Positions 1-64,000 of a stretch of DNA of 64,000 nucleotides are shown in pieces. How positions within the stretch are numbered: the first letter of the stretch is position 1; every line of letters starts with the position of its first letter. This stretch comes from Natronomonas marina (GTDB taxonomy: Archaea; Halobacteriota; Halobacteria; Halobacteriales; Haloarculaceae), in NCBI RefSeq assembly GCF_024298905.1, contig NZ_CP101154.1:1178001-1242000 (forward strand), written 5' to 3'. The position numbers were made by a program, and so were the translations under genes. The notes beneath the pieces were generated by a model that worked only from the letters and a program-made list of their open reading frames with translations, was not told the DNA's origin and did not search any database.

Positions 1-1261
1 CGGCGACCGCCTCGCTCTCCTCGAACTCGCCGCCACCGAGCAGGCCCCTCGCAGCCCGCTTTCCCCACTCGACGGCCGGCTGGGTGAACGTCGACACCTC
101 CAGCAGTTCCCCGCACAGCACGCAGGCGGCCTCCATGTCGTACAGCAGGCGGCCGACGCTCGCCGCGTCCAGGCGGTCGAACTCGATGCGGACGTTCGGG
201 ACGCCCGCGGCCGCCAGCGACGCCTCCGTCGCCTCGAACTCCGCGTCCAGCAGTTCGCCGAGCGTCGACCCGCCGAGGTACGACAGGGCCTCGACGTCCG
301 TCTCCGGGATGGGACGGTCGACCCGCTCTCGGGGCCGCAACAGCGTGACCAGCTTGTCCTTCCGGCCGGCGCGGTACAGCTGCAGCTGGGAGTGCTGGTC
401 GGTCGCGCCCAGCGCGCGGGCGGGCGTCTGCCCGAGGCCGTCCTTGCCGAGGCTCTCGGCCCACAGCTGTGCGAACCACTCCGCGAACGGCTCCAGCGCC
501 TCCGCGTACGGCACCACGGCGTTCGTCGTCGCGCCGCGACACTCCAGGGCGTAGGCGACCGCGCCGTAGGCGTAGGCCGGACAGTCGAACAGCGACGGGG
601 CCAGCGCCGCCCGCCCCTCGGCGCCACCGGCGAGGACGCCCTCGATGTCGCCGCCCAGCGCCGCCGCCGGAACGAGTCCGACGGCCGACAGCGCCGAGAA
701 CCGGCCCGGGACCCCCGCCGGGACCGAACAGGTCGGCAGGTCCTCCGTCGCCGCCAGTTCCGCCAGCGGGCCCGACTCGCCCGTCGTGACGACGGTCCGC
801 TCGGTCCAGTCGACGCCCGCCTCCGCCATCGCCGCCCGGACGACCAGAAAGTTCGACAGCGTCTCGGCGGTCGTCCCCGACCGAGAGACGACGTTGACGA
901 GCGTCTCCTCGAGCGGCAGTTCCTCCAGCAGGCGGGTCGTCTCGGCGGGGTCGACGTTGTCCAGGGTGTGGTGCCCCTCGAGACCCAGCGCGGCCGTGAT
1001 CGTCTCGGCGCCCAGCGCGGACCCGCCGATGCCGACCGTCAGGACCGCCTCGGGGTCGAACCCCTCGACGGCCGCCCGGATTTCCCCGGCGTCGGTGTCG
1101 GCCGGCAGCGCGAGGCTGGCGTAGCCGAACTCCCGGTCCTCGATGCCGTCCGCGACCCGCTCGTGGGCACGGGCGACCCGCTCGTCGAGTCGTTCCAGGG
1201 AGTCCGCTGCGACCCCCGGCGAGGCCTCGACCGCCAGAGCGTTGCCGATGTCGACGTTCAT
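1..1261 (-). CDS. pgi: Glucose-6-phosphate isomerase, C-terminus cut by window edge
   Basis: Interconverts glucose 6-phosphate and fructose 6-phosphate in cytosolic gluconeogenesis and glycolysis. The frame is open from ATG at 1261 to the window edge, about 420 codons, so only a few C-terminal residues seem to be missing for a haloarchaeal PGI. The protein starts MNVDIGNALAVEASPG. It contains the family's sugar-phosphate binding signatures, VGIGGSALGAE followed later by VVSRSGTTAETL, and a GATDQHSQLQL segment typical of the C-terminal SIS domain. It is the first gene on its strand after a short gap from the toxin-antitoxin pair. Family assignment is confident; the exact C-terminus cannot be seen. 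Confidence 0.93.
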   Translation of the reverse strand, partial: MNVDIGNALAVEASPGVAADSLERLDERVARAHERVADGIEDREFGYASLALPADTDAGEIRAAVEGFDPEAVLTVGIGGSALGAETITAALGLEGHHTLDNVDPAETTRLLEELPLEETLVNVVSRSGTTAETLSNFLVVRAAMAEAGVDWTERTVVTTGESGPLAELAATEDLPTCSVPAGVPGRFSALSAVGLVPAAALGGDIEGVLAGGAEGRAALAPSLFDCPAYAYGAVAYALECRGATTNAVVPYAEALEPFAEWFAQLWAESLGKDGLGQTPARALGATDQHSQLQLYRAGRKDKLVTLLRPRERVDRPIPETDVEALSYLGGSTLGELLDAEFEATEASLAAAGVPNVRIEFDRLDAASVGRLLYDMEAACVLCGELLEVSTFTQPAVEWGKRAARGLLGGGEFEESEAVA

Positions 1262-1367
1262 GCCACCGGGCGCGTGCCGCTGGAGTAAGGCCTTGGCGGT
1301 GTCGGCCGGGGCGGTGTCCGGATAAGCGTGCCAACATACCGCTGTCGTTCCTGTCGGATATCGTCAA

Positions 1368-1649
1368 TCAATCGTCGTCCGCGGTGTATGCGCCTGACCG
1401 GTGTTCGATGCTGTAGACGCGGAGTAGCTGCTCATCCTGGCGGGCCGAACATGCCAACCGAAACGATCCGATTCTGAGTTTCGAATACGGCGACCCGGTG
1501 AGCGGTTCCAGATACTCGTCGGGCGTCCGCCACTCGTCGTCGACAATCTCGTCCAATTTCGAGACGAGGCGGTCTTGCTGGTGGTCGTCCAGCCCTTCGA
1601 ACGTGTCCTCGGCGGACGCCCGGAGCTCCCAGTCCCAGTCGTCAGTCAT
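1368..1649 (-). CDS. RelE/ParE-family toxin
   Basis: A 93-residue protein of the type II toxin size class. The central stretch has a 'YLEPLTGSPYSKLRIGSFRL' core, followed by a C-terminal beta strand with 'LLRVYSIEHRSGAY'. This matches the RelE/ParE fold, where a basic Arg-rich sheet lies next to a short helix. It overlaps the end of the upstream ribbon-helix-helix gene by 8 bp, the usual antitoxin-then-toxin order, so the two are almost certainly co-translated. RelE members cleave ribosome-bound mRNA and ParE members poison gyrase; the sequence does not settle which applies here. A plain mRNA interferase is my first guess. Confidence 0.8.
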   Translation of the reverse strand: MTDDWDWELRASAEDTFEGLDDHQQDRLVSKLDEIVDDEWRTPDEYLEPLTGSPYSKLRIGSFRLACSARQDEQLLRVYSIEHRSGAYTADDD

Positions 1650-1926
1650 CCTGCTCCAACTGGGCCTTCACCTCCTCGCTGCTGACGCCCTCGCCCTCCC
1701 CGGTCCGCAGTTTGTGTTCCTCGGAAGCGATCTCCTTCCAGGTCGCCCGCGTGAACGCGGGGTGTTTCACCGCGTCCCGGAGCACGTACCGGATGAACTC
1801 GCTTCGGGAGTTGAACCCCTCTTGCTCCCACGTCGTGTCGATGTCCTCCAGAAACGACTCGGTGATCCGGATGTTGATATTCGTCTTGTCCGGATCCGGT
1901 GTATCATTTGTATCTGCGTCCGACAT
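1642..1926 (-). CDS. Ribbon-helix-helix antitoxin
   Basis: A 94-residue acidic protein. After a disordered N-terminus it has 'NINIRITESFLEDIDTTWEQEG', then 'SRSEFIRYVLRDAV', a classic ribbon-helix-helix (CopG/MetJ-like) DNA-binding unit at residues about 17 to 55. The charged C-terminal tail (EAKAQLEQDD-like) is the expected toxin-wrapping part. It is first in the operon and its last codons overlap the toxin start. Such antitoxins normally bind their own promoter and repress both genes. Only the RHH fold and gene order are seen directly; toxin neutralisation is inferred. Confidence 0.82.
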   Translation of the reverse strand: MSDADTNDTPDPDKTNINIRITESFLEDIDTTWEQEGFNSRSEFIRYVLRDAVKHPAFTRATWKEIASEEHKLRTGEGEGVSSEEVKAQLEQDD

Positions 1927-1937
1927 ACATCCCTCTT

Positions 1938-1957
1938 TTGACGCCCATCAAATAAGC
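1938..1957 (-). promoter_or_regulatory. Promoter and possible RHH operator of the toxin-antitoxin operon
   Basis: Read on the minus strand, GCTTATTTGA is a plausible haloarchaeal TATA box about 25 to 30 bp ahead of the antitoxin ATG, which predicts a leaderless transcript. A small inverted repeat, TTGA-N6-TCAA (1938 to 1951), overlaps its downstream edge and would be a natural site for autorepression by the RHH protein. The operator role is inference. Confidence 0.45.
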
Positions 1958-2179
1958 CTGCGGGTAGATTCACCAACGACTCCGGCAGCCCCCGCTTCGA
2001 CAGAACAGGGAATCGATCGGAGTGATACAGCGTTCCTCTCGTGTAACCGACCTCTCCCTACTTCGCTCGGTCTTGCGACCTCGCTCGTTGAGGGAGGGGC
2101 TTTGATGTGGGACTCGCCCTGAACACTACCGTCGCCCGGAATCGCGGCGCTTATTCACCGGACGGCCCTACGGCCGGTG

Positions 2180-2710
2180 ATGAGCGACGACTACTCGGGA
2201 TTTTTCGGGGCCTTCCCCTACGCCTTCCGGCGGAGCGACTCCCGGCTCTTCCGGGCCTACACCGCCGTCGGCGGCCTGCTGGCCGCCATCCTCGCGATCT
2301 TCTTCACCTTCGCCCTAGTCGTCACCGTCGCCTCGACGGCGAACCTCTCCGGCGGGACCATCACCTTCGTCCGGTCGGTGTTCGTCCTGTTCGGCTTCCT
2401 GGTCGTCGCGCCGCTGGTCGCGCCCGTGCTGTTCGTCGCCCGCCACCACAGGCGCGAGGGCGGCGACCCCGGCTACGACGCGGGCCTGGCCGGCGCCGGC
2501 GTCGTCTACCTCGTGACGCTGTATCTCGGCGCCGTCGCCTCGATGCCGGCCCGCTTCGAGATAGACGGCCAGGTGTCGACCCGGCCCGATCCGTCGGGGC
2601 TCGCCGCGCCGCTGGTCGAGGCGCTGTACGCCGTCCCGGAGGCGCTGTCGTGGACCATCCCGCTGGCCGGTGCCGTACTCATCCTCGTCGTCCACCGGTG
2701 GCTCGGCTGA
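2180..2710 (+). CDS. Four-helix membrane protein of unknown function
   Basis: A 176-residue integral membrane protein with four hydrophobic stretches. These are roughly residues 28 to 52, 62 to 88, 103 to 122 and 155 to 172, with a short polar start (MSDDYSGFFGAFPYAFRRS) facing the cytoplasm. I chose ATG 2180 over the GTG three bases earlier because it gives the common 'MSDDY' start and lies about 25 bp after a TTATTCAC TATA-like box near 2151. No catalytic motif is visible. The next gene (DoxX) starts 119 bp downstream on the same strand with its own leader, so they need not be one operon. Confidence 0.7.
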   Translation: MSDDYSGFFGAFPYAFRRSDSRLFRAYTAVGGLLAAILAIFFTFALVVTVASTANLSGGTITFVRSVFVLFGFLVVAPLVAPVLFVARHHRREGGDPGYDAGLAGAGVVYLVTLYLGAVASMPARFEIDGQVSTRPDPSGLAAPLVEALYAVPEALSWTIPLAGAVLILVVHRWLG

Positions 2711-2829
2711 CGGCGACTGACGAGCGGAAGCCGGGAGAACCACCGCACTGCGGCGCTGTCCCGGCTCCCGGGACTCACGGGGAGGTTATACGTCCGAACG
2801 ACGCGTCTCTCCGGATATAGGAGAAACGT

Positions 2830-3396
2830 ATGTCCACCAAGAACACACTGAACGGCACGAACGTTTTCGAAAGCACGCTGGGCGGGCTGACCGTCCGGGG
2901 GAAGGCACACGGTCTCAGCGCCTGGTTCGTCCTGGCGCTCCGGCTCGTCATCGGCTTCGCGTTCCTCTACTCGGGCGCGGAGAAGGTGCTGAACGGCTTC
3001 GCCGCGGGCGGCTACCTGACGAACGTCGCGGCGGCCAACGGCAACCCGCTGGAAGCGATGTTCGCCTGGATGGCCGCGTCCCCGTGGTTCGTCGAGTTCG
3101 TGAACGTCGCAGTCCCGTACGGCGAGGTCGCCATCGGTCTCGGTCTCATGGCCGGGCTTTTGACCCGGCTGGCGGCGTTCTTCGGGGCGCTCATGATGCT
3201 GTTGTTCTACTTCGGCAACTGGGACATGGCTCACGGGTTCATCAACAGCGACTTCATGTACATGCTCGTGTTCCTCTCGGTCGCCGCCTTCGGCGCCGGC
3301 CGCATCCTAGGACTCGACGCCTACGTCGAGGGCTACGAGATCGGCGGCCAGCCGCTGTTGGAGCGGTACCCCCGGCTCGGCTACCTGCTGGGCTGA
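2830..3396 (+). CDS. DoxX family membrane protein
   Basis: A 188-residue protein with four transmembrane helices, showing the DoxX pattern 'LRLVIGFAFLYSGAEKVLNGF' at residues about 36 to 58 and the later 'GLMAGLLTRLAAFFGALMMLLFYFGNW'. DoxX proteins sit in the membrane with quinol oxidase or thiosulfate:quinone oxidoreductase subunits, or act alone in redox stress. Nothing nearby (no DoxD or terminal oxidase) fixes the role. A purine-rich GGAGAAAC sits just ahead of the ATG and may serve as a ribosome binding site. The C-terminal 'LGLDAYVEGYEIGGQPLLERYP' tail is typical of haloarchaeal members. Confidence 0.82.
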   Translation: MSTKNTLNGTNVFESTLGGLTVRGKAHGLSAWFVLALRLVIGFAFLYSGAEKVLNGFAAGGYLTNVAAANGNPLEAMFAWMAASPWFVEFVNVAVPYGEVAIGLGLMAGLLTRLAAFFGALMMLLFYFGNWDMAHGFINSDFMYMLVFLSVAAFGAGRILGLDAYVEGYEIGGQPLLERYPRLGYLLG

Positions 3397-3514
3397 ACCG
3401 GTGCGGGTCTTCACCCGCCATCGCAGGCCGAGGGACGATCCGTAGCCGCCCGCCGGAGAAGTCGCCGCAATTCCCGGTCCATTACGAAGCCGGAGGTGGC
3501 CCGCCGGTTGCGAG

Positions 3515-4750
3515 CTATTCTGTCGGTTCCTGAGGGATACTGAGCGTCATCTCGGCACTGTCACCGCCCTCGACGGTCACGCTCGTGGACGCGTACAGTT
3601 CCTGTTGGTCGACCTCGGAGTACTCGTACGGTCCCGGGAGCACGAACACCGCGAGATGGAGGTCCCGCTCCGGGGCCCCCTCCTCGACCTCGAACTCGAC
3701 CGTTACCTCGGTCGGAGCGCCGGCCGCGTCGAACGAGAACGACTGGTCGACGATGGTGACGTCACCTAGCTCCCCGGCGTCTTCCTGCCGGAGGAGCGAG
3801 GGGTTGTCCGTGACGCCGTCGTCGGAGTTCCCCAGCGCCGCCATCAGGTCCAGACCGTTCCCGGCGTAGTCCGGTGGGTCCGGCGGCTCCGACCCGGGGC
3901 CGAAGTCGACCTGCCAGTACACCGTCTCACTCTGTGGCGTCTCGGTCGGTGTCGGTGTTGGTGTCGCAGTCGGCGTTGGCGTCGGTGTTGGTGTCGCAGT
4001 CGGCGTTGGCGTCGGCGTCTCGGTCGGTGTCGGCGTTGGCGTCGGCGTCTCGGTCGGTGTCGGCGTTGGCGTCGGCGTCTCGGTCGGTGTCGGCGTTGGC
4101 GTCGGCGTCTCGGTCGGTGTCGGCGTTGGCGTCGGCGTCTCGGTCGGTGTCGGCGTTGGCGTCGGCGTCTCGGTCGGTGTCGGCGTCTCGGTCGGTGTCG
4201 GCGTTGGTGTCGCAGTCGGTGTTGGTGTCGCAGTCGGCGTTGGCGTCGGTGTTGGTGTCGCAGTCGGCGTTGGCGTCGGCGTTGCCGGTATCACACAGAA
4301 CGCCAGGAAGCTGATCCCCTGCTCCGTCACGATGGTGCCGTCAGTCGCCGGTGGATCGATCTCGACCACCTGCTCGGGTGCGGCTCCTCCTCCCGCCTGG
4401 ACCACTACGACGTCGACCGGCTCTTGGGCCGTCCAGTTCACCTCGACCGGACCGGAAGCAGGGTCGCCGTCGTCCAACGCGACGATATCGAACGTCACCA
4501 CGTCAGCGCCGTCGTCCAGAACGAACTGGTATGTGCCGTCGGACTGCTCCCAGTTGTATTTGGCCAGCAGCTCCTCGTCGCCCTGGCAGGGACTATCCGG
4601 CGTTCGGTCGTCCTGCTGGAGCGATTGCGACTGGGACCCGTCCAGAGGGCCGATAGAACCGAAACCGGCGGTGACCCCGACGAGAAACAGGACCACCACC
4701 AACAGAACTCCCAGAACCGATAGTATCCCCGCCGCCGACTCGTCGGTCAT
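3515..4750 (-). CDS. Membrane-anchored surface protein with Thr-Pro repeat linker
   Basis: A 411-residue exported protein. An N-terminal hydrophobic helix (residues about 9 to 30, '[23 protein letters not shown]') follows a short cytoplasmic start and should act as a signal anchor. An acidic beta-rich domain (about 35 to 155) is followed by a long low-complexity linker (about 156 to 275) built of [10 protein letters not shown] and [10 protein letters not shown] units. A second beta domain makes up the C-terminus. Thr-Pro linkers of this kind are O-glycosylated stalks in haloarchaeal cell-surface proteins. I do not recognise either globular domain. The repeat is encoded by an exact tandem array, so its length is expected to vary between strains. 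A secreted role is solid; the substrate is unknown. Confidence 0.7.
3938..4285. repeat. Minisatellite, 30-bp exact core repeats
   Basis: A GT/GC-rich tandem array inside the surface-protein gene. Five identical 30-bp units run without a mismatch from 4021 to 4170, and shortened or TCGCAG-containing variants (encoding TAT instead of TET) flank them on both sides. All units are multiples of 6 bp, so the reading frame survives expansion and contraction. Confidence 0.92.
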
Positions 4751-4930
4751 CCGTCGGTTCCTCCCGGTTCGCGCGCTGTGAGTTCGTGACGACTGAGTTC
4801 GGTATTCATCGTGAACGGAATCGGTAGATCGGATATTTGTTATAGAGGATATACGGTCGGTAGGCGACTCTTAGCGGACGGACCGGCGTCGGACGAAACG
4901 CCGAAGACATCCGAACCCGTCCGTCGAGGT

Positions 4931-5413
4931 ATGAGCACCGAAGAGGATGCCGAACGACGAGAGGGTCGCTTCCTCGTCACCCACGCCGACGAGGACTCGG
5001 CCGTCCTGAAGGACGTCGACCGCGGGCAGGTACACACGCTCGCGGACAACCCCGGAATCGAGGAGGGCGACGTCGTCGAAGGCGCCGTCGAACCCGAACC
5101 GCCGATGGAGGTGGCCTACGCGCTCGTCGACGTCGACGAGCGGCGGAGCCTCACCGTCGAGGAGAGCCCCGAACCCCCGACGACGCAGGCCCGCGACGTC
5201 GCGGCCGACCAGTCCGAGGGCGAGGTGACGAGACGGGAGCGGGCCGGGACCGGCGAACTCCACGTCCTGACCGTCCCCGAGGACGGCACCGAGCGGGCCG
5301 TCACCGACGTGCTCGAGGACGAGGCGACGCTCGCGCGGGCGGCGAGACTCGGCGTCGCCCGCGTCGAGGTTCGTAGCCAGCCCGGAATCGTCAGCGTCCG
5401 CTACCTGCCGTAG
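4931..5413 (+). CDS. Haloarchaeal conserved protein (DUF5812-like)
   Basis: A 160-residue soluble, acidic protein. The N-terminal half (residues about 10 to 70) looks like a small beta barrel, with 'GRFLVTHADEDSAVLKDV' then 'GIEEGDVVEGAVEPEPPMEVAYALVDV'. The C-terminal half reads 'GELHVLTVPEDGTERAVTDVLED'. The pattern fits a family found across haloarchaea and annotated as DUF5812; no function is known to me. I chose ATG 4931 over an upstream in-frame start because conservation-like sequence begins there ('MSTEEDAERREGRFLVTHAD'). It converges on the MOSC gene, with only three bases between their stop codons. Confidence 0.65.
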   Translation: MSTEEDAERREGRFLVTHADEDSAVLKDVDRGQVHTLADNPGIEEGDVVEGAVEPEPPMEVAYALVDVDERRSLTVEESPEPPTTQARDVAADQSEGEVTRRERAGTGELHVLTVPEDGTERAVTDVLEDEATLARAARLGVARVEVRSQPGIVSVRYLP

Positions 5414-5416
5414 GCG

Positions 5417-6220
5417 TCACTCCGGGTACGGTCGCTCGCCGAGGATTTCGAGTTCGTCGCCGACGCGCAGCGTCTCGCCGACGCTTCCGGCCGGCACAAA
5501 GGTGTTGACCATCAGCCGGAAGTGGTGGTCGAACCACGCGTCGTCGGCCCACACCGGCAGCGTCTCGCGGCGCTTCTCGACGAACCGCTCGCGGAAGCCC
5601 GGCGTCTCCTCGCCCGTCTCGGGGTCCCGCGTCGGGACGACACAGCGCTGACAGGGGTTCGAGCCGAGGAACTCGCAGTCGCCGACCCGGAAGGCGACCG
5701 CCGTCTCGCGGTCGGCGTAGAGGCGGTCCTCCCAGAAGGCCTCGACGCCCGAGACGACGAGGTTCGGCCGGAGGCGCCGCTCCATCTCGTCGGCGTCGAT
5801 GCCGTCGAACCACCCCGCCACCGCCTCGACGGTCGCCTCGGCGACGAGGGTCGGTCCCGACGCGTGGGTGTCGTCCGGGAAGCCGCCCCGCTCGTTCCGG
5901 CGGAGTTCGACCGGCCGCCCGAAGAACTCGGCGAGCCACGACTCGATGGCGTCGACCGCCTCGAGGTCGAAGGCCGCAGGGTCGCCGTCCGGGCCACGGA
6001 GCGTCAGGCGGCCTGCCTTGGGGTCGAACCACGACCGCAACGCGTGGACGCGCGGTTCGTTCTTGCCGTTGACGTACTCGCCGGACTCGTCGACGATAGC
6101 GAACTCGCGGTCGTAGGCCAGCCCGCCGTCCTCGCGGACCTCGACGCGTTCCAGCGTCCGGTGGGGGTCCAGCGACTTGACCGGGTAGACGGTGATGCGT
6201 TCCAGCGTCGGCGTCGCCAT
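5417..6220 (-). CDS. MOSC domain protein (molybdenum cofactor sulfurase C-terminal type)
   Basis: A 267-residue protein with an N-terminal MOSC_N beta barrel (residues about 1 to 90, 'LERITVYPVKSLDPHRTLERVEV' then 'GGLAYDREFAIVDESGEYVNGK') and a C-terminal MOSC domain holding 'CEFLGSNPCQRCVVPTRDPETG'. The cysteines in the latter match the MOSC sulfur or Moco binding site. Family members carry sulfur or molybdenum cofactor, as in mARC/YcbX-type N-hydroxylamine reductases and the tail of Moco sulfurase. No reductase partner is adjacent, so a YcbX-like cytosolic role is only inferred. Confidence 0.85.
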   Translation of the reverse strand: MATPTLERITVYPVKSLDPHRTLERVEVREDGGLAYDREFAIVDESGEYVNGKNEPRVHALRSWFDPKAGRLTLRGPDGDPAAFDLEAVDAIESWLAEFFGRPVELRRNERGGFPDDTHASGPTLVAEATVEAVAGWFDGIDADEMERRLRPNLVVSGVEAFWEDRLYADRETAVAFRVGDCEFLGSNPCQRCVVPTRDPETGEETPGFRERFVEKRRETLPVWADDAWFDHHFRLMVNTFVPAGSVGETLRVGDELEILGERPYPE

Positions 6221-6359
6221 CGACGGGAACGTGGTGGCGGCGGGGATTAACGGTTCGGGACGCGGCCGGCGGCGAGTCGCGCCGCCCGAGAGCGCCGCCT
6301 CGGACCGTTTCGACGCACAAACGACAACCCTTATTCACGGGGCACGCACACCGGGATTC

Positions 6360-7217
6360 ATGGACCTGTCGGTACTGAAGGTAGACTACTCCGACTACAC
6401 CAACCGCCAGTTGGTCGCGGTACCGCTGGCGCTTCTGGCGCTCTCTATCGGGGTGCTCGCCGTCGCAACGGTGATGGTGGGCTCGCCGGTGCCGCTCGGG
6501 ATCGAGTTCACCGGCGGCACGGAGCTACGAATCGTCACCGACGACTCGCCCGCCGAAATCGAGGCCACCTTCGACGAGAACATCGAGTCGCTGACGCCCA
6601 TCGCGACACAGGAGAACACCTACCAGTTGACGTTCCAGACGGACGACGCCGACCCGCTGGCCCAGCAGGCCGAGGAGGCCGGCTACGAAGTCCCGCAAAT
6701 CAGCGAGCGGTCGGCCAGTTTCGCCGCCGACTCCCAGCGGCAGGCCATCATCGGCCTGCTGGTGGCCTTCGCCGGGATGGCCGCGTTGGTCTTCCTGATG
6801 TTCCGGACGTTCATCCCCTCCATCGCCGTCGTGGCGTCGGCCTTCTCGGACATCATGATACCGCTGGCGCTGATGCGGCTGTTCGGCATCCAGCTGTCGC
6901 TCGGGACGGTCGCGGCGCTGCTGATGCTCATCGGGTACTCGGTCGACTCCGATCTCCTCTTGAACAACCACGTCATCCGGCGGCGCGGTGACTTCTACAC
7001 CGCGACCTTCCGGGCGATGCGGACGGGGGTGACGATGACCATCACCTCCATCGCCGCGATGGTGGTGATGGCCGTCGCCGCCACGCTGCTCGGTATCCCG
7101 CTGCTGCCCGAAATCGGTATCGTACTCGTGTTCGGCCTCACCGCCGACCTGATGAACACCTACCTGCTCAACGTGAGCCTGCTGCGCTACTACAAGTACG
7201 AGGCAATAGCGAAATGA
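6360..7217 (+). CDS. secF: Protein-export membrane protein SecF
   Basis: A 285-residue six-helix RND-type subunit that, with SecD, uses the ion gradient to pull exported chains out of SecY. An N-terminal helix (about 17 to 42) is followed by the 'PLGIEFTGGTELRIVTDD' hallmark, an extracytoplasmic domain, and five helices from about 125 onwards that include the 'LLMLIGYSVDSDLLLNNHVIR' motif. I start at ATG 6360 because the preceding open stretch is not SecF-like and a TTATTCAC TATA-like box lies about 30 bp upstream. The stop overlaps the secD ATG by 4 bp (ATGA), so the pair is one translationally coupled operon in the archaeal SecF-then-SecD order. Confidence 0.95.
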   Translation: MDLSVLKVDYSDYTNRQLVAVPLALLALSIGVLAVATVMVGSPVPLGIEFTGGTELRIVTDDSPAEIEATFDENIESLTPIATQENTYQLTFQTDDADPLAQQAEEAGYEVPQISERSASFAADSQRQAIIGLLVAFAGMAALVFLMFRTFIPSIAVVASAFSDIMIPLALMRLFGIQLSLGTVAALLMLIGYSVDSDLLLNNHVIRRRGDFYTATFRAMRTGVTMTITSIAAMVVMAVAATLLGIPLLPEIGIVLVFGLTADLMNTYLLNVSLLRYYKYEAIAK

Positions 7218-8845
7218 AACTCAATATCAGGGAGAACTGGCGTATCTGGCTTCTGGTCGTCTTCGTCGTCGTGAGTACGGTCGCCATCTTCGCGCCGCTC
7301 GGCGCGGGCGGTCCCGGCGGCGACACGAACGCGACGAACGCGACGAACGGGAGCGCCGCCCCCCAGTCGACCGCCTCCGAGTACACCAACCTCCGGTTCG
7401 GTCTCGAGTTGGCCGGCGGCACCCAGGTCCGGGCGCCGCTGGTCGGGATGACCGCCGAGGGCCTGACGTTCGACGCCGACCAGGCCGGCCAAATCGAGGA
7501 GACGCTCCAGGCCGAACTGGACATCGGTCCCGGCGACGTCCGGGCCGACCCCCGGGACGGCACCGTCGAGGTGTTCGTCGACGCGGACAACGGCAACGTC
7601 ACCCAGGCGGAGTTCGCCGCCGCGCTGCAGGCGGCCGATCTCTCGGCCAGCCAGGACGACGTCCGGAAGGGCGTCACCGCCGAGACCCGCGAGGACGCCG
7701 TCGACGTCCTCAGCAGCAAGATCGACCGCAGCGGCCTCAGCGGCGGCACGGTCACGCAGGCGACGTCGCCGGGCGAGACGTTCATCCTCGTCGAGGTGCC
7801 CGGCGCCGACCGCGAGGACGTCCTCGACCTCATCGGCGAACAGGGGCTCGTCCAGACCGTCGCACTCTACCCCGTCGAGACGGGCAACGAAACCGAGTAC
7901 CGGACGGCCAACCTCACGACACAGGAGGACTTCGCAAACGTCGGCCAGGCCACCATTCCGGAGGGCAACGACCCGCCGTTCGTCCCGGTCACGCTGACCG
8001 ACGAGGCCGCCCCGGGGTTCCAGTCGGCGATGCAGGAGTACGGCTTCGACCGACAGGGCGGAACCCGGTGTAACTACGACCTCAATCAGTCGCTGGAGGA
8101 GAACAGACAGAGCAGCCCCGGCCGCTGTCTCCTCACCGTCCGTGACGGCGAGGTCGTCTACGCTGCGAGCGTGGGCAACGACCTCGCTAGCTCCTTCAGG
8201 AGCGGTCAGTTCGTTCAGGACCCGGGGTACATCACCCAGACGACCAACTTCGAGGAGGCGCGCGAACTCGAGATCAACCTGAAGGTCGGGGCGCTGCCGA
8301 CCCAACTCGACCTGGAGGAAGGGACGACGTTCTTCCTGCTGCCGAGCCTCGCCCAGCAGTTCAAGCCGCTGTCGCTTCTGACCGGCGCCGCCGCCGTCGT
8401 CGCCGTCTCGCTGATGGTGTTCTTCCGGTACCGGCGGGCCGACGTCGCCGCGCCGATGGTGCTGACGGCGGCCGCGGAGGTGTACGTCCTGCTCGGCTTC
8501 GCCGCCGCGGTCGGCTTGCCGCTGGAACTATCGCACATCGCCGGCTTCATCGCCGTCATCGGGACGGGGGTCGACGACCTCGTGATAATCGCCGACGAGA
8601 TAATGCAACGGGGCAACATCGAGACCTCGAAGGTGTTCGAATCGCGGTTCCGGAAGGCCTTCTGGGTCATCGGGGCCGCCGCCGCGACGACCATCATCGC
8701 CATGTCGCCGCTGGCGGTCCTGTCGCTCGGGGACCTCCGCGGGTTCGCCATCGTCACCATCGTCGGCGTCCTCGTCGGCGTCCTCATCACCCGGCCCGCC
8801 TACGGCGACATCCTCCGGGTGCTCGTGTTGCGCCGACGGGACTGA
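7214..8845 (+). CDS. secD: Protein-export membrane protein SecD
   Basis: A 543-residue partner of SecF. Helix 1 (about 10 to 30) leads into the 'LRFGLELAGGTQVRAPLVG' signature and a large extracellular P1-like region (about 60 to 370) with an Asn/Thr-rich glycosylatable linker after the first helix. Five membrane helices follow, including 'AGFIAVIGTGVDDLVIIADEI', which carries the conserved acidic pair used in proton or sodium coupling. The protein ends 'RPAYGDILRVLVLRRRD'. Its start overlaps the secF stop. Full length and intact. Confidence 0.95.
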   Translation: MKLNIRENWRIWLLVVFVVVSTVAIFAPLGAGGPGGDTNATNATNGSAAPQSTASEYTNLRFGLELAGGTQVRAPLVGMTAEGLTFDADQAGQIEETLQAELDIGPGDVRADPRDGTVEVFVDADNGNVTQAEFAAALQAADLSASQDDVRKGVTAETREDAVDVLSSKIDRSGLSGGTVTQATSPGETFILVEVPGADREDVLDLIGEQGLVQTVALYPVETGNETEYRTANLTTQEDFANVGQATIPEGNDPPFVPVTLTDEAAPGFQSAMQEYGFDRQGGTRCNYDLNQSLEENRQSSPGRCLLTVRDGEVVYAASVGNDLASSFRSGQFVQDPGYITQTTNFEEARELEINLKVGALPTQLDLEEGTTFFLLPSLAQQFKPLSLLTGAAAVVAVSLMVFFRYRRADVAAPMVLTAAAEVYVLLGFAAAVGLPLELSHIAGFIAVIGTGVDDLVIIADEIMQRGNIETSKVFESRFRKAFWVIGAAAATTIIAMSPLAVLSLGDLRGFAIVTIVGVLVGVLITRPAYGDILRVLVLRRRD

Positions 8846-8891
8846 CTGCCCACTTCGACACGCTTTCCCTCGTCCCGCCGAAACGGCCGGT

Positions 8892-10511
8892 ATGACCTTC
8901 CGAGACGGGACCCTCGTCGACTGGCACGAGTGGGGTCCCGACCCCTTCGAGACGGCCGACCGGGCCGGCAAGCCCGTCCTGCTCTCGCTGACCGCGCCGT
9001 GGTGTGAGTGGTGCCGGCGGATGGACGAGGAGGCCTACTCGGACCCCAAACTCGCCGCCAACGTCGGCGAGAGCTTCGTCCCCGTCCGCGTCGACGTCGA
9101 CCGCCACCCCCGCGTCCGCGAGCGGTACAACATGGGCGGCTTCCCGACGACGGCCTTCCTGACCCCCGACGGCGAGGTGCTCTCCGGGGCGACGTACCTC
9201 GGCACGGATGGGTTGCGGCAGGTACTCGACCGGGTCCGCGAATCGTGGGACGCCAAGGGCGCGGCGGCCGGCCGGGTGCCGCGCTCGCTTTCCGACGCCG
9301 AGACCCCACCCGGCGAGGTGACCGCCGAGATCGAGGCCCACATGGTCGAGCAGGTCGCCGCCGCCTTCGACGAGGAGTTCGGCGGGTGGGGGTCGGGCGC
9401 GAAGTTCCCGCTGGCCCGGACCGTCGAGTTCGCCTGCAAGCGGGACCGCGGGCGGGCGACGAGGACCCTCGAAGCCGTCCGGACGCACCTGCACGACACC
9501 TACGGCGGCGGCTTCTACCGGTTCGCCGAGACCCGCCGGTGGGGCGAACCGCACCGTGAGAAACTGACTGACGAGAACGCGGCGCTGGTCCGGGCATTCA
9601 CGACCGGCTACCTCTACACCGGCGAGGACGCCTACCGCGACACCGCCGAGGGCACCGTCGACTACCTGACGACGACGGCCTGGACCGGCGAGGCCTTCGC
9701 CGCGAGCCAGGCCGAAAGCGACTACTACCTGCTGGAACCGACCGAGCGCGAGGAGACGGAGCCCCCGGCCGTCGACGCGACGGTGCTGGCCGACCGCAAC
9801 GGCCTGGCCTGCGAGGCGCTGTTCCGCTTTGCGGCCCTCACGGACCACGAGGGCGCCCGACGCTACGCCGAGCGCGCCCTCGAGTACGTCCTGGAGACGC
9901 TCGTCGAGCAGGGCCGCGTCGCCCACTTCGACGGCGAGGACAGCGAGGACGGCCTGCTCGTCGACCACGCCCGCGTGCTGGCCGGTCTCACCGCCGCCGC
10001 ACAGGTCACCGGCCCCGACGGCTGGCTCGACCCCGCCCGCGCCGTCGCCGACGACGCGATCGACCGCCTCGTCGACGAGGGCGGGGCCTTCCTCGACGGC
10101 GAACCGACCGGCGCCGGCCTGCTGGAGCGGCCGCTCCGCCCGCTGGAGACCAACGCCGAGATGGCCGACGCGCTGCTGGACCTGTGGGCGCTGACCGGCA
10201 CCGAGCGGTACCGCGAGACGGCCGTCGACACCCTGGCGGCCTTCGCCGGCGCCTACGACCGGATGGGCGTCGAGGCCGCGGGGTACGCCGCCGCCTGCGC
10301 CCGCGCCCACTACGACCCGCTCGTCGTCCGGACGCCGCCGGCCGGGACGGACCTCCACCGCGCCGCGCTCCGCATCGCCGACCACGAGAAGGTCGTCGTG
10401 CCCGGGGAGCGGGCCGACGCAGTCGTCGTCCGCGGCGGCGAGGCGACGGCGCCCGCGACGACTCCCGAGGAACTGCTCGACCGCGCCGCCGAGGACCCGG
10501 CCGACGGGTAA
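8892..10511 (+). CDS. DUF255 thioredoxin-domain protein (YyaL/SPATA20-like)
   Basis: A 539-residue two-domain protein. Residues about 1 to 125 form a DUF255 thioredoxin-like domain with an intact CxxC (C38-EW-C41 in 'APWCEWCRRMDEEAY') and the cis-Pro 'MGGFPTTAFLTPDG'. The remainder is an alpha/alpha barrel of the six-hairpin glycosidase type (repeated Ala-rich helices, 'GGGFYRFAETRRWGEPH'). This architecture matches YyaL and SPATA20, whose chemistry is unproven; an isomerase or epimerase role has been proposed from the barrel. At 539 residues it is shorter than the roughly 650 to 700 of many bacterial homologues. It starts 46 bp after secD and could read through from that operon. Confidence 0.85.
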   Translation: MTFRDGTLVDWHEWGPDPFETADRAGKPVLLSLTAPWCEWCRRMDEEAYSDPKLAANVGESFVPVRVDVDRHPRVRERYNMGGFPTTAFLTPDGEVLSGATYLGTDGLRQVLDRVRESWDAKGAAAGRVPRSLSDAETPPGEVTAEIEAHMVEQVAAAFDEEFGGWGSGAKFPLARTVEFACKRDRGRATRTLEAVRTHLHDTYGGGFYRFAETRRWGEPHREKLTDENAALVRAFTTGYLYTGEDAYRDTAEGTVDYLTTTAWTGEAFAASQAESDYYLLEPTEREETEPPAVDATVLADRNGLACEALFRFAALTDHEGARRYAERALEYVLETLVEQGRVAHFDGEDSEDGLLVDHARVLAGLTAAAQVTGPDGWLDPARAVADDAIDRLVDEGGAFLDGEPTGAGLLERPLRPLETNAEMADALLDLWALTGTERYRETAVDTLAAFAGAYDRMGVEAAGYAAACARAHYDPLVVRTPPAGTDLHRAALRIADHEKVVVPGERADAVVVRGGEATAPATTPEELLDRAAEDPADG

Positions 10512-10554
10512 CCGCGCCGACAACAACTCAAACCGCTCGTAAACTTGCGGTGCG

Positions 10555-10561
10555 TTTATAA
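10555..10561 (+). promoter_or_regulatory. TATA box for the TrmB-family gene
   Basis: TTTATAA, centred 28 bp ahead of ATG 10586, puts the transcription start at or next to the start codon (leaderless mRNA). Confidence 0.6.
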
Positions 10562-10585
10562 TCCCCGGGGTGGAGACAGTGAACA

Positions 10586-11392
10586 ATGGCAAGTCTGAGA
10601 GACCTCGGCCTGTCCGAGTACGAGGCTCGTGCGTACCGCGCTCTCCTGAAGACGGGTCCGACAACCGCAAAGGAGTTGTCACGGGTCAGCGACGTTCCGA
10701 TGGGTCGCATCTACGACGTGCTCAACAGCATCGAACAGTACAACCTCGTCCGCTCTCAATCCGCCTCCCGGCCGAAGAAGTACGTCGCCGTCGAGCCGAC
10801 GACCGCCCTCGACCGACTGCTCGACGACAAGAAGCGCGAACTCGAGGAGAAGGCAAACCAGTACGAGGAGATCGTCGACGACCTCACCGGTGAACTGGAG
10901 ACCGCCGAACCCGTCGAGGAGACGTTCTGGACGGCCGCCGTCGGGCCGGAGGAGACCGTCGACCTGCTCGTCGAGCGGCTCTCGGCCGCCGAGTCCCGGA
11001 TCGTGATGGTGCTTTCGACCTACACCGAGCAGTTCTTCGACATCGACACGGTCGGGACGCTCATCCTCGACGAACTCGCCGGAGCCCTCGAGCGCGGCGT
11101 CGAGGTCCGACTCCTGATGCGGCCCGACCTCGTGCCCATCCTCCCGGAGTCCATCGGCGAACGCTACCAGGAGTCGCTGATGGAACACGACACGTTCTCG
11201 GTCCGCACCAGCGAGAACGTCTCCGGTACGTTCACCCTCGTCGACGAAAGCGAGGTCGTCATCGAGGTGCCCCACCCCCTGAAGAGCCAGGAGGTCTTTG
11301 CGATGATCGACCTCAAGGACCGGGAGTTCGCCGGCAACGTCCGCACGGAGTTCGAGCCGCGGTGGGACGCCGCCGACGAACTGAGCTTCTGA
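10586..11392 (+). CDS. TrmB-family transcriptional regulator
   Basis: A 268-residue regulator. A winged helix (residues about 3 to 75, 'LRDLGLSEYEARAYRALLKTGPTTAKELS' in pieces, then 'VPMGRIYDVLNSIEQYNLV') is the TrmB DNA-binding domain. A coiled coil follows (about 80 to 105, 'LLDDKKRELEEKANQYEEIV'), then a phospholipase-D-like or TrmBL2-type C-terminal domain (about 115 to 265). The C-terminal part lacks the clear sugar-binding domain of maltose-type TrmB, so it resembles the general haloarchaeal TrmB group. It is monocistronic by spacing, and no target operon is adjacent. Confidence 0.85.
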   Translation: MASLRDLGLSEYEARAYRALLKTGPTTAKELSRVSDVPMGRIYDVLNSIEQYNLVRSQSASRPKKYVAVEPTTALDRLLDDKKRELEEKANQYEEIVDDLTGELETAEPVEETFWTAAVGPEETVDLLVERLSAAESRIVMVLSTYTEQFFDIDTVGTLILDELAGALERGVEVRLLMRPDLVPILPESIGERYQESLMEHDTFSVRTSENVSGTFTLVDESEVVIEVPHPLKSQEVFAMIDLKDREFAGNVRTEFEPRWDAADELSF

Positions 11393-11509
11393 CCGGCCGG
11401 CCGCGTCCCCGACGGCCCCGGCGACGCGTGAGTCCCGCGGTGACACGACCGGCGAGCCAGGCGCAACACCAAAGACGGGCCATCACAAATTCGACACGAA
11501 CCCGACACG

Positions 11510-12910
11510 ATGGACGACCCGGCCCAGCCCGCCGCGCTGCTCGAGCACGTCCGGGACCTGCTCGTCGTCATCGACGAGTCGGGGACCTACCGGTACGCGA
11601 ACGACGCCAGCGAACGCATCCTCGGGATACCGGCCGCAGACCTCGTCGGGGAACACGCCCCCGACTACATCCACCCGGAGGACCGCGAGGAGATCACCGA
11701 GCGGTTCGAGCGGCTCGTCGCCACCGACGAGCCGACGACCGCCACCGCCGAGTACCGCCACCGGACCGCCGACGGCGAGTGGGTCTGGCTCGAGAGCCGG
11801 CTCTCGAACGCCACCGTCCCCGACATCGAGGGCTACGTCGTCAGTTCCCGGGATGTCACCGACCGGAAGCGAGCCGAACGGCACAGACGGCTGACGGAGG
11901 ACAGGCTCCGGGAACTGGCCGCCAACGCCGCCGACGTCCTCTGGATGTTCGACGGCGACTGGAACGAGTTGCTGTTCGTCAACGACGCCTACGAGGACAT
12001 CTGGGGACAGTCCGTCGAGCGACTCCGCGAGGACCCCCACCACTTCATGGCGGGCATCCACCCGGAGGACAGACCCCGCGTCCTCGACGCGATGGACCGT
12101 GTCGCCGCCGGCGAGGCGACCGACATCGAGTACCGCGTCAATCCGGAACTGGGGTACCGCCGCTGGGTGTGGGTGGAGGCTCGTCCCGTCGTCGAGGACG
12201 GGACGGTCACCAGGATCGCCGGCTTCGCCCGCGACATCACCGACCGGCGGCGCCGCGAGCGACAGCTCCGCGTGATGGACAACCTGTTGCGGCACAACAT
12301 CCGCAACGACCTGAACGTCATCATGGGCCACGCGGAACTCGCCCGAACGGAGGGCGGAGCGGCGGTCGCCAAGGAGATGGCGACCGTCCTCGAGACCGCC
12401 GACGACCTGCTCGATACGGCGGCCAAGGAACGGGAGATCATCGACGTCCTCTTCGGGTTCGACGACCCGAAGCAGATCGACGTTGTCGCCCTCCTCGAGG
12501 AGGTCACCGCCGAGATCCGGGAGTCACACCCGAGCTGCTCGATCACGATCGAGGGGGCAAACGCGGCCGACGTCGTCGCGCTCCCGTCGCTCCGACGCGC
12601 CCTGGTGGAACTGCTCGAGAACGCGGCCGAGCACGCCGACTGCGACCCGACGATCGACGTCGAGGTCGAGATTGACCAGGAGAGCGACGCGGTCGAGATA
12701 ACGCTGCGGGACAACGCACCCCCCATCCCGAGCAACGAGTACGAGCCCCTGATAGGAGAGGCCGAGCCGACCGCCCTCAACCACGGCACGGGGCTCGGCC
12801 TGTGGCTCGTCTACCTGGTGGTCGATCTCTCCGACGGTGAGATTCGATTCCGGCGAGCAGGCGATGACGGGAACGTCGTCACCATCGACCTGCCTCGCCC
12901 CGCAGAATAG
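11510..12910 (+). CDS. PAS-domain sensor histidine kinase
   Basis: A 466-residue cytosolic kinase with no membrane helix. It has two PAS domains: residues about 5 to 118, ending in the PAC motif 'VVSSRDVTDRKRAE', and about 128 to 245, ending 'IAGFARDITDRRRRE'. A histidine phospho-acceptor helix follows, with H262 in 'LRHNIRNDLNVIMGHAEL', then an HATPase domain with N-box 'LLENAAEHAD' and G-box 'GTGLGLWLVYLVVDLSDG'. No response regulator is nearby, which is usual for haloarchaeal orphan kinases. The ligand of the PAS domains is not apparent; there is no heme or flavin signature. Confidence 0.93.
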   Translation: MDDPAQPAALLEHVRDLLVVIDESGTYRYANDASERILGIPAADLVGEHAPDYIHPEDREEITERFERLVATDEPTTATAEYRHRTADGEWVWLESRLSNATVPDIEGYVVSSRDVTDRKRAERHRRLTEDRLRELAANAADVLWMFDGDWNELLFVNDAYEDIWGQSVERLREDPHHFMAGIHPEDRPRVLDAMDRVAAGEATDIEYRVNPELGYRRWVWVEARPVVEDGTVTRIAGFARDITDRRRRERQLRVMDNLLRHNIRNDLNVIMGHAELARTEGGAAVAKEMATVLETADDLLDTAAKEREIIDVLFGFDDPKQIDVVALLEEVTAEIRESHPSCSITIEGANAADVVALPSLRRALVELLENAAEHADCDPTIDVEVEIDQESDAVEITLRDNAPPIPSNEYEPLIGEAEPTALNHGTGLGLWLVYLVVDLSDGEIRFRRAGDDGNVVTIDLPRPAE

Positions 12911-12940
12911 CGCACCGTCCCCGGAACCGCCGGCTCCCGC

Positions 12941-13873
12941 TCAGTCCTCGCCGTTGACTTCCCGCTTCAGCTGGGCGAACTCCGCGACCCGCTCGGCGTG
13001 GGCGTTGTGCTGGTGGATCGACTCGTCGTTGGACTGCTCCATCCGCACCACGGCGTCGTCCGGCAGGTCGGGGTACGCCTCGACCAGCCCCTCGGCCATC
13101 GCACGGACGCAGTCCTCGACGAACTTCGCGTCGCTGTGGCTCTCGAAGGTCATGTGGTCCTCGTCCGGTCGCTTTGCGAGGTTGTAGATCCGGGCGCTCA
13201 TCGAGTCGCGGGCGATCTCGATGAGGTCGTTGAGGTCGACCGACGGATCGCCCGCCGTCTCGACGGTCAGCGTCGCGTGCCCCCGCTGGGAGTGGCCCGG
13301 TTGCGGTACCTCCTCGAGGAACCGGTCGATGGTGTCCCGATCGACGTCCAGCCCCTGGAGGACGTCGCGGGCGCGGGACTCGCTCATCCCCTGCGAGCAC
13401 GGACAGACCGTCATCCCGACGACCTGACAGCCGACCTCCTCGCGGGTGCCCTCCTCGGTCGCCGTCGCGGAGGCGACGATGTCGGCGGTGGCCTGCGTCG
13501 GCCGGCCCGTCGCCGGCGTCTCCTCGCGGATCATGTACTCGGCCTCCATGCGGACCTCCGCCTGCGTCGTGTAGTCGTGTTTCTCCAGCAGGCGCTCGGC
13601 GACGTCACCGCAGACGTCCTCGACGGCCATCGCCGGCTCGGAGACCGCCTCCTCGAGCATCTCGTCGACGACCTCCATGTTCCGGCTCATGTCCGCTCCC
13701 TTCCGCCAACTCGGCAGGTCGACGAAGACGTCGAACTCCGCCATCAGCACGATGGGGCGGTCCTCGGGCCGGTGGAGCTTCACGAGCTTCTCGACGCCCG
13801 TCACCCCGACCCGGTTCAGGCCGACGCTCACGTCGGGCGTGGACGCCTGCACGTCCGGCAGCTGTTGACTCAT
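12941..13873 (-). CDS. mptA: GTP cyclohydrolase MptA
   Basis: A 310-residue member of the GTP cyclohydrolase IV/FolE2 family, which converts GTP to a 7,8-dihydroneopterin cyclic phosphate as the first step of archaeal pterin (tetrahydrofolate or methanopterin-type) synthesis. Visible marks are '[27 protein letters not shown]' (split) at the start, '[25 protein letters not shown]', '[14 protein letters not shown]' with the metal-binding Cys, and a C-terminal '[19 protein letters not shown]'. Length agrees with the family. It is followed in the opposite direction by the histidine kinase stop, about 30 bp away. Confidence 0.95.
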
Positions 13874-13992
13874 TGTGATTTAAGTGGGTTCGGTCGACGT
13901 TAGGGCTTTCGAAAGGGGAAGCGCCGGAAACCGGCGGGGTTCGCGGGCAGGCGGCGCGTCTCACCCTCCGGCTCGCTTCGCCGGCACGCGTC

Positions 13993-14805
13993 TCACTCCA
14001 GTTTCCCGAGCGCGGCGAAGAACTCCAGCGGCGGCCCGGCGATCCGGACCGGCTCCTCGGCCCGTCGTAGCCGGACGTTCGTCGGCGGAGTGACCCGTTC
14101 TCGGGTCCGGCCGTCGGCGACGACGAAGGCGTGATCGGCCGCCTCGACCCGGACGGTCACCTCGGCGTCCGTCGGCACCGCAAGCGGCGGCATCGGTCCC
14201 TCGGCACACATCTCCGTGACGACGAAGGCCGACACCGCCGGGTGGACCAGCGGCCCGCCCTCGCTGAGGTTGTAGGCCGTCGACCCGGTCGGCGTCGAGA
14301 CCAGCGCACCGTCGGCGTGGCTCCCCGAGTAGAGCGCGCCGTCGACCCGTATCTCGATGCCGACGCCGTTGTTCCGGCCCCGTCGGGGGCCGAGCACCGC
14401 CACCTCGTTGACGGCCGCCGGCAGCGTCCACCCCTCGCCGGTCGCCCGTATCTGCGGCAGTTCCTGGCAGTCGAGGGTGCCCTCGCGGGACCGCTCGGCG
14501 GCCCGCCGGACCGTCTCGACGGCCTCCTCGGGCGAGACGACGTTCAGGAACCCGACCTCGCCGAGGTTGACCCCCATGACCGGCGTCGGCGTCACCTCCC
14601 GGGCGGTAAAGAGGAAGGTCCCGTCGCCGCCGATGGAGACGACCAGATCGCACTCGCCGAGTTCGCCCACCGGCGTTCCCGGACACCCCAGACTCGCCGC
14701 GGTCGCCTCGTCGACGGAGACGGTCGCCTCGACGTTCCGGCGGATCCGGTCGGCGAGTTCGGCAGCCCGGGCGTTTCCCTGCTGGGCGACGATGCCGACG
14801 TGCAT
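13993..14805 (-). CDS. nadK: NAD kinase
   Basis: A 270-residue kinase that makes NADP from NAD. The diagnostic GGDG loop is at residues 59 to 62 ('VVSIGGDGTFLFTAREV'), followed by 'GVNLGEVGFLNVV', then the substrate-binding 'GSHADGALVSTPTGSTAYNLSEGGPLVHP' (in pieces) in the beta-sandwich domain. The start at ATG 14805 fits the family N-terminus ('MHVGIVAQQGNARAAELA'). It is divergent from the KaiC-like gene across a 73-bp gap that probably holds both promoters. Confidence 0.95.
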   Translation of the reverse strand: MHVGIVAQQGNARAAELADRIRRNVEATVSVDEATAASLGCPGTPVGELGECDLVVSIGGDGTFLFTAREVTPTPVMGVNLGEVGFLNVVSPEEAVETVRRAAERSREGTLDCQELPQIRATGEGWTLPAAVNEVAVLGPRRGRNNGVGIEIRVDGALYSGSHADGALVSTPTGSTAYNLSEGGPLVHPAVSAFVVTEMCAEGPMPPLAVPTDAEVTVRVEAADHAFVVADGRTRERVTPPTNVRLRRAEEPVRIAGPPLEFFAALGKLE

Positions 14806-14878
14806 CGAACCTCCCTTCTCCGTCCAGGGACAAAAGCCACCCGAAGCCGGACCTGACGGGTAACATTAACGTTGCCGT

Positions 14879-15754
14879 ATGTCCAACGGCCCGTATGCGC
14901 GAGGCACGCCGGGGCCGAACATGAGCGGGAACGAGGACGACTGGTTCGAGGACGCCGGCGGCGACTCCCTCGACGACGACGACCTCTTCGAGGACGACTT
15001 CGCCTCGGCCTTCGAGGGCGGGACCGGAAGCGAGGGCTTCGAGGAGGACTTCGAGTCCGACATCCCGCGCATCGACCTCGGCATCGAGGGCCTCGACGAG
15101 ATGATACAGGGCGGCATCCCCGAGCGCTCGCTTCTGGTCGCCATGGGCGCCGCCGGGACCGGCAAGACGACGTTCGGCCTCCAGTACCTCCAGCGTGGCC
15201 TCGAGAAGGACCAGAAGGCCATCTACATCACCCTCGAGGAGAGCCGCGAGGACGTCATCCAGGCCGCCACCGAGAAGGGGTGGCCCTTCGACGAGTACAT
15301 CGAGTCCGACGAACTCGCCATCGTCGACCTCGACCCAATCGAGATGGCCAACAGCCTCACCTCCATCCGCGGGGACCTCCCCCGGCTTGTCGACGCCTTC
15401 GAGGCCGAACGACTCGTGCTCGACTCCGTCTCGCTTCTGGAGATGATGTACGACAACCAGGCCGAGCGCCGGACGGAAATCTTCGACTTCACCCGCTCGC
15501 TGAAGCAGGCCGGCGTGACGACGATGCTCACCAGCGAGGCCGCCCAGGGCAACCCCTACGCCTCCCGGCACGGCATCATCGAGTACCTCACCGACGGCGT
15601 CTTCGTCCTCCAGTACGTCCGCTCGGAGTTCCGCGAGACGCGACTGGCCATCGAGATCCAGAAGATACGGAACGCCAACCACTCCCGGGAGACCAAGCCC
15701 TACGAGATCACGAGCGACGGCATCTCGGTGTACCGGCAGGCGAACATCTTCTAA
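14879..15754 (+). CDS. KaiC-like RecA-fold ATPase
   Basis: A 291-residue single-domain KaiC family protein. The first about 60 residues are an acidic disordered tail rich in Asp and Glu. The RecA core follows: 'IDLGIEGLDEMIQGGIPERS', Walker A AAGTGKTT (residues 91 to 98), then 'AIYITLEESREDV' and 'RLVLDSVSLLEMM' as Walker B. A second in-frame ATG at 14921 (Met15) is an equally good start. It has one RecA domain instead of the two in clock KaiC, as in many archaeal KaiC-like proteins linked to signalling or to ArlH-type motors. No archaellum genes are near, so the partner is unknown. Confidence 0.88.
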   Translation: MSNGPYARGTPGPNMSGNEDDWFEDAGGDSLDDDDLFEDDFASAFEGGTGSEGFEEDFESDIPRIDLGIEGLDEMIQGGIPERSLLVAMGAAGTGKTTFGLQYLQRGLEKDQKAIYITLEESREDVIQAATEKGWPFDEYIESDELAIVDLDPIEMANSLTSIRGDLPRLVDAFEAERLVLDSVSLLEMMYDNQAERRTEIFDFTRSLKQAGVTTMLTSEAAQGNPYASRHGIIEYLTDGVFVLQYVRSEFRETRLAIEIQKIRNANHSRETKPYEITSDGISVYRQANIF

Positions 15755-16012
15755 CCCACTTTTACACGGCGCGCCTCCGGCGCGCCGGCAAAAACGTGGG
15801 GAAAATATGCGCGCCCTCCTCCAGTCGCGCCGCCTCGCTTCGCTCGCCGGCGCGGTAGTCGTCGGGCGCTACGGCGACTCGCTCACTGCGTTCGCTCGTC
15901 GCCGCGCGACCGACGGTGATTCTCCAACTGGACGCTCACTGGTACTGGCTTCGTACCCGGGAAATCGTGTTGAATCTCACCCCTCCGTTTCGATCTGGGG
16001 AGGAGGGAGCCG
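15755..16012. terminator. Intergenic GC-rich hairpin region between kaiC-like gene and herA
   Basis: No gene is seen in this convergent gap. Just past the kaiC-like stop is a strong hairpin: arms CGGCGCGCC (15767 to 15775) and GGCGCGCCG (15779 to 15787) around a TCC loop, framed by CCCAC and GTGGG. It is a good candidate transcription terminator for one or both genes. The right shoulder (15788 to 15800) carries the 13-mer GCAAAAACGTGGG, which reappears on the far side of herA. The rest is CGCTCG-type low-complexity sequence common between haloarchaeal genes. Confidence 0.5.
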
Positions 16013-17824
16013 TCAGTCCCCGTGTCGCGTCACGCAGTTCGACAGGCCGACGAGTTCGACCGGTTCGGAGTTGTCCGGCGAGTACACCACCATCTGACCC
16101 TTCTCCATGTAGGGGACCTTCCCCTCCAGGTTCGAGGGGATGTTGACCGCCGAGATGGCGTCCTCGTCGCCGAGGTTCAACACGACGGTGGTGTTGATCT
16201 GCTTGAAGATGGGGTCGGCGATGTCCTGGGGGTCCTGCGTGATGAGAAAGAGCCCGAGACGCTCCTTGCGGCCCTGTTTTGCGGCCTCGGCGAACTTGCC
16301 GATGACCTTCCTGGCCTGGACGCTGTCGGCGTCCGTCAGGAAGTTGTGCGCCTCGTCGACGCCGAGGACGAGCGGCGTCTCCTCGATGCGCTCGTAGGTC
16401 GGGTCGTTCGAGAGTTTCTGGTCGACGAGCAGCGAGGCCACCGCCAGGACGACGGTCGTCGTCGCCCTGGAGTCGTTGATGTGGTAGGTCGGGACCGTCG
16501 TCAGGCCGCCCGGGCGGACGAACTCCCGGACCATCTCCGTGATGGGACGCGCCTCGGCGTCGAAGACGTCGCCGAACCCGTAGGCCCGCCGCCGCACGGC
16601 GTCGAAGGTCGCCTCGTGGACCCGGCCGGACTCGTCGAGTTCCTCCTTCAGCGCCGGGTCGTCGAGGAACGACATGAACGCCTCGTAGGTGCCGCCGTCG
16701 CGGCCGTCGAAGAAGCGGTTCAGCAGGTACCGCAGGGCGGTGTACTGGTTGTCGTTGAGGTCCGACCCGGCGATGAGCCAGGGGTTGGTTTCGACCATCC
16801 CGAAGGGGATGGTGAACTCGACCTGCTCGGCGCCGTGGTGGGCCGCCGCGTAGGTCGCGTCGCCCACCTTGGGGACGAACGCCTTCGTGTCCTCGACGCC
16901 GCCGTGGGCGATTCCCTCCCGTTCGAGGCGGCGCTCGGCGGCGGCGTCCATCGTCGGGTTGTCGTCGTGCATCTGGGCGTACTCGTCCTGCGGGTCGAAC
17001 TGGACGACCGCCGGGGCGACCTCTCGGCCGCCGTCGACGGGATACCGGCGGTCCTCGGCGAGGTACTGCCGGAGGACGTTCTTGGCGGCGTGGGTCTTGC
17101 CCGATCCGGTGCCGCCGGCGACGAGCGTGTGCCGGAACACGAGCGGGTCGCCGGCCTCGTAGTCGTCCTTCAGCCGGTAGTCGATGGTCGGCGGTTCGGC
17201 GGCGGTGCGAACCTTCTCGCCGCCGACCGAGAGGTGCCCCAGGAAGACGCCCGCCTCCGGAATCTTCAGGCCGGTCTTGATCTCGGTCGAGTCCTCGGCC
17301 TGCCGGACGACCGTCTCCGGCTTGGGAACTCGGTCGGTCATCCGGCGCTTGAGGTCGCCATCGTCGGCGGTCCCGCCCGTCTCGCCGTCCGTGTACAGCA
17401 CCGCCACCGGTTCCAGCGACGCCATGAACTTGTAATCGTTCTCGTCGATGTCGTCCCGGCGCATCGCCCGCCGGGCGTGAATCTCGGTCGCGTCGTCCGA
17501 GCGGAACTCCTGGGCGTACTCCAGGGCGACGATGCGGCAGAACAGTCGCTCCCCATCGGGGTAGGGGGCGACGAGGTAGCTGCCGATGCGGACCGCAGAG
17601 CGGTTCTGGACGGTGACGTACGCCCGGAGGCAGGTGTCGTCGGCCTCCTCGCTGACGACGAGGCCCTCGGAGGCCGACAGCGTCCCGATGCCGCGGTCGC
17701 TCCCGACCGGCGAGGCCGACACCTCCTCGAAGTCGTCGTCCTCGTCGGTCTCGACGTCGACGTCGGATTCTCCCCCCGAGGAGTCGTCGGGGTCGTGGCT
17801 GGCGAAGTCGCCCAGGTCGGACAT
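16013..17824 (-). CDS. herA: HerA-type hexameric ATPase/DNA translocase
   Basis: A 603-residue HerA/FtsK-superfamily ATPase. An N-terminal HAS-barrel-like region (about 45 to 210) precedes Walker A GGTGSGKT (about residue 237). Walker B is in 'TPLVLGVDEAHNFLT', and a sensor or arginine-finger region follows ('GLFLITQDPQDIADPIFKQINTTVVLNL'). HerA loads with the NurA nuclease and Mre11-Rad50 to resect DNA ends; a nurA gene occurs about 15.5 kb away (33326 to 34570). I prefer ATG 17824 ('MSDLGDFASHD'); an in-frame ATG 27 bp upstream is possible. Both flanks hold strong GC-rich hairpins. Confidence 0.9.
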   Translation of the reverse strand: MSDLGDFASHDPDDSSGGESDVDVETDEDDDFEEVSASPVGSDRGIGTLSASEGLVVSEEADDTCLRAYVTVQNRSAVRIGSYLVAPYPDGERLFCRIVALEYAQEFRSDDATEIHARRAMRRDDIDENDYKFMASLEPVAVLYTDGETGGTADDGDLKRRMTDRVPKPETVVRQAEDSTEIKTGLKIPEAGVFLGHLSVGGEKVRTAAEPPTIDYRLKDDYEAGDPLVFRHTLVAGGTGSGKTHAAKNVLRQYLAEDRRYPVDGGREVAPAVVQFDPQDEYAQMHDDNPTMDAAAERRLEREGIAHGGVEDTKAFVPKVGDATYAAAHHGAEQVEFTIPFGMVETNPWLIAGSDLNDNQYTALRYLLNRFFDGRDGGTYEAFMSFLDDPALKEELDESGRVHEATFDAVRRRAYGFGDVFDAEARPITEMVREFVRPGGLTTVPTYHINDSRATTTVVLAVASLLVDQKLSNDPTYERIEETPLVLGVDEAHNFLTDADSVQARKVIGKFAEAAKQGRKERLGLFLITQDPQDIADPIFKQINTTVVLNLGDEDAISAVNIPSNLEGKVPYMEKGQMVVYSPDNSEPVELVGLSNCVTRHGD

Positions 17825-17851
17825 ACCCGGGGTGTGGTCGCCATCCGGCAA

Positions 17852-18131
17852 AAACCCTCCCGTGGCGGGGCAAAAGTAGAGGAGCGGGCGCAGAGAGCCA
17901 GCATCCGCGAGCGCGCTGGTGGCGCGCTCGCGGTTCCCGGCGACGAGACGGCGGAGCCGTCGAGTCGCCGTAGCGCGCGCGGACTAACGCGCTCGACCGC
18001 AGGGAGAGCGCGGCAGGAGCACGCGCGCATGTTTACACCCACGTTTTTGCCGCGGAGGCGGGTTCGGCGCTGACGCGCCGAACCGCCGGAGCGTGCAAAA
18101 ACGTGGGTTTATAGAAAATGCGAGGCGAAAA
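17852..18131. repeat. Three consecutive hairpins between herA and the IS1341-type element
   Basis: No gene is seen. Three inverted repeats follow one another. (1) 17905 to 17933 has perfect 11-bp arms around a 7-nt loop. (2) 17938 to 17970 has outer arms CGGCGAC/GTCGCCG with an inner GACGGC-GGA-GCCGTC stem. (3) 18038 to 18107 has 13-bp outer arms (CCCACGTTTTTGC and its complement) and an inner 10-bp stem GGTTCGGCGC. Hairpin 3 lies 24 bp from the left end hairpin of the transposable element. Some or all could be terminators or remnants of element ends. Confidence 0.6.
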
Positions 18132-18206
18132 CCCACCCCTTTAGGGGTGGGATGAAGCCGACGACTGGGAATCAAACCAACAGACAGTAGCAGGCTGACT
18201 CCCCAG

Positions 18207-18214
18207 TATTTAAG
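18207..18214 (+). promoter_or_regulatory. TATA box of tnpB
   Basis: TATTTAAG, centred about 28 bp ahead of the tnpB ATG, predicts a leaderless tnpB message inside the element. Confidence 0.55.
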
Positions 18215-18238
18215 AAGCACAGGCTGTACATATAAGAT

Positions 18239-19498
18239 ATGGAAGTGCGGCGTACTGTTCCCGTCACGCTTGACGTGGATAGTGACGATGCCGCGCTTCT
18301 CGAAGACACCGTAGACACGTTTCTCTGGTGCGCTCAATACGTCGTCGACCACGCCTTCCAAGGCGAGTACGTCACCACCAGCAAGACCACGCTGAACGAC
18401 GAGACCTACGATGATGTGCGAGAAGCGACAAATGGCTTCAACGGAGGCCTTGTCCAAGCCGCCCGAAATAAAGCCGCTGAAGCCTGTAAGAGCGTGGTTG
18501 AGCGGTGGAAACAGAGAAAGAAGGCGTCGAAGCCGCGCATGACCTCGCCACACGTCGTCTACGACCACCGTACCGCCACGTTCTACGACGACTACGTGTC
18601 CCTCGCCACCACAGACGGTCGTATCGAAGCCGACTATGTGCTACCAGACGAAGACAGTGACACGCCCCATAGCGAATACCTGTTCTCCGACGAGTACGAG
18701 ACGACCGGGGCGGAGTTACACCGCAAGCACGGCGAGTGGCAACTTCACATCCACTGCAAGACGGACGTGGAGGCTGACACGCCGGGACAGGCAACGACCA
18801 CGCACGGGACGGTGCTTGGCGTTGACCTCGGCGTGAATAATCTCGCCGTCACCAGTACCGGCACGTTCTGGACGGGTGACGAGTTCGACCACTGGCGGCG
18901 AGAGTACGAGAAGCGTCGTGGGGACCTGCAAGCGTGCGGAACACGGTGGGCACACGAGAATATGCAGGCAGTCGGACGCAAAGAAGAAGGCCGGTTCAAA
19001 ATGACGCTTCACCGAATATCAAACGAGTTAGTCGCTGAAGCCCGCGACCACGAGTGTTCAGTGATCGCGTTTGAAGATTTGACGGACATTCGTGAGCGTA
19101 CTGGTGCGTCGTGGGGCCACGAGTGGGCGTTCCGCCGCCTCTACGAATACGTCGAGTACAAAGCCGCAGAGTACGGCATCGGCGTAGAACAGGTTGACCC
19201 CGAGAACACCTCGCGGCGGTGTTCACACTGTGGGTTCACCCATCCGGACAACCGCGAGAGTGAATCATTCGACTGCCAGAAGTGTGGCTACGAAAACCAC
19301 GCCGATTACAACGCCGCGAAGAACATCGGTCTGCGGTATCTTCGTCGCAACCAAACTGGGGGCGGCGAAGGCGCACCCTTGGGCGTGCGCTTGAACAGCG
19401 GGACGCTGAACGTGAACGGTGACTATGAATCACCTGCCGAGGTTTCGGCCGGAACGGGAGTCCATGCTGAAGAATCCCACCGCTTTAGCGGTGGGTAG
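18239..19498 (+). CDS. tnpB: TnpB RNA-guided nuclease (OrfB of IS1341-type element)
   Basis: A 419-residue TnpB. The RuvC triad is complete: D196 ('[12 protein letters not shown]'), E279 ('[13 protein letters not shown]') and D356 ('[15 protein letters not shown]'). The zinc knuckle before the last Asp has C328, C331, C346 and C349. The N-terminal HTH_OrfB region ('[13 protein letters not shown]') is present. TnpB proteins are guided by an RNA from the element's right end and cut the donor site, which keeps the element in place. Nothing suggests inactivation. Without a TnpA, mobility would depend on an enzyme supplied elsewhere. Confidence 0.93.
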
Positions 19499-19499
19499 C

Positions 19500-20018
19500 T
19501 CAAAGTGGCATCGGGCCGCGCTCCCCGCCCTCGCCGCCGGACTGGCGGGCCCGCGAGAGCAACTCCGAGACCGGCGGTTCGTACTCGTAGCCGGGGACGA
19601 CGCCCTCCACGTAGGTCCCCTCGACGAACTCGGCGATGGCCTTGGCGATGTCGGGCGCGCGGTCGGCGTTGCCCCACTCGAAGCCGAAGACGGCGACGGC
19701 GTCGCCGGCCTCCTCGAAGACCCGCTGTTCGTCGAGTTCGACGTCCTCGCGGACGGCCATCGTCGCGTCCTCCAGGCGGCGCTCGTAGGTGTCGAACCAC
19801 CCCGACTCGACGGCGGGTCCCACCTCGTCGGCCGTGGCCGCAGCGAGCGTCGGCGCGCGCACCTCCAGCGTGTAGTACAGCGCCCACTCGTCGGTCGCCT
19901 CGGCGGTCACCCGGCCGTCGAAGGTCGTCGTCGTCACCGCGAACCACTCGCCGTCGCGCTCGAAGGCGTCGTGGGCGTCGAAGGCCCGGACGGCCCGCTC
20001 GGGGGGCGTGTCGGTCAT
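19500..20018 (-). CDS. Haloarchaeal conserved protein (DUF5813-like)
   Basis: A 172-residue acidic cytosolic protein with alternating beta and helix ('EWFAVTTTTFDGRVTAEATDEW', 'YTLEVRAPTLAAAT', 'AVAVFGFEWGNADRAPDIAKA'). It matches a haloarchaeal family annotated as DUF5813; I know no function. Its stop codon lies one base from the end of the tnpB reading frame, so the element landed exactly beyond it and the gene is intact. Confidence 0.6.
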   Translation of the reverse strand: MTDTPPERAVRAFDAHDAFERDGEWFAVTTTTFDGRVTAEATDEWALYYTLEVRAPTLAAATADEVGPAVESGWFDTYERRLEDATMAVREDVELDEQRVFEEAGDAVAVFGFEWGNADRAPDIAKAIAEFVEGTYVEGVVPGYEYEPPVSELLSRARQSGGEGGERGPMPL

Positions 20019-20084
20019 CGAGAACGGATAGGGGAGGGTCGCTGAAAAGCCCGTCGTGACGGAGCGTGGACGGCCCTGCCGGAC

Positions 20085-20633
20085 TCAGGCGGGGTCGTCG
20101 CCGTCGGCGGCCTCAACGTCGGGGAAGAAGGGTTCGTACTCCTCGTGGTAGAACGAGCCGAGTTCCGTGCCGTCGAGCGTCTTCGCGTAGCTGTACATCT
20201 CGCCGGTCTCGATGGCCGCGTTGGCGAGACCGCCGGCGCGGCGGCCGTCGTAGTGTCCGGCGACGACGATCTCCGTCTCCGTGTCGGGGTCCATCAGTTC
20301 GACGACGATGAAGACGGAGGGACCGACCTCCCGACGGTAGACGACGAACTCCGGGAACTCCCCGTCGGCCCGCTCGTAGGCGGCCCGGAGGTCGTCGGCG
20401 TGGTTGTCGGCGACGATGTACTCGATGCCGAACCGCTCGGGGTCCTCGCCCGTGTTGCGGCCCACGGGGTTCGTGTGCAGCGCCGTCGCGGTCGTGACTT
20501 CCCAGCCCTCCTCGCGGCGCTCGGCCGCGATGGCTTCCATGTCCTCGTGGGTCAGTTCCCAGGCCTCCCGTTCGGCGTCCGAGGTGGGCGTCATGCCCTT
20601 CCTGTCGTCGTCGTTGTCCTGTTCGAAGCTCAT
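20085..20633 (-). CDS. Haloarchaeal conserved protein of unknown function
   Basis: A 182-residue acidic protein. The start at ATG 20633 is chosen because the acidic 'MSFEQDNDDDRKGMTPTS' begins there; the longer frame upstream is Arg-rich shadow sequence. A helix 'EREAWELTHEDMEAIAAERREEGW' leads into a beta-rich core ('FGIEYIVADNHADDLRAAYERAD', 'VFIVVELMDPDTETEIVVAGHYD'). There are no cysteines and no membrane segment. It may be co-transcribed with the neighbours on the minus strand. No function assigned. Confidence 0.62.
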   Translation of the reverse strand: MSFEQDNDDDRKGMTPTSDAEREAWELTHEDMEAIAAERREEGWEVTTATALHTNPVGRNTGEDPERFGIEYIVADNHADDLRAAYERADGEFPEFVVYRREVGPSVFIVVELMDPDTETEIVVAGHYDGRRAGGLANAAIETGEMYSYAKTLDGTELGSFYHEEYEPFFPDVEAADGDDPA

Positions 20634-20719
20634 GTCCCCCACTCCGGCGAGCGGCCGGATAACTCTTAATCCTCGTCGGCAGCCGGCTACGGGCCGCCTA
20701 CACCGGCGTCGACGGCCGG

Positions 20720-21166
20720 CTACACGATTCCGAAGACGCTCTCCATCAGGTACGACACCACGAGGACGGCCAGGCTGCTCCAGAACAGCTTGCCGGCCGG
20801 CGTCAGCCGGCGGTCGGCCGGCGGGAGTCGCGCCCACCGCGCCGGCGGCAGCCGGCGCGCCATCTCCTCGAACCGGGTCTGCTGGTGGGGGGCAGGGATG
20901 GACCGGCCGTTCTCGGCGGTGACGCCCTGCATGCGGCCTCCGTCGGTGTCCTCGGGCGAGGTCGGCCACAGCCGGGCCGTCGAGTACGCCATCAGGCCGA
21001 ACCCCGCGACGAACAGAAGCGCCTTCGCGCGAACGAACCCGCCGCCGGTCACGATGCCGAACAGGAAGGCGAGCACCGTCGTCGCGGCGGCCACGACGGC
21101 CACGTAGGAGCCGGTGTCCAGACAGACCAGCGCGGCGGTTCTGACCCGGGTCCGAATCGATTCCAT
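20720..21166 (-). CDS. Small membrane protein downstream of the peptide ABC operon
   Basis: A 148-residue protein with three predicted membrane helices (residues about 18 to 42, 46 to 62 and 126 to 144). A polar loop contains 'RFEEMARRLPPARWARLPPADRRL'. It starts 9 bp after the stop of the last ABC gene, so it may be the tail of that operon. It has no similarity to permease subunits that I can see, and no function is assigned. Confidence 0.62.
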   Translation of the reverse strand: MESIRTRVRTAALVCLDTGSYVAVVAAATTVLAFLFGIVTGGGFVRAKALLFVAGFGLMAYSTARLWPTSPEDTDGGRMQGVTAENGRSIPAPHQQTRFEEMARRLPPARWARLPPADRRLTPAGKLFWSSLAVLVVSYLMESVFGIV

Positions 21167-21175
21167 CGAGTCTCG

Positions 21176-22513
21176 TCAGTGGTGTCGGTCCTCGAGCGTC
21201 TGCTCGGGCGAGCGGTACTCCTCGGTGTGGCGGTGACAGAAGCTCTGTCGGCCGGAGTCGCTGACGGTGTGGTACTCGGGGGCAGACTCCTCACAGACCC
21301 CGCCGAACTCCTCTTTGATCAGCGCGAGCGCGCTGGATTCGTCCTTGTTCCGGACGTGGTCGGCGATCTCGTCGAGGACCGACTGGACCTCCTCGGGCAC
21401 CTCGAGGTCGCCGAACAGTTCGTCGTACACCTCGTCGATGGTCCCGAACCGGGGGTCCCGCCCGAGTAGCTCGCCGAAGCGCTCCTTGATGGTCCGTTCG
21501 GCGCGGTCACGCTCGCGGAGCGCCTCCCGGAGCGTGTTGAGCTGACTCCACAGCTCGTCGTCGAGGTCGTCGTACTTTTCGGGGCGGATGCGGGCCGGAC
21601 ACCGGGTGCTGAACGGACAGCCTTCGGGCGGATAGCGCGGATTGGGCGGCGTGCCGTGCAGCGTTATCCGGTCCTTCTCGGCGGTCGGGTCCGCCTCGGG
21701 GATGGCCGACAGGAGCGCGTGCGTGTAGGGGTTCGACGGGTCCGTGAACAGCTCCTCGGTCGGGCCGACCTCCATGATGTGACCGAGGTACATCACCGCG
21801 ACGCGGTCACAGATGTGCCTGACGACGCTCAGGTCGTGGGCGATAAAGAGGTAGGTGAGGCCGAACTCGTTCTGGAGGTCCTCCAGGAGGTTGATGACCT
21901 CCGCCTGCACGGAGACGTCCAGCGCCGAGACCGGTTCGTCGAGCACGATGAACTCCGGTTCGAGCGTCAGCGTCCGTGCGATGCCGATTCGCTGGCGCTG
22001 GCCGCCGGAGAACTGGTGGGGGTACCGGTAGTAGTGTTCCCGCTGGAGCCCGACCGTATCGAGCAGTTCCCGGACGCGCTGGCGGCGCTCCTTCGGGGTC
22101 TTCCAGTCGTGGACATCCAGCGGTTCGCGGATGATCTCCCCCACGGTCATTCGGTCGTTGAGGCTGGAGTCGGGGTCCTGGAACACCATCTGTGCGTTCC
22201 GCCGCCACCGCTGGAGCTGTTTGCCCGACAGGGATGTGACGTCCCGGCCGTCGAACTCGATCTCGCCGCCGGTGGCCGACTCAAGCTGGACCAGCGTCCG
22301 GCCGAGCGTGCTCTTCCCGCAACCCGACTCGCCGACCAGCCCGAGCGTCTCGCCGCGACGGATGTCGAAGGAGACGCCGTCGACCGCCTTGACCGGCGGA
22401 TCGCCGAACAGCGAGTCGTTCTCGTAGTAGGTCCGCAGGTTGCGGACCCGGACCATCACGTCCTCCTCGTCGGCCGATTCGACCCGTCCGGTCGCCTGTG
22501 TTTCCGAACTCAT
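21176..22513 (-). CDS. Peptide ABC transporter ATPase, second subunit (DppF/OppF type)
   Basis: A 445-residue ATPase energising dipeptide or oligopeptide uptake. Walker A is GESGCGKS in '[19 protein letters not shown]', the signature is [15 protein letters not shown], Walker B is '[14 protein letters not shown]', and the H-loop is '[11 protein letters not shown]'. The usual Cys-rich C-terminal oligopeptide domain starts at '[14 protein letters not shown]' but is split. About 95 charged, helical residues intervene before the closing '[12 protein letters not shown]' and 'RQSFCHRH'. The start overlaps the upstream ATPase stop by 4 bp. It is the last transporter subunit in the operon. Confidence 0.92.
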
Positions 22514-23856
22514 CGTGATTCACCGCCGGACTGCTTCTCGATGTGGTGTCTGACCGCCTCGTCGGTCGGCATCCCCTCGGGGTACAGCAGGCAGGCCGCC
22601 GTGTGCCCCTCGGCGTCGGCGTCGACGGGGACGTGGGTCGGGTGGACCTGCTCGCACTCCTCGAAGGCCTTCGGACACCGCGGCGCGAACCGGCAGTCCG
22701 TGGCCGGTTCGTTCGGCGTCGGCACGTTGCCCGGAATCGTCTCGAGGCGCTCACCGGACTGGCTGCCGGGTATCGACCGGAGCAGCCCCTGCGTGTAGGG
22801 GTGTTTCGGGGTGCCGAACAGCGACTCGGCGTCGGCCCGCTCGACGATCTCGCCCGCGTACATGACGTTCACACGGTCGGTGACCTCCGCGATGACCCCC
22901 ATGTCGTGGGTGATGAACATGATCGAGAGGTCCCGGTCGGCCTGTAAGTCCGCCAGCAGGTCGAGGATCTGCGCCTGGATGGTCACGTCCAGCGCCGTCG
23001 TCGGCTCGTCGCAGATGAGCACCTCGGGCTCGCAGGCCAGCGCCATCGCGATGACGGCCCGCTGGCGCATCCCGCCGGAGAACTGGTGGGGATACTCCCT
23101 GACCCGACGGCGGGCGTCCGGGATGCCGACCGCTTCCAGCAGGTTGATCGCCTCCCGGGTCGCCTCCTGGCCGCTGATGTCCTGGTGGAGGTCCAGCGCC
23201 TCCTTGATCTGGTTGCCGACGGTGTAGACGGGATTGAGGCTCGTCAGCGGGTCCTGAAACACCATCGCTATCTTGCCGCCCCGCATCGCGCGCTGGGCCT
23301 TGCCCTCCAGCCGCGAGATCTCGACGAAGCCGTCCTGGATGTCGGCCGGCGACGCCGGGTCCCCGTCGGTGACGAAGACGCAGTCGTTGGCGTCGACGCC
23401 GTCGATTGCGTCGGTGTAGCCCGCCGCGGCGAAGTCGACGACGGAGGCCTCGCCCGCCTCGTCGTAGCCGAAGTCCGAGGGCGTGGCGTCGACCGACGAA
23501 TCCGCGAACAGTTCCTCCGGGTCCCGGTCGGGCAGCGAGGCGACGTCGACGGTCCGCTTGGGGAAGCGGTCGGCGAACTCCCGGACCGTCTCGACGTCGC
23601 GGTAGCGGATGCTCGACCCCTGGAGGACCCGCCCCGGCGACTCGATGAGCCCCATCAGCGAGCGGGCCGTGACGCTCTTGCCGGACCCGCTCTCGCCGAC
23701 GATGCCGACCGTATCGCCGGGCGTGAGGTCGAAGGAGATGCCGTCGACCGCCCGGATGGTCTCCTTCTGGGTGAAGAAGGCCGTCTGGAGGTTCCGGACG
23801 GTCACGATGGCGTCGGTCTCTTCGGCCGTCCGCTCGACGGTCGTCTCGACCGCCAT
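22510..23856 (-). CDS. Peptide ABC transporter ATPase, first subunit (DppD/OppD type)
   Basis: A 448-residue ATPase. Walker A is GESGSGKS, the signature is [15 protein letters not shown], Walker B is '[14 protein letters not shown]', and the C-terminal oligopeptide domain has '[14 protein letters not shown]'. Between Walker A and the Q-loop ('[18 protein letters not shown]') lies an acidic insertion of about 100 residues ('[18 protein letters not shown]' and onward) absent from bacterial DppD. ATG 23856 shares its A with the TGA of the upstream permease; a GTG directly upstream is the only alternative. Confidence 0.92.
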
Positions 23857-25577
23857 CACCCACCACCACCGGTTGCCGCGGCCTCGCCACCTTCACCGAT
23901 GTCGCTCTCGGGGTCGATGGCGTCGCGGATGCCGTCACCGAGGGCGTTGAACCCCATGACGACGAAGACGATCATGATGCCCGGGATGGTCGAGATGTGC
24001 CACGACGACGTCGAGATGTACGACCGGCCGCCGCTGACGATACGGCCCCACTCCGGGGTCGGGCGGCCGATGCCCAGCCCCAGGAACGACAGCGCCGCCG
24101 TCGAGATGATGATGCCGCCGAGCAGCAGCGACCCGTATATCATCAGGTACGTGCCGACGTAGGGAGCCATGTGCTTGCGCATCGTCATGAACGGGCTCTG
24201 GCCGTAGCTCTTGGCGGCGTCGACCCACTCCTCCTCGGCGACCTGTAACGAGGGACCGCGTATCGTGCGCCACAGCGACGGCCAGTACACCCCCGCGAAG
24301 ATGAGTCCGAGCAGGAGTCCACCGTCGTAGATGTCGATTATCGGGTGGTTCGCCTTCCTGAACAGCACCGATAACAGCAACACGAGCAGGAACGCCGGGA
24401 TGGAGATGATGGTGTCGCTGGTGAGTATCGTGAGGAGGTCGACGAGCCCCTTGTAGTAGGCCGTCACCAGCGACAGCACAAGCGCGATGATGACCCCGAG
24501 CCCGATGGCGAGCAGGGCGACGAAGAGCGACGTACGAGCCCCGTATACCACCTCCGTCGCCATGTCCTTGCCGGCCTGATTGGTTCCGAGCGGTGCCCAC
24601 CGGCTGTACTCGTCGTAGCTCAGCGGGCCGACGTTCTGGTCGCCGCCCTGCGAGCGGCTGTTGATGTTTGCCACTCCGTGGGTGGTCGTCTTGACCTCGC
24701 CGTCCTCGACGTACTGGACCTCGTGTTCGTAGGGGTTGTAGATGTTCTCCTGGGCCGTCGCGGGACCGAGGGCGGGTGCCCAAAGCGCCATCACGACGAA
24801 CGCGAAGATGATGGCGAAACCGAAGAGTCCCCAGTAGTGGCCCCGGAATCGGTTGACGGTGTCGTCGCGGGGCGTCCAGTCGGCCTCCCGGTAGTGGTCC
24901 CGGAAGACGTTGTACCCCTTCCAGACCCACGCCAAAACGAGGAACGCGTAGGCGTAGACGACGAACACCCGGAGCGCCCACGCCCACGCCGGCGACAGCC
25001 CGAGGAACGTGCCCTCCCAGCCGCTGCCGTTGGGGTCGCGGTACCCCTGGTTGGGGATCACCTCGCGGCTGGTCACCGAGGGCAACTGTGCGACCGCGTC
25101 CCCGAGACCGGCCAGCGCGCCAAGCGCGGCGTCGAACACCGCCCCGAATGGAGTCAACACGACCAGGGCGGTGAAGACCCCGATGACCGCCGCGATGATT
25201 CCCCGTTCGAGGATCTCCTCCTGGGCGGCGCTGCGGTCGATTCCCAGCCGGCCGACGAGCGATATCGGCACGAATAGCCACTTGACGACGACCCCGGCGA
25301 GAAACAGCATGAGGAGGATGGCGATCCAGTAGGCGACGCTGCCGACGATGACCCCGAGCGTCTGCCCGACGTTGCTGGCGACCCAGCTCGGCACCGTCGA
25401 GAGACCACCGACGGTGAAGAGGATGGCGTCACCCGCCTTCACCAGCGCGCCGGCGAGACGGCCGAGTTCGGCGGCGAGCAACAGCAGGGCGCCGGCCAGC
25501 CACACGAGCGCCGGTCGCGGGTTCTCAGCGATTCGTTCTCGAAGCGGCCTGTCGTCCGTGTCGTTGGTCGTGCTCAT
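23856..25577 (-). CDS. Peptide ABC transporter permease (DppC/OppC type) with long N-terminal extension
   Basis: A 573-residue permease, nearly twice the usual 300. Residues about 300 to 560 are the normal DppC part, with 'GTNQAGKDMATEVVYGARTS', the EAA loop 'VDAAKSYGQSPFMTMRKHMAP' and the final 'FVVMGFNALGDGIRDAIDP'. The first about 290 residues add several hydrophobic helices (about 23 to 50, 70 to 105, 125 to 155, 190 to 212 and 245 to 265) with an extracytoplasmic stretch 'REVIPNQGYRDPNGSGW' between them. It forms the channel with the DppB-type partner encoded just upstream. Confidence 0.9.
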   Translation of the reverse strand: MSTTNDTDDRPLRERIAENPRPALVWLAGALLLLAAELGRLAGALVKAGDAILFTVGGLSTVPSWVASNVGQTLGVIVGSVAYWIAILLMLFLAGVVVKWLFVPISLVGRLGIDRSAAQEEILERGIIAAVIGVFTALVVLTPFGAVFDAALGALAGLGDAVAQLPSVTSREVIPNQGYRDPNGSGWEGTFLGLSPAWAWALRVFVVYAYAFLVLAWVWKGYNVFRDHYREADWTPRDDTVNRFRGHYWGLFGFAIIFAFVVMALWAPALGPATAQENIYNPYEHEVQYVEDGEVKTTTHGVANINSRSQGGDQNVGPLSYDEYSRWAPLGTNQAGKDMATEVVYGARTSLFVALLAIGLGVIIALVLSLVTAYYKGLVDLLTILTSDTIISIPAFLLVLLLSVLFRKANHPIIDIYDGGLLLGLIFAGVYWPSLWRTIRGPSLQVAEEEWVDAAKSYGQSPFMTMRKHMAPYVGTYLMIYGSLLLGGIIISTAALSFLGLGIGRPTPEWGRIVSGGRSYISTSSWHISTIPGIMIVFVVMGFNALGDGIRDAIDPESDIGEGGEAAATGGGG

Positions 25578-25579
25578 TG

Positions 25580-26647
25580 TCAGTCGTACCCCACGCGCGG
25601 GTCCAGAATCGTGTACAGCAGGTCCTGCAGGATGTTCAGGCCGATGATTATCAGGGTGAAGATGAAGAGCAACGCGCCCGCCAGCGGCAGGTCACCCTGG
25701 GTCGCGGCCTGGAAGAACAGCGCACCGATGCCGTTGATGTTGAAGATGACCTCGACGATGACCGACCCCCCGATGAGCAGGAACGCCTCGGTGGTGATGA
25801 CCGGAAGCAGCGGGATCATCGCGTTCCGGAAGACGTGCTTCCAAACTATGACGCGGCTCGGCAGTCCCTTGGCCTTGGCCGTCTCGACGTAGTTGGAGTT
25901 GATAGTCTCCAGGATGGCCGTCCGGCCGATCCGGAGCTCCGTCGCCATCGACGCCGACCCCAGCACGATGGCCGGCGGGAGTATCACCTTGATGGCCACG
26001 AACAGCCCCGTGGGGTCGAAGTTCACCCCCGTCGGGACCGAGAGGACGCCGAGGCTCGCCCAGTCGGTGAGTACGAAGAAGTCCAGCGGCGGCGACCCGA
26101 TTATCGACTCGGTGTTCGGGCCGAACGTGTACCAGTCGAACCCGAAGAGCCCGCCCCCGTCGCTCCGCCGAAGCACCATCAGAAGCATGATCGACAGCCA
26201 GAAGTTCGGCATCGCCAGCCAGATGATGCCGCCCGAGGAGGCGAGGTAGTCGCCCCAGCTGTTGGGGTTGAGCCCGCCGTAGAAGCCGAGCGGGATGCCG
26301 ACGAAAAGCGGCAGCAGGATGGCCCAAAAGCCCAGCCACAGGGTCCGCGGGCCGAAGATGCGGAGGAGGGTGGTGACCTTGCGGTTCTCCTGAACGACCC
26401 ACGACTGTCCCAGGTCGAAGGTCAGCAGGCTCCACATGTAGTCGACGTACTGCTTCCAGAGGGGCTGGTTCAGACCGAGCTGCTCGCGTATCCGGTTGCC
26501 GGACGCCGCGCCGGCGTCCGGGCCGAGTATCGCGGCGACGGGGTCCAGCGGCCCCATCCTGAGGATGACGAAGATGAGCGTCATCACCAAAAAGAGGACG
26601 GGAATCGACAGCAGGAGCCGCTTGAAGAAGTATCGCCAGCGACTCAT
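25580..26647 (-). CDS. Peptide ABC transporter permease (DppB/OppB type)
   Basis: A 355-residue permease with six membrane helices. The N-terminus 'RYFFKRLLLSIPVLFLVMTLIF' and 'GPLDPVAAILG' is characteristic of DppB, and the EAA loop reads 'YVETAKAKGLPSRVIVWKHVFRNA'. The end 'DLLYTILDPRVGYD' is typical. The stop is 2 bp from the DppC-type start. A 127-bp gap separates it from the receptor gene; there the strand bias of transcript level usually drops, and a small hairpin is possible. Confidence 0.93.
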   Translation of the reverse strand: MSRWRYFFKRLLLSIPVLFLVMTLIFVILRMGPLDPVAAILGPDAGAASGNRIREQLGLNQPLWKQYVDYMWSLLTFDLGQSWVVQENRKVTTLLRIFGPRTLWLGFWAILLPLFVGIPLGFYGGLNPNSWGDYLASSGGIIWLAMPNFWLSIMLLMVLRRSDGGGLFGFDWYTFGPNTESIIGSPPLDFFVLTDWASLGVLSVPTGVNFDPTGLFVAIKVILPPAIVLGSASMATELRIGRTAILETINSNYVETAKAKGLPSRVIVWKHVFRNAMIPLLPVITTEAFLLIGGSVIVEVIFNINGIGALFFQAATQGDLPLAGALLFIFTLIIIGLNILQDLLYTILDPRVGYD

Positions 26648-26774
26648 GCCTTCTCACTTGCTGCTGTAGCAGTGGTCATATTTGTGCTATCCGATGGGTA
26701 TAGGTTCAATGACCTTATGGGCCACGGTTCCCCGGGACGGGGCGTCGGAGACGAAAAAGCGAGACTGCGCCGAG

Positions 26775-28679
26775 TTAGCCTTCGTCCTCGAGGCCGACCT
26801 GCCAGTCGAGGTAGTAGCCGTTCGTCTCGGCGGGCATCGTGCTGGTGTCGGTGTTCTTCGGCTCGAAGCCGAAAAGACCGTAGGCCGGCGAGACCCAGCT
26901 CCAGATCCAGCCGAGCGAGTAGAAGGCGAGTTCGCCGCTCTGTCCGCGGCTGATGAGCGTGTTGAACGGCGCCTTCTCGAGGTTCAGCGAGACGCCGGTC
27001 CCGCTGAGCTTGTCACGCGTGATCTGGCCGAACTGCTGGAAGACCTCCGAGTCGTAGGTCGTCAGCGTGATCTCGAAGGGGTCGTCCGACGTGAATCCGG
27101 CCTCGTTGAGCACCTGCGTGGCCGACTCGCGGTCGGTCTCGTTGCGCGCGTAGGGCCAGTTCTCGACCCACTCGTTGTAGCCGTCGGTGCCGGTGGGCCA
27201 CATGCCCGGCGGCGTGAAGCTGAAGGCCGGCTGGCCGCGCCCCTTGAACACCTCGTCGATGAGCTGCTGGTGGTCGGTCACGTAGGCGACGGCCTGTCGG
27301 ACCGCCTTCGGAGCCTGCGGGACGTTCCAGGCGACGTAGAAGGTCGTCAGCTCCGGCACGCCGAGGTAGTTAACCGTGTCGCCGTTCTCGAGCGGGCCGT
27401 ACGTACCGACCTGGCGGCCCAGGTCGTCCTGTTCGGCCTCGACGTTGTCCGGGTTGTAGAACGTCGTCGGGATGCCGAAGACGTCCAGGTTCCGCTCGTT
27501 GATCGCGGTCCAGTAGGCGTTGTCGTCGGAGATGATCTGCCAGTGGACCGAGTCCAGTTCCGCGGTCGAGCCGTGGTAGTTGTCGAAGCGGTCGACCTGC
27601 GCGTGGTCGTCCGGGACCCACTCGTTCAGCTGGAACGGCCCACAGCCGTTGGCGACCGACGTCGAGAACTCGTCCTGGGTGACCTCGCCGTCGTAGCCCT
27701 CGACGTCGCCGACGTAGCCCTCCGGGATGGCGGCGAAGGAGTCGTACGCGAGGATGTCCAGCGCGAACGGCTGGGGACTCATCAGCGTCATCTCGAGGGT
27801 GTACTCGCCGGTGGCCTCGACCGCGAGCGAACCGGGGACGAGCCGCTCCTCCTCGGAGGGTTCACCGTCCTCGGCCGTCGGCGTCACCGTCACCGTCTCC
27901 GTCTCGTGTTCGACGCCGAGTTCGTCGAGGACGAAGTTCGCCCGCTGGCTGTTGGGCGACTCCGCAAGCCGGCGGAACGCGTACACGAAGTCGGCGGCCG
28001 TCACCTCGCCGCCCTTGTGGTACTCGACGCCCTCCTCGAGCGTGAAGGTGTACGTCAGCAGGTCGTCGGACACCTCGACCTCCGTGGCCAGCTGGTTCTC
28101 CAGCTGCGTCGCGATGCCGTTCTTGTAGTTCGTCAGGTTCTCGTACATCTGTCCGATGACGATACCCGACGCGGTGTCCGTCGACTGGATGGGGTCCAGC
28201 GACGACATCGGCGCGTTGCGGAGGTTGAGGACGTTCTCCGACTTCTGGTCGCTGGAGGTGTCGACCGTGGCGTTCTGGAGCTGCTGGCGGTGGCTCCCCA
28301 GCGAGCCGCGCTTGGGAACGCTGGCCCAGTCGTAGGAGAACCGCTCGCCGAGGCGGTGGTACAGCGGCAAGAGTACCATGTCGTCTCGGACGGCCTCCTC
28401 GACGGTGACGAAGGCCTCGTTGCGGGCCTCCTCCTGGTCGGGCGCCTGGTTGTTCTGGTACTTCTCCCAGGCGTCCTGGGCCTTCTGGGCCTCCGTGGCC
28501 AGGACCGGGCCCTCCATCTCGGTCGCGGTCGGGTCGTCACCGTTCCCGTTGCCGTCGCCGTTTCCGTTGCCGTCGCCGTTTCCGTTACCTTGCCCACAGC
28601 CCGCTACGGCCACCGCGGCCGCCGTACCGCCGGTTGCTGTGAGGAACTTACGTCGGGAAAGGCTACTATCCCCTGTCAT
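26775..28679 (-). CDS. Peptide ABC transporter substrate-binding lipoprotein
   Basis: A 634-residue SBP family 5 receptor. It carries a Tat signal (S-RRKFL at residues 8 to 13) and a lipobox ending in C28 ('VAVAGCGQGNG'), so it should be exported folded and lipid-anchored outside the cell. A Gly-Asn/Asp stretch follows the Cys. The mature domain shows the family pattern 'MSSLDPIQSTDTASGIVIGQMYENL' (in parts) and 'YTFTLEEGVEYHKGGEVTAADFVYAFRR'. It is first in the operon and has its own promoter. An unusual feature is about 90 residues between the lipobox and the start of the classical SBP fold. Confidence 0.93.
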   Translation of the reverse strand: MTGDSSLSRRKFLTATGGTAAAVAVAGCGQGNGNGDGNGNGDGNGNGDDPTATEMEGPVLATEAQKAQDAWEKYQNNQAPDQEEARNEAFVTVEEAVRDDMVLLPLYHRLGERFSYDWASVPKRGSLGSHRQQLQNATVDTSSDQKSENVLNLRNAPMSSLDPIQSTDTASGIVIGQMYENLTNYKNGIATQLENQLATEVEVSDDLLTYTFTLEEGVEYHKGGEVTAADFVYAFRRLAESPNSQRANFVLDELGVEHETETVTVTPTAEDGEPSEEERLVPGSLAVEATGEYTLEMTLMSPQPFALDILAYDSFAAIPEGYVGDVEGYDGEVTQDEFSTSVANGCGPFQLNEWVPDDHAQVDRFDNYHGSTAELDSVHWQIISDDNAYWTAINERNLDVFGIPTTFYNPDNVEAEQDDLGRQVGTYGPLENGDTVNYLGVPELTTFYVAWNVPQAPKAVRQAVAYVTDHQQLIDEVFKGRGQPAFSFTPPGMWPTGTDGYNEWVENWPYARNETDRESATQVLNEAGFTSDDPFEITLTTYDSEVFQQFGQITRDKLSGTGVSLNLEKAPFNTLISRGQSGELAFYSLGWIWSWVSPAYGLFGFEPKNTDTSTMPAETNGYYLDWQVGLEDEG

Positions 28680-28705
28680 CTCGTCCGTTCCATATCCCTC
28701 GCCCC

Positions 28706-28713
28706 TTATAAAT
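28706..28713 (-). promoter_or_regulatory. TATA box of the peptide ABC operon
   Basis: On the minus strand ATTTATAA, centred about 30 bp ahead of ATG 28679, gives an expected start within a few bases of the ATG. Confidence 0.6.
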
Positions 28714-28818
28714 GACTAGGTATTGGGACTGAGTATTGCGCGGAAATTTGCGCTCCACGGAGGCGGGTCGCCGGCCTATTAATCGACAGATATGGCTGTC
28801 GTTACCACGAGTGAGTAC

Positions 28819-28840
28819 CGATGTACAGGTGAGTACATCG
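28819..28840. promoter_or_regulatory. Perfect inverted repeat upstream of the peptide ABC operon
   Basis: CGATGTAC-AGGTGA-GTACATCG has perfect 8-bp arms with a 6-nt spacer, about 110 bp upstream of the TATA box, in the 365-bp gap between the receptor gene and tRNA-Leu. A GTGAGTAC motif at 28811 repeats in the right part. Size and position suit a dimeric regulator site; the rest of the gap shows no gene. Confidence 0.4.
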
Positions 28841-29044
28841 ACAGGACGAACGACCCCCCGCTGCTCGGCAACCCCCGCGTACGTGCGCACTCTTCGTTTG
28901 TTGCTGCCACAATCGCTCGATCACCGGATTCGAACCGAGCCGAGACGCACCGGACACCTCGCTGCGCCGCGGCCCCGGACTGCGGTCCGTCGGCTTCGTA
29001 CTCCGCCGCCACTCGCAGGGCTCTCACCTTCCTCGACCGATAAG

Positions 29045-29129
29045 TGCGAGGGGAGGGATTCGAACCCACGGACCTCTACAGGAGCGGATCTTAAGTCCGC
29101 CGCCTTTGTCCAGACTCGGCCACCCTCGC
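29045..29129 (-). tRNA. tRNA-Leu(TAA)
   Basis: An 85-nt cloverleaf read on the minus strand. The acceptor is GCGAGGG paired with CCCTCGC plus discriminator A. The anticodon stem GCGGA/TCCGC holds loop CTTAAGA with anticodon TAA. A long class II variable arm follows, then T-loop TTCGAAT. There is one T-T mismatch in the T stem. The CCA end is not encoded and no intron is present. Confidence 0.95.
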
Positions 29130-29179
29130 GCGATCGTGAATCCGGGAGCGCCGCCAATGGGCGTTTCGGTCGCCCCCCG

Positions 29180-29515
29180 TCACCAGTCGACCGAGAGGCT
29201 CCCGTCGCCCTCCGGGTCGGGCGCTATCTCTTCGTCGGTGCGTCGGTCGACGACGTGGATGACGCCCCGGTCCTTCTTCGCCGGGCATACCTCCGCAGCC
29301 CGGACGTTGTGATCGAGGTCCGCCTCGTCGAAGAAGTAGACGTTCGGCTGGGCGATACCCGTAGAGAGCTCCATCTCCCAGTTGTCCGAGACCTCCGCGC
29401 ACTTGCCCGCGGCGATGCACTTGTTGGCCTCGAAGATGATCTTGTAGGGGGCCTCCTCGATTGGAGGTGCGTCCCGCTCGCCGATCTCGCTCGGGTCGAC
29501 GGGGTCGTCGGCCAT
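29180..29515 (-). CDS. Single-cluster ferredoxin, [3Fe-4S] type
   Basis: A 111-residue acidic ferredoxin. Cysteines are C33 and C39 ('NKCIAAGKCAEV') and C76 ('AAEVCPAKKDRG'). The C-x5-C...C-P arrangement lacks the usual second cysteine, as in [3Fe-4S] ferredoxins that feed cytochromes P450 and similar oxygenases. The acidic N-terminal extension suits a halophilic cytosol. No oxygenase or oxidoreductase is adjacent; the nearest genes are tRNA-Leu and the TrkA-type pair, so the partner is unknown. Confidence 0.85.
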   Translation of the reverse strand: MADDPVDPSEIGERDAPPIEEAPYKIIFEANKCIAAGKCAEVSDNWEMELSTGIAQPNVYFFDEADLDHNVRAAEVCPAKKDRGVIHVVDRRTDEEIAPDPEGDGSLSVDW

Positions 29516-29552
29516 ACCCGTACTCCGGGCCCGACCGATTTGGCTCTGACGA

Positions 29553-30743
29553 CTACTCGGCGGGGACCCCCGGCGCGTCCGGGGTCCCGCCGGCAGCCGC
29601 CTCGAACTTCCGGAGGCGCTCCGGTCGGGCGATGGCGTACACCGTCTCCCCGGCCGCGAGCGGCCGGTCCCGCGGCGGAATGGCCTCTATCGGGCCGTCG
29701 GCCGGCCGGACCGCGACGACGGCGAGATCCAGCGCGCCGACGGTGCTGGCGGCCAGCGGGCTCCCGACCGCCAGGTTGACGGCACCCATCGTCTCCGCGG
29801 CGGAGCGCAACTGGCCGGCGAACTCCCGGTCGGCCCGCACCTCGGCGGGCAGCGTAACGAGCCGATAGCGGGCCTCGGGGTCGAGGAGGTCCGTCTCCGC
29901 CTCGTCGACCGCGAGCGTGACGACGTCGTCGGCGGTGCCCCGGATCTCGGCCGTGAGGACCCGCTCGGGACCGTCGCCGGCTCTCGGGTCCCCGAGGGCC
30001 CACACCTGGACCGCGTCGCCGGGACTGGCGTTGTTCGGCGGGTCGGCCCTGACCGCCACGGCGGCGCTGCCGGGCGGCAGCGTCGGGCCGAGGCCGGCCT
30101 CGCGGCTCCCGAGCGCGAGGTACTCGACGCTCCCGTCGTCGGCGAAGTCGACGTCGACGTGGCCGACGCCGTAGTCGGTCCGGAGCCGCTCGACGAACCG
30201 CGCCCGCAGCGCCTCCAGCGTGAGCCGCCGGGGAAAGACCAGTTGCTGGCCGGCCAGCGCCTCCTTGACGACCGGGTCGACGGGGTCGTAGCCGTCGATG
30301 TCGCCGATCTCCTCGGGAACCTCGACGGTGATGACGCGGCCGACGGTCTTGACGATGCGGCTGACGTCCCGTTCGACGGTCCGGGCCCCGGAGACCGCGA
30401 AGAAACCGAGACCGAGCCGGTCGCCGGCCCGCCCGCCGACGTCGGCCGCGACCGCGGCGACGAAGAACACGACGACGTTGAAAAGTGCCGTCCCGGTCGC
30501 CACCAGTTCCCCCTGTCCGCCGATGACCTCGCCCAGCGCGCCGGAGGTGTTCAGCGACAGTGCGACGCCGCTGAGTCCGACCAGGACGGCGAGGCCATCC
30601 GGCACGCGCTCGTTGGCGTACCACCGGTGGAGGAGCCCCATGCCCGCCCCGAGAACCGCCGACAGCACCGTGAGCACGACGAGCCACGCGGCGTCGACGG
30701 CGAGGCTCTCCCCGACAGCGCCCTGGAGGACGGCAGCGGTCAC
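29553..30743 (-). CDS. Membrane protein with TrkA-C (RCK-C) domain
   Basis: A 396-residue protein. Three N-terminal helices (about 15 to 38, 50 to 70 and 80 to 102) are followed by a large cytoplasmic part ending in a TrkA-C-like domain (about 310 to 380, 'VGALDLAVVAVRPADGPIEAIPPRDRPLAAGETVYAI'). TrkA-C domains bind small ligands such as c-di-AMP and gate ion transporters. Its start overlaps the stop of the upstream paralogue by 4 bp, so both are made together and probably form a hetero-oligomer. There is no pore motif, so it is more likely a regulator or sensor than a channel. Confidence 0.78.
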   Translation of the reverse strand: MTAAVLQGAVGESLAVDAAWLVVLTVLSAVLGAGMGLLHRWYANERVPDGLAVLVGLSGVALSLNTSGALGEVIGGQGELVATGTALFNVVVFFVAAVAADVGGRAGDRLGLGFFAVSGARTVERDVSRIVKTVGRVITVEVPEEIGDIDGYDPVDPVVKEALAGQQLVFPRRLTLEALRARFVERLRTDYGVGHVDVDFADDGSVEYLALGSREAGLGPTLPPGSAAVAVRADPPNNASPGDAVQVWALGDPRAGDGPERVLTAEIRGTADDVVTLAVDEAETDLLDPEARYRLVTLPAEVRADREFAGQLRSAAETMGAVNLAVGSPLAASTVGALDLAVVAVRPADGPIEAIPPRDRPLAAGETVYAIARPERLRKFEAAAGGTPDAPGVPAE

Positions 30744-31948
30744 GCCAGTACCTCCTCGAAGGCGTCGAGCGCCTGGGCGGTTCCGACGACGAACAGTTCG
30801 TCGCTGGCCCGCAGTTCGACGTCCCCGTCGGGGGCGACGAGCCAGCCGTCCGGCCGCTCGACGCCGAGTACCGCGACGGCGTGGGCGTTTCGCAGGTCGG
30901 CGTCGCCCAGCCGCGTTCCGACGAGGCCGCTCGTCTGCCGGACGGTGACCTTCCGGAACCGCTTGCCCGCCCGCCGCAACAGCGAGAGGAGTTCGTACTC
31001 CCGGCGGGTGCCGCGGGCGGTGACGACGACCGTCGGCCGGTCGACGCCGAGCAGCGTCTCCGCGTCGGCCCGCGCGACGGCGACGGTGAGCCGTCCCTCG
31101 CCCCCGGTCGTCGTGGGCGCGGCGACCGGCGGCGCCGGCTCCGCCGGTGTCCCGCCGTCGGTCGTCGCCGTCCGGCCGCTCGCGGCCCCCGTCCGCGCGG
31201 CGACGACGGTGCCGTCGACCGAGACCCCTCCGGCGGAGAGCGTGACCTCATCGCCCCGGGCGAGACCGGTGGGGACGAGCGCCTCGACGGAGACCGCCCG
31301 CTTGCCGGACGGGACCCGCTTCGACACCCCCGAGAGCGGCGGCGCGGCGACGACGGTTGCGGTCCCGCGCTCGTCGATGGTCGCCGAGACGTCGGCCAGG
31401 TCCAGTTCGGTCCGCAACCGGTCCTCGAAGCGGGTCTCCAGTTCCGAGAGCGGCAGGTCGGCGGGAAACCGCCACTCCCCGGTCCTGATCGCCTCCCTCG
31501 TGGCCGCCGACAGCGGCGGGTATCCCTCCATGTCGACGACCTCGCCGGTGACCTCGACGTGGACCTCCCCGCGCGAGCCGACGAGTTCGACCACCTCGTT
31601 CGAGAGGGTCCGATCGCGGAGCTTCGACAGCGACAGCCGTCGCGGGAACTCCGCGCCCATCCTGTCGCCCCTCGCGTGGGCGTACATCGACACCATCGAC
31701 ACGACGATGAGCGCGACGACGACGCGAAAGCCCGACCCGACGACGGCGGGGTCGTTCAGCGCCAGCAGCCCGCCGTTGATGCCGGCCAGCGCCAGGGCGA
31801 GCACGACCACGCCGAAGGCCGGAATCGAGACACCGGTGACGTACTTGAACAGGAAGCCGAGCCCCCACGAAACCAGAGCCGGAAACACCCCCGTGAGGAC
31901 GCCGAGATAGATGCCGAAGAGTATCTCGACGGGAAGCGGCTGCGCCAT
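30740..31948 (-). CDS. Membrane protein with TrkA-C (RCK-C) domain, paralogue of its neighbour
   Basis: A 402-residue protein built like the downstream gene: three helices (about 8 to 30, 38 to 55 and 70 to 92), a basic patch ('RRLSLSKLRDRTLSNEVVELVG'), cytoplasmic beta-rich domains, and a terminal TrkA-C domain ('GTRLGDADLRNAHAVAVLGVERPDGW' with 'ASDELFVVGTAQALDAFEEVL'). ATG 31948 ('MAQPLPVEILFGIYLG') is chosen because membrane-like sequence starts there; the longer frame is antisense shadow. It is first gene of the pair, divergent from a potassium channel gene across 124 bp, which supports a shared role in potassium homeostasis. Confidence 0.78.
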   Translation of the reverse strand: MAQPLPVEILFGIYLGVLTGVFPALVSWGLGFLFKYVTGVSIPAFGVVVLALALAGINGGLLALNDPAVVGSGFRVVVALIVVSMVSMYAHARGDRMGAEFPRRLSLSKLRDRTLSNEVVELVGSRGEVHVEVTGEVVDMEGYPPLSAATREAIRTGEWRFPADLPLSELETRFEDRLRTELDLADVSATIDERGTATVVAAPPLSGVSKRVPSGKRAVSVEALVPTGLARGDEVTLSAGGVSVDGTVVAARTGAASGRTATTDGGTPAEPAPPVAAPTTTGGEGRLTVAVARADAETLLGVDRPTVVVTARGTRREYELLSLLRRAGKRFRKVTVRQTSGLVGTRLGDADLRNAHAVAVLGVERPDGWLVAPDGDVELRASDELFVVGTAQALDAFEEVLA

Positions 31949-32072
31949 GCCCGCCACCACACCGGCCTCCGGTAAACTACTACCGGCGAGGTCGGAGGCC
32001 GGAGTGCCGGCGGTTCGGGGGTCTCCACCAGCGACCGGCGGGTTTATTCGACCCGCTGTCGAGTAGCCCGGT

Positions 32073-33248
32073 ATGGCAGGGTCCTCGGGAAACCCGCCGT
32101 CCGGCGGTCGACTCCTCCGCGTCAGGGCCGCCGTGCTGTTGACTGCTATCGCCGCCGTCCTCTCCGTCCTCACCGGCATCGTCAACATCGGGGCGACGGA
32201 GGTGTCGGGACCGCTGGCGTCGTTCGTCCCGACGACGGCCGCCCGGGCGGCCGGCTTCACCGGGACGATGACCGGCTTCCTGCTTTTGTTCGGCGCCTAC
32301 GGCCTCCGCCGCGGCTACCGAATGGCCTGGCTGTCGGCCGTCGTACTGCTCCCGGTCACCGCCGCCCAGGGACTCGTCCAGTCCAGCATCCTCTCGTTTC
32401 CGCTCGTCGTCCTCTCGGTGGTCTCCATCCCCGCGGTGGCGGCCAACCGCCGGTACTTCGACCGCCGCGTGAACCTCGGCCTGTCGCAGTTGGCCTCGCT
32501 CGCGGCCATCGTCGGCGTCCAGCTGTACGGCACCGTCGGCACCTACGCGCTCCGCGAGGAGTTCGCGGGCGTGAACACCGTGCTGGACGCCTTCTACTTC
32601 ACGCTCGTCACCGCCTCGACGGTCGGGTACGGCGACACCACCGCCACCACGCAGGTCGGCCGCCTCTTCTCTATGTCCGTGCTGCTCGCCGGCGTCGCCA
32701 GTTTCGCCGTCGCACTGGGGACGCTCCTGGGCCCGCTCATCGAGGCCCGCCTCGCGACGGCGCTCGGAAACATGACAGACAGACAGCTCGAACTCCTGGA
32801 TGACCACTACGTCCTCGCCGGCTACGGCGACCTGACCGAACCGATACTCGAGAGCCTCGGCGACGTTCCCGCCGTCGTCATCACGAACGACCCCGAGACC
32901 GCAAAGCGGCTCAACGAACGCGGCATCGAGGTCGTCACGGGGGACCCAAGCGACGAGGAACCGCAGCAGCGCGTCCACGTCGAGCGCGCCGCCGCCCTCT
33001 TCGCGGCGACCGAGGACGACGCCCAGGACGCGCTGGCCATCCTGACCGCCCGGGAACTCAACCCCGACCTCCGCATCGTCGCCGCCGCGACCGACCGCGA
33101 GAACGTCCCGAAGCTCAGGCGTGCCGGCGCCGACGCCGTGTTGAGCCCCGCGGTGCTGGGCGGGCGGCTCCTCGTCGAGTCCGCCCTCGGCGACGACGAC
33201 CCCGAGCGGGCCATCGAACGCCTCCTCGACCGCCAGCGGGACCGGTGA
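32073..33248 (+). CDS. Potassium channel with TrkA-N (RCK) domain
   Basis: A 391-residue channel. Several helices lie in the first 160 residues. A pore loop then carries the selectivity filter TVGYGD (residues 183 to 188 in 'TLVTASTVGYGDTTATTQVG'), followed by an inner helix. The C-terminal RCK domain starts at 'HYVLAGYGDLTEPILESLGDVPAVVITND' (in parts), with the acidic NAD or nucleotide site 'VVTGDPSDEE'. It has extra N-terminal helices compared with the two-helix MthK form. Gating by nucleotide or ions through the RCK ring is known for the family. Flanking TrkA-type genes suggest a potassium-handling cluster. Confidence 0.92.
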   Translation: MAGSSGNPPSGGRLLRVRAAVLLTAIAAVLSVLTGIVNIGATEVSGPLASFVPTTAARAAGFTGTMTGFLLLFGAYGLRRGYRMAWLSAVVLLPVTAAQGLVQSSILSFPLVVLSVVSIPAVAANRRYFDRRVNLGLSQLASLAAIVGVQLYGTVGTYALREEFAGVNTVLDAFYFTLVTASTVGYGDTTATTQVGRLFSMSVLLAGVASFAVALGTLLGPLIEARLATALGNMTDRQLELLDDHYVLAGYGDLTEPILESLGDVPAVVITNDPETAKRLNERGIEVVTGDPSDEEPQQRVHVERAAALFAATEDDAQDALAILTARELNPDLRIVAAATDRENVPKLRRAGADAVLSPAVLGGRLLVESALGDDDPERAIERLLDRQRDR

Positions 33249-33325
33249 CCCGGCTGGCCCGGCCCCCGAAGGCGCCTCCCGGAGCCCTGGCCACCATTTA
33301 ACACCGACAGCGACCCAGGGAAACC

Positions 33326-34570
33326 ATGACCCTCGACCCCGTCCACTTCGACGGCATCGCGCAACTGGCGGGCCGCATCGACCAGCGGGTCGACGCCACC
33401 GACCACGAGACGTTCGCCGACACTGTCTTCGAGGAGTTCCTCGACCCCCTGTGGGACGGCGGCCGGCGGGTCATCGAGCCGCTGGACGAGCTGGGCCGCA
33501 AACGCGTCGACGTCGAGGACGCGGCCCTGCAGGCGGCCCCGTTCCCGACCCAGCACGGCCTCGACTCGGGGACGATCAACCCCACGACGTTCACCAACGG
33601 CCTCGTACTCGACGTCGCCCAGGCCGCGATGGCGGCCGTCCCCTCCGACCTCGAACTCCACCGCGCCCGGTCCGTCGTGGCGACGGTCCACTCCAACGAC
33701 GCAACCGTCGACTGCGAGGAAGACGAGTGGACGATGTTCGACCGCGGCTACTCGCGGGGGCGCATCCTGCAGGCGCCCCGCGTCAGCCGCTACGAGGAGG
33801 CCGTCGTCCACGCGCTGTCGCTGTACCTCGCGGAGGCGACCCACGCCAGGATGCAGGCCGAGGTGGTCGAGGACCTGCTCGTGCTGGATGGGCCCATCTA
33901 CCCGAAGGGACTGCTCGCCTGGAGCGACCGCCACCCCGAACTGGCCGACCTCCTCGTCGAGGAAAAGCGGCCCCGCGACGTCGTCGCGGGCTACATCGAA
34001 CTGGTCGAGACGTTCGCCGAGCGGGACGTCCCGCTCGTCGGCTTCGTCAAGAACAGCGGCTCGAAGGCCATCACGCGGGCGGTCCGCAGCGAAAATCGGG
34101 CGCCGTGGGTCGACGACGCCGCCTTCTTCAGGCGCGCCTTAGAGCGGACCGACGACGAGGGCGAGCGCCGGACCGACCAGTTGACGTTCACCAACTGGTT
34201 CGTCTCGCGGTGCGGCGTCGACGAACCGCTCTCGGCCGACGGCGACGCCCTGGGACTCGACCGAGAACTCGACCCCGCCGACTACGAGGTGACGTTCTTC
34301 TGTATCTACGACCCCCGCGAGGACCTGCTGTTCCGGGTGGAGGCGCCGGCCGTCTTCACCCGGGACCCCGACCGTCGGGAGGCGCTGACGACGCAGTTGC
34401 TCCGGGACGTCGCGGGCGAGCGCGGGCCGCCGCTGGCCGTCGCCAAGGCCGACGAGCTGGCGCGCATCAGCCGCGAGGAGAAGGCTGCGCTGGGCCGCGC
34501 CATCGAGGAGCGGTTCGACGCCGAACGGGACCGCAGCTACGACGACGAGCGGTGGGGGCTTGTCGTCTAG
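33326..34570 (+). CDS. nurA: NurA domain DNA end-processing nuclease
   Basis: A 414-residue NurA-type nuclease, partner of the HerA ATPase in double-strand break resection. It starts 'MTLDPVHFDGIAQLAGRIDQRV', with the acidic metal site beginning around 'VVATVHSNDATVDC'. Further motifs are 'YPKGLLAWSDRHPELADLL', 'LVGFVKNSGSKAITRAVRS' and the final 'LAVAKADELARISREEKAALGR'. The herA-like gene is about 15.5 kb away instead of adjacent. Its TAG stop overlaps the stop of the convergent downstream gene within the tetranucleotide CTAG. Confidence 0.88.
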   Translation: MTLDPVHFDGIAQLAGRIDQRVDATDHETFADTVFEEFLDPLWDGGRRVIEPLDELGRKRVDVEDAALQAAPFPTQHGLDSGTINPTTFTNGLVLDVAQAAMAAVPSDLELHRARSVVATVHSNDATVDCEEDEWTMFDRGYSRGRILQAPRVSRYEEAVVHALSLYLAEATHARMQAEVVEDLLVLDGPIYPKGLLAWSDRHPELADLLVEEKRPRDVVAGYIELVETFAERDVPLVGFVKNSGSKAITRAVRSENRAPWVDDAAFFRRALERTDDEGERRTDQLTFTNWFVSRCGVDEPLSADGDALGLDRELDPADYEVTFFCIYDPREDLLFRVEAPAVFTRDPDRREALTTQLLRDVAGERGPPLAVAKADELARISREEKAALGRAIEERFDAERDRSYDDERWGLVV

Positions 34571-34911
34571 GGGGCGACGTCCTCGGCGACCTCGATGACG
34601 TCGACGGTGACCTCCTCGGCGGGGACGCCGAGGCGGGCGAACTGGGTGCGGACGTGCTCGGTGGCGGCCTCGACGGCCGCCTCACGGGTCTCGAAGCCGC
34701 GCGGCATCGGCGACTCGAAGGCGACCTGGACCGTCCGGTCGCCGAGCTGCTGGGTCGTCCCCCCGCTGTCGACCTCGTAGAACGCGTCGCAGACCCACAC
34801 GTAGGGCGCGTCGTCGTCGGGCGCGCCCCGGAACTGCGGCGGTTCCTCGCCGCGTTCGTACAGCGTCCCCGTCAGGTCGGTGCCGCGGGCCGAGCCGCGA
34901 ATCTGTAGCAT
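34567..34911 (-). CDS. Small haloarchaeal conserved protein
   Basis: A 114-residue protein. The sequence 'MLQIRGSARGTDLTGTLYERGEEPPQFRGAPDDDAPYVWV' (in parts) begins a beta-rich fold, and the C-terminal half is helical ('FETREAAVEAATEHVRTQFARLGV') and ends in a beta strand 'TVDVIEVAEDVAP'. Similar proteins are widespread in haloarchaea without known role. Its stop shares CTAG with nurA. It starts 40 bp or so downstream of the RAM-domain gene's stop on the same strand, so it may be the end of that operon. Confidence 0.62.
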   Translation of the reverse strand: MLQIRGSARGTDLTGTLYERGEEPPQFRGAPDDDAPYVWVCDAFYEVDSGGTTQQLGDRTVQVAFESPMPRGFETREAAVEAATEHVRTQFARLGVPAEEVTVDVIEVAEDVAP

Positions 34912-34951
34912 ACACGAGCTACGGCGGGCGCGGGTAAAAGCCGTGTGCCGA

Positions 34952-35185
34952 CTACGAGTCCATGGCGACGTAGGTGTGGGTGTCCTCAACGCCGTCGAGG
35001 TTCTGGATGGTGGTCGCGGCGATGGTCTTGACCTCGCCCGGCGAGTCGACCTCCACCTTGGCGATGATGTCGACGTCGCCGGCGACGATGTGGGCGGAGG
35101 TGACCCCGTCGACGGCCTCGATGTCGTCGCGGAGGCGGTCGGCCTCGCCGGTGTGGGCCTTCACCATGACGTAGGCGACGACCAT
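34952..35185 (-). CDS. Stand-alone RAM domain protein (Lrp/AsnC ligand-binding domain)
   Basis: A 77-residue protein that is only the alpha-beta RAM domain of Lrp/AsnC regulators ('AYVMVKAHTGEADRLRDDIEAV', 'AHIVAGDVDIIAKVEV', 'DGVEDTHTYVAM'), without a helix-turn-helix. Such domains bind amino acids and make dimers and octamers, and they can modulate partners by assembly. It follows the TrkA-N gene by one base, so the two are co-translated. A second copy lies on the other side of that gene in the opposite direction. Confidence 0.88.
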   Translation of the reverse strand: MVVAYVMVKAHTGEADRLRDDIEAVDGVTSAHIVAGDVDIIAKVEVDSPGEVKTIAATTIQNLDGVEDTHTYVAMDS

Positions 35186-35186
35186 C

Positions 35187-35873
35187 TCAGGCACCCCCCC
35201 TGGCGACGGAGGCGCCCCGCTCGCCGACGATGATCTGCTGGACGTCCCGCAGGACGCTGAAGTCGGCGATGACGACGAGGCGGTCGCCGGCCTCCATCGA
35301 GAGGTCCGGGTCCGGGATCGCAAGCGGGCCGTCTGCCTTGCCGAACGCGAGGATGCGGGCGTCGGCCGGCAGCTCTATCTCCGACAGGGAGTACCCCCGC
35401 ATCGGCGAGTCCTGCGTCACCGTCAGCTGGACGAGCTGGAGGTTCTGGGCGACGTCGGCGACCGCGCGGACGTTCCCGCCGACCAGGGCGTTCTTCGCGG
35501 CGATAGCGCCCAGCCGCTCGGGATAGATCACCTCGTCGACGTCGGAGGCGTACTTCTGGACGACGTACTCGCGGTAGTCGTTGTCGACCCGCATCACCGT
35601 CCGGCAGTCGTGGGCGGTGCCGATCATGCAGACCACGAAGTTGACGACGAGGTCGCCGGACAGCGCCGCAACCCCGTCGGCGGCGTCGAGGTCCTGCGCC
35701 AGGAGGGTCTCCTCGTCGCTGCCGTCGCCGTGGACCACCTCGAACCCCTCGTCCTCGAGGCGGTTCACCTTCGTCTCGTCGGGCTCGATGATGACCGTCT
35801 CGTGGCCCTCCTCCCGCAGGACCCGAGCGGTTCGCATCCCGACCCGACCCGCTCCGACGATTACGAATCGCAT
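35187..35873 (-). CDS. TrkA-type potassium uptake regulator (TrkA-N plus TrkA-C)
   Basis: A 228-residue cytoplasmic protein. The Rossmann TrkA-N domain starts directly at the ATG ('MRFVIVGAGRVGMRTARVLREEG') with GxGxxG, acidic 'VIIEPDETKVNRL', and 'VVHGDGSDEETLL'. The C-terminal TrkA-C domain (about 145 to 220) contains 'VQLTVTQDSPMRGYSLSEIELPAD'. It binds NAD(H) and regulates a Trk-type transporter; no TrkH is adjacent. The start at 35873 gives the family N-terminus; upstream in-frame codons are not TrkA-like. Confidence 0.9.
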   Translation of the reverse strand: MRFVIVGAGRVGMRTARVLREEGHETVIIEPDETKVNRLEDEGFEVVHGDGSDEETLLAQDLDAADGVAALSGDLVVNFVVCMIGTAHDCRTVMRVDNDYREYVVQKYASDVDEVIYPERLGAIAAKNALVGGNVRAVADVAQNLQLVQLTVTQDSPMRGYSLSEIELPADARILAFGKADGPLAIPDPDLSMEAGDRLVVIADFSVLRDVQQIIVGERGASVARGGA

Positions 35874-35972
35874 GGAACCCCCTACGACGACCGGACCCAA
35901 TAATGTTACTCCGTCGCACGGGCCGCCCCCGTACCGGGAAAGTTTTTTCGCCGCCCTCTGCGAACCGGTCCC

Positions 35973-36203
35973 ATGGTTCGGGCGTTCATCATGGTCAAGG
36001 CAGGCACCGGGCAGGCGGAGGCCCTCCTCGAGACCGTCCGGGGGTTCGACCACGTCGCCGACGCCAACATCGTCGCCGGCGACTACGACCTCATCGTCGA
36101 AGCCGAGGCCGAGGAGGTGTACGACGTCATCAACTCGGTCGCCACCGAGATCCGGAGCCTCGACGACGTGGTCGACACGAAGACCTACGTCTGTCTCGAG
36201 TAG
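35973..36203 (+). CDS. Stand-alone RAM domain protein, second copy
   Basis: A 76-residue paralogue of the RAM protein at 34952 to 35185 ('MVRAFIMVKAGTGQAEALLETV', 'ANIVAGDYDLIVEAEAEEV', 'LDDVVDTKTYVCLE'). It lacks any DNA-binding domain. It is divergent from the TrkA gene across 99 bp; the two RAM copies therefore bracket the TrkA gene. Its stop is followed without a gap by the stop of the convergent E1-alpha gene. Confidence 0.85.
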   Translation: MVRAFIMVKAGTGQAEALLETVRGFDHVADANIVAGDYDLIVEAEAEEVYDVINSVATEIRSLDDVVDTKTYVCLE

Positions 36204-37232
36204 CTACTCGTAGGGGTCGCCGTGTCGCCGGAGGTGTTCTTCCAGCGCCGCCCGCTGTCGCCGTAGCGCCGGCGTCGGTTCCTCGTAGACGTACTCGAAG
36301 ACGTCGTCGGGGTCCGGTTCGGCGGCCTCGGCGGCCTCGCGGGCCGCCTCGAAGTCCTCGGCCGCGGCCTCCCGGACCGCCTCGACGAAGCCCGCCTCGA
36401 CGACGCCGCCCGCCTCGAGGTACTCGACGAAGCGCTCGATTGGATCGCGGGTCCGCCACTCGGGGAACGTCGCCCGGTCGTCGTAGCGGTCGGGGTCGTC
36501 GCTCGTCGTGTGGGGTCCCTGCCGGTAGGTGAGACTCTCGAGCAGGACCGGCGCGCCGGCCCGGGCGTCCGCCAGCGCGCGGTCGACGGCCTCGTGGACC
36601 GCCAGGGGGTCGTTGCCGTCGACGCGGTAGCCGTCGATGCCGTAGGCCTCCGCCTTCGCGGCGATGGTCTCGCTGGCGGTCTGTCTCGTCTCCGGCGTCG
36701 AGATGGCCCAGCCGTTGTTCTCACAGAAGAACACGACCGGCGCCTCGAAGACGCCGGCGAAGTTCAGTCCCTCGTGGAAGTCCCCCTCGCTCGTGGCGCC
36801 GTCGCCGAAACAACAGAGGACGGCCTCGTCGCTCTCCCGGTAGTTCGCCGCCATCCCCAGCCCGGTCGCGTGCGGTATCTGGGAGGCGATGGGAACCGCC
36901 TGTGGGAGGACCGGGACATCGTGGCCGGAGCCGAACTCGGGGTAGCCGCGCCGGAATCGGAGGATGTCGGCCATCGGCACGCCGCGGGTCAACTGTGCGG
37001 CGTTCGAGCGGTAGGTCGGCACCAGCCAGTCGTCGTCGGCCAGCGCCGTCGCCGCCCCGACCTGTGAGGCCTCCTGTCCCCGGAACGGGGGGTAGCCGCT
37101 CATCCAGCCCTGTCGCTGGAGGGCGAAGGCCCGCTCGTCGAAGAGGCGGGCCCGGACCATCTCCCGCAGCAGCGTCCGGGCCAGTTCGTCGTCGGCCCGC
37201 TCGGGGTCGCGCTCGCCGATAACGCGGTGCAT
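36204..37232 (-). CDS. Thiamine-diphosphate dehydrogenase E1 alpha subunit, orphan
   Basis: A 342-residue alpha subunit of a pyruvate or branched-chain 2-oxoacid dehydrogenase-type E1. The ThDP motif runs from GDG in 'CCFGDGATSEGDFHEGLNFAG' to NN in 'FFCENNGWAIS'. The phospho-loop 'YRQGPHTTSDDPDRY' is branched-chain-like. E1 beta, E2 and E3 genes, normally next door, are absent; the neighbours are a RAM protein and a small membrane protein. It may pair with a beta subunit elsewhere or have its own role. It is intact, with a family-typical start 'ARTLLREMVRARLFDERA'. Confidence 0.9.
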   Translation of the reverse strand: MHRVIGERDPERADDELARTLLREMVRARLFDERAFALQRQGWMSGYPPFRGQEASQVGAATALADDDWLVPTYRSNAAQLTRGVPMADILRFRRGYPEFGSGHDVPVLPQAVPIASQIPHATGLGMAANYRESDEAVLCCFGDGATSEGDFHEGLNFAGVFEAPVVFFCENNGWAISTPETRQTASETIAAKAEAYGIDGYRVDGNDPLAVHEAVDRALADARAGAPVLLESLTYRQGPHTTSDDPDRYDDRATFPEWRTRDPIERFVEYLEAGGVVEAGFVEAVREAAAEDFEAAREAAEAAEPDPDDVFEYVYEEPTPALRRQRAALEEHLRRHGDPYE

Positions 37233-37307
37233 ACCGGGACTCCGTCGCCCGGGGGCAAAGCCGTGACGGACGGACAGAGCAAAGAGCCTCGACTCCCTAC
37301 GTACGGT

Positions 37308-37619
37308 ATGGTCTCGGTCTTCGAAGCGGTCGGGCTGGTCGTCCTCCTCGGCCTGAACACGTTCCTCGCGGCGGTCCTCACCCGGATGTTCCGGGTCCGG
37401 ATGGAGACCCGCTGGGGCGGCGTCCTCTACACACTACTCCTGACGCCGGTCGTCCTCGTCGTGGCGACGCTCCTCCTTGGACAGATCCTCGGACCCAACC
37501 TCGGCGACGCCGCGACCGTCCTCGGCGTGACCGTCCTCGTGCCGCTGACGCTCGGCATCGCCTTCGATTACTTCTGGATGCCCTCGCCCGACGAGGTCGA
37601 GGTGCCCGACACCGTCTAG
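37308..37619 (+). CDS. Small membrane protein, three helices
   Basis: A 103-residue hydrophobic protein with helices at about 3 to 24, 38 to 60 and 68 to 88, and a short acidic C-terminus '[14 protein letters not shown]'. It resembles small haloarchaeal membrane proteins of unknown function. ATG 37308 is used because the upstream in-frame ATG lies inside the start region of the divergent E1 gene. The stop shares CTAG with the convergent tmk stop. Confidence 0.65.
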
Positions 37620-38200
37620 CGGACCCGCTCGAGGGTGTCCTCGACGGCGTCGAGAACCGCTTCCGGCGACCGCGTGGCGTCGATGCGGACGAACCGGTCC
37701 GGGTCGGTCTCGACGAGCCGCTCGTAGTTGTCCTGCACCCGGGCGAGATAGCCGGCCGTCTCGAACTTGTTCGTCGCGCCCGCCCGCTCGGCGCCCGTCT
37801 CCGGCGGTACGTCGAAGTAAAGCGTCAGGTCCGGCGGGCGAGTGAACGGCTGGTGGATGCCCCGGACGTACTCCATCGGCCGCTTGACGACGCCCTCCAG
37901 CGTCGCGCCCTGGTAGGCGTACCGGGAGTCCGAGTAGCGGTCCGAGACGACGAGTTTCCCCGACTCCAGGGCCGGCCGGACGACCCGCGAGAGGTGGTCG
38001 GCGTGGTCGGCGGTGTAGAGGAACAGTTCCGCCAGTGGGTCCGCCCCGTCGTCGTCGATGGAGCGGTCGACCGCCTCGCCGTACCACGAATCGGTCGGCT
38101 CCCGGGTGAACACCGTCTCCTCGGCCGGGAGGCTGTCCCGGAGGGCCTCCGCGACGGTCGTCTTGCCGCTGCCGTCGATGCCCTCGAGCGTGACGAGCAT
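37616..38200 (-). CDS. tmk: Thymidylate kinase
   Basis: A 194-residue dTMP kinase, making dTDP for DNA synthesis. The P-loop GIDGSGKTT (residues 7 to 15) follows directly after the start, '[15 protein letters not shown]' is the DR(E)P-type motif, and '[16 protein letters not shown]' is the dTMP-binding DRY segment. A LID-like '[19 protein letters not shown]' follows. ATG 38200 is the only start consistent with the family. The stop overlaps the stop of the convergent small membrane protein. Confidence 0.95.
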
Positions 38201-38388
38201 ACGGGTGCCTCGGCGGCGACGCATATCAGTGGCCGGGTCCCCGGCGGCGGGGTCGGGATGGGGACGGAAAACCGACGGCGGCGGCCTCTCGGCGCCGGAG
38301 CGCCCGGCGGTCGAAGGTAGGACCGACGACCCGCCGGTGACCGTCGGTAACGCGTTCGAGAACGAACGACGGGAGAAGGCGACGGGAC

Positions 38389-38718
38389 CTACCGGGCCGC
38401 TCGGGGACCCTCGCGGGCGGCGCGTTTGGCCTCGAAGACGGCGCCGGCGGCGAGTTCCTGGGCCAGCGTCTCGGCAGTGGCGTCGTCCTCGTCGGGGTCG
38501 AACCCGGCCGAGACGACGGAGCCGGCGGGCGGCTGGACGGCGACGGTCGCCTGGAGACCGTCGGTGTTGCCGGATATCTCGGCGCCGACGACGAACTCGT
38601 CGGACAGCAGCGCGCGCGTCGAGGTGGCGACGTCGACCAGTTCCCGACGGAGGGCACGGCGGCTCTCGATTGAGGGCTCGGCCTCGGCGGGCCCGGCGTG
38701 GGGGGAGTTTCCGTGCAT
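38389..38718 (-). CDS. Haloarchaeal conserved protein (DUF5811-like)
   Basis: A 109-residue protein: '[21 protein letters not shown]' (first 21 in two parts), helix '[21 protein letters not shown]', a central beta pair '[20 protein letters not shown]', acidic '[22 protein letters not shown]', basic end '[14 protein letters not shown]'. It matches a haloarchaeal family of unknown role. It is separated from tmk by a 188-bp gap without a visible gene. Confidence 0.62.
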
Positions 38719-38791
38719 GTGGCTTGCCCGCTCTACATGGCAATCCGTTAAAAACCCGTCGGCTCGGGTGAGAGACGTACGCACACGGAGG

Positions 38792-39271
38792 TCACAGGAT
38801 CGGCGTACTCTCGCCGTAGACGGCGAGGACGACCGCGCTCGTGTACGCCTCGTCGTCGGCCGAAGCCGTGACCGTCCGCCGTCCCTCGACGTCGAAGTCC
38901 CAGTCGCGGAGCTTTCGGCCGGCGGCCAACCCCGCCTCGACGCGCGCCTCGACGGCCTCTGGGTCGGTCCCCGACGCCTCGTAGAAGATGCCGGGGCCGT
39001 CCGGTTCCCGCGACCAGCCGAGCGAAGCAACGGCCGGTCCCGGCTCGTCCGGTCCGACCGTGGCCCGCCCCTCGACGACGGTGAGACGCTCGCCGGCGGG
39101 GCCCAGGTCCGGCGCCTCGCCGACCGCCTCGACGGTCGCCGCCGCGGGGACGACCGACGAGACCGACACGAGGTTGTAGTCGTGGACGTTCGCCTCGGCG
39201 AGGGCGGCGTCATAGGAGGCCATCGCCGTCGACCCCGTCGCTGTGCCCCAGACGACGCGGATGAGTCCCAT
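38792..39271 (-). CDS. pdaD: Pyruvoyl-dependent arginine decarboxylase
   Basis: A 159-residue proenzyme that cleaves itself between S38 and S39 in 'NLVSVSSVVP' to make the pyruvoyl group, then decarboxylates arginine to agmatine in archaeal polyamine synthesis. Other family marks are the start 'RVVWGTATGSTAMASYDAALAEA' (in parts), 'VVEGRATVGPDEPGPAVASLGW', and the catalytic Glu in 'GIFYEASG'. Length fits the family. It probably stands alone; the gaps to both neighbours are about 70 bp. Confidence 0.93.
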   Translation of the reverse strand: MGLIRVVWGTATGSTAMASYDAALAEANVHDYNLVSVSSVVPAAATVEAVGEAPDLGPAGERLTVVEGRATVGPDEPGPAVASLGWSREPDGPGIFYEASGTDPEAVEARVEAGLAAGRKLRDWDFDVEGRRTVTASADDEAYTSAVVLAVYGESTPIL

Positions 39272-39345
39272 TACCCGGAGTTGGACGGCCGAGACATAAC
39301 CGCGTTTCGGAACGGTGGGGGAGCTAAAGCGGGGCGCCCCGTCGC

Positions 39346-39732
39346 TCAGCCGTCCTTCCGGAGCAGTCCGTCGATGCTCGCGGTCAGCACCGTCTCGCCG
39401 GTCTCGTTCGTGCAGACGACGCCGGCGGTGACCGCGTAGTCGTCGGCGCGTTCCTCGACGCGCTCGTGGGTCCACTCGCAGCGAATCCGCTCGCCGGTGT
39501 GGACGGGCCGGCGGAACTCGAGGTCCATCGTGTGGGCGAGCATCTCCAGATCGCCGCCGATCTTCGTCGGCAGCGTCGCCGTCAACAGGCCGTGGACGAG
39601 GAGTCTGCCCTCCGAATCCGGCTCGGTGTGCCGCGGCTGGGTGTCCCCCGAGAGGTCGGCGAACCGGCGGACCTCGTCGGTCGTGAACGTCCGCTCGAAC
39701 GTGTAGGTCTCGCCTTCTGTCGGTCGGCTCAC
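39346..39732 (-). CDS. MaoC-like hot-dog fold dehydratase/hydratase
   Basis: A 128-residue hot-dog protein with a GTG start (39732, 'VSRPTEGETYTFERTFTTDEV' with the first residue read as Met). The hydratase motif appears as 'FADLSGDTQPRHTEPDSEGRLLVHGLLTATLPTKIGG' (in parts): the catalytic Asp and His positions of MaoC are D30 and H35-like within 'SGDTQPRH', although the usual Asn after the Asp is replaced. It may act on enoyl-CoA or fatty-acyl substrates. A neighbouring aldo/keto reductase starts upstream on the same strand about 50 bp away. Confidence 0.75.
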   Translation of the reverse strand: MSRPTEGETYTFERTFTTDEVRRFADLSGDTQPRHTEPDSEGRLLVHGLLTATLPTKIGGDLEMLAHTMDLEFRRPVHTGERIRCEWTHERVEERADDYAVTAGVVCTNETGETVLTASIDGLLRKDG

Positions 39733-39784
39733 GCGGGAGACCGTCCCCGGTCCGGGCGCCGACCCGGTGGGCGGTCGGGCACGG

Positions 39785-40843
39785 TCAGGTCCCGGCCGAC
39801 TCCTTCTCGAGACCGGCGGCCTCGATGTCCTCGCCGCCGACCGACGACCGCAGCGCGTCCATGCCGTCGTCGCGCTCGATGCCGAAGTCGTCGGCGTACA
39901 GCCCCTGGACCCGCTCGTACTCGGCGTCGGAGAGCGGCGGCACCCCGCTCGCGGCGGCCCACTCGTCGATGTCCTCGCGGGTCCGGAACGTCGGCGTGAC
40001 CGTCGCCACCTCGTCGTGGTACAGCAGCCACTGGAGGCTGGCCTGCGCCATCGTTCGCTGGCCATCCCCTTCGAGGAACCGAAGCGCCTCGATCTTCTCC
40101 CAGCCGGACTCGTACCACTCGTCGGGCCGGTAGGCGCGGTGGTCGCCCTCGCCGAGTTCCGTCTCGGGGGTGACCTGCTCGTTCAAGAGCCCCGAGGAGT
40201 GCGGCACCCGCGGGATCAGGCTCGTCGAGGAGCCGGTCCGCTCGATGGTGTCGAGGAAGTGGTTGCCGACCTCCTGTTCCAGCAGGTTCCACACCAGCTG
40301 GACGGCGTCGAACTCCTCCTCGATGGCGAGGTCGCCCTCCGCGAGCCAGCCGATGGAGGGACCGAGCGCCAGCCCGATTGCGTCGGCACGGCCGGACTCG
40401 CGGACCTCGTCGAGGAACTCCAGCACCTCGGCGTCCATCTCCTCGGCGTTGGCGTTGTGCAACTGCAGCACGTCGACCCGCTCCATGCCGAGGCGGTCCA
40501 GCGACTTCTCGAAGGCCTCCTCGAGGTAGTCGCGGTGCATCTCCTTGGGCAACTCGCCGTGGCCCGCCTGCGGGTTGTCGTAGAAGTCGTAGCCAATCTT
40601 CGTGGCGACGGTGACCTCCTCGCGCATCTCGGCGAGCGCCTCCCCGACCAGTTCCTCCGAGCGGCCGTGGCCGTAGACATCGCCGGTGTCGAAGTAGGTG
40701 ATGCCCTGGTCGACCGCGTACTGCAGCATCTCCTTGGCCTGTGACTCGCTGCGGTCGCCCCACCAGTCGGTGCCGACGACCCACGCGCCGAAGCCGATCT
40801 CGGAGACCTCCACGCCGGAGTCGCCCAGCGTCCGGTAGTTCAT
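39785..40843 (-). CDS. Aldo/keto reductase
   Basis: A 352-residue TIM-barrel NADPH-dependent oxidoreductase. The catalytic tetrad is visible as Asp and Tyr in 'GITYFDTGDVYGHGRSEELV', Lys in 'VTVATKIGYDFYD', and His in 'VDVLQLHNANAEE'. The NADP site is near 'QRTMAQASLQWLLYHDEVATVTPTFR' (in parts). I chose ATG 40843 ('MNYRTLGDSGVEVSEIGFG'), the standard family start; an in-frame ATG 33 bp upstream adds 'AKCFNALPPG' and is less likely. An insertion around 'VPHSSGLLNEQVTPETELGEGDH' is longer than in most members. Substrate unknown. Confidence 0.9.
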   Translation of the reverse strand: MNYRTLGDSGVEVSEIGFGAWVVGTDWWGDRSESQAKEMLQYAVDQGITYFDTGDVYGHGRSEELVGEALAEMREEVTVATKIGYDFYDNPQAGHGELPKEMHRDYLEEAFEKSLDRLGMERVDVLQLHNANAEEMDAEVLEFLDEVRESGRADAIGLALGPSIGWLAEGDLAIEEEFDAVQLVWNLLEQEVGNHFLDTIERTGSSTSLIPRVPHSSGLLNEQVTPETELGEGDHRAYRPDEWYESGWEKIEALRFLEGDGQRTMAQASLQWLLYHDEVATVTPTFRTREDIDEWAAASGVPPLSDAEYERVQGLYADDFGIERDDGMDALRSSVGGEDIEAAGLEKESAGT

Positions 40844-40907
40844 GCCCGGCGGTAGGGCGTTGAAGCACTTAGCCATCGGGGTTCGGTCCCGGCCCGCAGG
40901 AGCGGGA

Positions 40908-42989
40908 TCAGGCGACCGTCTCGCCCGTCCGCCAGGCGTCGACCACGTCCCGGAGCAGGCCGGTCTCGATGTCGCCGGCCCGCCAGTCGTCGACCGCCTG
41001 CCGGAGACCGGCGTTCTGCACGACGTCGCTCTCGCCGGCGTAGTCGTCGAGACTCGGGCCGACGTCCTTCTGGACGGTCTCGGTGGCGGTGTAGCCGGCG
41101 GCGTTCGACCACCCCTGGTCGCCGGTCGCCGACGCGGTGACGGTCAGGGTGCCGTCGGCGAGCGTCGTGGCGTTGACCGTCACGTTCGTCGTCCCGTCGG
41201 TCGTGTCGGTCGGCGCCGTCGCCGTGACGGTGTCGCCGACCCCGTCCTCGAAGCGGACCGTCACGTCTCCGGGTTTCGGTTCGGCGCCGAAGGCGACGGT
41301 GACGGACACGGCGTCGACCGACTCGTTGTCGACGGGGCCGGCCACGGAGACGTTCCGGGGGTTCTGCGGCGGGACGGCCAGCGCCGCGTCGGTCAGGCCG
41401 TACCCGACCGCGTCGTTCGGGTACGAACCGTAGTTCTCGCCGTCGGGGGCGACGGCGGTTTCGACGACGCGGTCCTGCAGGCCGGCGCCCGTCGCGGAGG
41501 CGTTGGCGCCGTGGACGAGCGCCGCCGCGCCGGCGGCGTGGGGCGCCGCTGCCGAGGTGCCGGCGAACCCGTTCTGGCCGTAGGCCTCCGTCGAGACCCG
41601 CGCCGGGGCGACGATTTCCGGCTTGAGACGCCCGTCGATGGTCGGCCCCCGCGAGGAGTACGGCTCCAGGGTCTCCGTGTCCCAGTAGACGGCGCCGACG
41701 GCAATGCCCCGTTTCGTCGTCGCCGGCGGCGTCACGCTCCGCTCGACGGTGCTGTACTCGAGGTCGATGCCGTCGCTGGTGAAGAGGTCGAAGTCGGCGG
41801 TCCCGTCGGCGTTCTCGCGGTGGATGGCCAGACAGTAGTCGTGGACGCCGGACTCCTGGGGCGAGTAGGACACTTGCTCTCGGGGTCGGACGCTGTTGTC
41901 CGGGGACTGGGCGTTGTTCGAGAACGCCACGCGCTCGAACGCGCCGCTGGTGTCGTCGTACTTCAGGAGTTCGAGGGCGTACCGCTGGTCGGAGGTGGGC
42001 CAGTCGTTCCACTGCAGCGTCGCCTCGACGAACCCGGCCGCCTGGAAGTCGTTGCACTCGTCGGCGTCGGCGCCCGGATCGGAGAACTCCAGCAGATCGT
42101 CGCCGTCCTCGTCGCGCCACTGGCCGTGCCAGTGCTGACCGTCGCCCTCGTTGCCCGAGGAGACGAACCAGGCCGTCCCGCTCTCGACCCCGTCGTCTAT
42201 CTCCTGGTCGAACACCGAGGTGCCGTCGTTCGGGACGCCGCCCTTGAAGCCCAGCGACATCCCGACGGCGTCGACATCCTCGTGGGCGTTGACCCACTCC
42301 ATGGCGTTCAACAGCTGTAGCCCCGTCTCGGCGGTCACGAGGATCAGGTCGGCGTCGGGCGCGACGTCGACGACGATCTCGCCGACGGCGTCGCCGTGTG
42401 AGGTCGGGATGTACGGCGGCCCCTCGATGCCCTCGCCGCTGAAATCCTTCGTCTCGACGACGTTGTCGGCGATGGGCGGGTGGTCAGGGTCGAAGCCGAG
42501 GTCGATGAGCGCCACCGTCGCGCCGTCACCTGTCGCGTTCCGGTCGGCGGCGACGTTGGCCCGGATCGTCTCGACGCCCTCGCTGGTCAACTCGGCCTGC
42601 TCGGGCCGCAGCGGTGTCCGCACGAACGCCACGGCGGGTTCCTCGCCGAGCGACTCGATGCGGTCCCGCGGCACCGTGGCCTGTATCAGATTGCCGTGGT
42701 GGGCCTCGACGGTTCCGCGGTCGGCGGCGGCGTCGGCGGCCTCGTCGCCGCGACCCGCCGTGGCCTCGACGACGACCCGGATCCCGTCGGTGTCGCCGGA
42801 CTCGGCCGCCACGCTCCCGTCGCCGGCCAGGAGGCCGTGTTCGACGTTCGGATGGCCGGTGCTGTTGACGCCCGGTACGTCGGACCCGCCGTCGGCACCC
42901 GAGGCGCCGGCGACGACCAGCCCACCGGCAGCGACGCCGAGAACCGCCACGACGACCACCGTGAGTAGCAGCGATCTGCGTTCGTTCAT
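40908..42989 (-). CDS. Secreted subtilisin-like serine protease (S8)
   Basis: A 693-residue exported protease. A hydrophobic signal (about 7 to 30) is followed by a propeptide-like domain (about 70 to 125). The catalytic domain has D163 ('VALIDLGFDPDH'), H198 ('PTSHGDAVGEIVVDV'), oxyanion N280 ('FVSSGNEG') and S479 ('GFAGTSAAAPHAAGAAAL'). A large insertion (about 285 to 420) separates the oxyanion Asn from the Ser segment. Beta-sandwich and dockerin-like C-terminal regions follow, ending with 'AVDDWRAGDIETGLLRDVVDAWRTG'. Its ATG overlaps the stop of the small upstream gene by 4 bp. Confidence 0.92.
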   Translation of the reverse strand: MNERRSLLLTVVVVAVLGVAAGGLVVAGASGADGGSDVPGVNSTGHPNVEHGLLAGDGSVAAESGDTDGIRVVVEATAGRGDEAADAAADRGTVEAHHGNLIQATVPRDRIESLGEEPAVAFVRTPLRPEQAELTSEGVETIRANVAADRNATGDGATVALIDLGFDPDHPPIADNVVETKDFSGEGIEGPPYIPTSHGDAVGEIVVDVAPDADLILVTAETGLQLLNAMEWVNAHEDVDAVGMSLGFKGGVPNDGTSVFDQEIDDGVESGTAWFVSSGNEGDGQHWHGQWRDEDGDDLLEFSDPGADADECNDFQAAGFVEATLQWNDWPTSDQRYALELLKYDDTSGAFERVAFSNNAQSPDNSVRPREQVSYSPQESGVHDYCLAIHRENADGTADFDLFTSDGIDLEYSTVERSVTPPATTKRGIAVGAVYWDTETLEPYSSRGPTIDGRLKPEIVAPARVSTEAYGQNGFAGTSAAAPHAAGAAALVHGANASATGAGLQDRVVETAVAPDGENYGSYPNDAVGYGLTDAALAVPPQNPRNVSVAGPVDNESVDAVSVTVAFGAEPKPGDVTVRFEDGVGDTVTATAPTDTTDGTTNVTVNATTLADGTLTVTASATGDQGWSNAAGYTATETVQKDVGPSLDDYAGESDVVQNAGLRQAVDDWRAGDIETGLLRDVVDAWRTGETVA

Positions 42990-43378
42990 CTGTCGGGGTG
43001 TCGGTGAGGAACCTCGGGTCGGTCGACGTAGCTGACCGACGGTGCTTCGGCGAGCGGGAGCAGTTCGTCCACCGCGACGGTGGCTTCGAGACGATCCTCG
43101 AAGCGTGCCCCGACCGTTTCGAGGCGGTCCTCGGGTGCCGACGCGCCCGCCGCGAGGCGTACCTCGACGGCGACGGTTCCCTCCTCGACGTCGAGACCGT
43201 GGCGACGGGCGTACGCCGCCGCGTCGTCGGCCCTCGACAGGCCGTACAGCGTCGACTCGAGCGACGGGTGCGAACCGCCGTCCGCGACGGTACCCCCTCG
43301 CGTCCCCCTCTCGTCCCCGCGACGGTCGCCCCGACGCACGTCACTCGGTGCCCGCTCGTCTCCCCGGATTCCTGTCAT
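42986..43378 (-). CDS. Small protein with subtilase-propeptide (I9)-like domain
   Basis: A 130-residue protein translated immediately before the subtilase (stop overlaps its ATG). The N-terminal half is Arg/Gly-rich and disordered. The C-terminal half (about 68 to 127: 'VAVEVRLAAGASAPEDRLETVG', 'FEDRLEATVAVDELLPLAEAP', 'SVSYVDRPE') follows the same beta-alpha-beta pattern as the subtilase's own prodomain ('RVVVEATAGRGDEAADAAADRG', 'LIQATVPRDRIESLGEEPAV', 'AFVRTP'). Such domains fold and inhibit subtilases. No signal peptide is visible, so it may act inside the cell before export. The function is inferred from this similarity and the gene order. Confidence 0.65.
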   Translation of the reverse strand: MTGIRGDERAPSDVRRGDRRGDERGTRGGTVADGGSHPSLESTLYGLSRADDAAAYARRHGLDVEEGTVAVEVRLAAGASAPEDRLETVGARFEDRLEATVAVDELLPLAEAPSVSYVDRPEVPHRHPDR

Positions 43379-43542
43379 GTTTGGTTCCCCCCACGAATCG
43401 ATACTCCACGTATGGGAAACTCCGAGTAAAAATCCACCGACGGTGTCGGGGCTCGATGCGGGCCGCGAGCGGTCCCCGCCGTCGGTCGTGTGCCGGTCGC
43501 ACAACAGCAATCCCTAACACTGCGGGTCCCTTGCGGGACGGT

Positions 43543-44442
43543 ATGACGAAGCGCCACGTCTCGCTGCCGCCGGAGGCCGAGGAGGGACTCGAGGAGTTCC
43601 TCGGGCAGGTCGACCGTCGGCTGGCAAGCGAGGAAGACACCTGCGAGGTCGTCGAGGACGTGCTCGTCGACCTCCACGGCGACCGGGACGCCTACGAGCG
43701 GTGGCAGGCCGGCGAGGCGGTCTCGCCGGCCGAACGGGTCCGACTCCAGGGGTACGACCCCTGCAACGCGACGCTGGAGAGCGAGTACTACGCCGAGAAG
43801 GACGAGGACGCCTTCGAGGACTCCAAACACCTCCAGTGGCTCTGGCGGCAGTTCGACGCGACGCCAATGGCCGACAACGTCGAGTTCGCGCTCCGGTTCC
43901 GCCGGATGCTCGCGGATCACCTCTTCGCGGAGTGCGGCGAGAACTGTCGGTTCTTCAAGGGCATCACGTTCACCTACGGCCACAACATCTCCGTCGGCGA
44001 CAACGTGATCGTCCACGACGACGTCCACCTCGACGACCGCGGGAAACTCACCGTCGGCAATCGCGTCTCCATCTCCGACGGCGTCCACGTCTACAGCCAC
44101 GACCACGACGTCGTCGACCAGACTCACGTCGAGAACTTCCACACCGTCGTCGAGGACGACGCCCGCCTCACCTACGACTCGATGGTCCGGGCGGGCGTGA
44201 AGGTCGGCGAGAACGCCATCCTCGGGGCCCGCGCGGTCGCCCAGTCGGACGTGCCGGCCCACCATGTCGCCGTCGGGACGCCCGCAAAGAGTGTCCGCGT
44301 GAAACCGGGCTGGGAGTCGGTCGCCGAACCCCTCGACGGCGACCACCCCGACGGCCGCGACGAGCGCCGCCTCCCCTACGAGGTGCCCGACGACATCGAC
44401 GTCTTCGACGAGTTCGGGCGCGACCGGGCGCCACCGGAGTGA
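43543..44442 (+). CDS. Left-handed beta-helix acyltransferase (maltose O-acetyltransferase-like)
   Basis: A 299-residue protein. A helical N-terminus (about 1 to 120) is followed by hexapeptide-repeat beta-helix from about 140 to 250: 'GHNISVGDNVIVHDDVHLDDRG', 'LTVGNRVSISDGVHVYSHDH', 'VRAGVKVGENAILGARAVAQSDV', ending 'VAVGTPAKSVRVKPGWES'. The catalytic His lies in 'VHVYSHDHDVV'. It should transfer acetyl or acyl groups to a sugar or similar acceptor from acyl-CoA. ATG 43543 is used; an upstream in-frame extension is antisense to a different gene. No sugar operon is nearby. Confidence 0.85.
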   Translation: MTKRHVSLPPEAEEGLEEFLGQVDRRLASEEDTCEVVEDVLVDLHGDRDAYERWQAGEAVSPAERVRLQGYDPCNATLESEYYAEKDEDAFEDSKHLQWLWRQFDATPMADNVEFALRFRRMLADHLFAECGENCRFFKGITFTYGHNISVGDNVIVHDDVHLDDRGKLTVGNRVSISDGVHVYSHDHDVVDQTHVENFHTVVEDDARLTYDSMVRAGVKVGENAILGARAVAQSDVPAHHVAVGTPAKSVRVKPGWESVAEPLDGDHPDGRDERRLPYEVPDDIDVFDEFGRDRAPPE

Positions 44443-44443
44443 G

Positions 44444-45757
44444 TCAGGTCGCCCGGCGGTGCCGGTAGCCCTCCCAGGCGAGGCCACCGGCGGCACCCAG
44501 GCCGACCAGAATCGCCACCAGCCCGTAGACCCCGACCCACTGCGGCAGGACGAACCCGACCCAGGAGTCAGCGACGGCGATGGCGCCGCTCAGGCCGCCG
44601 TGGTCGGTGCCCTCGAGGTTCCCGCCCGGCGGGACCGACTCCGGTTCCTCCCCGAGATTGCGGTCGGGACCGATGCGGTCGGCGTCGTAGACGATGCCCC
44701 GCCGACCGGACATGTCGTGGGCCCAGACGACCTCGCCGTCGGCGTTGACCTCCAGCACCCGGAAGTTCCGGGAGTCGACGACCAGCGTGTTCCCGTTCGG
44801 CATCCGGTCGGCGTCCCGGGGCCACTGGAGCCGGTCGTCGGCGCTCGGCCCCTCGTAGCGCCACACCTCCTCCATCGTCTCCGCGTCGTACTCGACGATG
44901 CGGTTGTTCTCGCTGTCGGCGACGATGAGGTTGTCGTGGGCCTCGAGGTAATTGGGGTCGTGCTGTTCGTACATGATGCTGTGGTTGCCCGGTTCGCCGT
45001 ACACCTCGACGATGTCGTCGGTGTCGGGGTCGACCTCGACGACGACGTCGAAGTTCCTGATGGACATCAGGAAGTTGCCGTTCTCGAGGCGGTCGACATC
45101 GTTCATGTGGGTCCAGTCCTGTCTCGGCCCGGTGTAGGCGTGGTCCTCGCGGGAGGTGCCCTCGACGTGTTCGGCCCAGAACTCGCTGCCCTCGTCGAGG
45201 TGCTCCTTGGCGGACCACTCCCAGGTCACCGTCCCGTTGCGGGCGACCGTGAACGTCCGGTGCCGCGCCATGTCGATGATGACCGTCTCGCCGCTCTCGA
45301 GGCGGTCGGCGTCGTGGACCTCGTGGTAGGAGATCTGCCGGTCGTACCAGTCGTACTCCCAGACCACCTCGTTCGTGTCGGGGTCGACCTCCTGGACCCG
45401 GTTGTGCACGCAGTGGTCGCCGGTGGTGTTGGCCCACCGCTCCGGACAGTCGGGGTCCGGAACCTTCTGGCCGAAGGAGACCATCACGTTGCCGTTGTCG
45501 AGCATCTCGGCGTCGAAGACGGCGGCGTTGCCCGGGGCGTACTCCCAGACGCGCTCGCCCGAGCGGTCGACGATGAAGACGTCGCCGTTGTGGTTGCCGA
45601 ACCAGCCGTACGCCTGCACCGACACGAGCGTCTTCCCCGGGTACGGTTCGTCACCCTCGGCCTCGACGGCGTCGTCGGCCGTCACCGCGAGACCGCCGAG
45701 GACGCCGACCGAAAGCAGGAGGAGCACGCCCAGGACGACGACGCGCTGTTGTCGCAT
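44444..45757 (-). CDS. Membrane-anchored arylsulfotransferase (ASST-like) protein
   Basis: A 437-residue protein with a signal anchor (residues about 5 to 28) and a C-terminal helix (about 404 to 428), so it should face outside with both ends in the membrane. Between them lies a beta-propeller with repeated 'NGNVMVS', 'SGETVIIDM', 'NGNFLMSIRN', 'NGNTLVVDSRN' turns and 'GTVTWEWSA'-type Trp blades, as in arylsulfate sulfotransferase and arylsulfotransferase families. The catalytic His of ASST is best matched in 'QISYHEVHDADRLE'. A propeller of unknown ligand is the safe call. Confidence 0.75.
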   Translation of the reverse strand: MRQQRVVVLGVLLLLSVGVLGGLAVTADDAVEAEGDEPYPGKTLVSVQAYGWFGNHNGDVFIVDRSGERVWEYAPGNAAVFDAEMLDNGNVMVSFGQKVPDPDCPERWANTTGDHCVHNRVQEVDPDTNEVVWEYDWYDRQISYHEVHDADRLESGETVIIDMARHRTFTVARNGTVTWEWSAKEHLDEGSEFWAEHVEGTSREDHAYTGPRQDWTHMNDVDRLENGNFLMSIRNFDVVVEVDPDTDDIVEVYGEPGNHSIMYEQHDPNYLEAHDNLIVADSENNRIVEYDAETMEEVWRYEGPSADDRLQWPRDADRMPNGNTLVVDSRNFRVLEVNADGEVVWAHDMSGRRGIVYDADRIGPDRNLGEEPESVPPGGNLEGTDHGGLSGAIAVADSWVGFVLPQWVGVYGLVAILVGLGAAGGLAWEGYRHRRAT

Positions 45758-45857
45758 TGGTGCGGCACAGGCGGCGGAGCACAAAACCGTTGCTGGTTCG
45801 GGACCGGCCATCGCCCCCAGTGGAAGCCGTTTTCCTGCCGGCGCTCGAACTCGGGGC

Positions 45858-46580
45858 ATGCGGAGCGTCGCCATCAACGTCGGTGCGAACACGAACGAAC
45901 CCGGGTTCCGGGGGCCCATCCACGGGGACGGCCGCTTCGAGTACGTCCCCATCCCCGAGTCGGAACCGACCCGTGAGGACGCCGCCGTCCCGACCTACGG
46001 CGATCTCGACCTCACAATCGACGCGAGTTCGGTCGCCGACCGGCCCGTCCACCTGGACCCGACCTTCGCGGGCGTCCACGGCTGTGACCGCTACACCTAC
46101 GGCGACCCCCACGGGGTGAAGGCACGCCCGCTGCTGGAACTGTCGGCCGGCGACCACGTCTTCTTCTACGCCACGCTCTCGACGGTCGGCGACACTCCCG
46201 CCGACTGGATAGCGCCGGAGTGGGGCGCCTACGTCATCGGGCAGTTCCGGCTGGCACGGGACCCCCTGACGCCCGAGGCGTACCGGAACCTCCCGGCCGA
46301 CGAGCGGGCGATATTCGAGACGAACGCCCACCGCAAGCGAGCGACCTTCGACGCCGAGGTGCTGCTGTACGGCGACGACGCCGACTCGGGACTGTACGAA
46401 CGGGCCGTCCCGCTGTCGAGTCGAAGCGCCGGCGTCGACGCCAACCGCCTCGTCACGGAGCTGTCCAGCGACTCCGGGAAGGGGCCGTGGTGGCGCCGGC
46501 CGATGACCTTCGACCGGGACGGGACCGAAGAACTGCTGGCGATACGCGAGTCGGACGACCGGGAACGAGCCGTCGAGTGA
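45858..46580 (+). CDS. Putative Nmad3-type nucleotide-modification-associated protein
   Basis: A 240-residue protein: start 'MRSVAINVGANTNEPGFRGP', then 'HGDGRFEYVPIPESEPTRE', 'LDLTIDASSVADRPVHLDPTF', 'GVHGCDRYTYGDPHGVKARPLLEL', 'DHVFFYATLSTVGDTPADW' and 'GAYVIGQFRL'. The layout (N-terminal GAN-, FEY-IPE and YGD motifs) matches proteins called Nmad3, predicted to take part in base modification in DNA. In haloarchaea these often stand alone. No methyltransferase or restriction gene is adjacent, and the prediction itself is untested. It could be any Rossmann-like ligand protein. Confidence 0.5.
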   Translation: MRSVAINVGANTNEPGFRGPIHGDGRFEYVPIPESEPTREDAAVPTYGDLDLTIDASSVADRPVHLDPTFAGVHGCDRYTYGDPHGVKARPLLELSAGDHVFFYATLSTVGDTPADWIAPEWGAYVIGQFRLARDPLTPEAYRNLPADERAIFETNAHRKRATFDAEVLLYGDDADSGLYERAVPLSSRSAGVDANRLVTELSSDSGKGPWWRRPMTFDRDGTEELLAIRESDDRERAVE

Positions 46581-46586
46581 CCGCGC

Positions 46587-47105
46587 TCAGAGCCGAATCG
46601 TCGTGTCGTCGCCGTCGTCGGACTCGTCGAGTCCTTCGAGCGCCCGGCGGAAGACCAGCCCCAGCGCGAGGTGCTGTCCCATCGCGTCCTCGAGTCGCTG
46701 CCGGGCGGCGTCGCCGTCGTCGATGCTGTACTCCTTCGTCTGGACGAGTTCGTGGACCGACAGCAGGCCCCCCTCCTCGAGGTCGTGCAGCACCGGATAC
46801 ACCGTCCCCGGACTCAGATCGACCCCGAAGAACCGCTCGAGGTCCTCCATGACGCCCTTGCCGTGGGTCTCGCTGCGCCGCAATTCGACGAGCGCCGTCA
46901 GGAGGTTCGGCAGCGACTCCTTGACCAGGCCCTCCTCGATGGAGAGGGAGTCGCCGTCGTACAGCGTCGCCGCCGTCTCCTCGACGACCGCCTCGGTGCG
47001 GGCCGCAGGCTCGGCGTCCCCGTCCTCGCCCCCGCCGCCGAGTCCGTTCATCTCGCTCACGAGGCTCTGCAGCGTCTCCTCCGTTCCCGGTCGCGTGTCG
47101 GTCAT
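46587..47105 (-). CDS. PadR-family transcriptional regulator
   Basis: A 172-residue regulator with a disordered acidic N-terminus (about 1 to 58). A PadR winged helix follows ('LPNLLTALVELRRSETHGKGVMEDLERFFGVDLSPGTVYPVLHDLEEGGLL' in parts), then a C-terminal helix with 'EYSIDDGDAARQRLEDAM'. Members repress genes for stress, phenolic acids or export. ATG 47105 starts the acidic tail; the longer frame upstream is Arg-rich noise. Converges on the Nmad3-like gene 6 bp away. Confidence 0.85.
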   Translation of the reverse strand: MTDTRPGTEETLQSLVSEMNGLGGGGEDGDAEPAARTEAVVEETAATLYDGDSLSIEEGLVKESLPNLLTALVELRRSETHGKGVMEDLERFFGVDLSPGTVYPVLHDLEEGGLLSVHELVQTKEYSIDDGDAARQRLEDAMGQHLALGLVFRRALEGLDESDDGDDTTIRL

Positions 47106-47396
47106 CGTAATCGACACGTCAAGCGGAATCGTCTTAAAGGCCCGCGAACGTCCAGCGACTCGGCCGGTCGTGAACGGTTTGAACGGTCTGAACGATACCC
47201 CCGACCGGCGCGCCGGCGGGCGAATCCGAGCGGGCCGTTCGGAACCGCCCCCGCCTTCGAGAGATGCGCTCGCGGCGTCCCTGCGGTCGCCGCTCGACAT
47301 GATCGAGGCGCTCCCGCTGGTCGCGCCTCGCAACTCACGGCTCGCTCCGCTCGCCGTTCGTTTCGCACGCGGCGTTCACTGCGTTCACGCCGCGCA
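47106..47396. other. Gap at the island edge, low-complexity CGCTCG-type sequence
   Basis: No gene seen. It holds short repeated CGCTCG/CGTTCACTGCGTTCACG-type strings and weak inverted repeats between PadR and the tRNA-Gly fragment, typical of haloarchaeal intergenic filler. The first bases upstream of 47105 presumably carry the padR promoter. Confidence 0.5.
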
Positions 47397-47440
47397 TGCG
47401 CCGTCCGGGAATTGAACCCGGGCTAGTGGCTTGGGAAGCC
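47397..47440 (-). other. tRNA-Gly(CCC) 3' half, probable attachment-site scar
   Basis: On the minus strand this reads as the anticodon loop and 3' half of a haloarchaeal tRNA-Gly: TTCCCAA (anticodon CCC), then variable region, T arm CCGGG-TTCAATT-CCCGG and acceptor strand ACGGCGC with discriminator A. No matching 5' half (acceptor GCGCCGT plus D arm) occurs upstream, where the sequence codes for something else. This is what site-specific integration into a tRNA 3' end leaves at one border. The intact tRNA should lie at the other border at a higher coordinate. Confidence 0.6.
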
Positions 47441-47683
47441 CCGCCGTTGCGAACGACGGGTATCCGCATACCCCTCGAATCTCCTCGCCATATCCCGGGT
47501 TTTGGCCTGCTTCAGCCCTGATTTGCGGCGCTTGACATATAAAAACCCGGGAGCGTGGCGCTGGGACACTACCGATTCGGACGAAGACGGCAGCTGGGCT
47601 TCGGAACTGGAAACAGTGGATACCCTATAGGGATCTCCAGAATGCTCTGTTGAATAGCGGTGCTGGCGTGGAGGGTCGGACAT
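47423..47683 (-). CDS. Short ORF ending inside the tRNA-Gly fragment (possible integrase or element remnant)
   Basis: An 86-residue frame. The last about 38 residues are strongly basic ('LKQAKTRDMARRFEGYADTR', then 'RSQRRGFPSH') and end at a TAG inside the tRNA-Gly 3' half, so the final codons are made of tRNA sequence. Genes that run into an att site in this way are usually the integrase of the element, but I see no Arg-His-Arg-Tyr motif. The N-terminal half overlaps MITE copy 1 and is probably not native. It is most likely a remnant. Confidence 0.3.
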   Translation of the reverse strand: MSDPPRQHRYSTEHSGDPYRVSTVSSSEAQLPSSSESVVSQRHAPGFLYVKRRKSGLKQAKTRDMARRFEGYADTRRSQRRGFPSH

Positions 47684-47770
47684 TGAGTCGGCTTGTAAGC
47701 AGGTGCTGCGAGTGATTTCAAAATTGAGTTCGGTTCACCTCGGCTCAGAGGCCGCTATTCAACACAGCAG
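47643..47770. mobile_element. 128-bp MITE, copy 1
   Basis: A non-coding element, identical base for base to 53927 to 54054. Its terminal inverted repeats of about 18 bp read TGCT(C/G)TGTTGAATAGCGG from both ends. They are nearly the same as the ends of the IS at 48154 to 49084 (CTGCCGTGTTGAATAG), which would supply the transposase in trans. No clear target duplication here. Confidence 0.88.
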
Positions 47771-47832
47771 CTGCGACTGTAGAGTAAATGAAGGCGTACC
47801 AACTCACCGCTTCGAGCGGACGGTATCGACCG

Positions 47833-48063
47833 TCATGACGGACTGGAGTTGCGCGAACAGGAGTCGATGCCGAACATCGAGTAGATGGGGCAGGTTCCCA
47901 CCGTCGCCGTAGCGAGCATCATAATCGCAACGATTCCCAGCACGGGAGAGAGCACTGTTGGAAGCGAAAGAGTCCCAGTGAGTATTGCAATCGATATTGT
48001 TCCCGTAACTGCACCAACTGCCGTTCTGAGCGTTTCGTCTACTGAGCCGACATTTTGTCTCAT
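47833..48063 (-). CDS. DUF2892 (YgaP-type) membrane protein
   Basis: A 76-residue protein with the start 'MRQNVGSVDETLRTAVGAV', two close membrane helices (about 12 to 32 and 36 to 56) and the family end 'TVGTCPIYSMFGIDSCS'. DUF2892 domains form the membrane part of YgaP rhodanese and occur alone in many archaea, often near sulfur-transfer genes. An in-frame upstream ATG would add 17 residues with a CxxC; I prefer the family start. It lies between a MITE and an IS and probably belongs to the island cargo. Confidence 0.82.
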   Translation of the reverse strand: MRQNVGSVDETLRTAVGAVTGTISIAILTGTLSLPTVLSPVLGIVAIMMLATATVGTCPIYSMFGIDSCSRNSSPS

Positions 48064-48153
48064 ACATACATATGGGTCGCCACACGTATAACACCAGTGT
48101 TGAATATCCGCCACAATACTATACTAGGATTCAGCTGCAAATGACTGAAAATT

Positions 48154-49084
48154 CTGCCGTGTTGAATAGATGCTGAGTCGCGGTTAGAGTGGCTCACAGA
48201 GCGGTTCTATGTTCGAGACGGCGAACATCAGGACGATTTCACGGAACTGTCGATACCAGCCGAGCGCTCGCACGGCATCGCCGAGCGAGCGCTTCGTTGT
48301 CGAATACGAAGTCTCGGCCATCCAGCGCTGAGAATAGCCTTTTGTCCGGATGAGAGCGTTATGTCCCACCGTCAACGGTCTCGATCCACGCTGTAAAATT
48401 AGTGGCTCGACACCGAGCGCGTAGAACTCGTATTTCGTGATCCAGTTGTGGAACGCTTTGTCAGCAGCCACGGACAGCAGGTCGTCCGCGTTCCGGCGGA
48501 CGACCCGCGGCCCGGTCTTCGTATCGTGTTTCCACCGGGCTGAGATATGTACGTCAAGGACGGCAAGAGACTCTCTGTCGGTTAATGTCGTCACTTTTAG
48601 TGTTTGAACGTTACTTCCCGACCGCTGGCGATAGTACGACGAGGCCGAGCGGCGGTCGAAGAACGTACTATCGAGTGCTGCGTGTCCGGACTGCGGGTGC
48701 TGCTGCGCTGAAACGCGCAGCAGCGCCCGCCACACCCACATTTTCAGCCGGTCGAACGATTTGTAGATCGTGCTGTAGTCCGGCAGATCGTCCCGATCTA
48801 AGTCGAGTACGTCACGAATCTCGGCGATATACTCCAGCCGATTCGGCGTTTCGCGGTAGCTGTGGTCTTCTTCGAGCCGAAAACAGTGCAGAACGACGTG
48901 TTTCCAGCGGGCGAACCCGCCGCTGGCGGGCTCGCCCGCGTGCTTCCCCAACGCTTGTTTGACTAGGTGCCGACACTGCTCAACGAAGTCGAGGAGATCG
49001 ACTTCCATGGACAGAATCGATTTCCTCGGCTTCGCCCTTCTACTCCGCGATATAAGCGGATTAGATCGCTATTCAACACGGCAG
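48154..49084. mobile_element. Complete insertion sequence, IS5-type by gene content
   Basis: A 931-bp element with one transposase gene. Both ends begin (TT)CTGCCGTGTTGAATAG when read inward (48154 onward and 49084 backward), giving inverted repeats of about 16 to 18 bp. The flanks (AAAATT and AAATAG) do not form a clean target duplication, so it may be old or recombined. Its ends explain the mobility of the two MITEs. Confidence 0.85.
48184..49008 (-). CDS. DDE transposase of the 931-bp IS
   Basis: A 274-residue intact transposase typical of haloarchaeal IS5-like elements. It has N-terminal helices 'DFVEQCRHLVKQALGKHAG', then the DDE core with D in 'GHAALDSTFFDRRSASSYY', D in 'SVAADKAFHNWI', and the C-terminal region 'YSQRWMAETSYSTTKRSLGDAVRALGWYRQFREIVL' (in parts) with the Glu of the triad in 'AETSYS'. 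No frameshift is seen, so it may be active. The gene fills almost the whole element. Confidence 0.9.
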   Translation of the reverse strand: MEVDLLDFVEQCRHLVKQALGKHAGEPASGGFARWKHVVLHCFRLEEDHSYRETPNRLEYIAEIRDVLDLDRDDLPDYSTIYKSFDRLKMWVWRALLRVSAQQHPQSGHAALDSTFFDRRSASSYYRQRSGSNVQTLKVTTLTDRESLAVLDVHISARWKHDTKTGPRVVRRNADDLLSVAADKAFHNWITKYEFYALGVEPLILQRGSRPLTVGHNALIRTKGYSQRWMAETSYSTTKRSLGDAVRALGWYRQFREIVLMFAVSNIEPLCEPL

Positions 49085-49291
49085 AAATAGGGTGGCTTGA
49101 CGCCTCACGGCCCATGATCCGGTCAACTCGGTCCGACGATCGATTTCTATGATGTCCAGCGATGGCTGTCTTCAGCGGAATCTACCGCTCTGAGACCACG
49201 CGTATAGCTGTCTCTCGACAATTTCGAGCCTTAACTCTACGTCACAGATTTGAGCGTCATGGTTAACACCCTGGCCCAATCAACTCAACGT

Positions 49292-49654
49292 ATGAGTACG
49301 ACGGCCCAGGAGAGTGAACAACCTGAAATCGAAGTTTCAGAAGCTGCCTCGAATAAGGCTCTGGCTCTCTTAGAGGAAGAGAGCTTGGACACTGACACGG
49401 CAGGACTTCGGCTATTCGTCCAGCAAGGAGGATGCGCGGGTCTGTCATATGGGATGCGGTTCGATACGAGTCCCGACGAAGATGATATGATCTACGAGCA
49501 CCAGGGCCTGCGAGTGTTCGTTGATCCCGCGAGTATCCAATATATTGCGGGGAGTGTTGTTGAGTATGAGACGGGTCTCCAAGGCGCAGGCTTTGATGTT
49601 GAAAATCCCAACGTGGTCTCGGAGTGTGGCTGTGGCGAATCTTTCCGCACCTGA
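49292..49654 (+). CDS. Iron-sulfur cluster carrier, HesB/IscA family
   Basis: A 120-residue A-type carrier. It has the three conserved cysteines: one in 'FVQQGGCAGLSYGMRFD' and two in 'VVSECGCGESFRT' near the end. The core is 'VSEAASNKALALLEEESLDTDTAGLRL'. It takes up or delivers [2Fe-2S]/[4Fe-4S] clusters. ATG 49292 is the family-like start ('MSTTAQESEQPEIEVSEAAS'). The next gene, an Lrp/AsnC regulator, starts 48 bp downstream on the same strand. Confidence 0.92.
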   Translation: MSTTAQESEQPEIEVSEAASNKALALLEEESLDTDTAGLRLFVQQGGCAGLSYGMRFDTSPDEDDMIYEHQGLRVFVDPASIQYIAGSVVEYETGLQGAGFDVENPNVVSECGCGESFRT

Positions 49655-49702
49655 ACACGACTGCCAGCACGATGATCACCGCTTCATATAAAATCAGGTA
49701 CA

Positions 49703-50131
49703 ATGGACGCTGAGGAACTCGAGCATCGTCTGCTCTCCATTCTCAAAGAGGATCCGAAAGCTTCTCTCGGAGAGATCGCCGACCAGGCTGGCGTCGCGCG
49801 ACCTACCGCCCGAAAATATATCCAGAAACTCGAGGAGGAAGGCGCTATCGTCGGGTACACTGTCGAGATCGACCCAAAGAAAGTCAACCACCAGAGCATT
49901 GCGATGGTGGGAATTGACGTCGAGAGCGACCAGTACGTTGAGGCGACGAGTAAACTCAGAGATCTCGACTCGCTGACTGCGTTATATACCGCGACCGGGG
50001 ACCACATGTTGATGGCCGAACTCGAGGCGACAGGAAGTACCGAGCTGAATGAAATCGTTAGCGATCAGATCCTCTCCATCCAGGGCGTGACCACGGCTTG
50101 CCCGGCTGTTCTTCAAGAACGGCTCAAATAA
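49703..50131 (+). CDS. Lrp/AsnC family transcriptional regulator
   Basis: A 142-residue regulator with a helix-turn-helix at about 3 to 52 ('LEHRLLSILKEDPKASLGEIADQAGVARPTARKYIQKLEEEG' in parts) and a RAM domain at about 65 to 140 ('MVGIDVESDQYVEATSKLRDLDSL', 'YTATGDHMLMAELEATGSTEL', 'SIQGVTTACPAVLQERLK'). It binds DNA and usually senses amino acids. It may control itself, the Fe-S carrier upstream, or island genes; no site was identified. Confidence 0.92.
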   Translation: MDAEELEHRLLSILKEDPKASLGEIADQAGVARPTARKYIQKLEEEGAIVGYTVEIDPKKVNHQSIAMVGIDVESDQYVEATSKLRDLDSLTALYTATGDHMLMAELEATGSTELNEIVSDQILSIQGVTTACPAVLQERLK

Positions 50132-50471
50132 GACGGATGCCCTTCTGCAATATTCGTTTAAATATATTTATTTATCAATATTCATCTAAGTATATCATAC
50201 GAAGATCCTCTCAGGATGGCTCGTCGTTTGTCCTCATCTCCCTGGTCTTTAGCTAAACCTGAACGGTGTCAGAGAAGAGTTTCGCACGTCTCTGCCGACG
50301 GTAACGGAGAAAACACATACTGCTGTGACCAGGAACCTTCCCAATCTCTATCGGGAATCGAGTGCTGAATAGAGGGAGCGAGTCTTATGATCTTTTTACT
50401 AACGTTCTCTGGGTATTCAGTGAATTAAATAAAACGACTTTTGATAATAAAAATCCCTTATAAAACCCCTA
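50132..50471. other. AT-rich intergenic region, no gene found
   Basis: A 340-bp gap whose first 60 bases are almost only A and T. I see no reading frame, RNA or clear repeat. The base composition continues that of the SelO gene, suggesting that both arrived together. Confidence 0.5.
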
Positions 50472-51866
50472 TCACGTGTTGCAATAAGTTGTGTACTCTG
50501 AATCAAATTTTTCTGAAGGCGGTTGTTGAAATTGTGAATTCGCATCTTTCGATTCATAAGGATTTTTCAAGACATTCAATAAATCCTTGAATTTAGAGAG
50601 ATTTTCTTTTTCTAGATACTCATTTAGTGCCTCTTCTATCAAGTAGTTGCGGGGAATATAACGGGGATTAGTTTTCTTCATCATCTTCCTATCCAAGCCG
50701 ATACCAGATAATTCATTTCGGATATGTTTGAAATCTTCAGATGAATAGACTGGGTCATCAAAGGAGCCAGGAGTTTCTAATTCTATGAATGTATTCGTGT
50801 AGTCTGCTCTAGATTCACGAAGCCAGTCTAAGAATGCATCTACTATTGCTTCCTCTCCGTCTGATTTGATCCCTAGTTTCTTTCTCATCATACTATAGTA
50901 TTTAGCATCGAATATTTCTTCAAAATTGTCTAGCTTGGCTTCTAGTTCATCAAAAGCGTGAGATGATTCTTGAAAAAGCTGTTTTAGGGATTCTGCGAAA
51001 CGTCCAAGATTCCATTTCAAAATAGGTTTTTGATTCCCGAAAGAGTATCTACCTCTTTTGTCCACAGAGCTGAAGACAGCATCTTCGTCGTAATAATTCA
51101 TGAATGTACATGGTCCGTAATCAAATGTTTCCCCATCTATACTCATGTTGTCTGTATTCATGACGCCGTGTATGAATCCTACACGCATCCAGTCAACTAC
51201 CATATTTATAGAAGATCGCATAACTTCATCAAAAAAATCTGTGTATTTTTTATCCTTGTTATTCAAGTGAGGATAGTGCCTGTCGATTACATAATCAGTG
51301 AATTCCTCAAGTTCTTCAGATGCTTGACTTGCCACATATTGGAAAGTGCCGTATCTAATGTGGCTTCTCATCACTCTTACAAGGATGGCTCCGGGTTCTG
51401 TTCTACGTCTCTGAACTGATCCGTCGGTCTCGATTACTGCCAGACTCCTAGATGTTTTTATACCAAGATTTTGCATCGCGTATGAGTAAATATACTCTCT
51501 GAGCATGGAACTAACAGTTGCGTTCCCATCGCCTCTTCCGGAGTACGGCGTTCGACCAGACCCTTTCAGTTGAATATCGTATCTATTACCATCGTGCACA
51601 TGTTCGCCTAGTATCATCGCTCTTCCGTCGCCAAGTACAGTATAACTTCCAAATTGATGTCCTGCATATGCTTGAGCAATCGGTTCTTCCAGAAGTTTTT
51701 GCCCTGAAAGAATCTGACTGTTCAAATCCTCTTTATTTAATCCAAGGCCATCACACAAATCTTCATTAAGAAGTAAAATCTCCGGATTATTGATATCTTC
51801 AGGCGTCACTCTCGAATAGAGGTTGGAGTCCAAATCTTTGTACGTTGTGTCAAAGGAAAGGGACAT
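50472..51866 (-). CDS. selO: SelO/YdiU family protein adenylyltransferase, AT-rich
   Basis: A 464-residue pseudokinase-fold AMPylase that transfers AMP to Ser, Thr or Tyr of redox proteins. Motifs are 'YAGHQFG' (67 to 73), 'QLKGSGRTPYSGRGDG' (99 to 114), and the catalytic 'MNTDNMSIDGETFDYGP' with D239, N240 and D249 in the positions required for metal and catalysis. C462 near the end ('YTTYCNT') sits at the place of the selenocysteine of some homologues. The gene is AT-rich with A/T third positions and many Lys, Asn and Ile codons, unlike everything around it. This points to recent transfer, perhaps from a low-GC organism. TATA-like TTATTAAAA lies about 30 bp upstream of its ATG. Confidence 0.92.
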   Translation of the reverse strand: MSLSFDTTYKDLDSNLYSRVTPEDINNPEILLLNEDLCDGLGLNKEDLNSQILSGQKLLEEPIAQAYAGHQFGSYTVLGDGRAMILGEHVHDGNRYDIQLKGSGRTPYSGRGDGNATVSSMLREYIYSYAMQNLGIKTSRSLAVIETDGSVQRRRTEPGAILVRVMRSHIRYGTFQYVASQASEELEEFTDYVIDRHYPHLNNKDKKYTDFFDEVMRSSINMVVDWMRVGFIHGVMNTDNMSIDGETFDYGPCTFMNYYDEDAVFSSVDKRGRYSFGNQKPILKWNLGRFAESLKQLFQESSHAFDELEAKLDNFEEIFDAKYYSMMRKKLGIKSDGEEAIVDAFLDWLRESRADYTNTFIELETPGSFDDPVYSSEDFKHIRNELSGIGLDRKMMKKTNPRYIPRNYLIEEALNEYLEKENLSKFKDLLNVLKNPYESKDANSQFQQPPSEKFDSEYTTYCNT

Positions 51867-52090
51867 GTGTTATCTTTAGTGTCTAAGGTTTCCATTTTAA
51901 TAAGTTGTTCCTTGTGAACTACCCTACCCTGCTCGCGCTGACGCGCTCGCTGAAATGAGTGGCTCGCGGTTGCGCCCCTCTGCATCTTGTACCCCATTTG
52001 TGATAGAAACCATATGCGAAGCTGAGGACGTGCAAGATGGAGAGCATGAGTGACACGATAATATTGAGTCGAAAGGCCCTGCACTGTTGG
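51867..52090. other. Promoter of selO followed by gene-free debris
   Basis: Holds the selO TATA-like box, then CGCTCG-type strings. No gene is seen up to the transposase remnant that follows. Confidence 0.4.
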
Positions 52091-52331
52091 TCAGATAAGC
52101 CGACTTGGTGATCGTATCAATCCTGTTTTTCCCTGCCGTTTTGCGGTCAGCGATGCTGCAACCAGCGCCACCGCCGAGAGAACAGCTTGACTCTCAACGT
52201 TGACGTTTGTTTTCCTTGCGTGCACGGACGCGGTCAAAACCGGTGAACGACTTCAGCCTCGAGAATACGCGTTTGACACCTGCCCGTGGGTGTCGATGCA
52301 TCCGTTCTTTGATCGCTTGGGAAATATAGTC
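52091..52331 (-). pseudogene. C-terminal remnant of a transposase
   Basis: On the minus strand two frames join by one frameshift: 'QAIKERMHRHPRAGVKRVF' and 'SRLKSFTGFDRVRARK', then 'TNVNVESQAVLSAVALVAAS'. The pattern (HxHPRAGV, RLKSFTGFDRVRARK, a hydrophobic tail) is that of haloarchaeal DDE transposase C-termini. It has no start and no upstream part, so it is dead DNA marking earlier insertions in the island. Confidence 0.55.
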
Positions 52332-52400
52332 TCAGTAACACTCGAACGGATCAGACCGGGTACGCCAGCCGGTGGCGTGCAGCCATCGATGAGGAAGGAG

Positions 52401-52409
52401 GTTTTATTC
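52401..52409 (+). promoter_or_regulatory. TATA-like box of hemC
   Basis: GTTTTATTC, centred about 25 bp ahead of the hemC ATG at 52430, fits leaderless transcription. Confidence 0.45.
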
Positions 52410-52429
52410 CTGACGGCCGATGCGAGGAT

Positions 52430-53572
52430 ATGAGCACCTGCGGGACCCTACGGCTGGCGACGAGGGGATCCGACCTCGCCCAGCGACAGGCGGCAATCGT
52501 CAAGGAAGCCCTCGAGGATCGCCGATACGAGGTCCAACTCGTCGAAGTCGAAACTCGCGGCGATCAACTCAGAGACGAACTCATCCATCGGCTCGGGAAG
52601 ACCGGTGCCTTCGTCCGCGCGCTCGATGAGGAATTTCTTGAGGACGAACTCGACGGGGCGATTCATTCGATGAAGGACATGCCGACCGAACAGCCCGAGG
52701 AGCTAACTGTCGCCGGCATCCCCAAACGGGCATCGCCCGAGGATGTCCTCATTTCTCCCGACGGTTACGACCTCGAGACACTCCCAGAAGGGGCACGCGT
52801 TGGGACCGCCAGCCTCCGACGGCGTGCCCAGTTGCTCGCCAGACGGTCGGATCTCGATGTCGAACCACTCCGGGGGAACATCGATACCCGCATCGAGAAA
52901 CTCCTCGCGCCACACCTCCAGGCCGAACACCAGGCACGACTCGACGCCAAGGAGGACGAGGCCATCGAGAGCGAGGGCGAGAATACGGACGGAACACAAA
53001 CGGCGACCGCCGGCGCGATCGATGACAATCTCACCGTCGACGAGTGGTTCAACGATCTCGCCGAGATCGAACGGCGGGCGATGGAACGGACCGTCGAGAC
53101 CGAGTTCGACGCGATCGTTCTCGCGGCCGCCGGTATCGAACGGAGCGGGTTCGATCGACACCTCGAGTACGTCACACTGCCGCCGCGGACAGTCGCGCCG
53201 GCCCCCGGCCAGGGTGCCATCGCCGTCACGGCCCTCGATGACAGTGACGCCAGCGAGGCGATTCACGACGCTGTCGATCATCCCCGGACAAGAATCGAGA
53301 CGACGACGGAACGCGTGATCCTCGGGACCCTCGGGGGTGGCTGTATCGCACCGATCGGGGTCTATGCGATCGTCGAGAGCAACTTCGTCCACGTCGTCGT
53401 GCAGGTGTATAGCCAGGACGGCGAGGAATCGGTAACGGCGAGCCGCGATCTCTCGACCAAACAGTACGTCAAGCAGGCCAGCGCGTTCGCCGATGATCTC
53501 GCAGACCGGGGTGCCGCCGAGCTTATCGACGCCGCCGACACGACACGCGACCGGGACGTCTACGATGAGTGA
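52430..53572 (+). CDS. hemC: Hydroxymethylbilane synthase (porphobilinogen deaminase)
   Basis: A 380-residue enzyme joining four porphobilinogens on the way to siroheme, heme and corrins. The N-terminus 'LRLATRGSDLAQRQAAIVKEAL' is diagnostic. Catalytic D83 lies in 'IHSMKDMPTEQPEELTVAG', and the dipyrromethane cofactor Cys is C305 in 'LGGGCIAPIGVYAI'. A charged insertion around 160 to 222 ('LQAEHQARLDAKEDEAIESE' and onward) lengthens it to 380, as in other haloarchaea. Its stop overlaps a decayed cobA gene that normally follows it. All family residues are kept, so it may be functional. Confidence 0.93.
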   Translation: MSTCGTLRLATRGSDLAQRQAAIVKEALEDRRYEVQLVEVETRGDQLRDELIHRLGKTGAFVRALDEEFLEDELDGAIHSMKDMPTEQPEELTVAGIPKRASPEDVLISPDGYDLETLPEGARVGTASLRRRAQLLARRSDLDVEPLRGNIDTRIEKLLAPHLQAEHQARLDAKEDEAIESEGENTDGTQTATAGAIDDNLTVDEWFNDLAEIERRAMERTVETEFDAIVLAAAGIERSGFDRHLEYVTLPPRTVAPAPGQGAIAVTALDDSDASEAIHDAVDHPRTRIETTTERVILGTLGGGCIAPIGVYAIVESNFVHVVVQVYSQDGEESVTASRDLSTKQYVKQASAFADDLADRGAAELIDAADTTRDRDVYDE

Positions 53573-53900
53573 GATGGATCAACCAGGGACTGTGTATCTC
53601 ATCGGAAGCGGTCCCGGTGAGCCGGAGCTGCTGACGGTTAAGGCCAAACGGCTGCTCGAAACGGCGGATATCGTCCTGCACGATAACCGGCCAGGCCCGG
53701 AAATCATCGAATAGATCCCCGGAGAAACGCGAGTACATCGGTAAGCGGGCCGGCAGCGATCGAACCCCCAATCGGTGAACAACGACCAGTTCGTCGCGCT
53801 GTCCCGTGCGGGCAAGACCGTCGTCGGATTCAGAGAGTGGCTTCGACCGCGTGTACGAGTACTCCTCGTCCGGGGCTACAGTATAGTTCACGACGGAGTT
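53565..53900 (+). pseudogene. cobA: Decayed uroporphyrinogen-III C-methyltransferase
   Basis: It starts normally ('MSEMDQPGTVYLIGSGPGEPELL' in parts, then 'KAKRLLETADIVLHD', the SUMT signature), overlapping the hemC stop. A stop codon at 53712 interrupts after 'NRPGPEIIE'. The next family pieces appear in shifted frames ('EYIGKRAGSDRTPN', then 'NNDQFVALSRAGKTVVG'). After that the homology fades and a MITE follows. The gene would make precorrin-2 with S-adenosylmethionine; it is now broken by at least one nonsense change and two frameshifts. Confidence 0.8.
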
Positions 53901-53926
53901 GGAACGTTCTGAATATCTGATTAGAC

Positions 53927-54054
53927 TGCTCTGTTGAATAGCGGTGCTGGCGTGGAGGGTCGGACATTGAGTCGGCTTGTAAGCAGGTGCTGCGAGTGAT
54001 TTCAAAATTGAGTTCGGTTCACCTCGGCTCAGAGGCCGCTATTCAACACAGCAG
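53927..54054. mobile_element. 128-bp MITE, copy 2
   Basis: Identical to 47643 to 47770. Here the flanks give a direct repeat, ATTAGAC(T), on both sides, the sort of 7 to 8 bp target duplication expected for this element type. It sits just beyond the decayed cobA gene, so it inserted after, or together with, the decay of the hemC operon. Confidence 0.88.
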
Positions 54055-54239
54055 ATTAGACTGCTCTCCTGTAGCGTAGCGGGACCAGATCAGGAGATCA
54101 GGGCATCCCCGTCGAGGTAAGGCCAAGTATGTCCGTGGAACTGCCCCGTCTTCAGTGGGGTGCACTACTGGTTCCGGCCACTTCCGCCAGCCTACCGAAG
54201 AACGAACACACAAGTATCGAGCGCGTCGAACGTATGGGC

Positions 54240-54593
54240 ATGGCATCATCACTTGCCGACGAAGCATGTGAGGCCTGTACATCAGAGGACGAACCGCTCA
54301 CAGAGGCAGAGTACGCCGAGTACCTAACTGAAATCGACGATGATGTCTGGGAAGTCGTTAATGACCATCATCTTGAAGCGGAGTATCCGTTCGAAGATTT
54401 CCGCGATGCACTTGAGTTCACGTACGAGATCGGGGAACTTGCTGAACAAGAGTGGCATCATCCAGATATCTCGCTTTAATGGGGCGAGGTGGGAGTCGAA
54501 ATGTGGACGCACAAAATCGACGGACTGCACAAAACCGACTTCGTAATGGCGGCGCGGATGGATCGGATTCACGAAGAATACGCTCCAGAGTAG
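54240..54593 (+). pseudogene. Pterin-4a-carbinolamine dehydratase with in-frame stop
   Basis: The frame from ATG 54240 ('[20 protein letters not shown]') reads the PCD/DCoH family: '[21 protein letters not shown]', '[24 protein letters not shown]', with the paired His of the active site. At 54477 a TAA occurs, but the same frame continues with the missing third of the family ('[20 protein letters not shown]', '[17 protein letters not shown]') to a TAG at 54591. So one nonsense codon splits an otherwise perfect gene. PCD recycles the pterin cofactor of phenylalanine hydroxylase. It could be a fresh pseudogene or a sequencing error; readthrough is possible but unproven. Confidence 0.85.
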
Positions 54594-54873
54594 CCTGCAC
54601 CGATCACAAATACTCACTTTCGACGGCGAAGCCGTCGCGGGACCGACGGTGATGCTCCGGCGGGTGGGGGTCTACCGGACGGACGCGCGACCCCACAGCG
54701 CCGCGGGCCTCGGCGAGGCCGGATCGGGGACCAGACCCGGCCGGGGGCCGCGTTGCTGTTCCACCCGAACATGCTCGAGTACTACGACACCCTTGACGAG
54801 TTCGAGGAGTGGATTGCCGAGAGAGCTCCCGTCTCGGTCGACATGCTCTTCGCACGGGGCGGCGTGGGCCTGA
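54594..54873. other. Non-coding or decayed region
   Basis: Scattered frames here look like the remains of a GC-rich gene ('MLEYYDTLDEFEEWIAERAP', 'SVDMLFARGGVGLINDADH' on the plus strand), but no intact start or family match is visible. I cannot name the ancestral gene. Confidence 0.35.
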
Positions 54874-56667
54874 TCAACGACGCCGATCATAGTAGTATTC
54901 TCTATTGGCTTTTTGTTCTCGGTCAAGTTGGCTGCCAGGCTTGTTGACTCGGGGACGTCCCGTGCGCTCATCGCGACGGAACGTAATCTCAAGCGATGAG
55001 AGAAACGTGTTCATCCCATCTCGTATCGATTGTGGTGCCTTCGCGTGCCCACGTTCTCCTGGGGTTCCTTCGAACACGACTAAGCGATCGGCGAATCGAT
55101 CAATTACGAAGAGATCGTGATCAACAACAAAAACCGGTTGATCAATTCGTTTGCTAAATTGATGAATCTGGTCAGCGAGGGACACACGCCGGTCAACGTC
55201 CAAAAACGCAGACGGCTCGTCGATGAGATACAGATCGGCATCGCGAGCGAGGCACAGTGCGACACCGACTCGCTGTAGTTCGCCGCCGGAGAGGGAATCG
55301 AGATGTCGGTCGTACAGCACCTCGAGATCGAACGGGTCTCGGATCCATGTTTTGAAGCGCCGGGAGTGGATGTCAGTAACCGCTGCGAACTGTTCGCGCA
55401 CTGTCGCCTGGCTATCCGGCGCTATGTACTGTGGTTTGTATGAGACAGAAAGAGTACCCGGAACAGCTCCGCTATCAGGTTCAATACCCCCTGCGAGTAG
55501 TTTCACGAACGTCGTCTTTCCGAGAGCGTTCTCTCCGACGATACCGATCGATTCACTCGCGTAAATCTGGCCTGAATCGACTGACAACGCGAATCCGGTG
55601 AATTCCTTCTGTAGTTCCGGGTATTCGAAGACTGGGTCCTTGTTGGGTAACCCACGCTCGCTGGCTGAAGGGAACTCGATAGCATCGCCGCGGATCTGAA
55701 CGTTCTCTTCGGCCAGGTATCCGTCCAGAAACTGATTGATACCTGCACGAACCGAGAGTCGCTGGGAGGCGACTCCGAAGCCACCCGGGGCCCCATACAA
55801 GATATGGACCCCGTCGGAGAGTAGGTCAAGCATCGCCAGATCGTGTTCGATGACGATCGCTGACGCATCGGTATCCTGAATACGTTCGTGGATTACGTGC
55901 GAAACAGTCGACCGCTGTTTGGCGTCTAGGAAGGACGACGGTTCGTCGAACAAGTAGAGGTCTGCATCGCTCAACAGCGTCGTTGCGATGGCGACACGCT
56001 GTCGTTCACCACCGGAGAGGTCACCTAGCGACCGGCCACTGATTGATTGGAGGCCAAGTGTATCGATGAGGTCATCGGGGTCGGTCGACCGCGAGAGCAG
56101 TCGTTGTCGAACCGTCTCGTCGTCCGTATCGGACAGTGAGTCGACTCGCTGGCTTTTGTAGGCCGTTGTAACCGTTCCGTCACGGAGCCGTTCGAGATGC
56201 GTCTGGAGAGTTGTCCCCCGAAACGATTCGACCGCCCTGTCCCAGTCGATCCGGTCTTGTGTTCCGAAGTTCGGAACCAACTCACCGGCCAAGATACGCA
56301 AGGCCGTGGTCTTCCCGATTCCGTTCCGGCCGAGGAGGCCGATAACCGCCCCATCGTCTGGAGCCGGGAGGTTATCCAGTCGAAATCCGTTTTCGGCGTA
56401 CTGGTGAACGAGCTGGCCTGTTTCGGACGGAAGCGGGACGATTCGAATCGCGTCGTTGGGAATTTTCTTTTCGATTAGCTTGTGCTCTCGCATCACCTTG
56501 CTCTCGTCGATGTGGAGTTCGCCATCATCGGTGATGTGAAAGCCCTCGTGTCCGGACCGATTCAACGGATCGTACTTGACTGCGATGTTCCGTACTTCGT
56601 CGGTGACTTCGTCTTGATCGATGATTGCGACGTATTCTTCGCTCTGTGAATCGGTGGGGGTGTTCAT
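54874..56667 (-). CDS. ABCE1/RLI paralogue lacking all Fe-S cysteines
   Basis: A 597-residue protein that matches ABCE1/RLI (ribosome-recycling ATPase) over its full length. Walker A sites are GRNGIGKT (113 to 120) and GENALGKT (378 to 385). Signatures are LSGGERQRV and LSGGELQRV, Walker B are 'LYLFDEPSSFLD' and 'LYLIDEPSAFLD', and H-loops are 'IVIEHDLAML' and 'FVVDHDLFVI'. It has the RLI C-terminus 'ITFRRDERTGRPRVNKPGSQ'. The N-terminal region (about 12 to 80), which in ABCE1 carries eight cysteines for two [4Fe-4S] clusters, is aligned by 'YVAIIDQDEVTDEV' and 'KKIPNDAIRIVPLP', but every cysteine is replaced (Val, Ala, Asp, Glu, Leu, Ile). Only one Cys remains in the whole protein. The start overlaps the upstream ThDP gene by 4 bp. 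It is intact, so a changed function is likelier than decay. Confidence 0.85.
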   Translation of the reverse strand: MNTPTDSQSEEYVAIIDQDEVTDEVRNIAVKYDPLNRSGHEGFHITDDGELHIDESKVMREHKLIEKKIPNDAIRIVPLPSETGQLVHQYAENGFRLDNLPAPDDGAVIGLLGRNGIGKTTALRILAGELVPNFGTQDRIDWDRAVESFRGTTLQTHLERLRDGTVTTAYKSQRVDSLSDTDDETVRQRLLSRSTDPDDLIDTLGLQSISGRSLGDLSGGERQRVAIATTLLSDADLYLFDEPSSFLDAKQRSTVSHVIHERIQDTDASAIVIEHDLAMLDLLSDGVHILYGAPGGFGVASQRLSVRAGINQFLDGYLAEENVQIRGDAIEFPSASERGLPNKDPVFEYPELQKEFTGFALSVDSGQIYASESIGIVGENALGKTTFVKLLAGGIEPDSGAVPGTLSVSYKPQYIAPDSQATVREQFAAVTDIHSRRFKTWIRDPFDLEVLYDRHLDSLSGGELQRVGVALCLARDADLYLIDEPSAFLDVDRRVSLADQIHQFSKRIDQPVFVVDHDLFVIDRFADRLVVFEGTPGERGHAKAPQSIRDGMNTFLSSLEITFRRDERTGRPRVNKPGSQLDREQKANREYYYDRRR

Positions 56668-58244
56668 TCGACGGGAACTTCGATGAGTGCCATGTCATCA
56701 CCGACTGCAGACGTGAGCACCTCCTGGAGGTCGGGTCTCGATTCGGGCCGGTACCCGTCGATACCGAAGCTCTCGGCGAAGGCCACGAGATCTGGATTGG
56801 TTAGCTGATTTCCAAACGACTCACCTGTGTGGTCGCGCTGTTTCTCCGAAATGAGTCCGTAATTGTCGTCGTTGAATACGATGATGGTGTAGCCACAACC
56901 GGACCGGGTCGCCGTCTCGATCTCGGCGGCATTCATTAGGAATCCCCCGTCTCCAGTTGCTGCGACGACGTTCGCATCGACCGCCAGGTCGGCTGCGAGA
57001 CCCCCCGGAACCGCGATCCCCATTGATGCGAGACCGTTCGAGATGATGCAGGTGTTCGGCTCGTACGTCGGGAAGTTCTGTGCGATCGCCATCTTGTGAC
57101 TGCCAACGTCCGAGATGAGCACGTCCTCGGGAGCCATCGCGTCCCGGAGTACTGGCAACACGTCTCGAACAGTGAAAGGAGGATCCGACCCTGGTTCACG
57201 GTCGACATCAGTGACTATTCGTTCCCGGTAATCGGTGTACCAGTCAGTGCCGAAGGAGAGTCCAGCTTCCCGACACCAGTCGACCAGTTCCTGGAGCGTC
57301 TGTCCGATGTCGGCGACGACTTCAACCTCAGGCGAGTAGGCTTCGTACACCTCGGCCGGTTCGCTGTCGACGTGAACGATATCGGCGTTCCCGTGTCCCC
57401 AGTCAGCCGGGTCGTGTTCGGCAATATCGTACCCGACGGTAAGCACCAGGTCGGCCTCGTCGATAGCGCTCGTCGCTTCCTTCTGTGCACCGGAGCCGAG
57501 CGTCATCAACGAGTGCCGTTCGGCGTCCGATACCGCACCCTTGCCCATGTACGTCGAGACGACCGGCAGGTCCGTCACGGAGACGAGTTCGCGAAGTTGT
57601 TCCGCTGCCTGGGTCCGCACGGCTCCGTTGCCCGTGATGATGATCGGACGCTGTGCATTCTTGAGTAACTCCTTCATCCGGTCGAGAGCGTGCGCGTTGG
57701 GTGCGGCGGACTCGACTCTCTCGCGGACAGCGAGCGGCTCCATTAGTGTCTCCTCGGCTGCGACGTTCTCGGGGAGTTCGAGGTGAGTCGCGCCCGGTTT
57801 CTCGTGCTCGGCTAGCTTGAACGCCTTCCGGACCGACTCATGGATGATGTCTGGGGCATCGATCTGGGTGTTCCATTTCGTGACCGGCTCGAACATATCG
57901 ACGACGTCTATCGCCTGGTGACTCTCCTGATGGAGCCGCTCAAGACCACCCTGCGCGGTGATGGCCACTAGCGGACTCTTGTCCAGATGCGCGTCGGCGA
58001 CGCCGGTCAGCAGATTCGTCGCACCGGGTCCAAGCGTCGAGAGACAGACCCCGGCCTCGCCGGTCAGCCGTCCGTAGACATCGGCCATAAAGGCCGCGCC
58101 CTGCTCGTGGCGCACTGGCACGAAAGTCACCTTCGAGTCTCGCAGCGAGAACAGCAGGTCCTCCATCTCCTCGCCTGGCAGGCCGAAGACGTGCTCGACA
58201 CCCTCGCGTTCCAGTGCCGCGACCAACAGGTCCGATGCCTTCAT
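56664..58244 (-). CDS. Acetolactate synthase-like ThDP-dependent enzyme
   Basis: A 526-residue three-domain ThDP enzyme. Catalytic E47 is in 'VPVRHEQGAAFMADVYGRLTG', the ThDP motif runs from GDG ('VAATGDGGFLMNAAEIETATR') to 'IIVFNDDNYGLISEKQ', and the N-terminus is 'MKASDLLVAALEREGVEHVFGLPGEEMEDLL' (in parts). It is closest in pattern to catabolic acetolactate synthase (AlsS), but sulfopyruvate decarboxylase or sulfoacetaldehyde acetyltransferase activities cannot be excluded from sequence alone. It begins one base after the aldehyde dehydrogenase stop and overlaps the ABCE1-like gene, so the three are co-translated. No regulatory small subunit is present. Confidence 0.85.
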   Translation of the reverse strand: MKASDLLVAALEREGVEHVFGLPGEEMEDLLFSLRDSKVTFVPVRHEQGAAFMADVYGRLTGEAGVCLSTLGPGATNLLTGVADAHLDKSPLVAITAQGGLERLHQESHQAIDVVDMFEPVTKWNTQIDAPDIIHESVRKAFKLAEHEKPGATHLELPENVAAEETLMEPLAVRERVESAAPNAHALDRMKELLKNAQRPIIITGNGAVRTQAAEQLRELVSVTDLPVVSTYMGKGAVSDAERHSLMTLGSGAQKEATSAIDEADLVLTVGYDIAEHDPADWGHGNADIVHVDSEPAEVYEAYSPEVEVVADIGQTLQELVDWCREAGLSFGTDWYTDYRERIVTDVDREPGSDPPFTVRDVLPVLRDAMAPEDVLISDVGSHKMAIAQNFPTYEPNTCIISNGLASMGIAVPGGLAADLAVDANVVAATGDGGFLMNAAEIETATRSGCGYTIIVFNDDNYGLISEKQRDHTGESFGNQLTNPDLVAFAESFGIDGYRPESRPDLQEVLTSAVGDDMALIEVPVE

Positions 58245-59606
58245 TTATTCCACCCAGATCGTCTTCCTGTTGACGAACTCCCTGATACCGTCACCGGAGA
58301 GTTCACGGCCGTATCCGGACTCCTTGATGCCGCCGAAGGGCACGCGGGGGTCTGATTTGACGAGTTGGTTTACATAGACACAACCGGCGTTGATTTCCCG
58401 GCCGACGCGCTCGCCGCGGTCGCGGTCCTCGGTCCAGATGCTTGCACCCAGTCCGAAGTCGGTGTCGTTGGCCTTCGCAATCGCCCGCTCCTCGTCGGCC
58501 ACCTCATATACAGCGGCCACTGGACCGAATGTCTCTTCGGCATCAGCAGGACAGCCTTCGGGCACGTCAGTCAGGACGGTCGGCAGGTAGTAGGTCCCCT
58601 CCCGATCAAGCGGTTCACCGCCGGTCGCGATTTCTGCGCCGGCGTCGACGCTCTGCTGGACCTGCTCGTGGAGTTCCTCCATGAGATCTTGGCGGGCCTG
58701 GGGACCGATGTCCGTGTCTTCGTCCATCGGATCGCCGACCGTGTAGGACTTGATTTCCGAGACGAGTTCGTCGACGAACGTGTCGTAAACGTCCGTGTGG
58801 ATGATGAAGCGCTTGGCGGCGATGCAAGACTGGCCGCCGTTCTGGTTGCGAGCCCAGGCACCCATCTCGGCGGCCTCAGCGACGTCGGCGTCGTCAAGAA
58901 CGACGAATGGATCGCTCCCACCGAGTTCGAGGACGGTTTTTTTGAGGTGCTCACCGGCTGTCGATGCGACGGCCCGACCAGCCGGACCGCTTCCCGTGAG
59001 CGTCACGGCTCGCAGACGGTCGTCGGCGATGATGTCGTCAACGAGATCGGAGGGAACCAGCAGCGACTGGAAGACACCGTCGGGGTAGCCGGCTTCGTTA
59101 AAAACATCCTCGATGGCTTTGGCACAGCCGGGGACATTCGAGGCGTGTTTCAGGAGGCCGACGTTGCCCACAGTCAGGTACGGCGCGGCGAACCGGAAGA
59201 CCTGCCAGAAGGGAAAGTTCCATGGCATGACTGCGAGAACCGGGCCGAGCGGTTCGTAGACGGTCTTGACGCTCGAGCCAGACGGACTGGAGTGGCCTTC
59301 TGGCTGGAGATACTCGCTGGCCGACTTGGCGTAGTGGTTACAGACCCACGCGCACTTCTCGACTTCGGAGACGGCCTGAGTGATGGGTTTACCCATCTCT
59401 CGGGTCATCGTCTCGGCGTACTCCTGTTTGTTCTCGCGGAGGACTTCAGCTGCGCTCTCGAGCAGCTCTTCGCGTTCCCTGAGCGGACGATTTCGCCACT
59501 CCTCGAAGGCTGTCGTGGCTTGATCAAGAGAACCGTCAATGTCGTCTTTCGTATGAGTTTCGTACGATTCGATCCGTTCACCGGTCGAAGGATTGACGAC
59601 GTCCAT
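58245..59606 (-). CDS. NAD(P)-dependent aldehyde dehydrogenase
   Basis: A 453-residue ALDH close to succinate-semialdehyde dehydrogenases. It has the general-base Glu in 'KTVLELGGSDPFVVLDDADV' and the catalytic Cys in 'NQNGGQSCIAAKRFIIHTDV'. The cofactor-site motif is 'VTLTGSGPAGRAVAST', and the end is 'VPFGGIKESGYGRELSGDGI'. It is first gene of the three-gene operon. The 145-bp gap to the divergent DUF2237 gene should hold the promoters of both. Substrate is open: an aldehyde made by the ThDP enzyme next door is the natural suggestion. Confidence 0.9.
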   Translation of the reverse strand: MDVVNPSTGERIESYETHTKDDIDGSLDQATTAFEEWRNRPLREREELLESAAEVLRENKQEYAETMTREMGKPITQAVSEVEKCAWVCNHYAKSASEYLQPEGHSSPSGSSVKTVYEPLGPVLAVMPWNFPFWQVFRFAAPYLTVGNVGLLKHASNVPGCAKAIEDVFNEAGYPDGVFQSLLVPSDLVDDIIADDRLRAVTLTGSGPAGRAVASTAGEHLKKTVLELGGSDPFVVLDDADVAEAAEMGAWARNQNGGQSCIAAKRFIIHTDVYDTFVDELVSEIKSYTVGDPMDEDTDIGPQARQDLMEELHEQVQQSVDAGAEIATGGEPLDREGTYYLPTVLTDVPEGCPADAEETFGPVAAVYEVADEERAIAKANDTDFGLGASIWTEDRDRGERVGREINAGCVYVNQLVKSDPRVPFGGIKESGYGRELSGDGIREFVNRKTIWVE

Positions 59607-59751
59607 GCAGTCGAGTTATGCCTCAAGCCCGTTAACCCCATCACCACCCTTGCACGGTTACGTATGACATGATGTAGGCTGGAGTAACGAGGGTGACATA
59701 GAAACAATCACCGACGGGGAGGCTTTTGGCCATGGATCACGCTCTATCGGT

Positions 59752-60141
59752 ATGCCCGAACGAAACGTCCTCGGCGAGGAACTTGCCACCTGTAGCACTG
59801 ATCCGAGGACTGGCTTCGATCGCGATGGCTGCTGTGGAACGCATCCCAACGATCGAGGCAGACACGAGCTCTGTGCGGTCATGACCGACGAATTCCTGTC
59901 GTTCAGCAAAGCGCAGGGCAACGACCTTGTGACGCCGCGTCCGGAGTTAGAGTTTCCCGGGCTTTCCCCTGGCGATCGCTGGTGTCTCTGTCTCGGACGG
60001 TGGATCGAGGCGCTTGAAGCCACGCGAGCCGAACGCCTCCCGGAGACGACCGTCCCACCCGTTGTTCTCGAAGCGACCAACGAGGCAGTGCTGGATTCCG
60101 TGGATCTGGAGACGCTCGAAAGCCACGCCTACGACGCGTGA
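59752..60141 (+). CDS. DUF2237 family protein
   Basis: A 129-residue protein with the family pattern 'RNVLGEELATCSTDPRTGFDRDGCC', 'HELCAVMTDEFLSFSKAQGNDL', 'FPGLSPGDRWCLCLGRWIEAL' and the end 'VVLEATNEAVLDSVDLETLESHA'. Conserved Cys and Asp residues suggest a small enzyme or metal protein, but no function is established to my knowledge. Divergent from the aldehyde dehydrogenase operon. Confidence 0.88.
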   Translation: MPERNVLGEELATCSTDPRTGFDRDGCCGTHPNDRGRHELCAVMTDEFLSFSKAQGNDLVTPRPELEFPGLSPGDRWCLCLGRWIEALEATRAERLPETTVPPVVLEATNEAVLDSVDLETLESHAYDA

Positions 60142-60331
60142 GCAGCCGACGGGCGTGATGTCGCGCGATCATGCCGACGGCGTCTGCGGCTCCCGCTTCG
60201 GTGTTCATCCTCCGTAGCGTGATGACCGTTGTATGACACAGGGAGGGGTAAGAGCTACTGATGCCGACTACGGACGTCCGTTAACAAGGACGGCCAAGCG
60301 GTTTCCGTTTGGGATTCGTACTCACACGTCC

Positions 60332-61681
60332 ATGACAACTACCGAAGAACTCGCCGCGTTCGTCGACGCCGTCTCCCACGAGGACTTCTCGGAGAACACA
60401 CGCGAAGAGCTAAAGAAACGCACACTGGATTCCCTCGGAATCGGCATCGCCGCGCTAGGTCATGAACCGGTCGAGGACATCCACGACACCTGCCGCCGGG
60501 CGAATCCAGGCACCAGCTGTACGTTATGGGGGCGCAGCGAGTCAGCTTCGCCGGTCGGTGCCGCGATGCACAACACTGCTCTCACCCGGTACCTCGACTT
60601 CATGGACTCGTTTCTGGCGCCGGGAGAGACGCCCCACCCCAGCGACAACATCGGTGCCGTCGTCGCCGCTGGAGAGGAGGCCGGCGCCACAGGGGAGGAA
60701 CTGCTGGAAGGCATCGGCGTGGCCTACGAGGTCCAAGGGGAACTCGCTTGGAATGCACCGGTTCGGGATGAAGGATTCGACCACGTGACCCACACCGTCA
60801 TCTCGGCCGCCTGCGGCGTCGCGAAGATGCTGAACCTCGACGTTGAGGCGACGAGGAACGCCATTGGCATCGCGGGTACCGCCCACAACGCTCTCCGGGT
60901 CACCCGAACCGGCGGTATCAACGAGTGGAAAGGCATCGCGTCTGCAAACGCCGCACGCAATGCGACGTACGCCTGCCTACTCGCGCAGGAGGGCATGGAA
61001 GGGCCGAAGAACCTCTTCGAGGGCCAGAAGGGCTGGAAGCAGGTCATCAGCGGCGATTTCACGGTCGATCTCGACCCCGCTTGCTCGCGGGTCCACGACG
61101 TAATGACCAAGCGATACGTCGCCGAGACCTACGCGCAGTCGGCCGTCGAGGGCATCATCGAACTCGCCGAGGCCGAGGACATCGACCACGGGCGGGTCGA
61201 CTCTATCCACCTGGACACGTTCGGCGGCGCGGCTCTCATTATCGGCGGTGGCGAGGGGGACCGATACGCAGTAGAGACGAAGGCCCAAGCCGACCACTCG
61301 CTGCCCTACATGCTCGCGGCCGCGCTCATCGACCGGGAGATGGGCAACGAGCAGTACGAGGCTGAGCGCATCCGGGCCGACGATGTCCAGCGGCTGCTAC
61401 GGACGGTCGAGGTCGAGGAGGACAGCACGTTCACCGAACGGTTCGAGTGCGGCGAGATGCCTGCGCGCATCGAGATCACGATGACCGACGGTACCACGTA
61501 CGTCGTCGAAAAGAATGCCTTCCAGGGCCATCCCACGCAGCCGATGGACTGGGACCAGGTCGAGGCGAAGTTCCATGCCACGGCGAGCCAGTTCGACGAG
61601 CGCCGTCGCACGGAGGTCGTCGAAACGGTGCGAGATCTCGAATCGACCGACCTCGACGACCTCGTAGGATTGCTGGCATAG
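60332..61681 (+). CDS. MmgE/PrpD family protein
   Basis: A 449-residue protein with helical MmgE/PrpD fold: 'TEELAAFVDAVSHEDFSENT', 'KKRTLDSLGIGIAALGHEPV', 'GLPSDNI'-like 'PHPSDNIGAVVAAGEEAGATGEE', 'IGIAGTAHNALRVTRTGGI', 'QADHSLPYMLAAALIDREM' and 'EMPARIEITMTDGTTYVVEK'. The family includes 2-methylcitrate dehydratase and cis-aconitate decarboxylase. ATG 60332 is taken as start. It precedes the ComA-like gene by 84 bp on the same strand, possibly one operon. The exact substrate is not clear from the sequence. Confidence 0.88.
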   Translation: MTTTEELAAFVDAVSHEDFSENTREELKKRTLDSLGIGIAALGHEPVEDIHDTCRRANPGTSCTLWGRSESASPVGAAMHNTALTRYLDFMDSFLAPGETPHPSDNIGAVVAAGEEAGATGEELLEGIGVAYEVQGELAWNAPVRDEGFDHVTHTVISAACGVAKMLNLDVEATRNAIGIAGTAHNALRVTRTGGINEWKGIASANAARNATYACLLAQEGMEGPKNLFEGQKGWKQVISGDFTVDLDPACSRVHDVMTKRYVAETYAQSAVEGIIELAEAEDIDHGRVDSIHLDTFGGAALIIGGGEGDRYAVETKAQADHSLPYMLAAALIDREMGNEQYEAERIRADDVQRLLRTVEVEEDSTFTERFECGEMPARIEITMTDGTTYVVEKNAFQGHPTQPMDWDQVEAKFHATASQFDERRRTEVVETVRDLESTDLDDLVGLLA

Positions 61682-61765
61682 GTCCTGGCCATACGTGGCA
61701 ACGGCAGTCCGCTTCCCTTCTGACGCTGTCTCTAAGTGCCAAGCGGACGAATGTCCGTATGAACG

Positions 61766-62596
61766 ATGGTTGAGCGCACCTTCGAGTTCCTGCACCACAA
61801 CGAGAGGGAGGAGAAGCCACGCGAGAGGGGCATCACGGAGATTCGGGGGCCCTACTACGATCCGATGGGCCCTCGGGAGCTACGGGATATCCTAGAGACG
61901 ATGGGCCAGTACGTCGACATCTACAAGTTCTCCGGCGGGTCGTTCGCGCTGATGCCCGAAGACGCCGTCACAGACCTCATCGACATCTGCCACGAACACG
62001 ACATGAAGGTCTCCACTGGAGGGTACATCGAGAACGTCCTCGTGCGGGACAACGACAAGATTCACGAGTACTTTGAGGAAGCCGAGCGCCTTGGGTTCGA
62101 CATCGTCGAGATCTCCAGTGGATTCCTCGCAATGGGTAGCGACGACATCGTCCGCCTGACCGAGGTGGCAGATGAGGAGTACGATATCGAACCGAAACCC
62201 GAAATCAATGTCCAGTTCGGCGCGGGCGGTGCCTCTGATCCCGAGGAACTGGAGCGTCAAGGCCAGCAGGACCCCGAACAGGCAATCGAGGAGGGGCGAA
62301 AGCACCTCGACGCAGGCGCGGACTTGCTGATGGTCGAGGCTGAAGGGATTACCGAAGAGGTCGAAGAGTGGCGCACCGACGTCGCCTACCGGATCGCCAA
62401 CGAACTCGGCACGGAGAATCTGGTGTTCGAGGCGCCAGGACCGGAGATGTTCGAGTGGTACATCAAGAACTTCGGCCCCGAGGTGAACCTGTTCGTCGAC
62501 AACAGCCAGATCGTCGAGCTGGAGTGTATGCGCTCGGGCCTGTGGGGCAAGGCGACGACGTGGGGGCGCACTGTCACTTGGAAAGATAAACGCTAG
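61766..62596 (+). CDS. comA: Phosphosulfolactate synthase (ComA family)
   Basis: A 276-residue TIM-barrel matching ComA, which adds sulfite to phosphoenolpyruvate to give 2-phospho-3-sulfolactate, first step of coenzyme M synthesis in methanogens. Motifs are 'ITEIRGPYYDPMGPRELRDIL' (in parts), 'QYVDIYKFSGGSFALMPED', 'VSTGGYIENVLVRDND', 'GFDIVEISSGFLAM', 'GADLLMVEAEGIT' and 'NLVFEAPGPEMFEWYIKNFG'. Haloarchaea have no coenzyme M pathway, so the role here must differ (sulfonate synthesis, or another PEP reaction). No ComB or ComC genes are seen nearby. Confidence 0.88.
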   Translation: MVERTFEFLHHNEREEKPRERGITEIRGPYYDPMGPRELRDILETMGQYVDIYKFSGGSFALMPEDAVTDLIDICHEHDMKVSTGGYIENVLVRDNDKIHEYFEEAERLGFDIVEISSGFLAMGSDDIVRLTEVADEEYDIEPKPEINVQFGAGGASDPEELERQGQQDPEQAIEEGRKHLDAGADLLMVEAEGITEEVEEWRTDVAYRIANELGTENLVFEAPGPEMFEWYIKNFGPEVNLFVDNSQIVELECMRSGLWGKATTWGRTVTWKDKR

Positions 62597-62849
62597 TAAC
62601 GAACACGACGTTTGACCGCACTCGTCCGGACGGAACTCGCACTGAGACTCACATACCGTCTGCAATTAGTGGTCAGCGATCAGTAATTCTTGTTCGGAGT
62701 GTTTGCTGCATACACTCTCTGGGTCTTGTTTAGATGCCTGATTTCATCGGATAAAGCCCTTGATCCCGGTGGGTTCCACTTGATCGGCGGAGTCACGAGC
62801 GGTCGTTTGAGTCAACTGGCTATGATGTACTGTTCAGAATAATGAACGA
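62597..62849. other. Gap without recognised gene
   Basis: A 250-bp stretch between comA and the zinc micro-protein on the other strand; no reading frame or structure worth naming. Confidence 0.4.
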
Positions 62850-62993
62850 TTAGTCATGCGGGACAGCTGTGTTTCGCATTGGGCCACCACAATCGGGACA
62901 CTTGTTTCCCTGCCCCGCGTTTTTAACACCGGTTCCACACTCTCGGCACACATACACCGTTCCTTCAGGGTGATCCGGATCGGTTTCTCTCAT
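62850..62993 (-). CDS. 47-residue zinc-ribbon (rubrerythrin-like) micro-protein
   Basis: A very short gene. The translated protein starts 'MRETDPDHPEGTVYVCRECG' and continues 'TGVKNAGQGNKCPDCGGPMRN' (in parts), with CxxC pairs (VCRECG, KCPDCG) that can bind one zinc or iron. This resembles rubredoxin-like haloarchaeal micro-proteins. Acidic start and basic end are typical. No ORF overlaps it on this strand; function unknown. Confidence 0.7.
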   Translation of the reverse strand: MRETDPDHPEGTVYVCRECGTGVKNAGQGNKCPDCGGPMRNTAVPHD

Positions 62994-63049
62994 GATCTAC
63001 CAGTAGAGGCTCAAGACTGTTAAGATACAGGCTGCACCCTCACAGTACT

Positions 63050-63199
63050 TTAGCTAACGGCGAATAGTCGAGCTCCACAGTCTGGGCATTCGAGCCGGTA
63101 CTGGCCACCATCAGAAGGAACGTTCCAATCGCCTTCAATGGGGCTTTCGTGCCCACATGACGAACAGAAGAGGACTGCTTTCCGCTTAGATCTATTCAC
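63050..63199 (-). CDS. 49-residue zinc beta-ribbon micro-protein coupled to tfb
   Basis: Begins with GTG inside the tfb stop (GTGA overlap), so its translation is coupled to tfb. The protein reads 'VNRSKRKAVLFCSSCGHESP' (first residue Met) and later 'GGQYRLECPDCGARLFAVS': two CxxC pairs (FCSSCG, ECPDCG) form a zinc ribbon. Similar micro-proteins follow TFB genes in other haloarchaea and may act with the factor. Its start depends on an alternative codon. Confidence 0.68.
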   Translation of the reverse strand: MNRSKRKAVLFCSSCGHESPIEGDWNVPSDGGQYRLECPDCGARLFAVS

Positions 63200-64000
63200 C
63201 CACTTGACACCTCGTCTGCCGCTTCAAGAATTTCCGTGTACCGGTTCCGAATCGTGACCTTGCTCACGTTAGCGATTTCGGCCAGATCGTCCTGGATGAC
63301 GTCTTGATTTGTGAGTTTGGCAGCTGCATATAGCGCTGATGCTGCAATCCCGACTGGGTTTCGCCCACTGTGAACACCCGCTTCGACCGCGGCTTGAGTC
63401 AGTTCCCGACTTCGACGTTCCGTTTCATCGGGACACTCCAGCTGGGAAGCGAACCGGGCAATGTATGCTTCAGGATCCGTCGGGGCCATTTCGAGCTCCA
63501 GTTCATCTGCCAGATAGCGATAGGTGCGCTCGATCTCGATTTTATCGACACGACTCACGGCAGCAACTTCATCGAGTGTCCGGGGCGCATTCTCCAGACG
63601 TGACCCGGCGTAGAGGGCTGCTGTTGCCATTCCCTCGATCGACCGGCCCCGGAGCATGTCCTTTTCCAGTGCCTGCCGATACAACACACTCGTCGTTTCC
63701 CTGATCGGATCGGGACATCCAAGCGCGGAGGCCATCCGGTTGATCTCCCCCAGCGCCTGCTTTAGATTCCGTTCCCGATTGTTTTTCGTCCGAAACCGCT
63801 CGTCCCATTTCCGGAGGCGTTGCATTTTCTTTCGCTGACGGGACGAGAGCGACCGTCCATACGCGTCTTCGTCTCGCCAGTCAATAACCGTCGATAGGCC
63901 ACGATCGTGTAATTGCTGGGTTTGGGGGGCTCCGACCCGCGACTTGTCATTCTTTTCGCGCGAATCGAACGCACGCCATTCAGGTCCGCGGTCAATCTGA
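63196..64000 (-). CDS. tfb: Transcription initiation factor TFB, N-terminus beyond window
   Basis: The archaeal TFIIB homologue that brings RNA polymerase to the TATA-bound TBP. Within the window it includes the linker region 'RGPEWRAFDSREKNDKSRVG' and 'RSLSSRQRKKMQRLRKWDER', then two cyclin repeats (first with 'GRSIEGMATAALYAGSRL' and 'TYRYLADELELEM'; second with 'GVHSGRNPVGIAASALYAA' and 'NVSKVTIRNRYTEILEA'). The N-terminal zinc ribbon lies past position 64000. Haloarchaea carry several TFBs; this one diverges from the common consensus (LADELELEMAPTD, TNQDVIQDD), so it is probably a specialised paralogue. Confidence 0.92.
   Translation of the reverse strand, partial: QIDRGPEWRAFDSREKNDKSRVGAPQTQQLHDRGLSTVIDWRDEDAYGRSLSSRQRKKMQRLRKWDERFRTKNNRERNLKQALGEINRMASALGCPDPIRETTSVLYRQALEKDMLRGRSIEGMATAALYAGSRLENAPRTLDEVAAVSRVDKIEIERTYRYLADELELEMAPTDPEAYIARFASQLECPDETERRSRELTQAAVEAGVHSGRNPVGIAASALYAAAKLTNQDVIQDDLAEIANVSKVTIRNRYTEILEAADEVSSG

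Follow-up and report, generated by a model that had tools for sequence, protein, structure and literature searches.

Genomic islands can be broken up by rearrangements of the host chromosome, as described for the vSaBeta island of Staphylococcus aureus OC8 that was split by a 1.04-Mb inversion mediated by IS256 (PMC5065196). In haloarchaea, an IS-mediated inversion of the chromosome is known from Haloferax volcanii (Hawkins et al. 2013, as cited in PMC6063281). Other archaeal chromosomes have undergone the TKV2/TKV3 inversion in Thermococcus kodakarensis or inversions through the pTN3 integrase in T. nautili (PMC8371274). The underlying principle is that recombination between two oppositely oriented sites on one molecule results in an inversion (PMC8371274).

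The locus of Natronomonas marina analysed here resembles vSaBeta in that an IS-bearing island has been cut in two by a distant, inverted copy of the IS, leaving IS flanks that are mismatched crosswise (PMC5065196). Unlike vSaBeta, which belongs to a bacterium and involves a different IS family, our case has an att pair and a crossed tnpB gene that prove the join, and the IS lacks a target duplication. The Haloferax volcanii case shares with ours the haloarchaeal host and a large inversion via two IS copies, but is not reported there to have split a tRNA-integrated element (PMC6063281). Similarly, the TKV2/TKV3 and pTN3 inversions are archaeal chromosome inversions linked to integrated elements, but there the elements themselves or a suicidal integrase recombine (PMC8371274), whereas our locus has IS copies as repeats and a classical, unsplit integrase. 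Integration into tRNA genes and the splitting of islands by IS-driven inversion are thus both already documented, and what we describe is a new, well-resolved haloarchaeal case.

A tRNA-Gly half at the island border

The window, i.e., the whole stretch of 64,000 nucleotides that was analysed, comprises C1:1,178,001-1,242,000 of a 3.99-Mb genome assembled in two contigs (positions without a contig prefix refer to the window). Its minus strand at 47396-47440 reads GGCTTCCCAAGCCACTAGCCCGGGTTCAATTCCCGGACGGCGCAT, which represents the 3' half of a tRNA-Gly(CCC), spanning the anticodon loop to the 3' end, with the 5' half missing. Over its 45 bases, this sequence shows no difference from the corresponding part of the intact tRNA-Gly(CCC) gene at C1:724,923-724,967, with the match ending abruptly on both sides, and an exact match of this length is far beyond what chance could produce. 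ARAGORN called a tRNA-Leu as the only tRNA of the window, which therefore contains no intact tRNA-Gly. At 47-48 kb, the G+C content drops sharply; it is about 0.69 up to this point and 0.40-0.63 beyond it.

The sole intact tRNA-Gly(CCC) of the genome is located at C1:724,896-724,966 on the plus strand, i.e., around 500 kb below the site in the window and on the opposite strand. Directly downstream of it lies a tyrosine recombinase gene (C1:725,172-726,275) with an intact frame of 367 amino acids that matches Pfam Phage_integrase and shares 49% identity with the integrases of HSTV-2 and HCTV-6 across 98% of its length. Its relatives in other haloarchaea are also found 3' of tRNA genes, namely tRNA-Gly(CCC) in loci L101 and L110 and tRNA-Glu in most others. 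The position of this gene and the habit of its relatives identify 724.9 kb as the integrase-proximal end of an integrated element. The two tRNA-Gly sequences thus form an att pair, with the intact gene marking one end and its identical 45-bp 3' part the other; they lie 500 kb from each other in inverted orientation, and 47396-47440 (minus strand) is the att site at the integrase-distal border of the island. We can rule out a suicidal (split) integrase, as the frame is whole; this is a classical, unsplit tyrosine recombinase.

The att core is followed by the right attachment arm of the element (47441-47527, minus strand), and core and arm together give a 132-bp match of 86% identity to locus L107 of Halobellus salinus. 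A first-pass annotation had recognized in this place a tRNA-Gly(CCC) reduced to its anticodon loop and 3' half as well as the border of an integrated island, and both readings are borne out by the 45/45 identity, the ARAGORN result, the G+C drop, and the att pair with an integrase at the intact gene. It had further described an open reading frame running into the tRNA half. This frame of 86 codons indeed exists (47423-47683, minus strand) and has its stop codon within the tRNA part, but its coding nature is doubtful because it has no Pfam match, its start falls inside a MITE-like repeat, and the aligned arm in L107 contains a stop codon after ...RDMA. For the same reasons, the idea that it represents the end of a gene of the element is unsupported, and it is probably a conserved attachment arm plus a MITE rather than a gene. 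The MITE-like repeat in question is 141 bp long (47639-47779) and has a second copy of 97% identity at 53923-54063. GTTGAATAG-type ends are also present near 48160, next to the DDE transposase gene of an IS (48184-49008, minus strand; Pfam DDE_Tnp_1), which is the likely source.

Inverted IS copies with crossed flanks

The two low-G+C pieces, one at 725 kb and one from 47.4 kb of the window onward, share an inverted stretch of 1,432 bp with 99.65% identity (C1:727,029-728,460 and 1,249,298-1,247,871). It contains copies of one IS that lie, in inverted orientation, at the inner edges of the pieces (C1:727,033-728,457 and 1,247,874-1,249,294), and a third full copy is found at 2,417,454. Comparison of the three copies placed the ends of the IS, which begins after a TTAG target and ends at GTTCAC. 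Judged by a TnpB-like frame and the lack of a target duplication, it appears to be an IS605/IS1341-type element encoding TnpB. The copy at C1:727,033-728,457 (L010) differs from the one at 1,247,874 by a 1-base and a 3-base change that break its tnpB frame, which is open in the latter.

On their outer sides, the two IS copies are flanked by the halves of a different tnpB gene, the N-terminal half next to one copy and the C-terminal half next to the other. When these flanks are joined crosswise and the IS is removed at its exact ends, the result is a single open tnpB frame whose length matches that of its relatives. In eight other loci, intact copies match the restored DNA at 75-88% identity without a break at the junction, and the restored protein aligns end to end with up to 91% identity. 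The genome itself holds no intact copy of this IS-interrupted tnpB, just the two halves. In contrast, uncrossed joins of the IS flanks give frames that stop after 20 or 9 codons. Restoration by crossed but not by uncrossed flanks is the expected outcome if inverted copies of an IS have recombined.

Crossing the inner flanks also keeps a frame open, which starts as the N-terminus of a second integrase with 75% identity to one in L101. Past the inner junction, however, this open frame is unlike an integrase, and we searched the 1,248-kb side for the remainder of that second integrase gene without finding it. An additional deletion beside the IS must therefore be assumed, and the inner join taken alone proves little.

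Proposed integration and inversion, and their order

We consider it very probable that the present arrangement arose by integration of an element into tRNA-Gly(CCC) and subsequent homologous recombination between two IS copies, which inverted around 519 kb and split the island. An element of ca. 25 kb would have entered the 3' half of the tRNA gene via its own tyrosine recombinase, so that the intact tRNA and the integrase marked one end and the duplicated 3' half the opposite one. Within the element, the IS would have occupied a TTAG site in or at the remnant of the second integrase gene, and another copy of the same IS would have resided in inverted orientation inside the chromosomal tnpB gene. 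Recombination between these copies would then have inverted about 519 kb so that the end with tRNA and integrase remained at 725 kb and the opposite one, together with most of the cargo, moved to 1,225-1,248 kb (the window from 47.4 kb onward). An inversion of this kind accounts for island ends that lie ca. 500 kb apart on opposite strands. The pieces present today add up to an element of roughly 26 kb including the IS, i.e., about 2 kb from the tRNA to the IS, the IS itself, and about 22.4 kb beyond.

Integration and inversion commute, and the end product alone would therefore fit either order; that homologous recombination was the inversion mechanism and that integration came first is what we infer. 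In the reverse order, a circular element would have entered by recombination of its IS with the one interrupting tnpB, and Int would then have joined attP to the attB in tRNA-Gly some 500 kb away. Since oppositely oriented sites on one molecule invert (PMC8371274), the inversion would in this case have been made by Int and not by homologous recombination. This course of events leads to the identical end product and agrees with the intact integrase frame, but it requires that homologous recombination brought the element in before its own integrase acted, whereas integration into a tRNA gene would be the ordinary first step; we regard it as unlikely.

An artefact of assembly, in which the 1.4-kb IS copies had caused reads to be misjoined and the element were in reality contiguous at tRNA-Gly, would explain why the breakpoints coincide exactly with repeats. 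However, an assembly of 4 Mb in two contigs suggests reads that span repeats of 1.4 kb, and the third IS copy and other repeats left the assembly unbroken, which makes such an error improbable.

Whichever recombination reaction came first, the att sites are now inverted, and excision of the element by its integrase would not be expected; by the established chemistry of tyrosine recombinases, the integrase could only invert the segment between them (PMC8371274). It seems improbable that the intact integrase and the two inverted, identical att sites make up a live switch in which Int flips about 500 kb and the IS pair about 519 kb, with the population consisting of several chromosome isomers in place of a fixed scar.

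Ancestral order and empty site in relatives

The reading of integration followed by IS-mediated inversion predicts a former neighbourhood that can be seen in related genomes. We compared the flank at 38.0-47.4 kb, read on the minus strand, and found that seven genomes of the same genus (G001, G002, G010, G011, G013, G016, and G018) are collinear in the order of upstream flank, tRNA-Gly(CCC), and window flank, where the first match to the window flank lies about 0.3 to 3 kb from the tRNA gene. The chromosomal flank at 38000-47395 had therefore adjoined tRNA-Gly(CCC) directly before integration and inversion. These seven relatives have no island between tRNA-Gly and the window flank and thus represent the empty site. 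The comparison with related genomes that the first-pass annotation had proposed hence turned out as it expected, with synteny of 47.4-64 kb being absent from these relatives. We also looked in relatives for the neighbouring outer flanks of the inversion and found no conserved neighbourhood, as the chromosome is too rearranged there.

Halobellus salinus (L107), whose integrase is 89% identical to ours, has an uninterrupted series of the right arm corresponding to 47441-47527, the tRNA 3' half, and the left arm together with the integrase. The two arms, which are separated by 500 kb in our genome, are thus neighbours around what appears to be a single attP-like core, which supports that they belong to one element. 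These sequences occupy L107 positions 4640-5000 in one piece inside a contig of 420 kb, an arrangement that reflects either tandem elements or a composite and no ordinary att end.

The relatives also bear on the view that the window harbours a separate element at 1,225 kb that merely contains a tRNA fragment and has nothing to do with the integrase at 725 kb. Fragments of tRNA genes do occur in mobile elements. However, all seven relatives have the window flank right after tRNA-Gly(CCC) and L107 joins both arms around one core, and we consider this explanation very improbable; an independent second integration site is ruled out by the same adjacency in relatives. Finally, the first-pass annotation had predicted a simple island whose intact tRNA-Gly would follow past 64 kb at a higher coordinate. 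This would agree with the way in which the 3' half is oriented and with the fall in G+C but can practically be dismissed, given that the only intact copy lies at 724.9 kb on the plus strand and that 1,221-1,321 kb, which includes the next 79 kb past the window, contains no tRNA. The geometry behind this prediction would have held before the inversion.

The tRNA-Gly(CCC) gene has probably served as an integration site more than once, because genome G012 (L121/L122) carries about 20 kb of different DNA between this gene and the conserved flank, and this insert begins with a 195-bp stretch that resembles the left arm of our element without an integrase. In G005 (L127:4759-6114), another species of the genus, tRNA-Gly(CCC) is immediately followed by a gene for a relative of the island's aldehyde dehydrogenase with 75% identity, a hint that elements using this integration site share cargo.

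Cargo of the island

The larger piece of the split island begins at 47441, fills the window to its end at 64000, and continues to C1:1,247,870, 5.9 kb past the window; its low G+C content, its Pfam matches, and its absence from the seven relatives set it apart. From 49.7 kb onward, Pfam indicates an Lrp/AsnC regulator, SelO, HemC, an ABCE1-like ATPase, a ThDP enzyme, an aldehyde dehydrogenase, and proteins of the MmgE/PrpD and ComA-like types. The cargo beyond the window (C1:1,241-1,247 kb included) comprises TFB, SufB, a ferredoxin, a partial 2-oxoacid:ferredoxin oxidoreductase beta subunit, and NifU. At 52430-56667 and C1:1,241-1,247 kb, the island carries genes that are relatives or second copies of housekeeping ones (HemC, ABCE1-like, TFB, SufB, ferredoxin, and NifU); the other HemC of the genome is encoded at C1:410.6-411.3 kb and the other ABCE1-like protein, with 47% identity, at C1:3,464.7 kb.

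The SelO gene (50472-51866) has about 40% G+C compared to about 58% in the rest of the island and about 69% in the chromosome, and this stretch was probably acquired separately and recently, from a donor that is only distantly related. The genes for the ThDP enzyme, aldehyde dehydrogenase, MmgE/PrpD protein, and a member of the ComA (phosphosulfolactate synthase) family lie side by side at 56664-62596 and possibly encode a sulfonate or carboxylate pathway. HSTV-2-like haloarchaeal tailed viruses have a similar integrase, but no virus structural gene was recognized among the island proteins scanned with Pfam, which covered a subset of the island ORFs with a general library.

Implications

An archaeal integrated element can be immobilized once an IS-mediated inversion carries one of its ends away, as it would no longer be excised and only inversion from att to att would be possible. 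Island callers that seek att pairs in direct orientation and at short range will miss islands split in this way. Conversely, an "orphan" tRNA half can mark an inversion of the chromosome.
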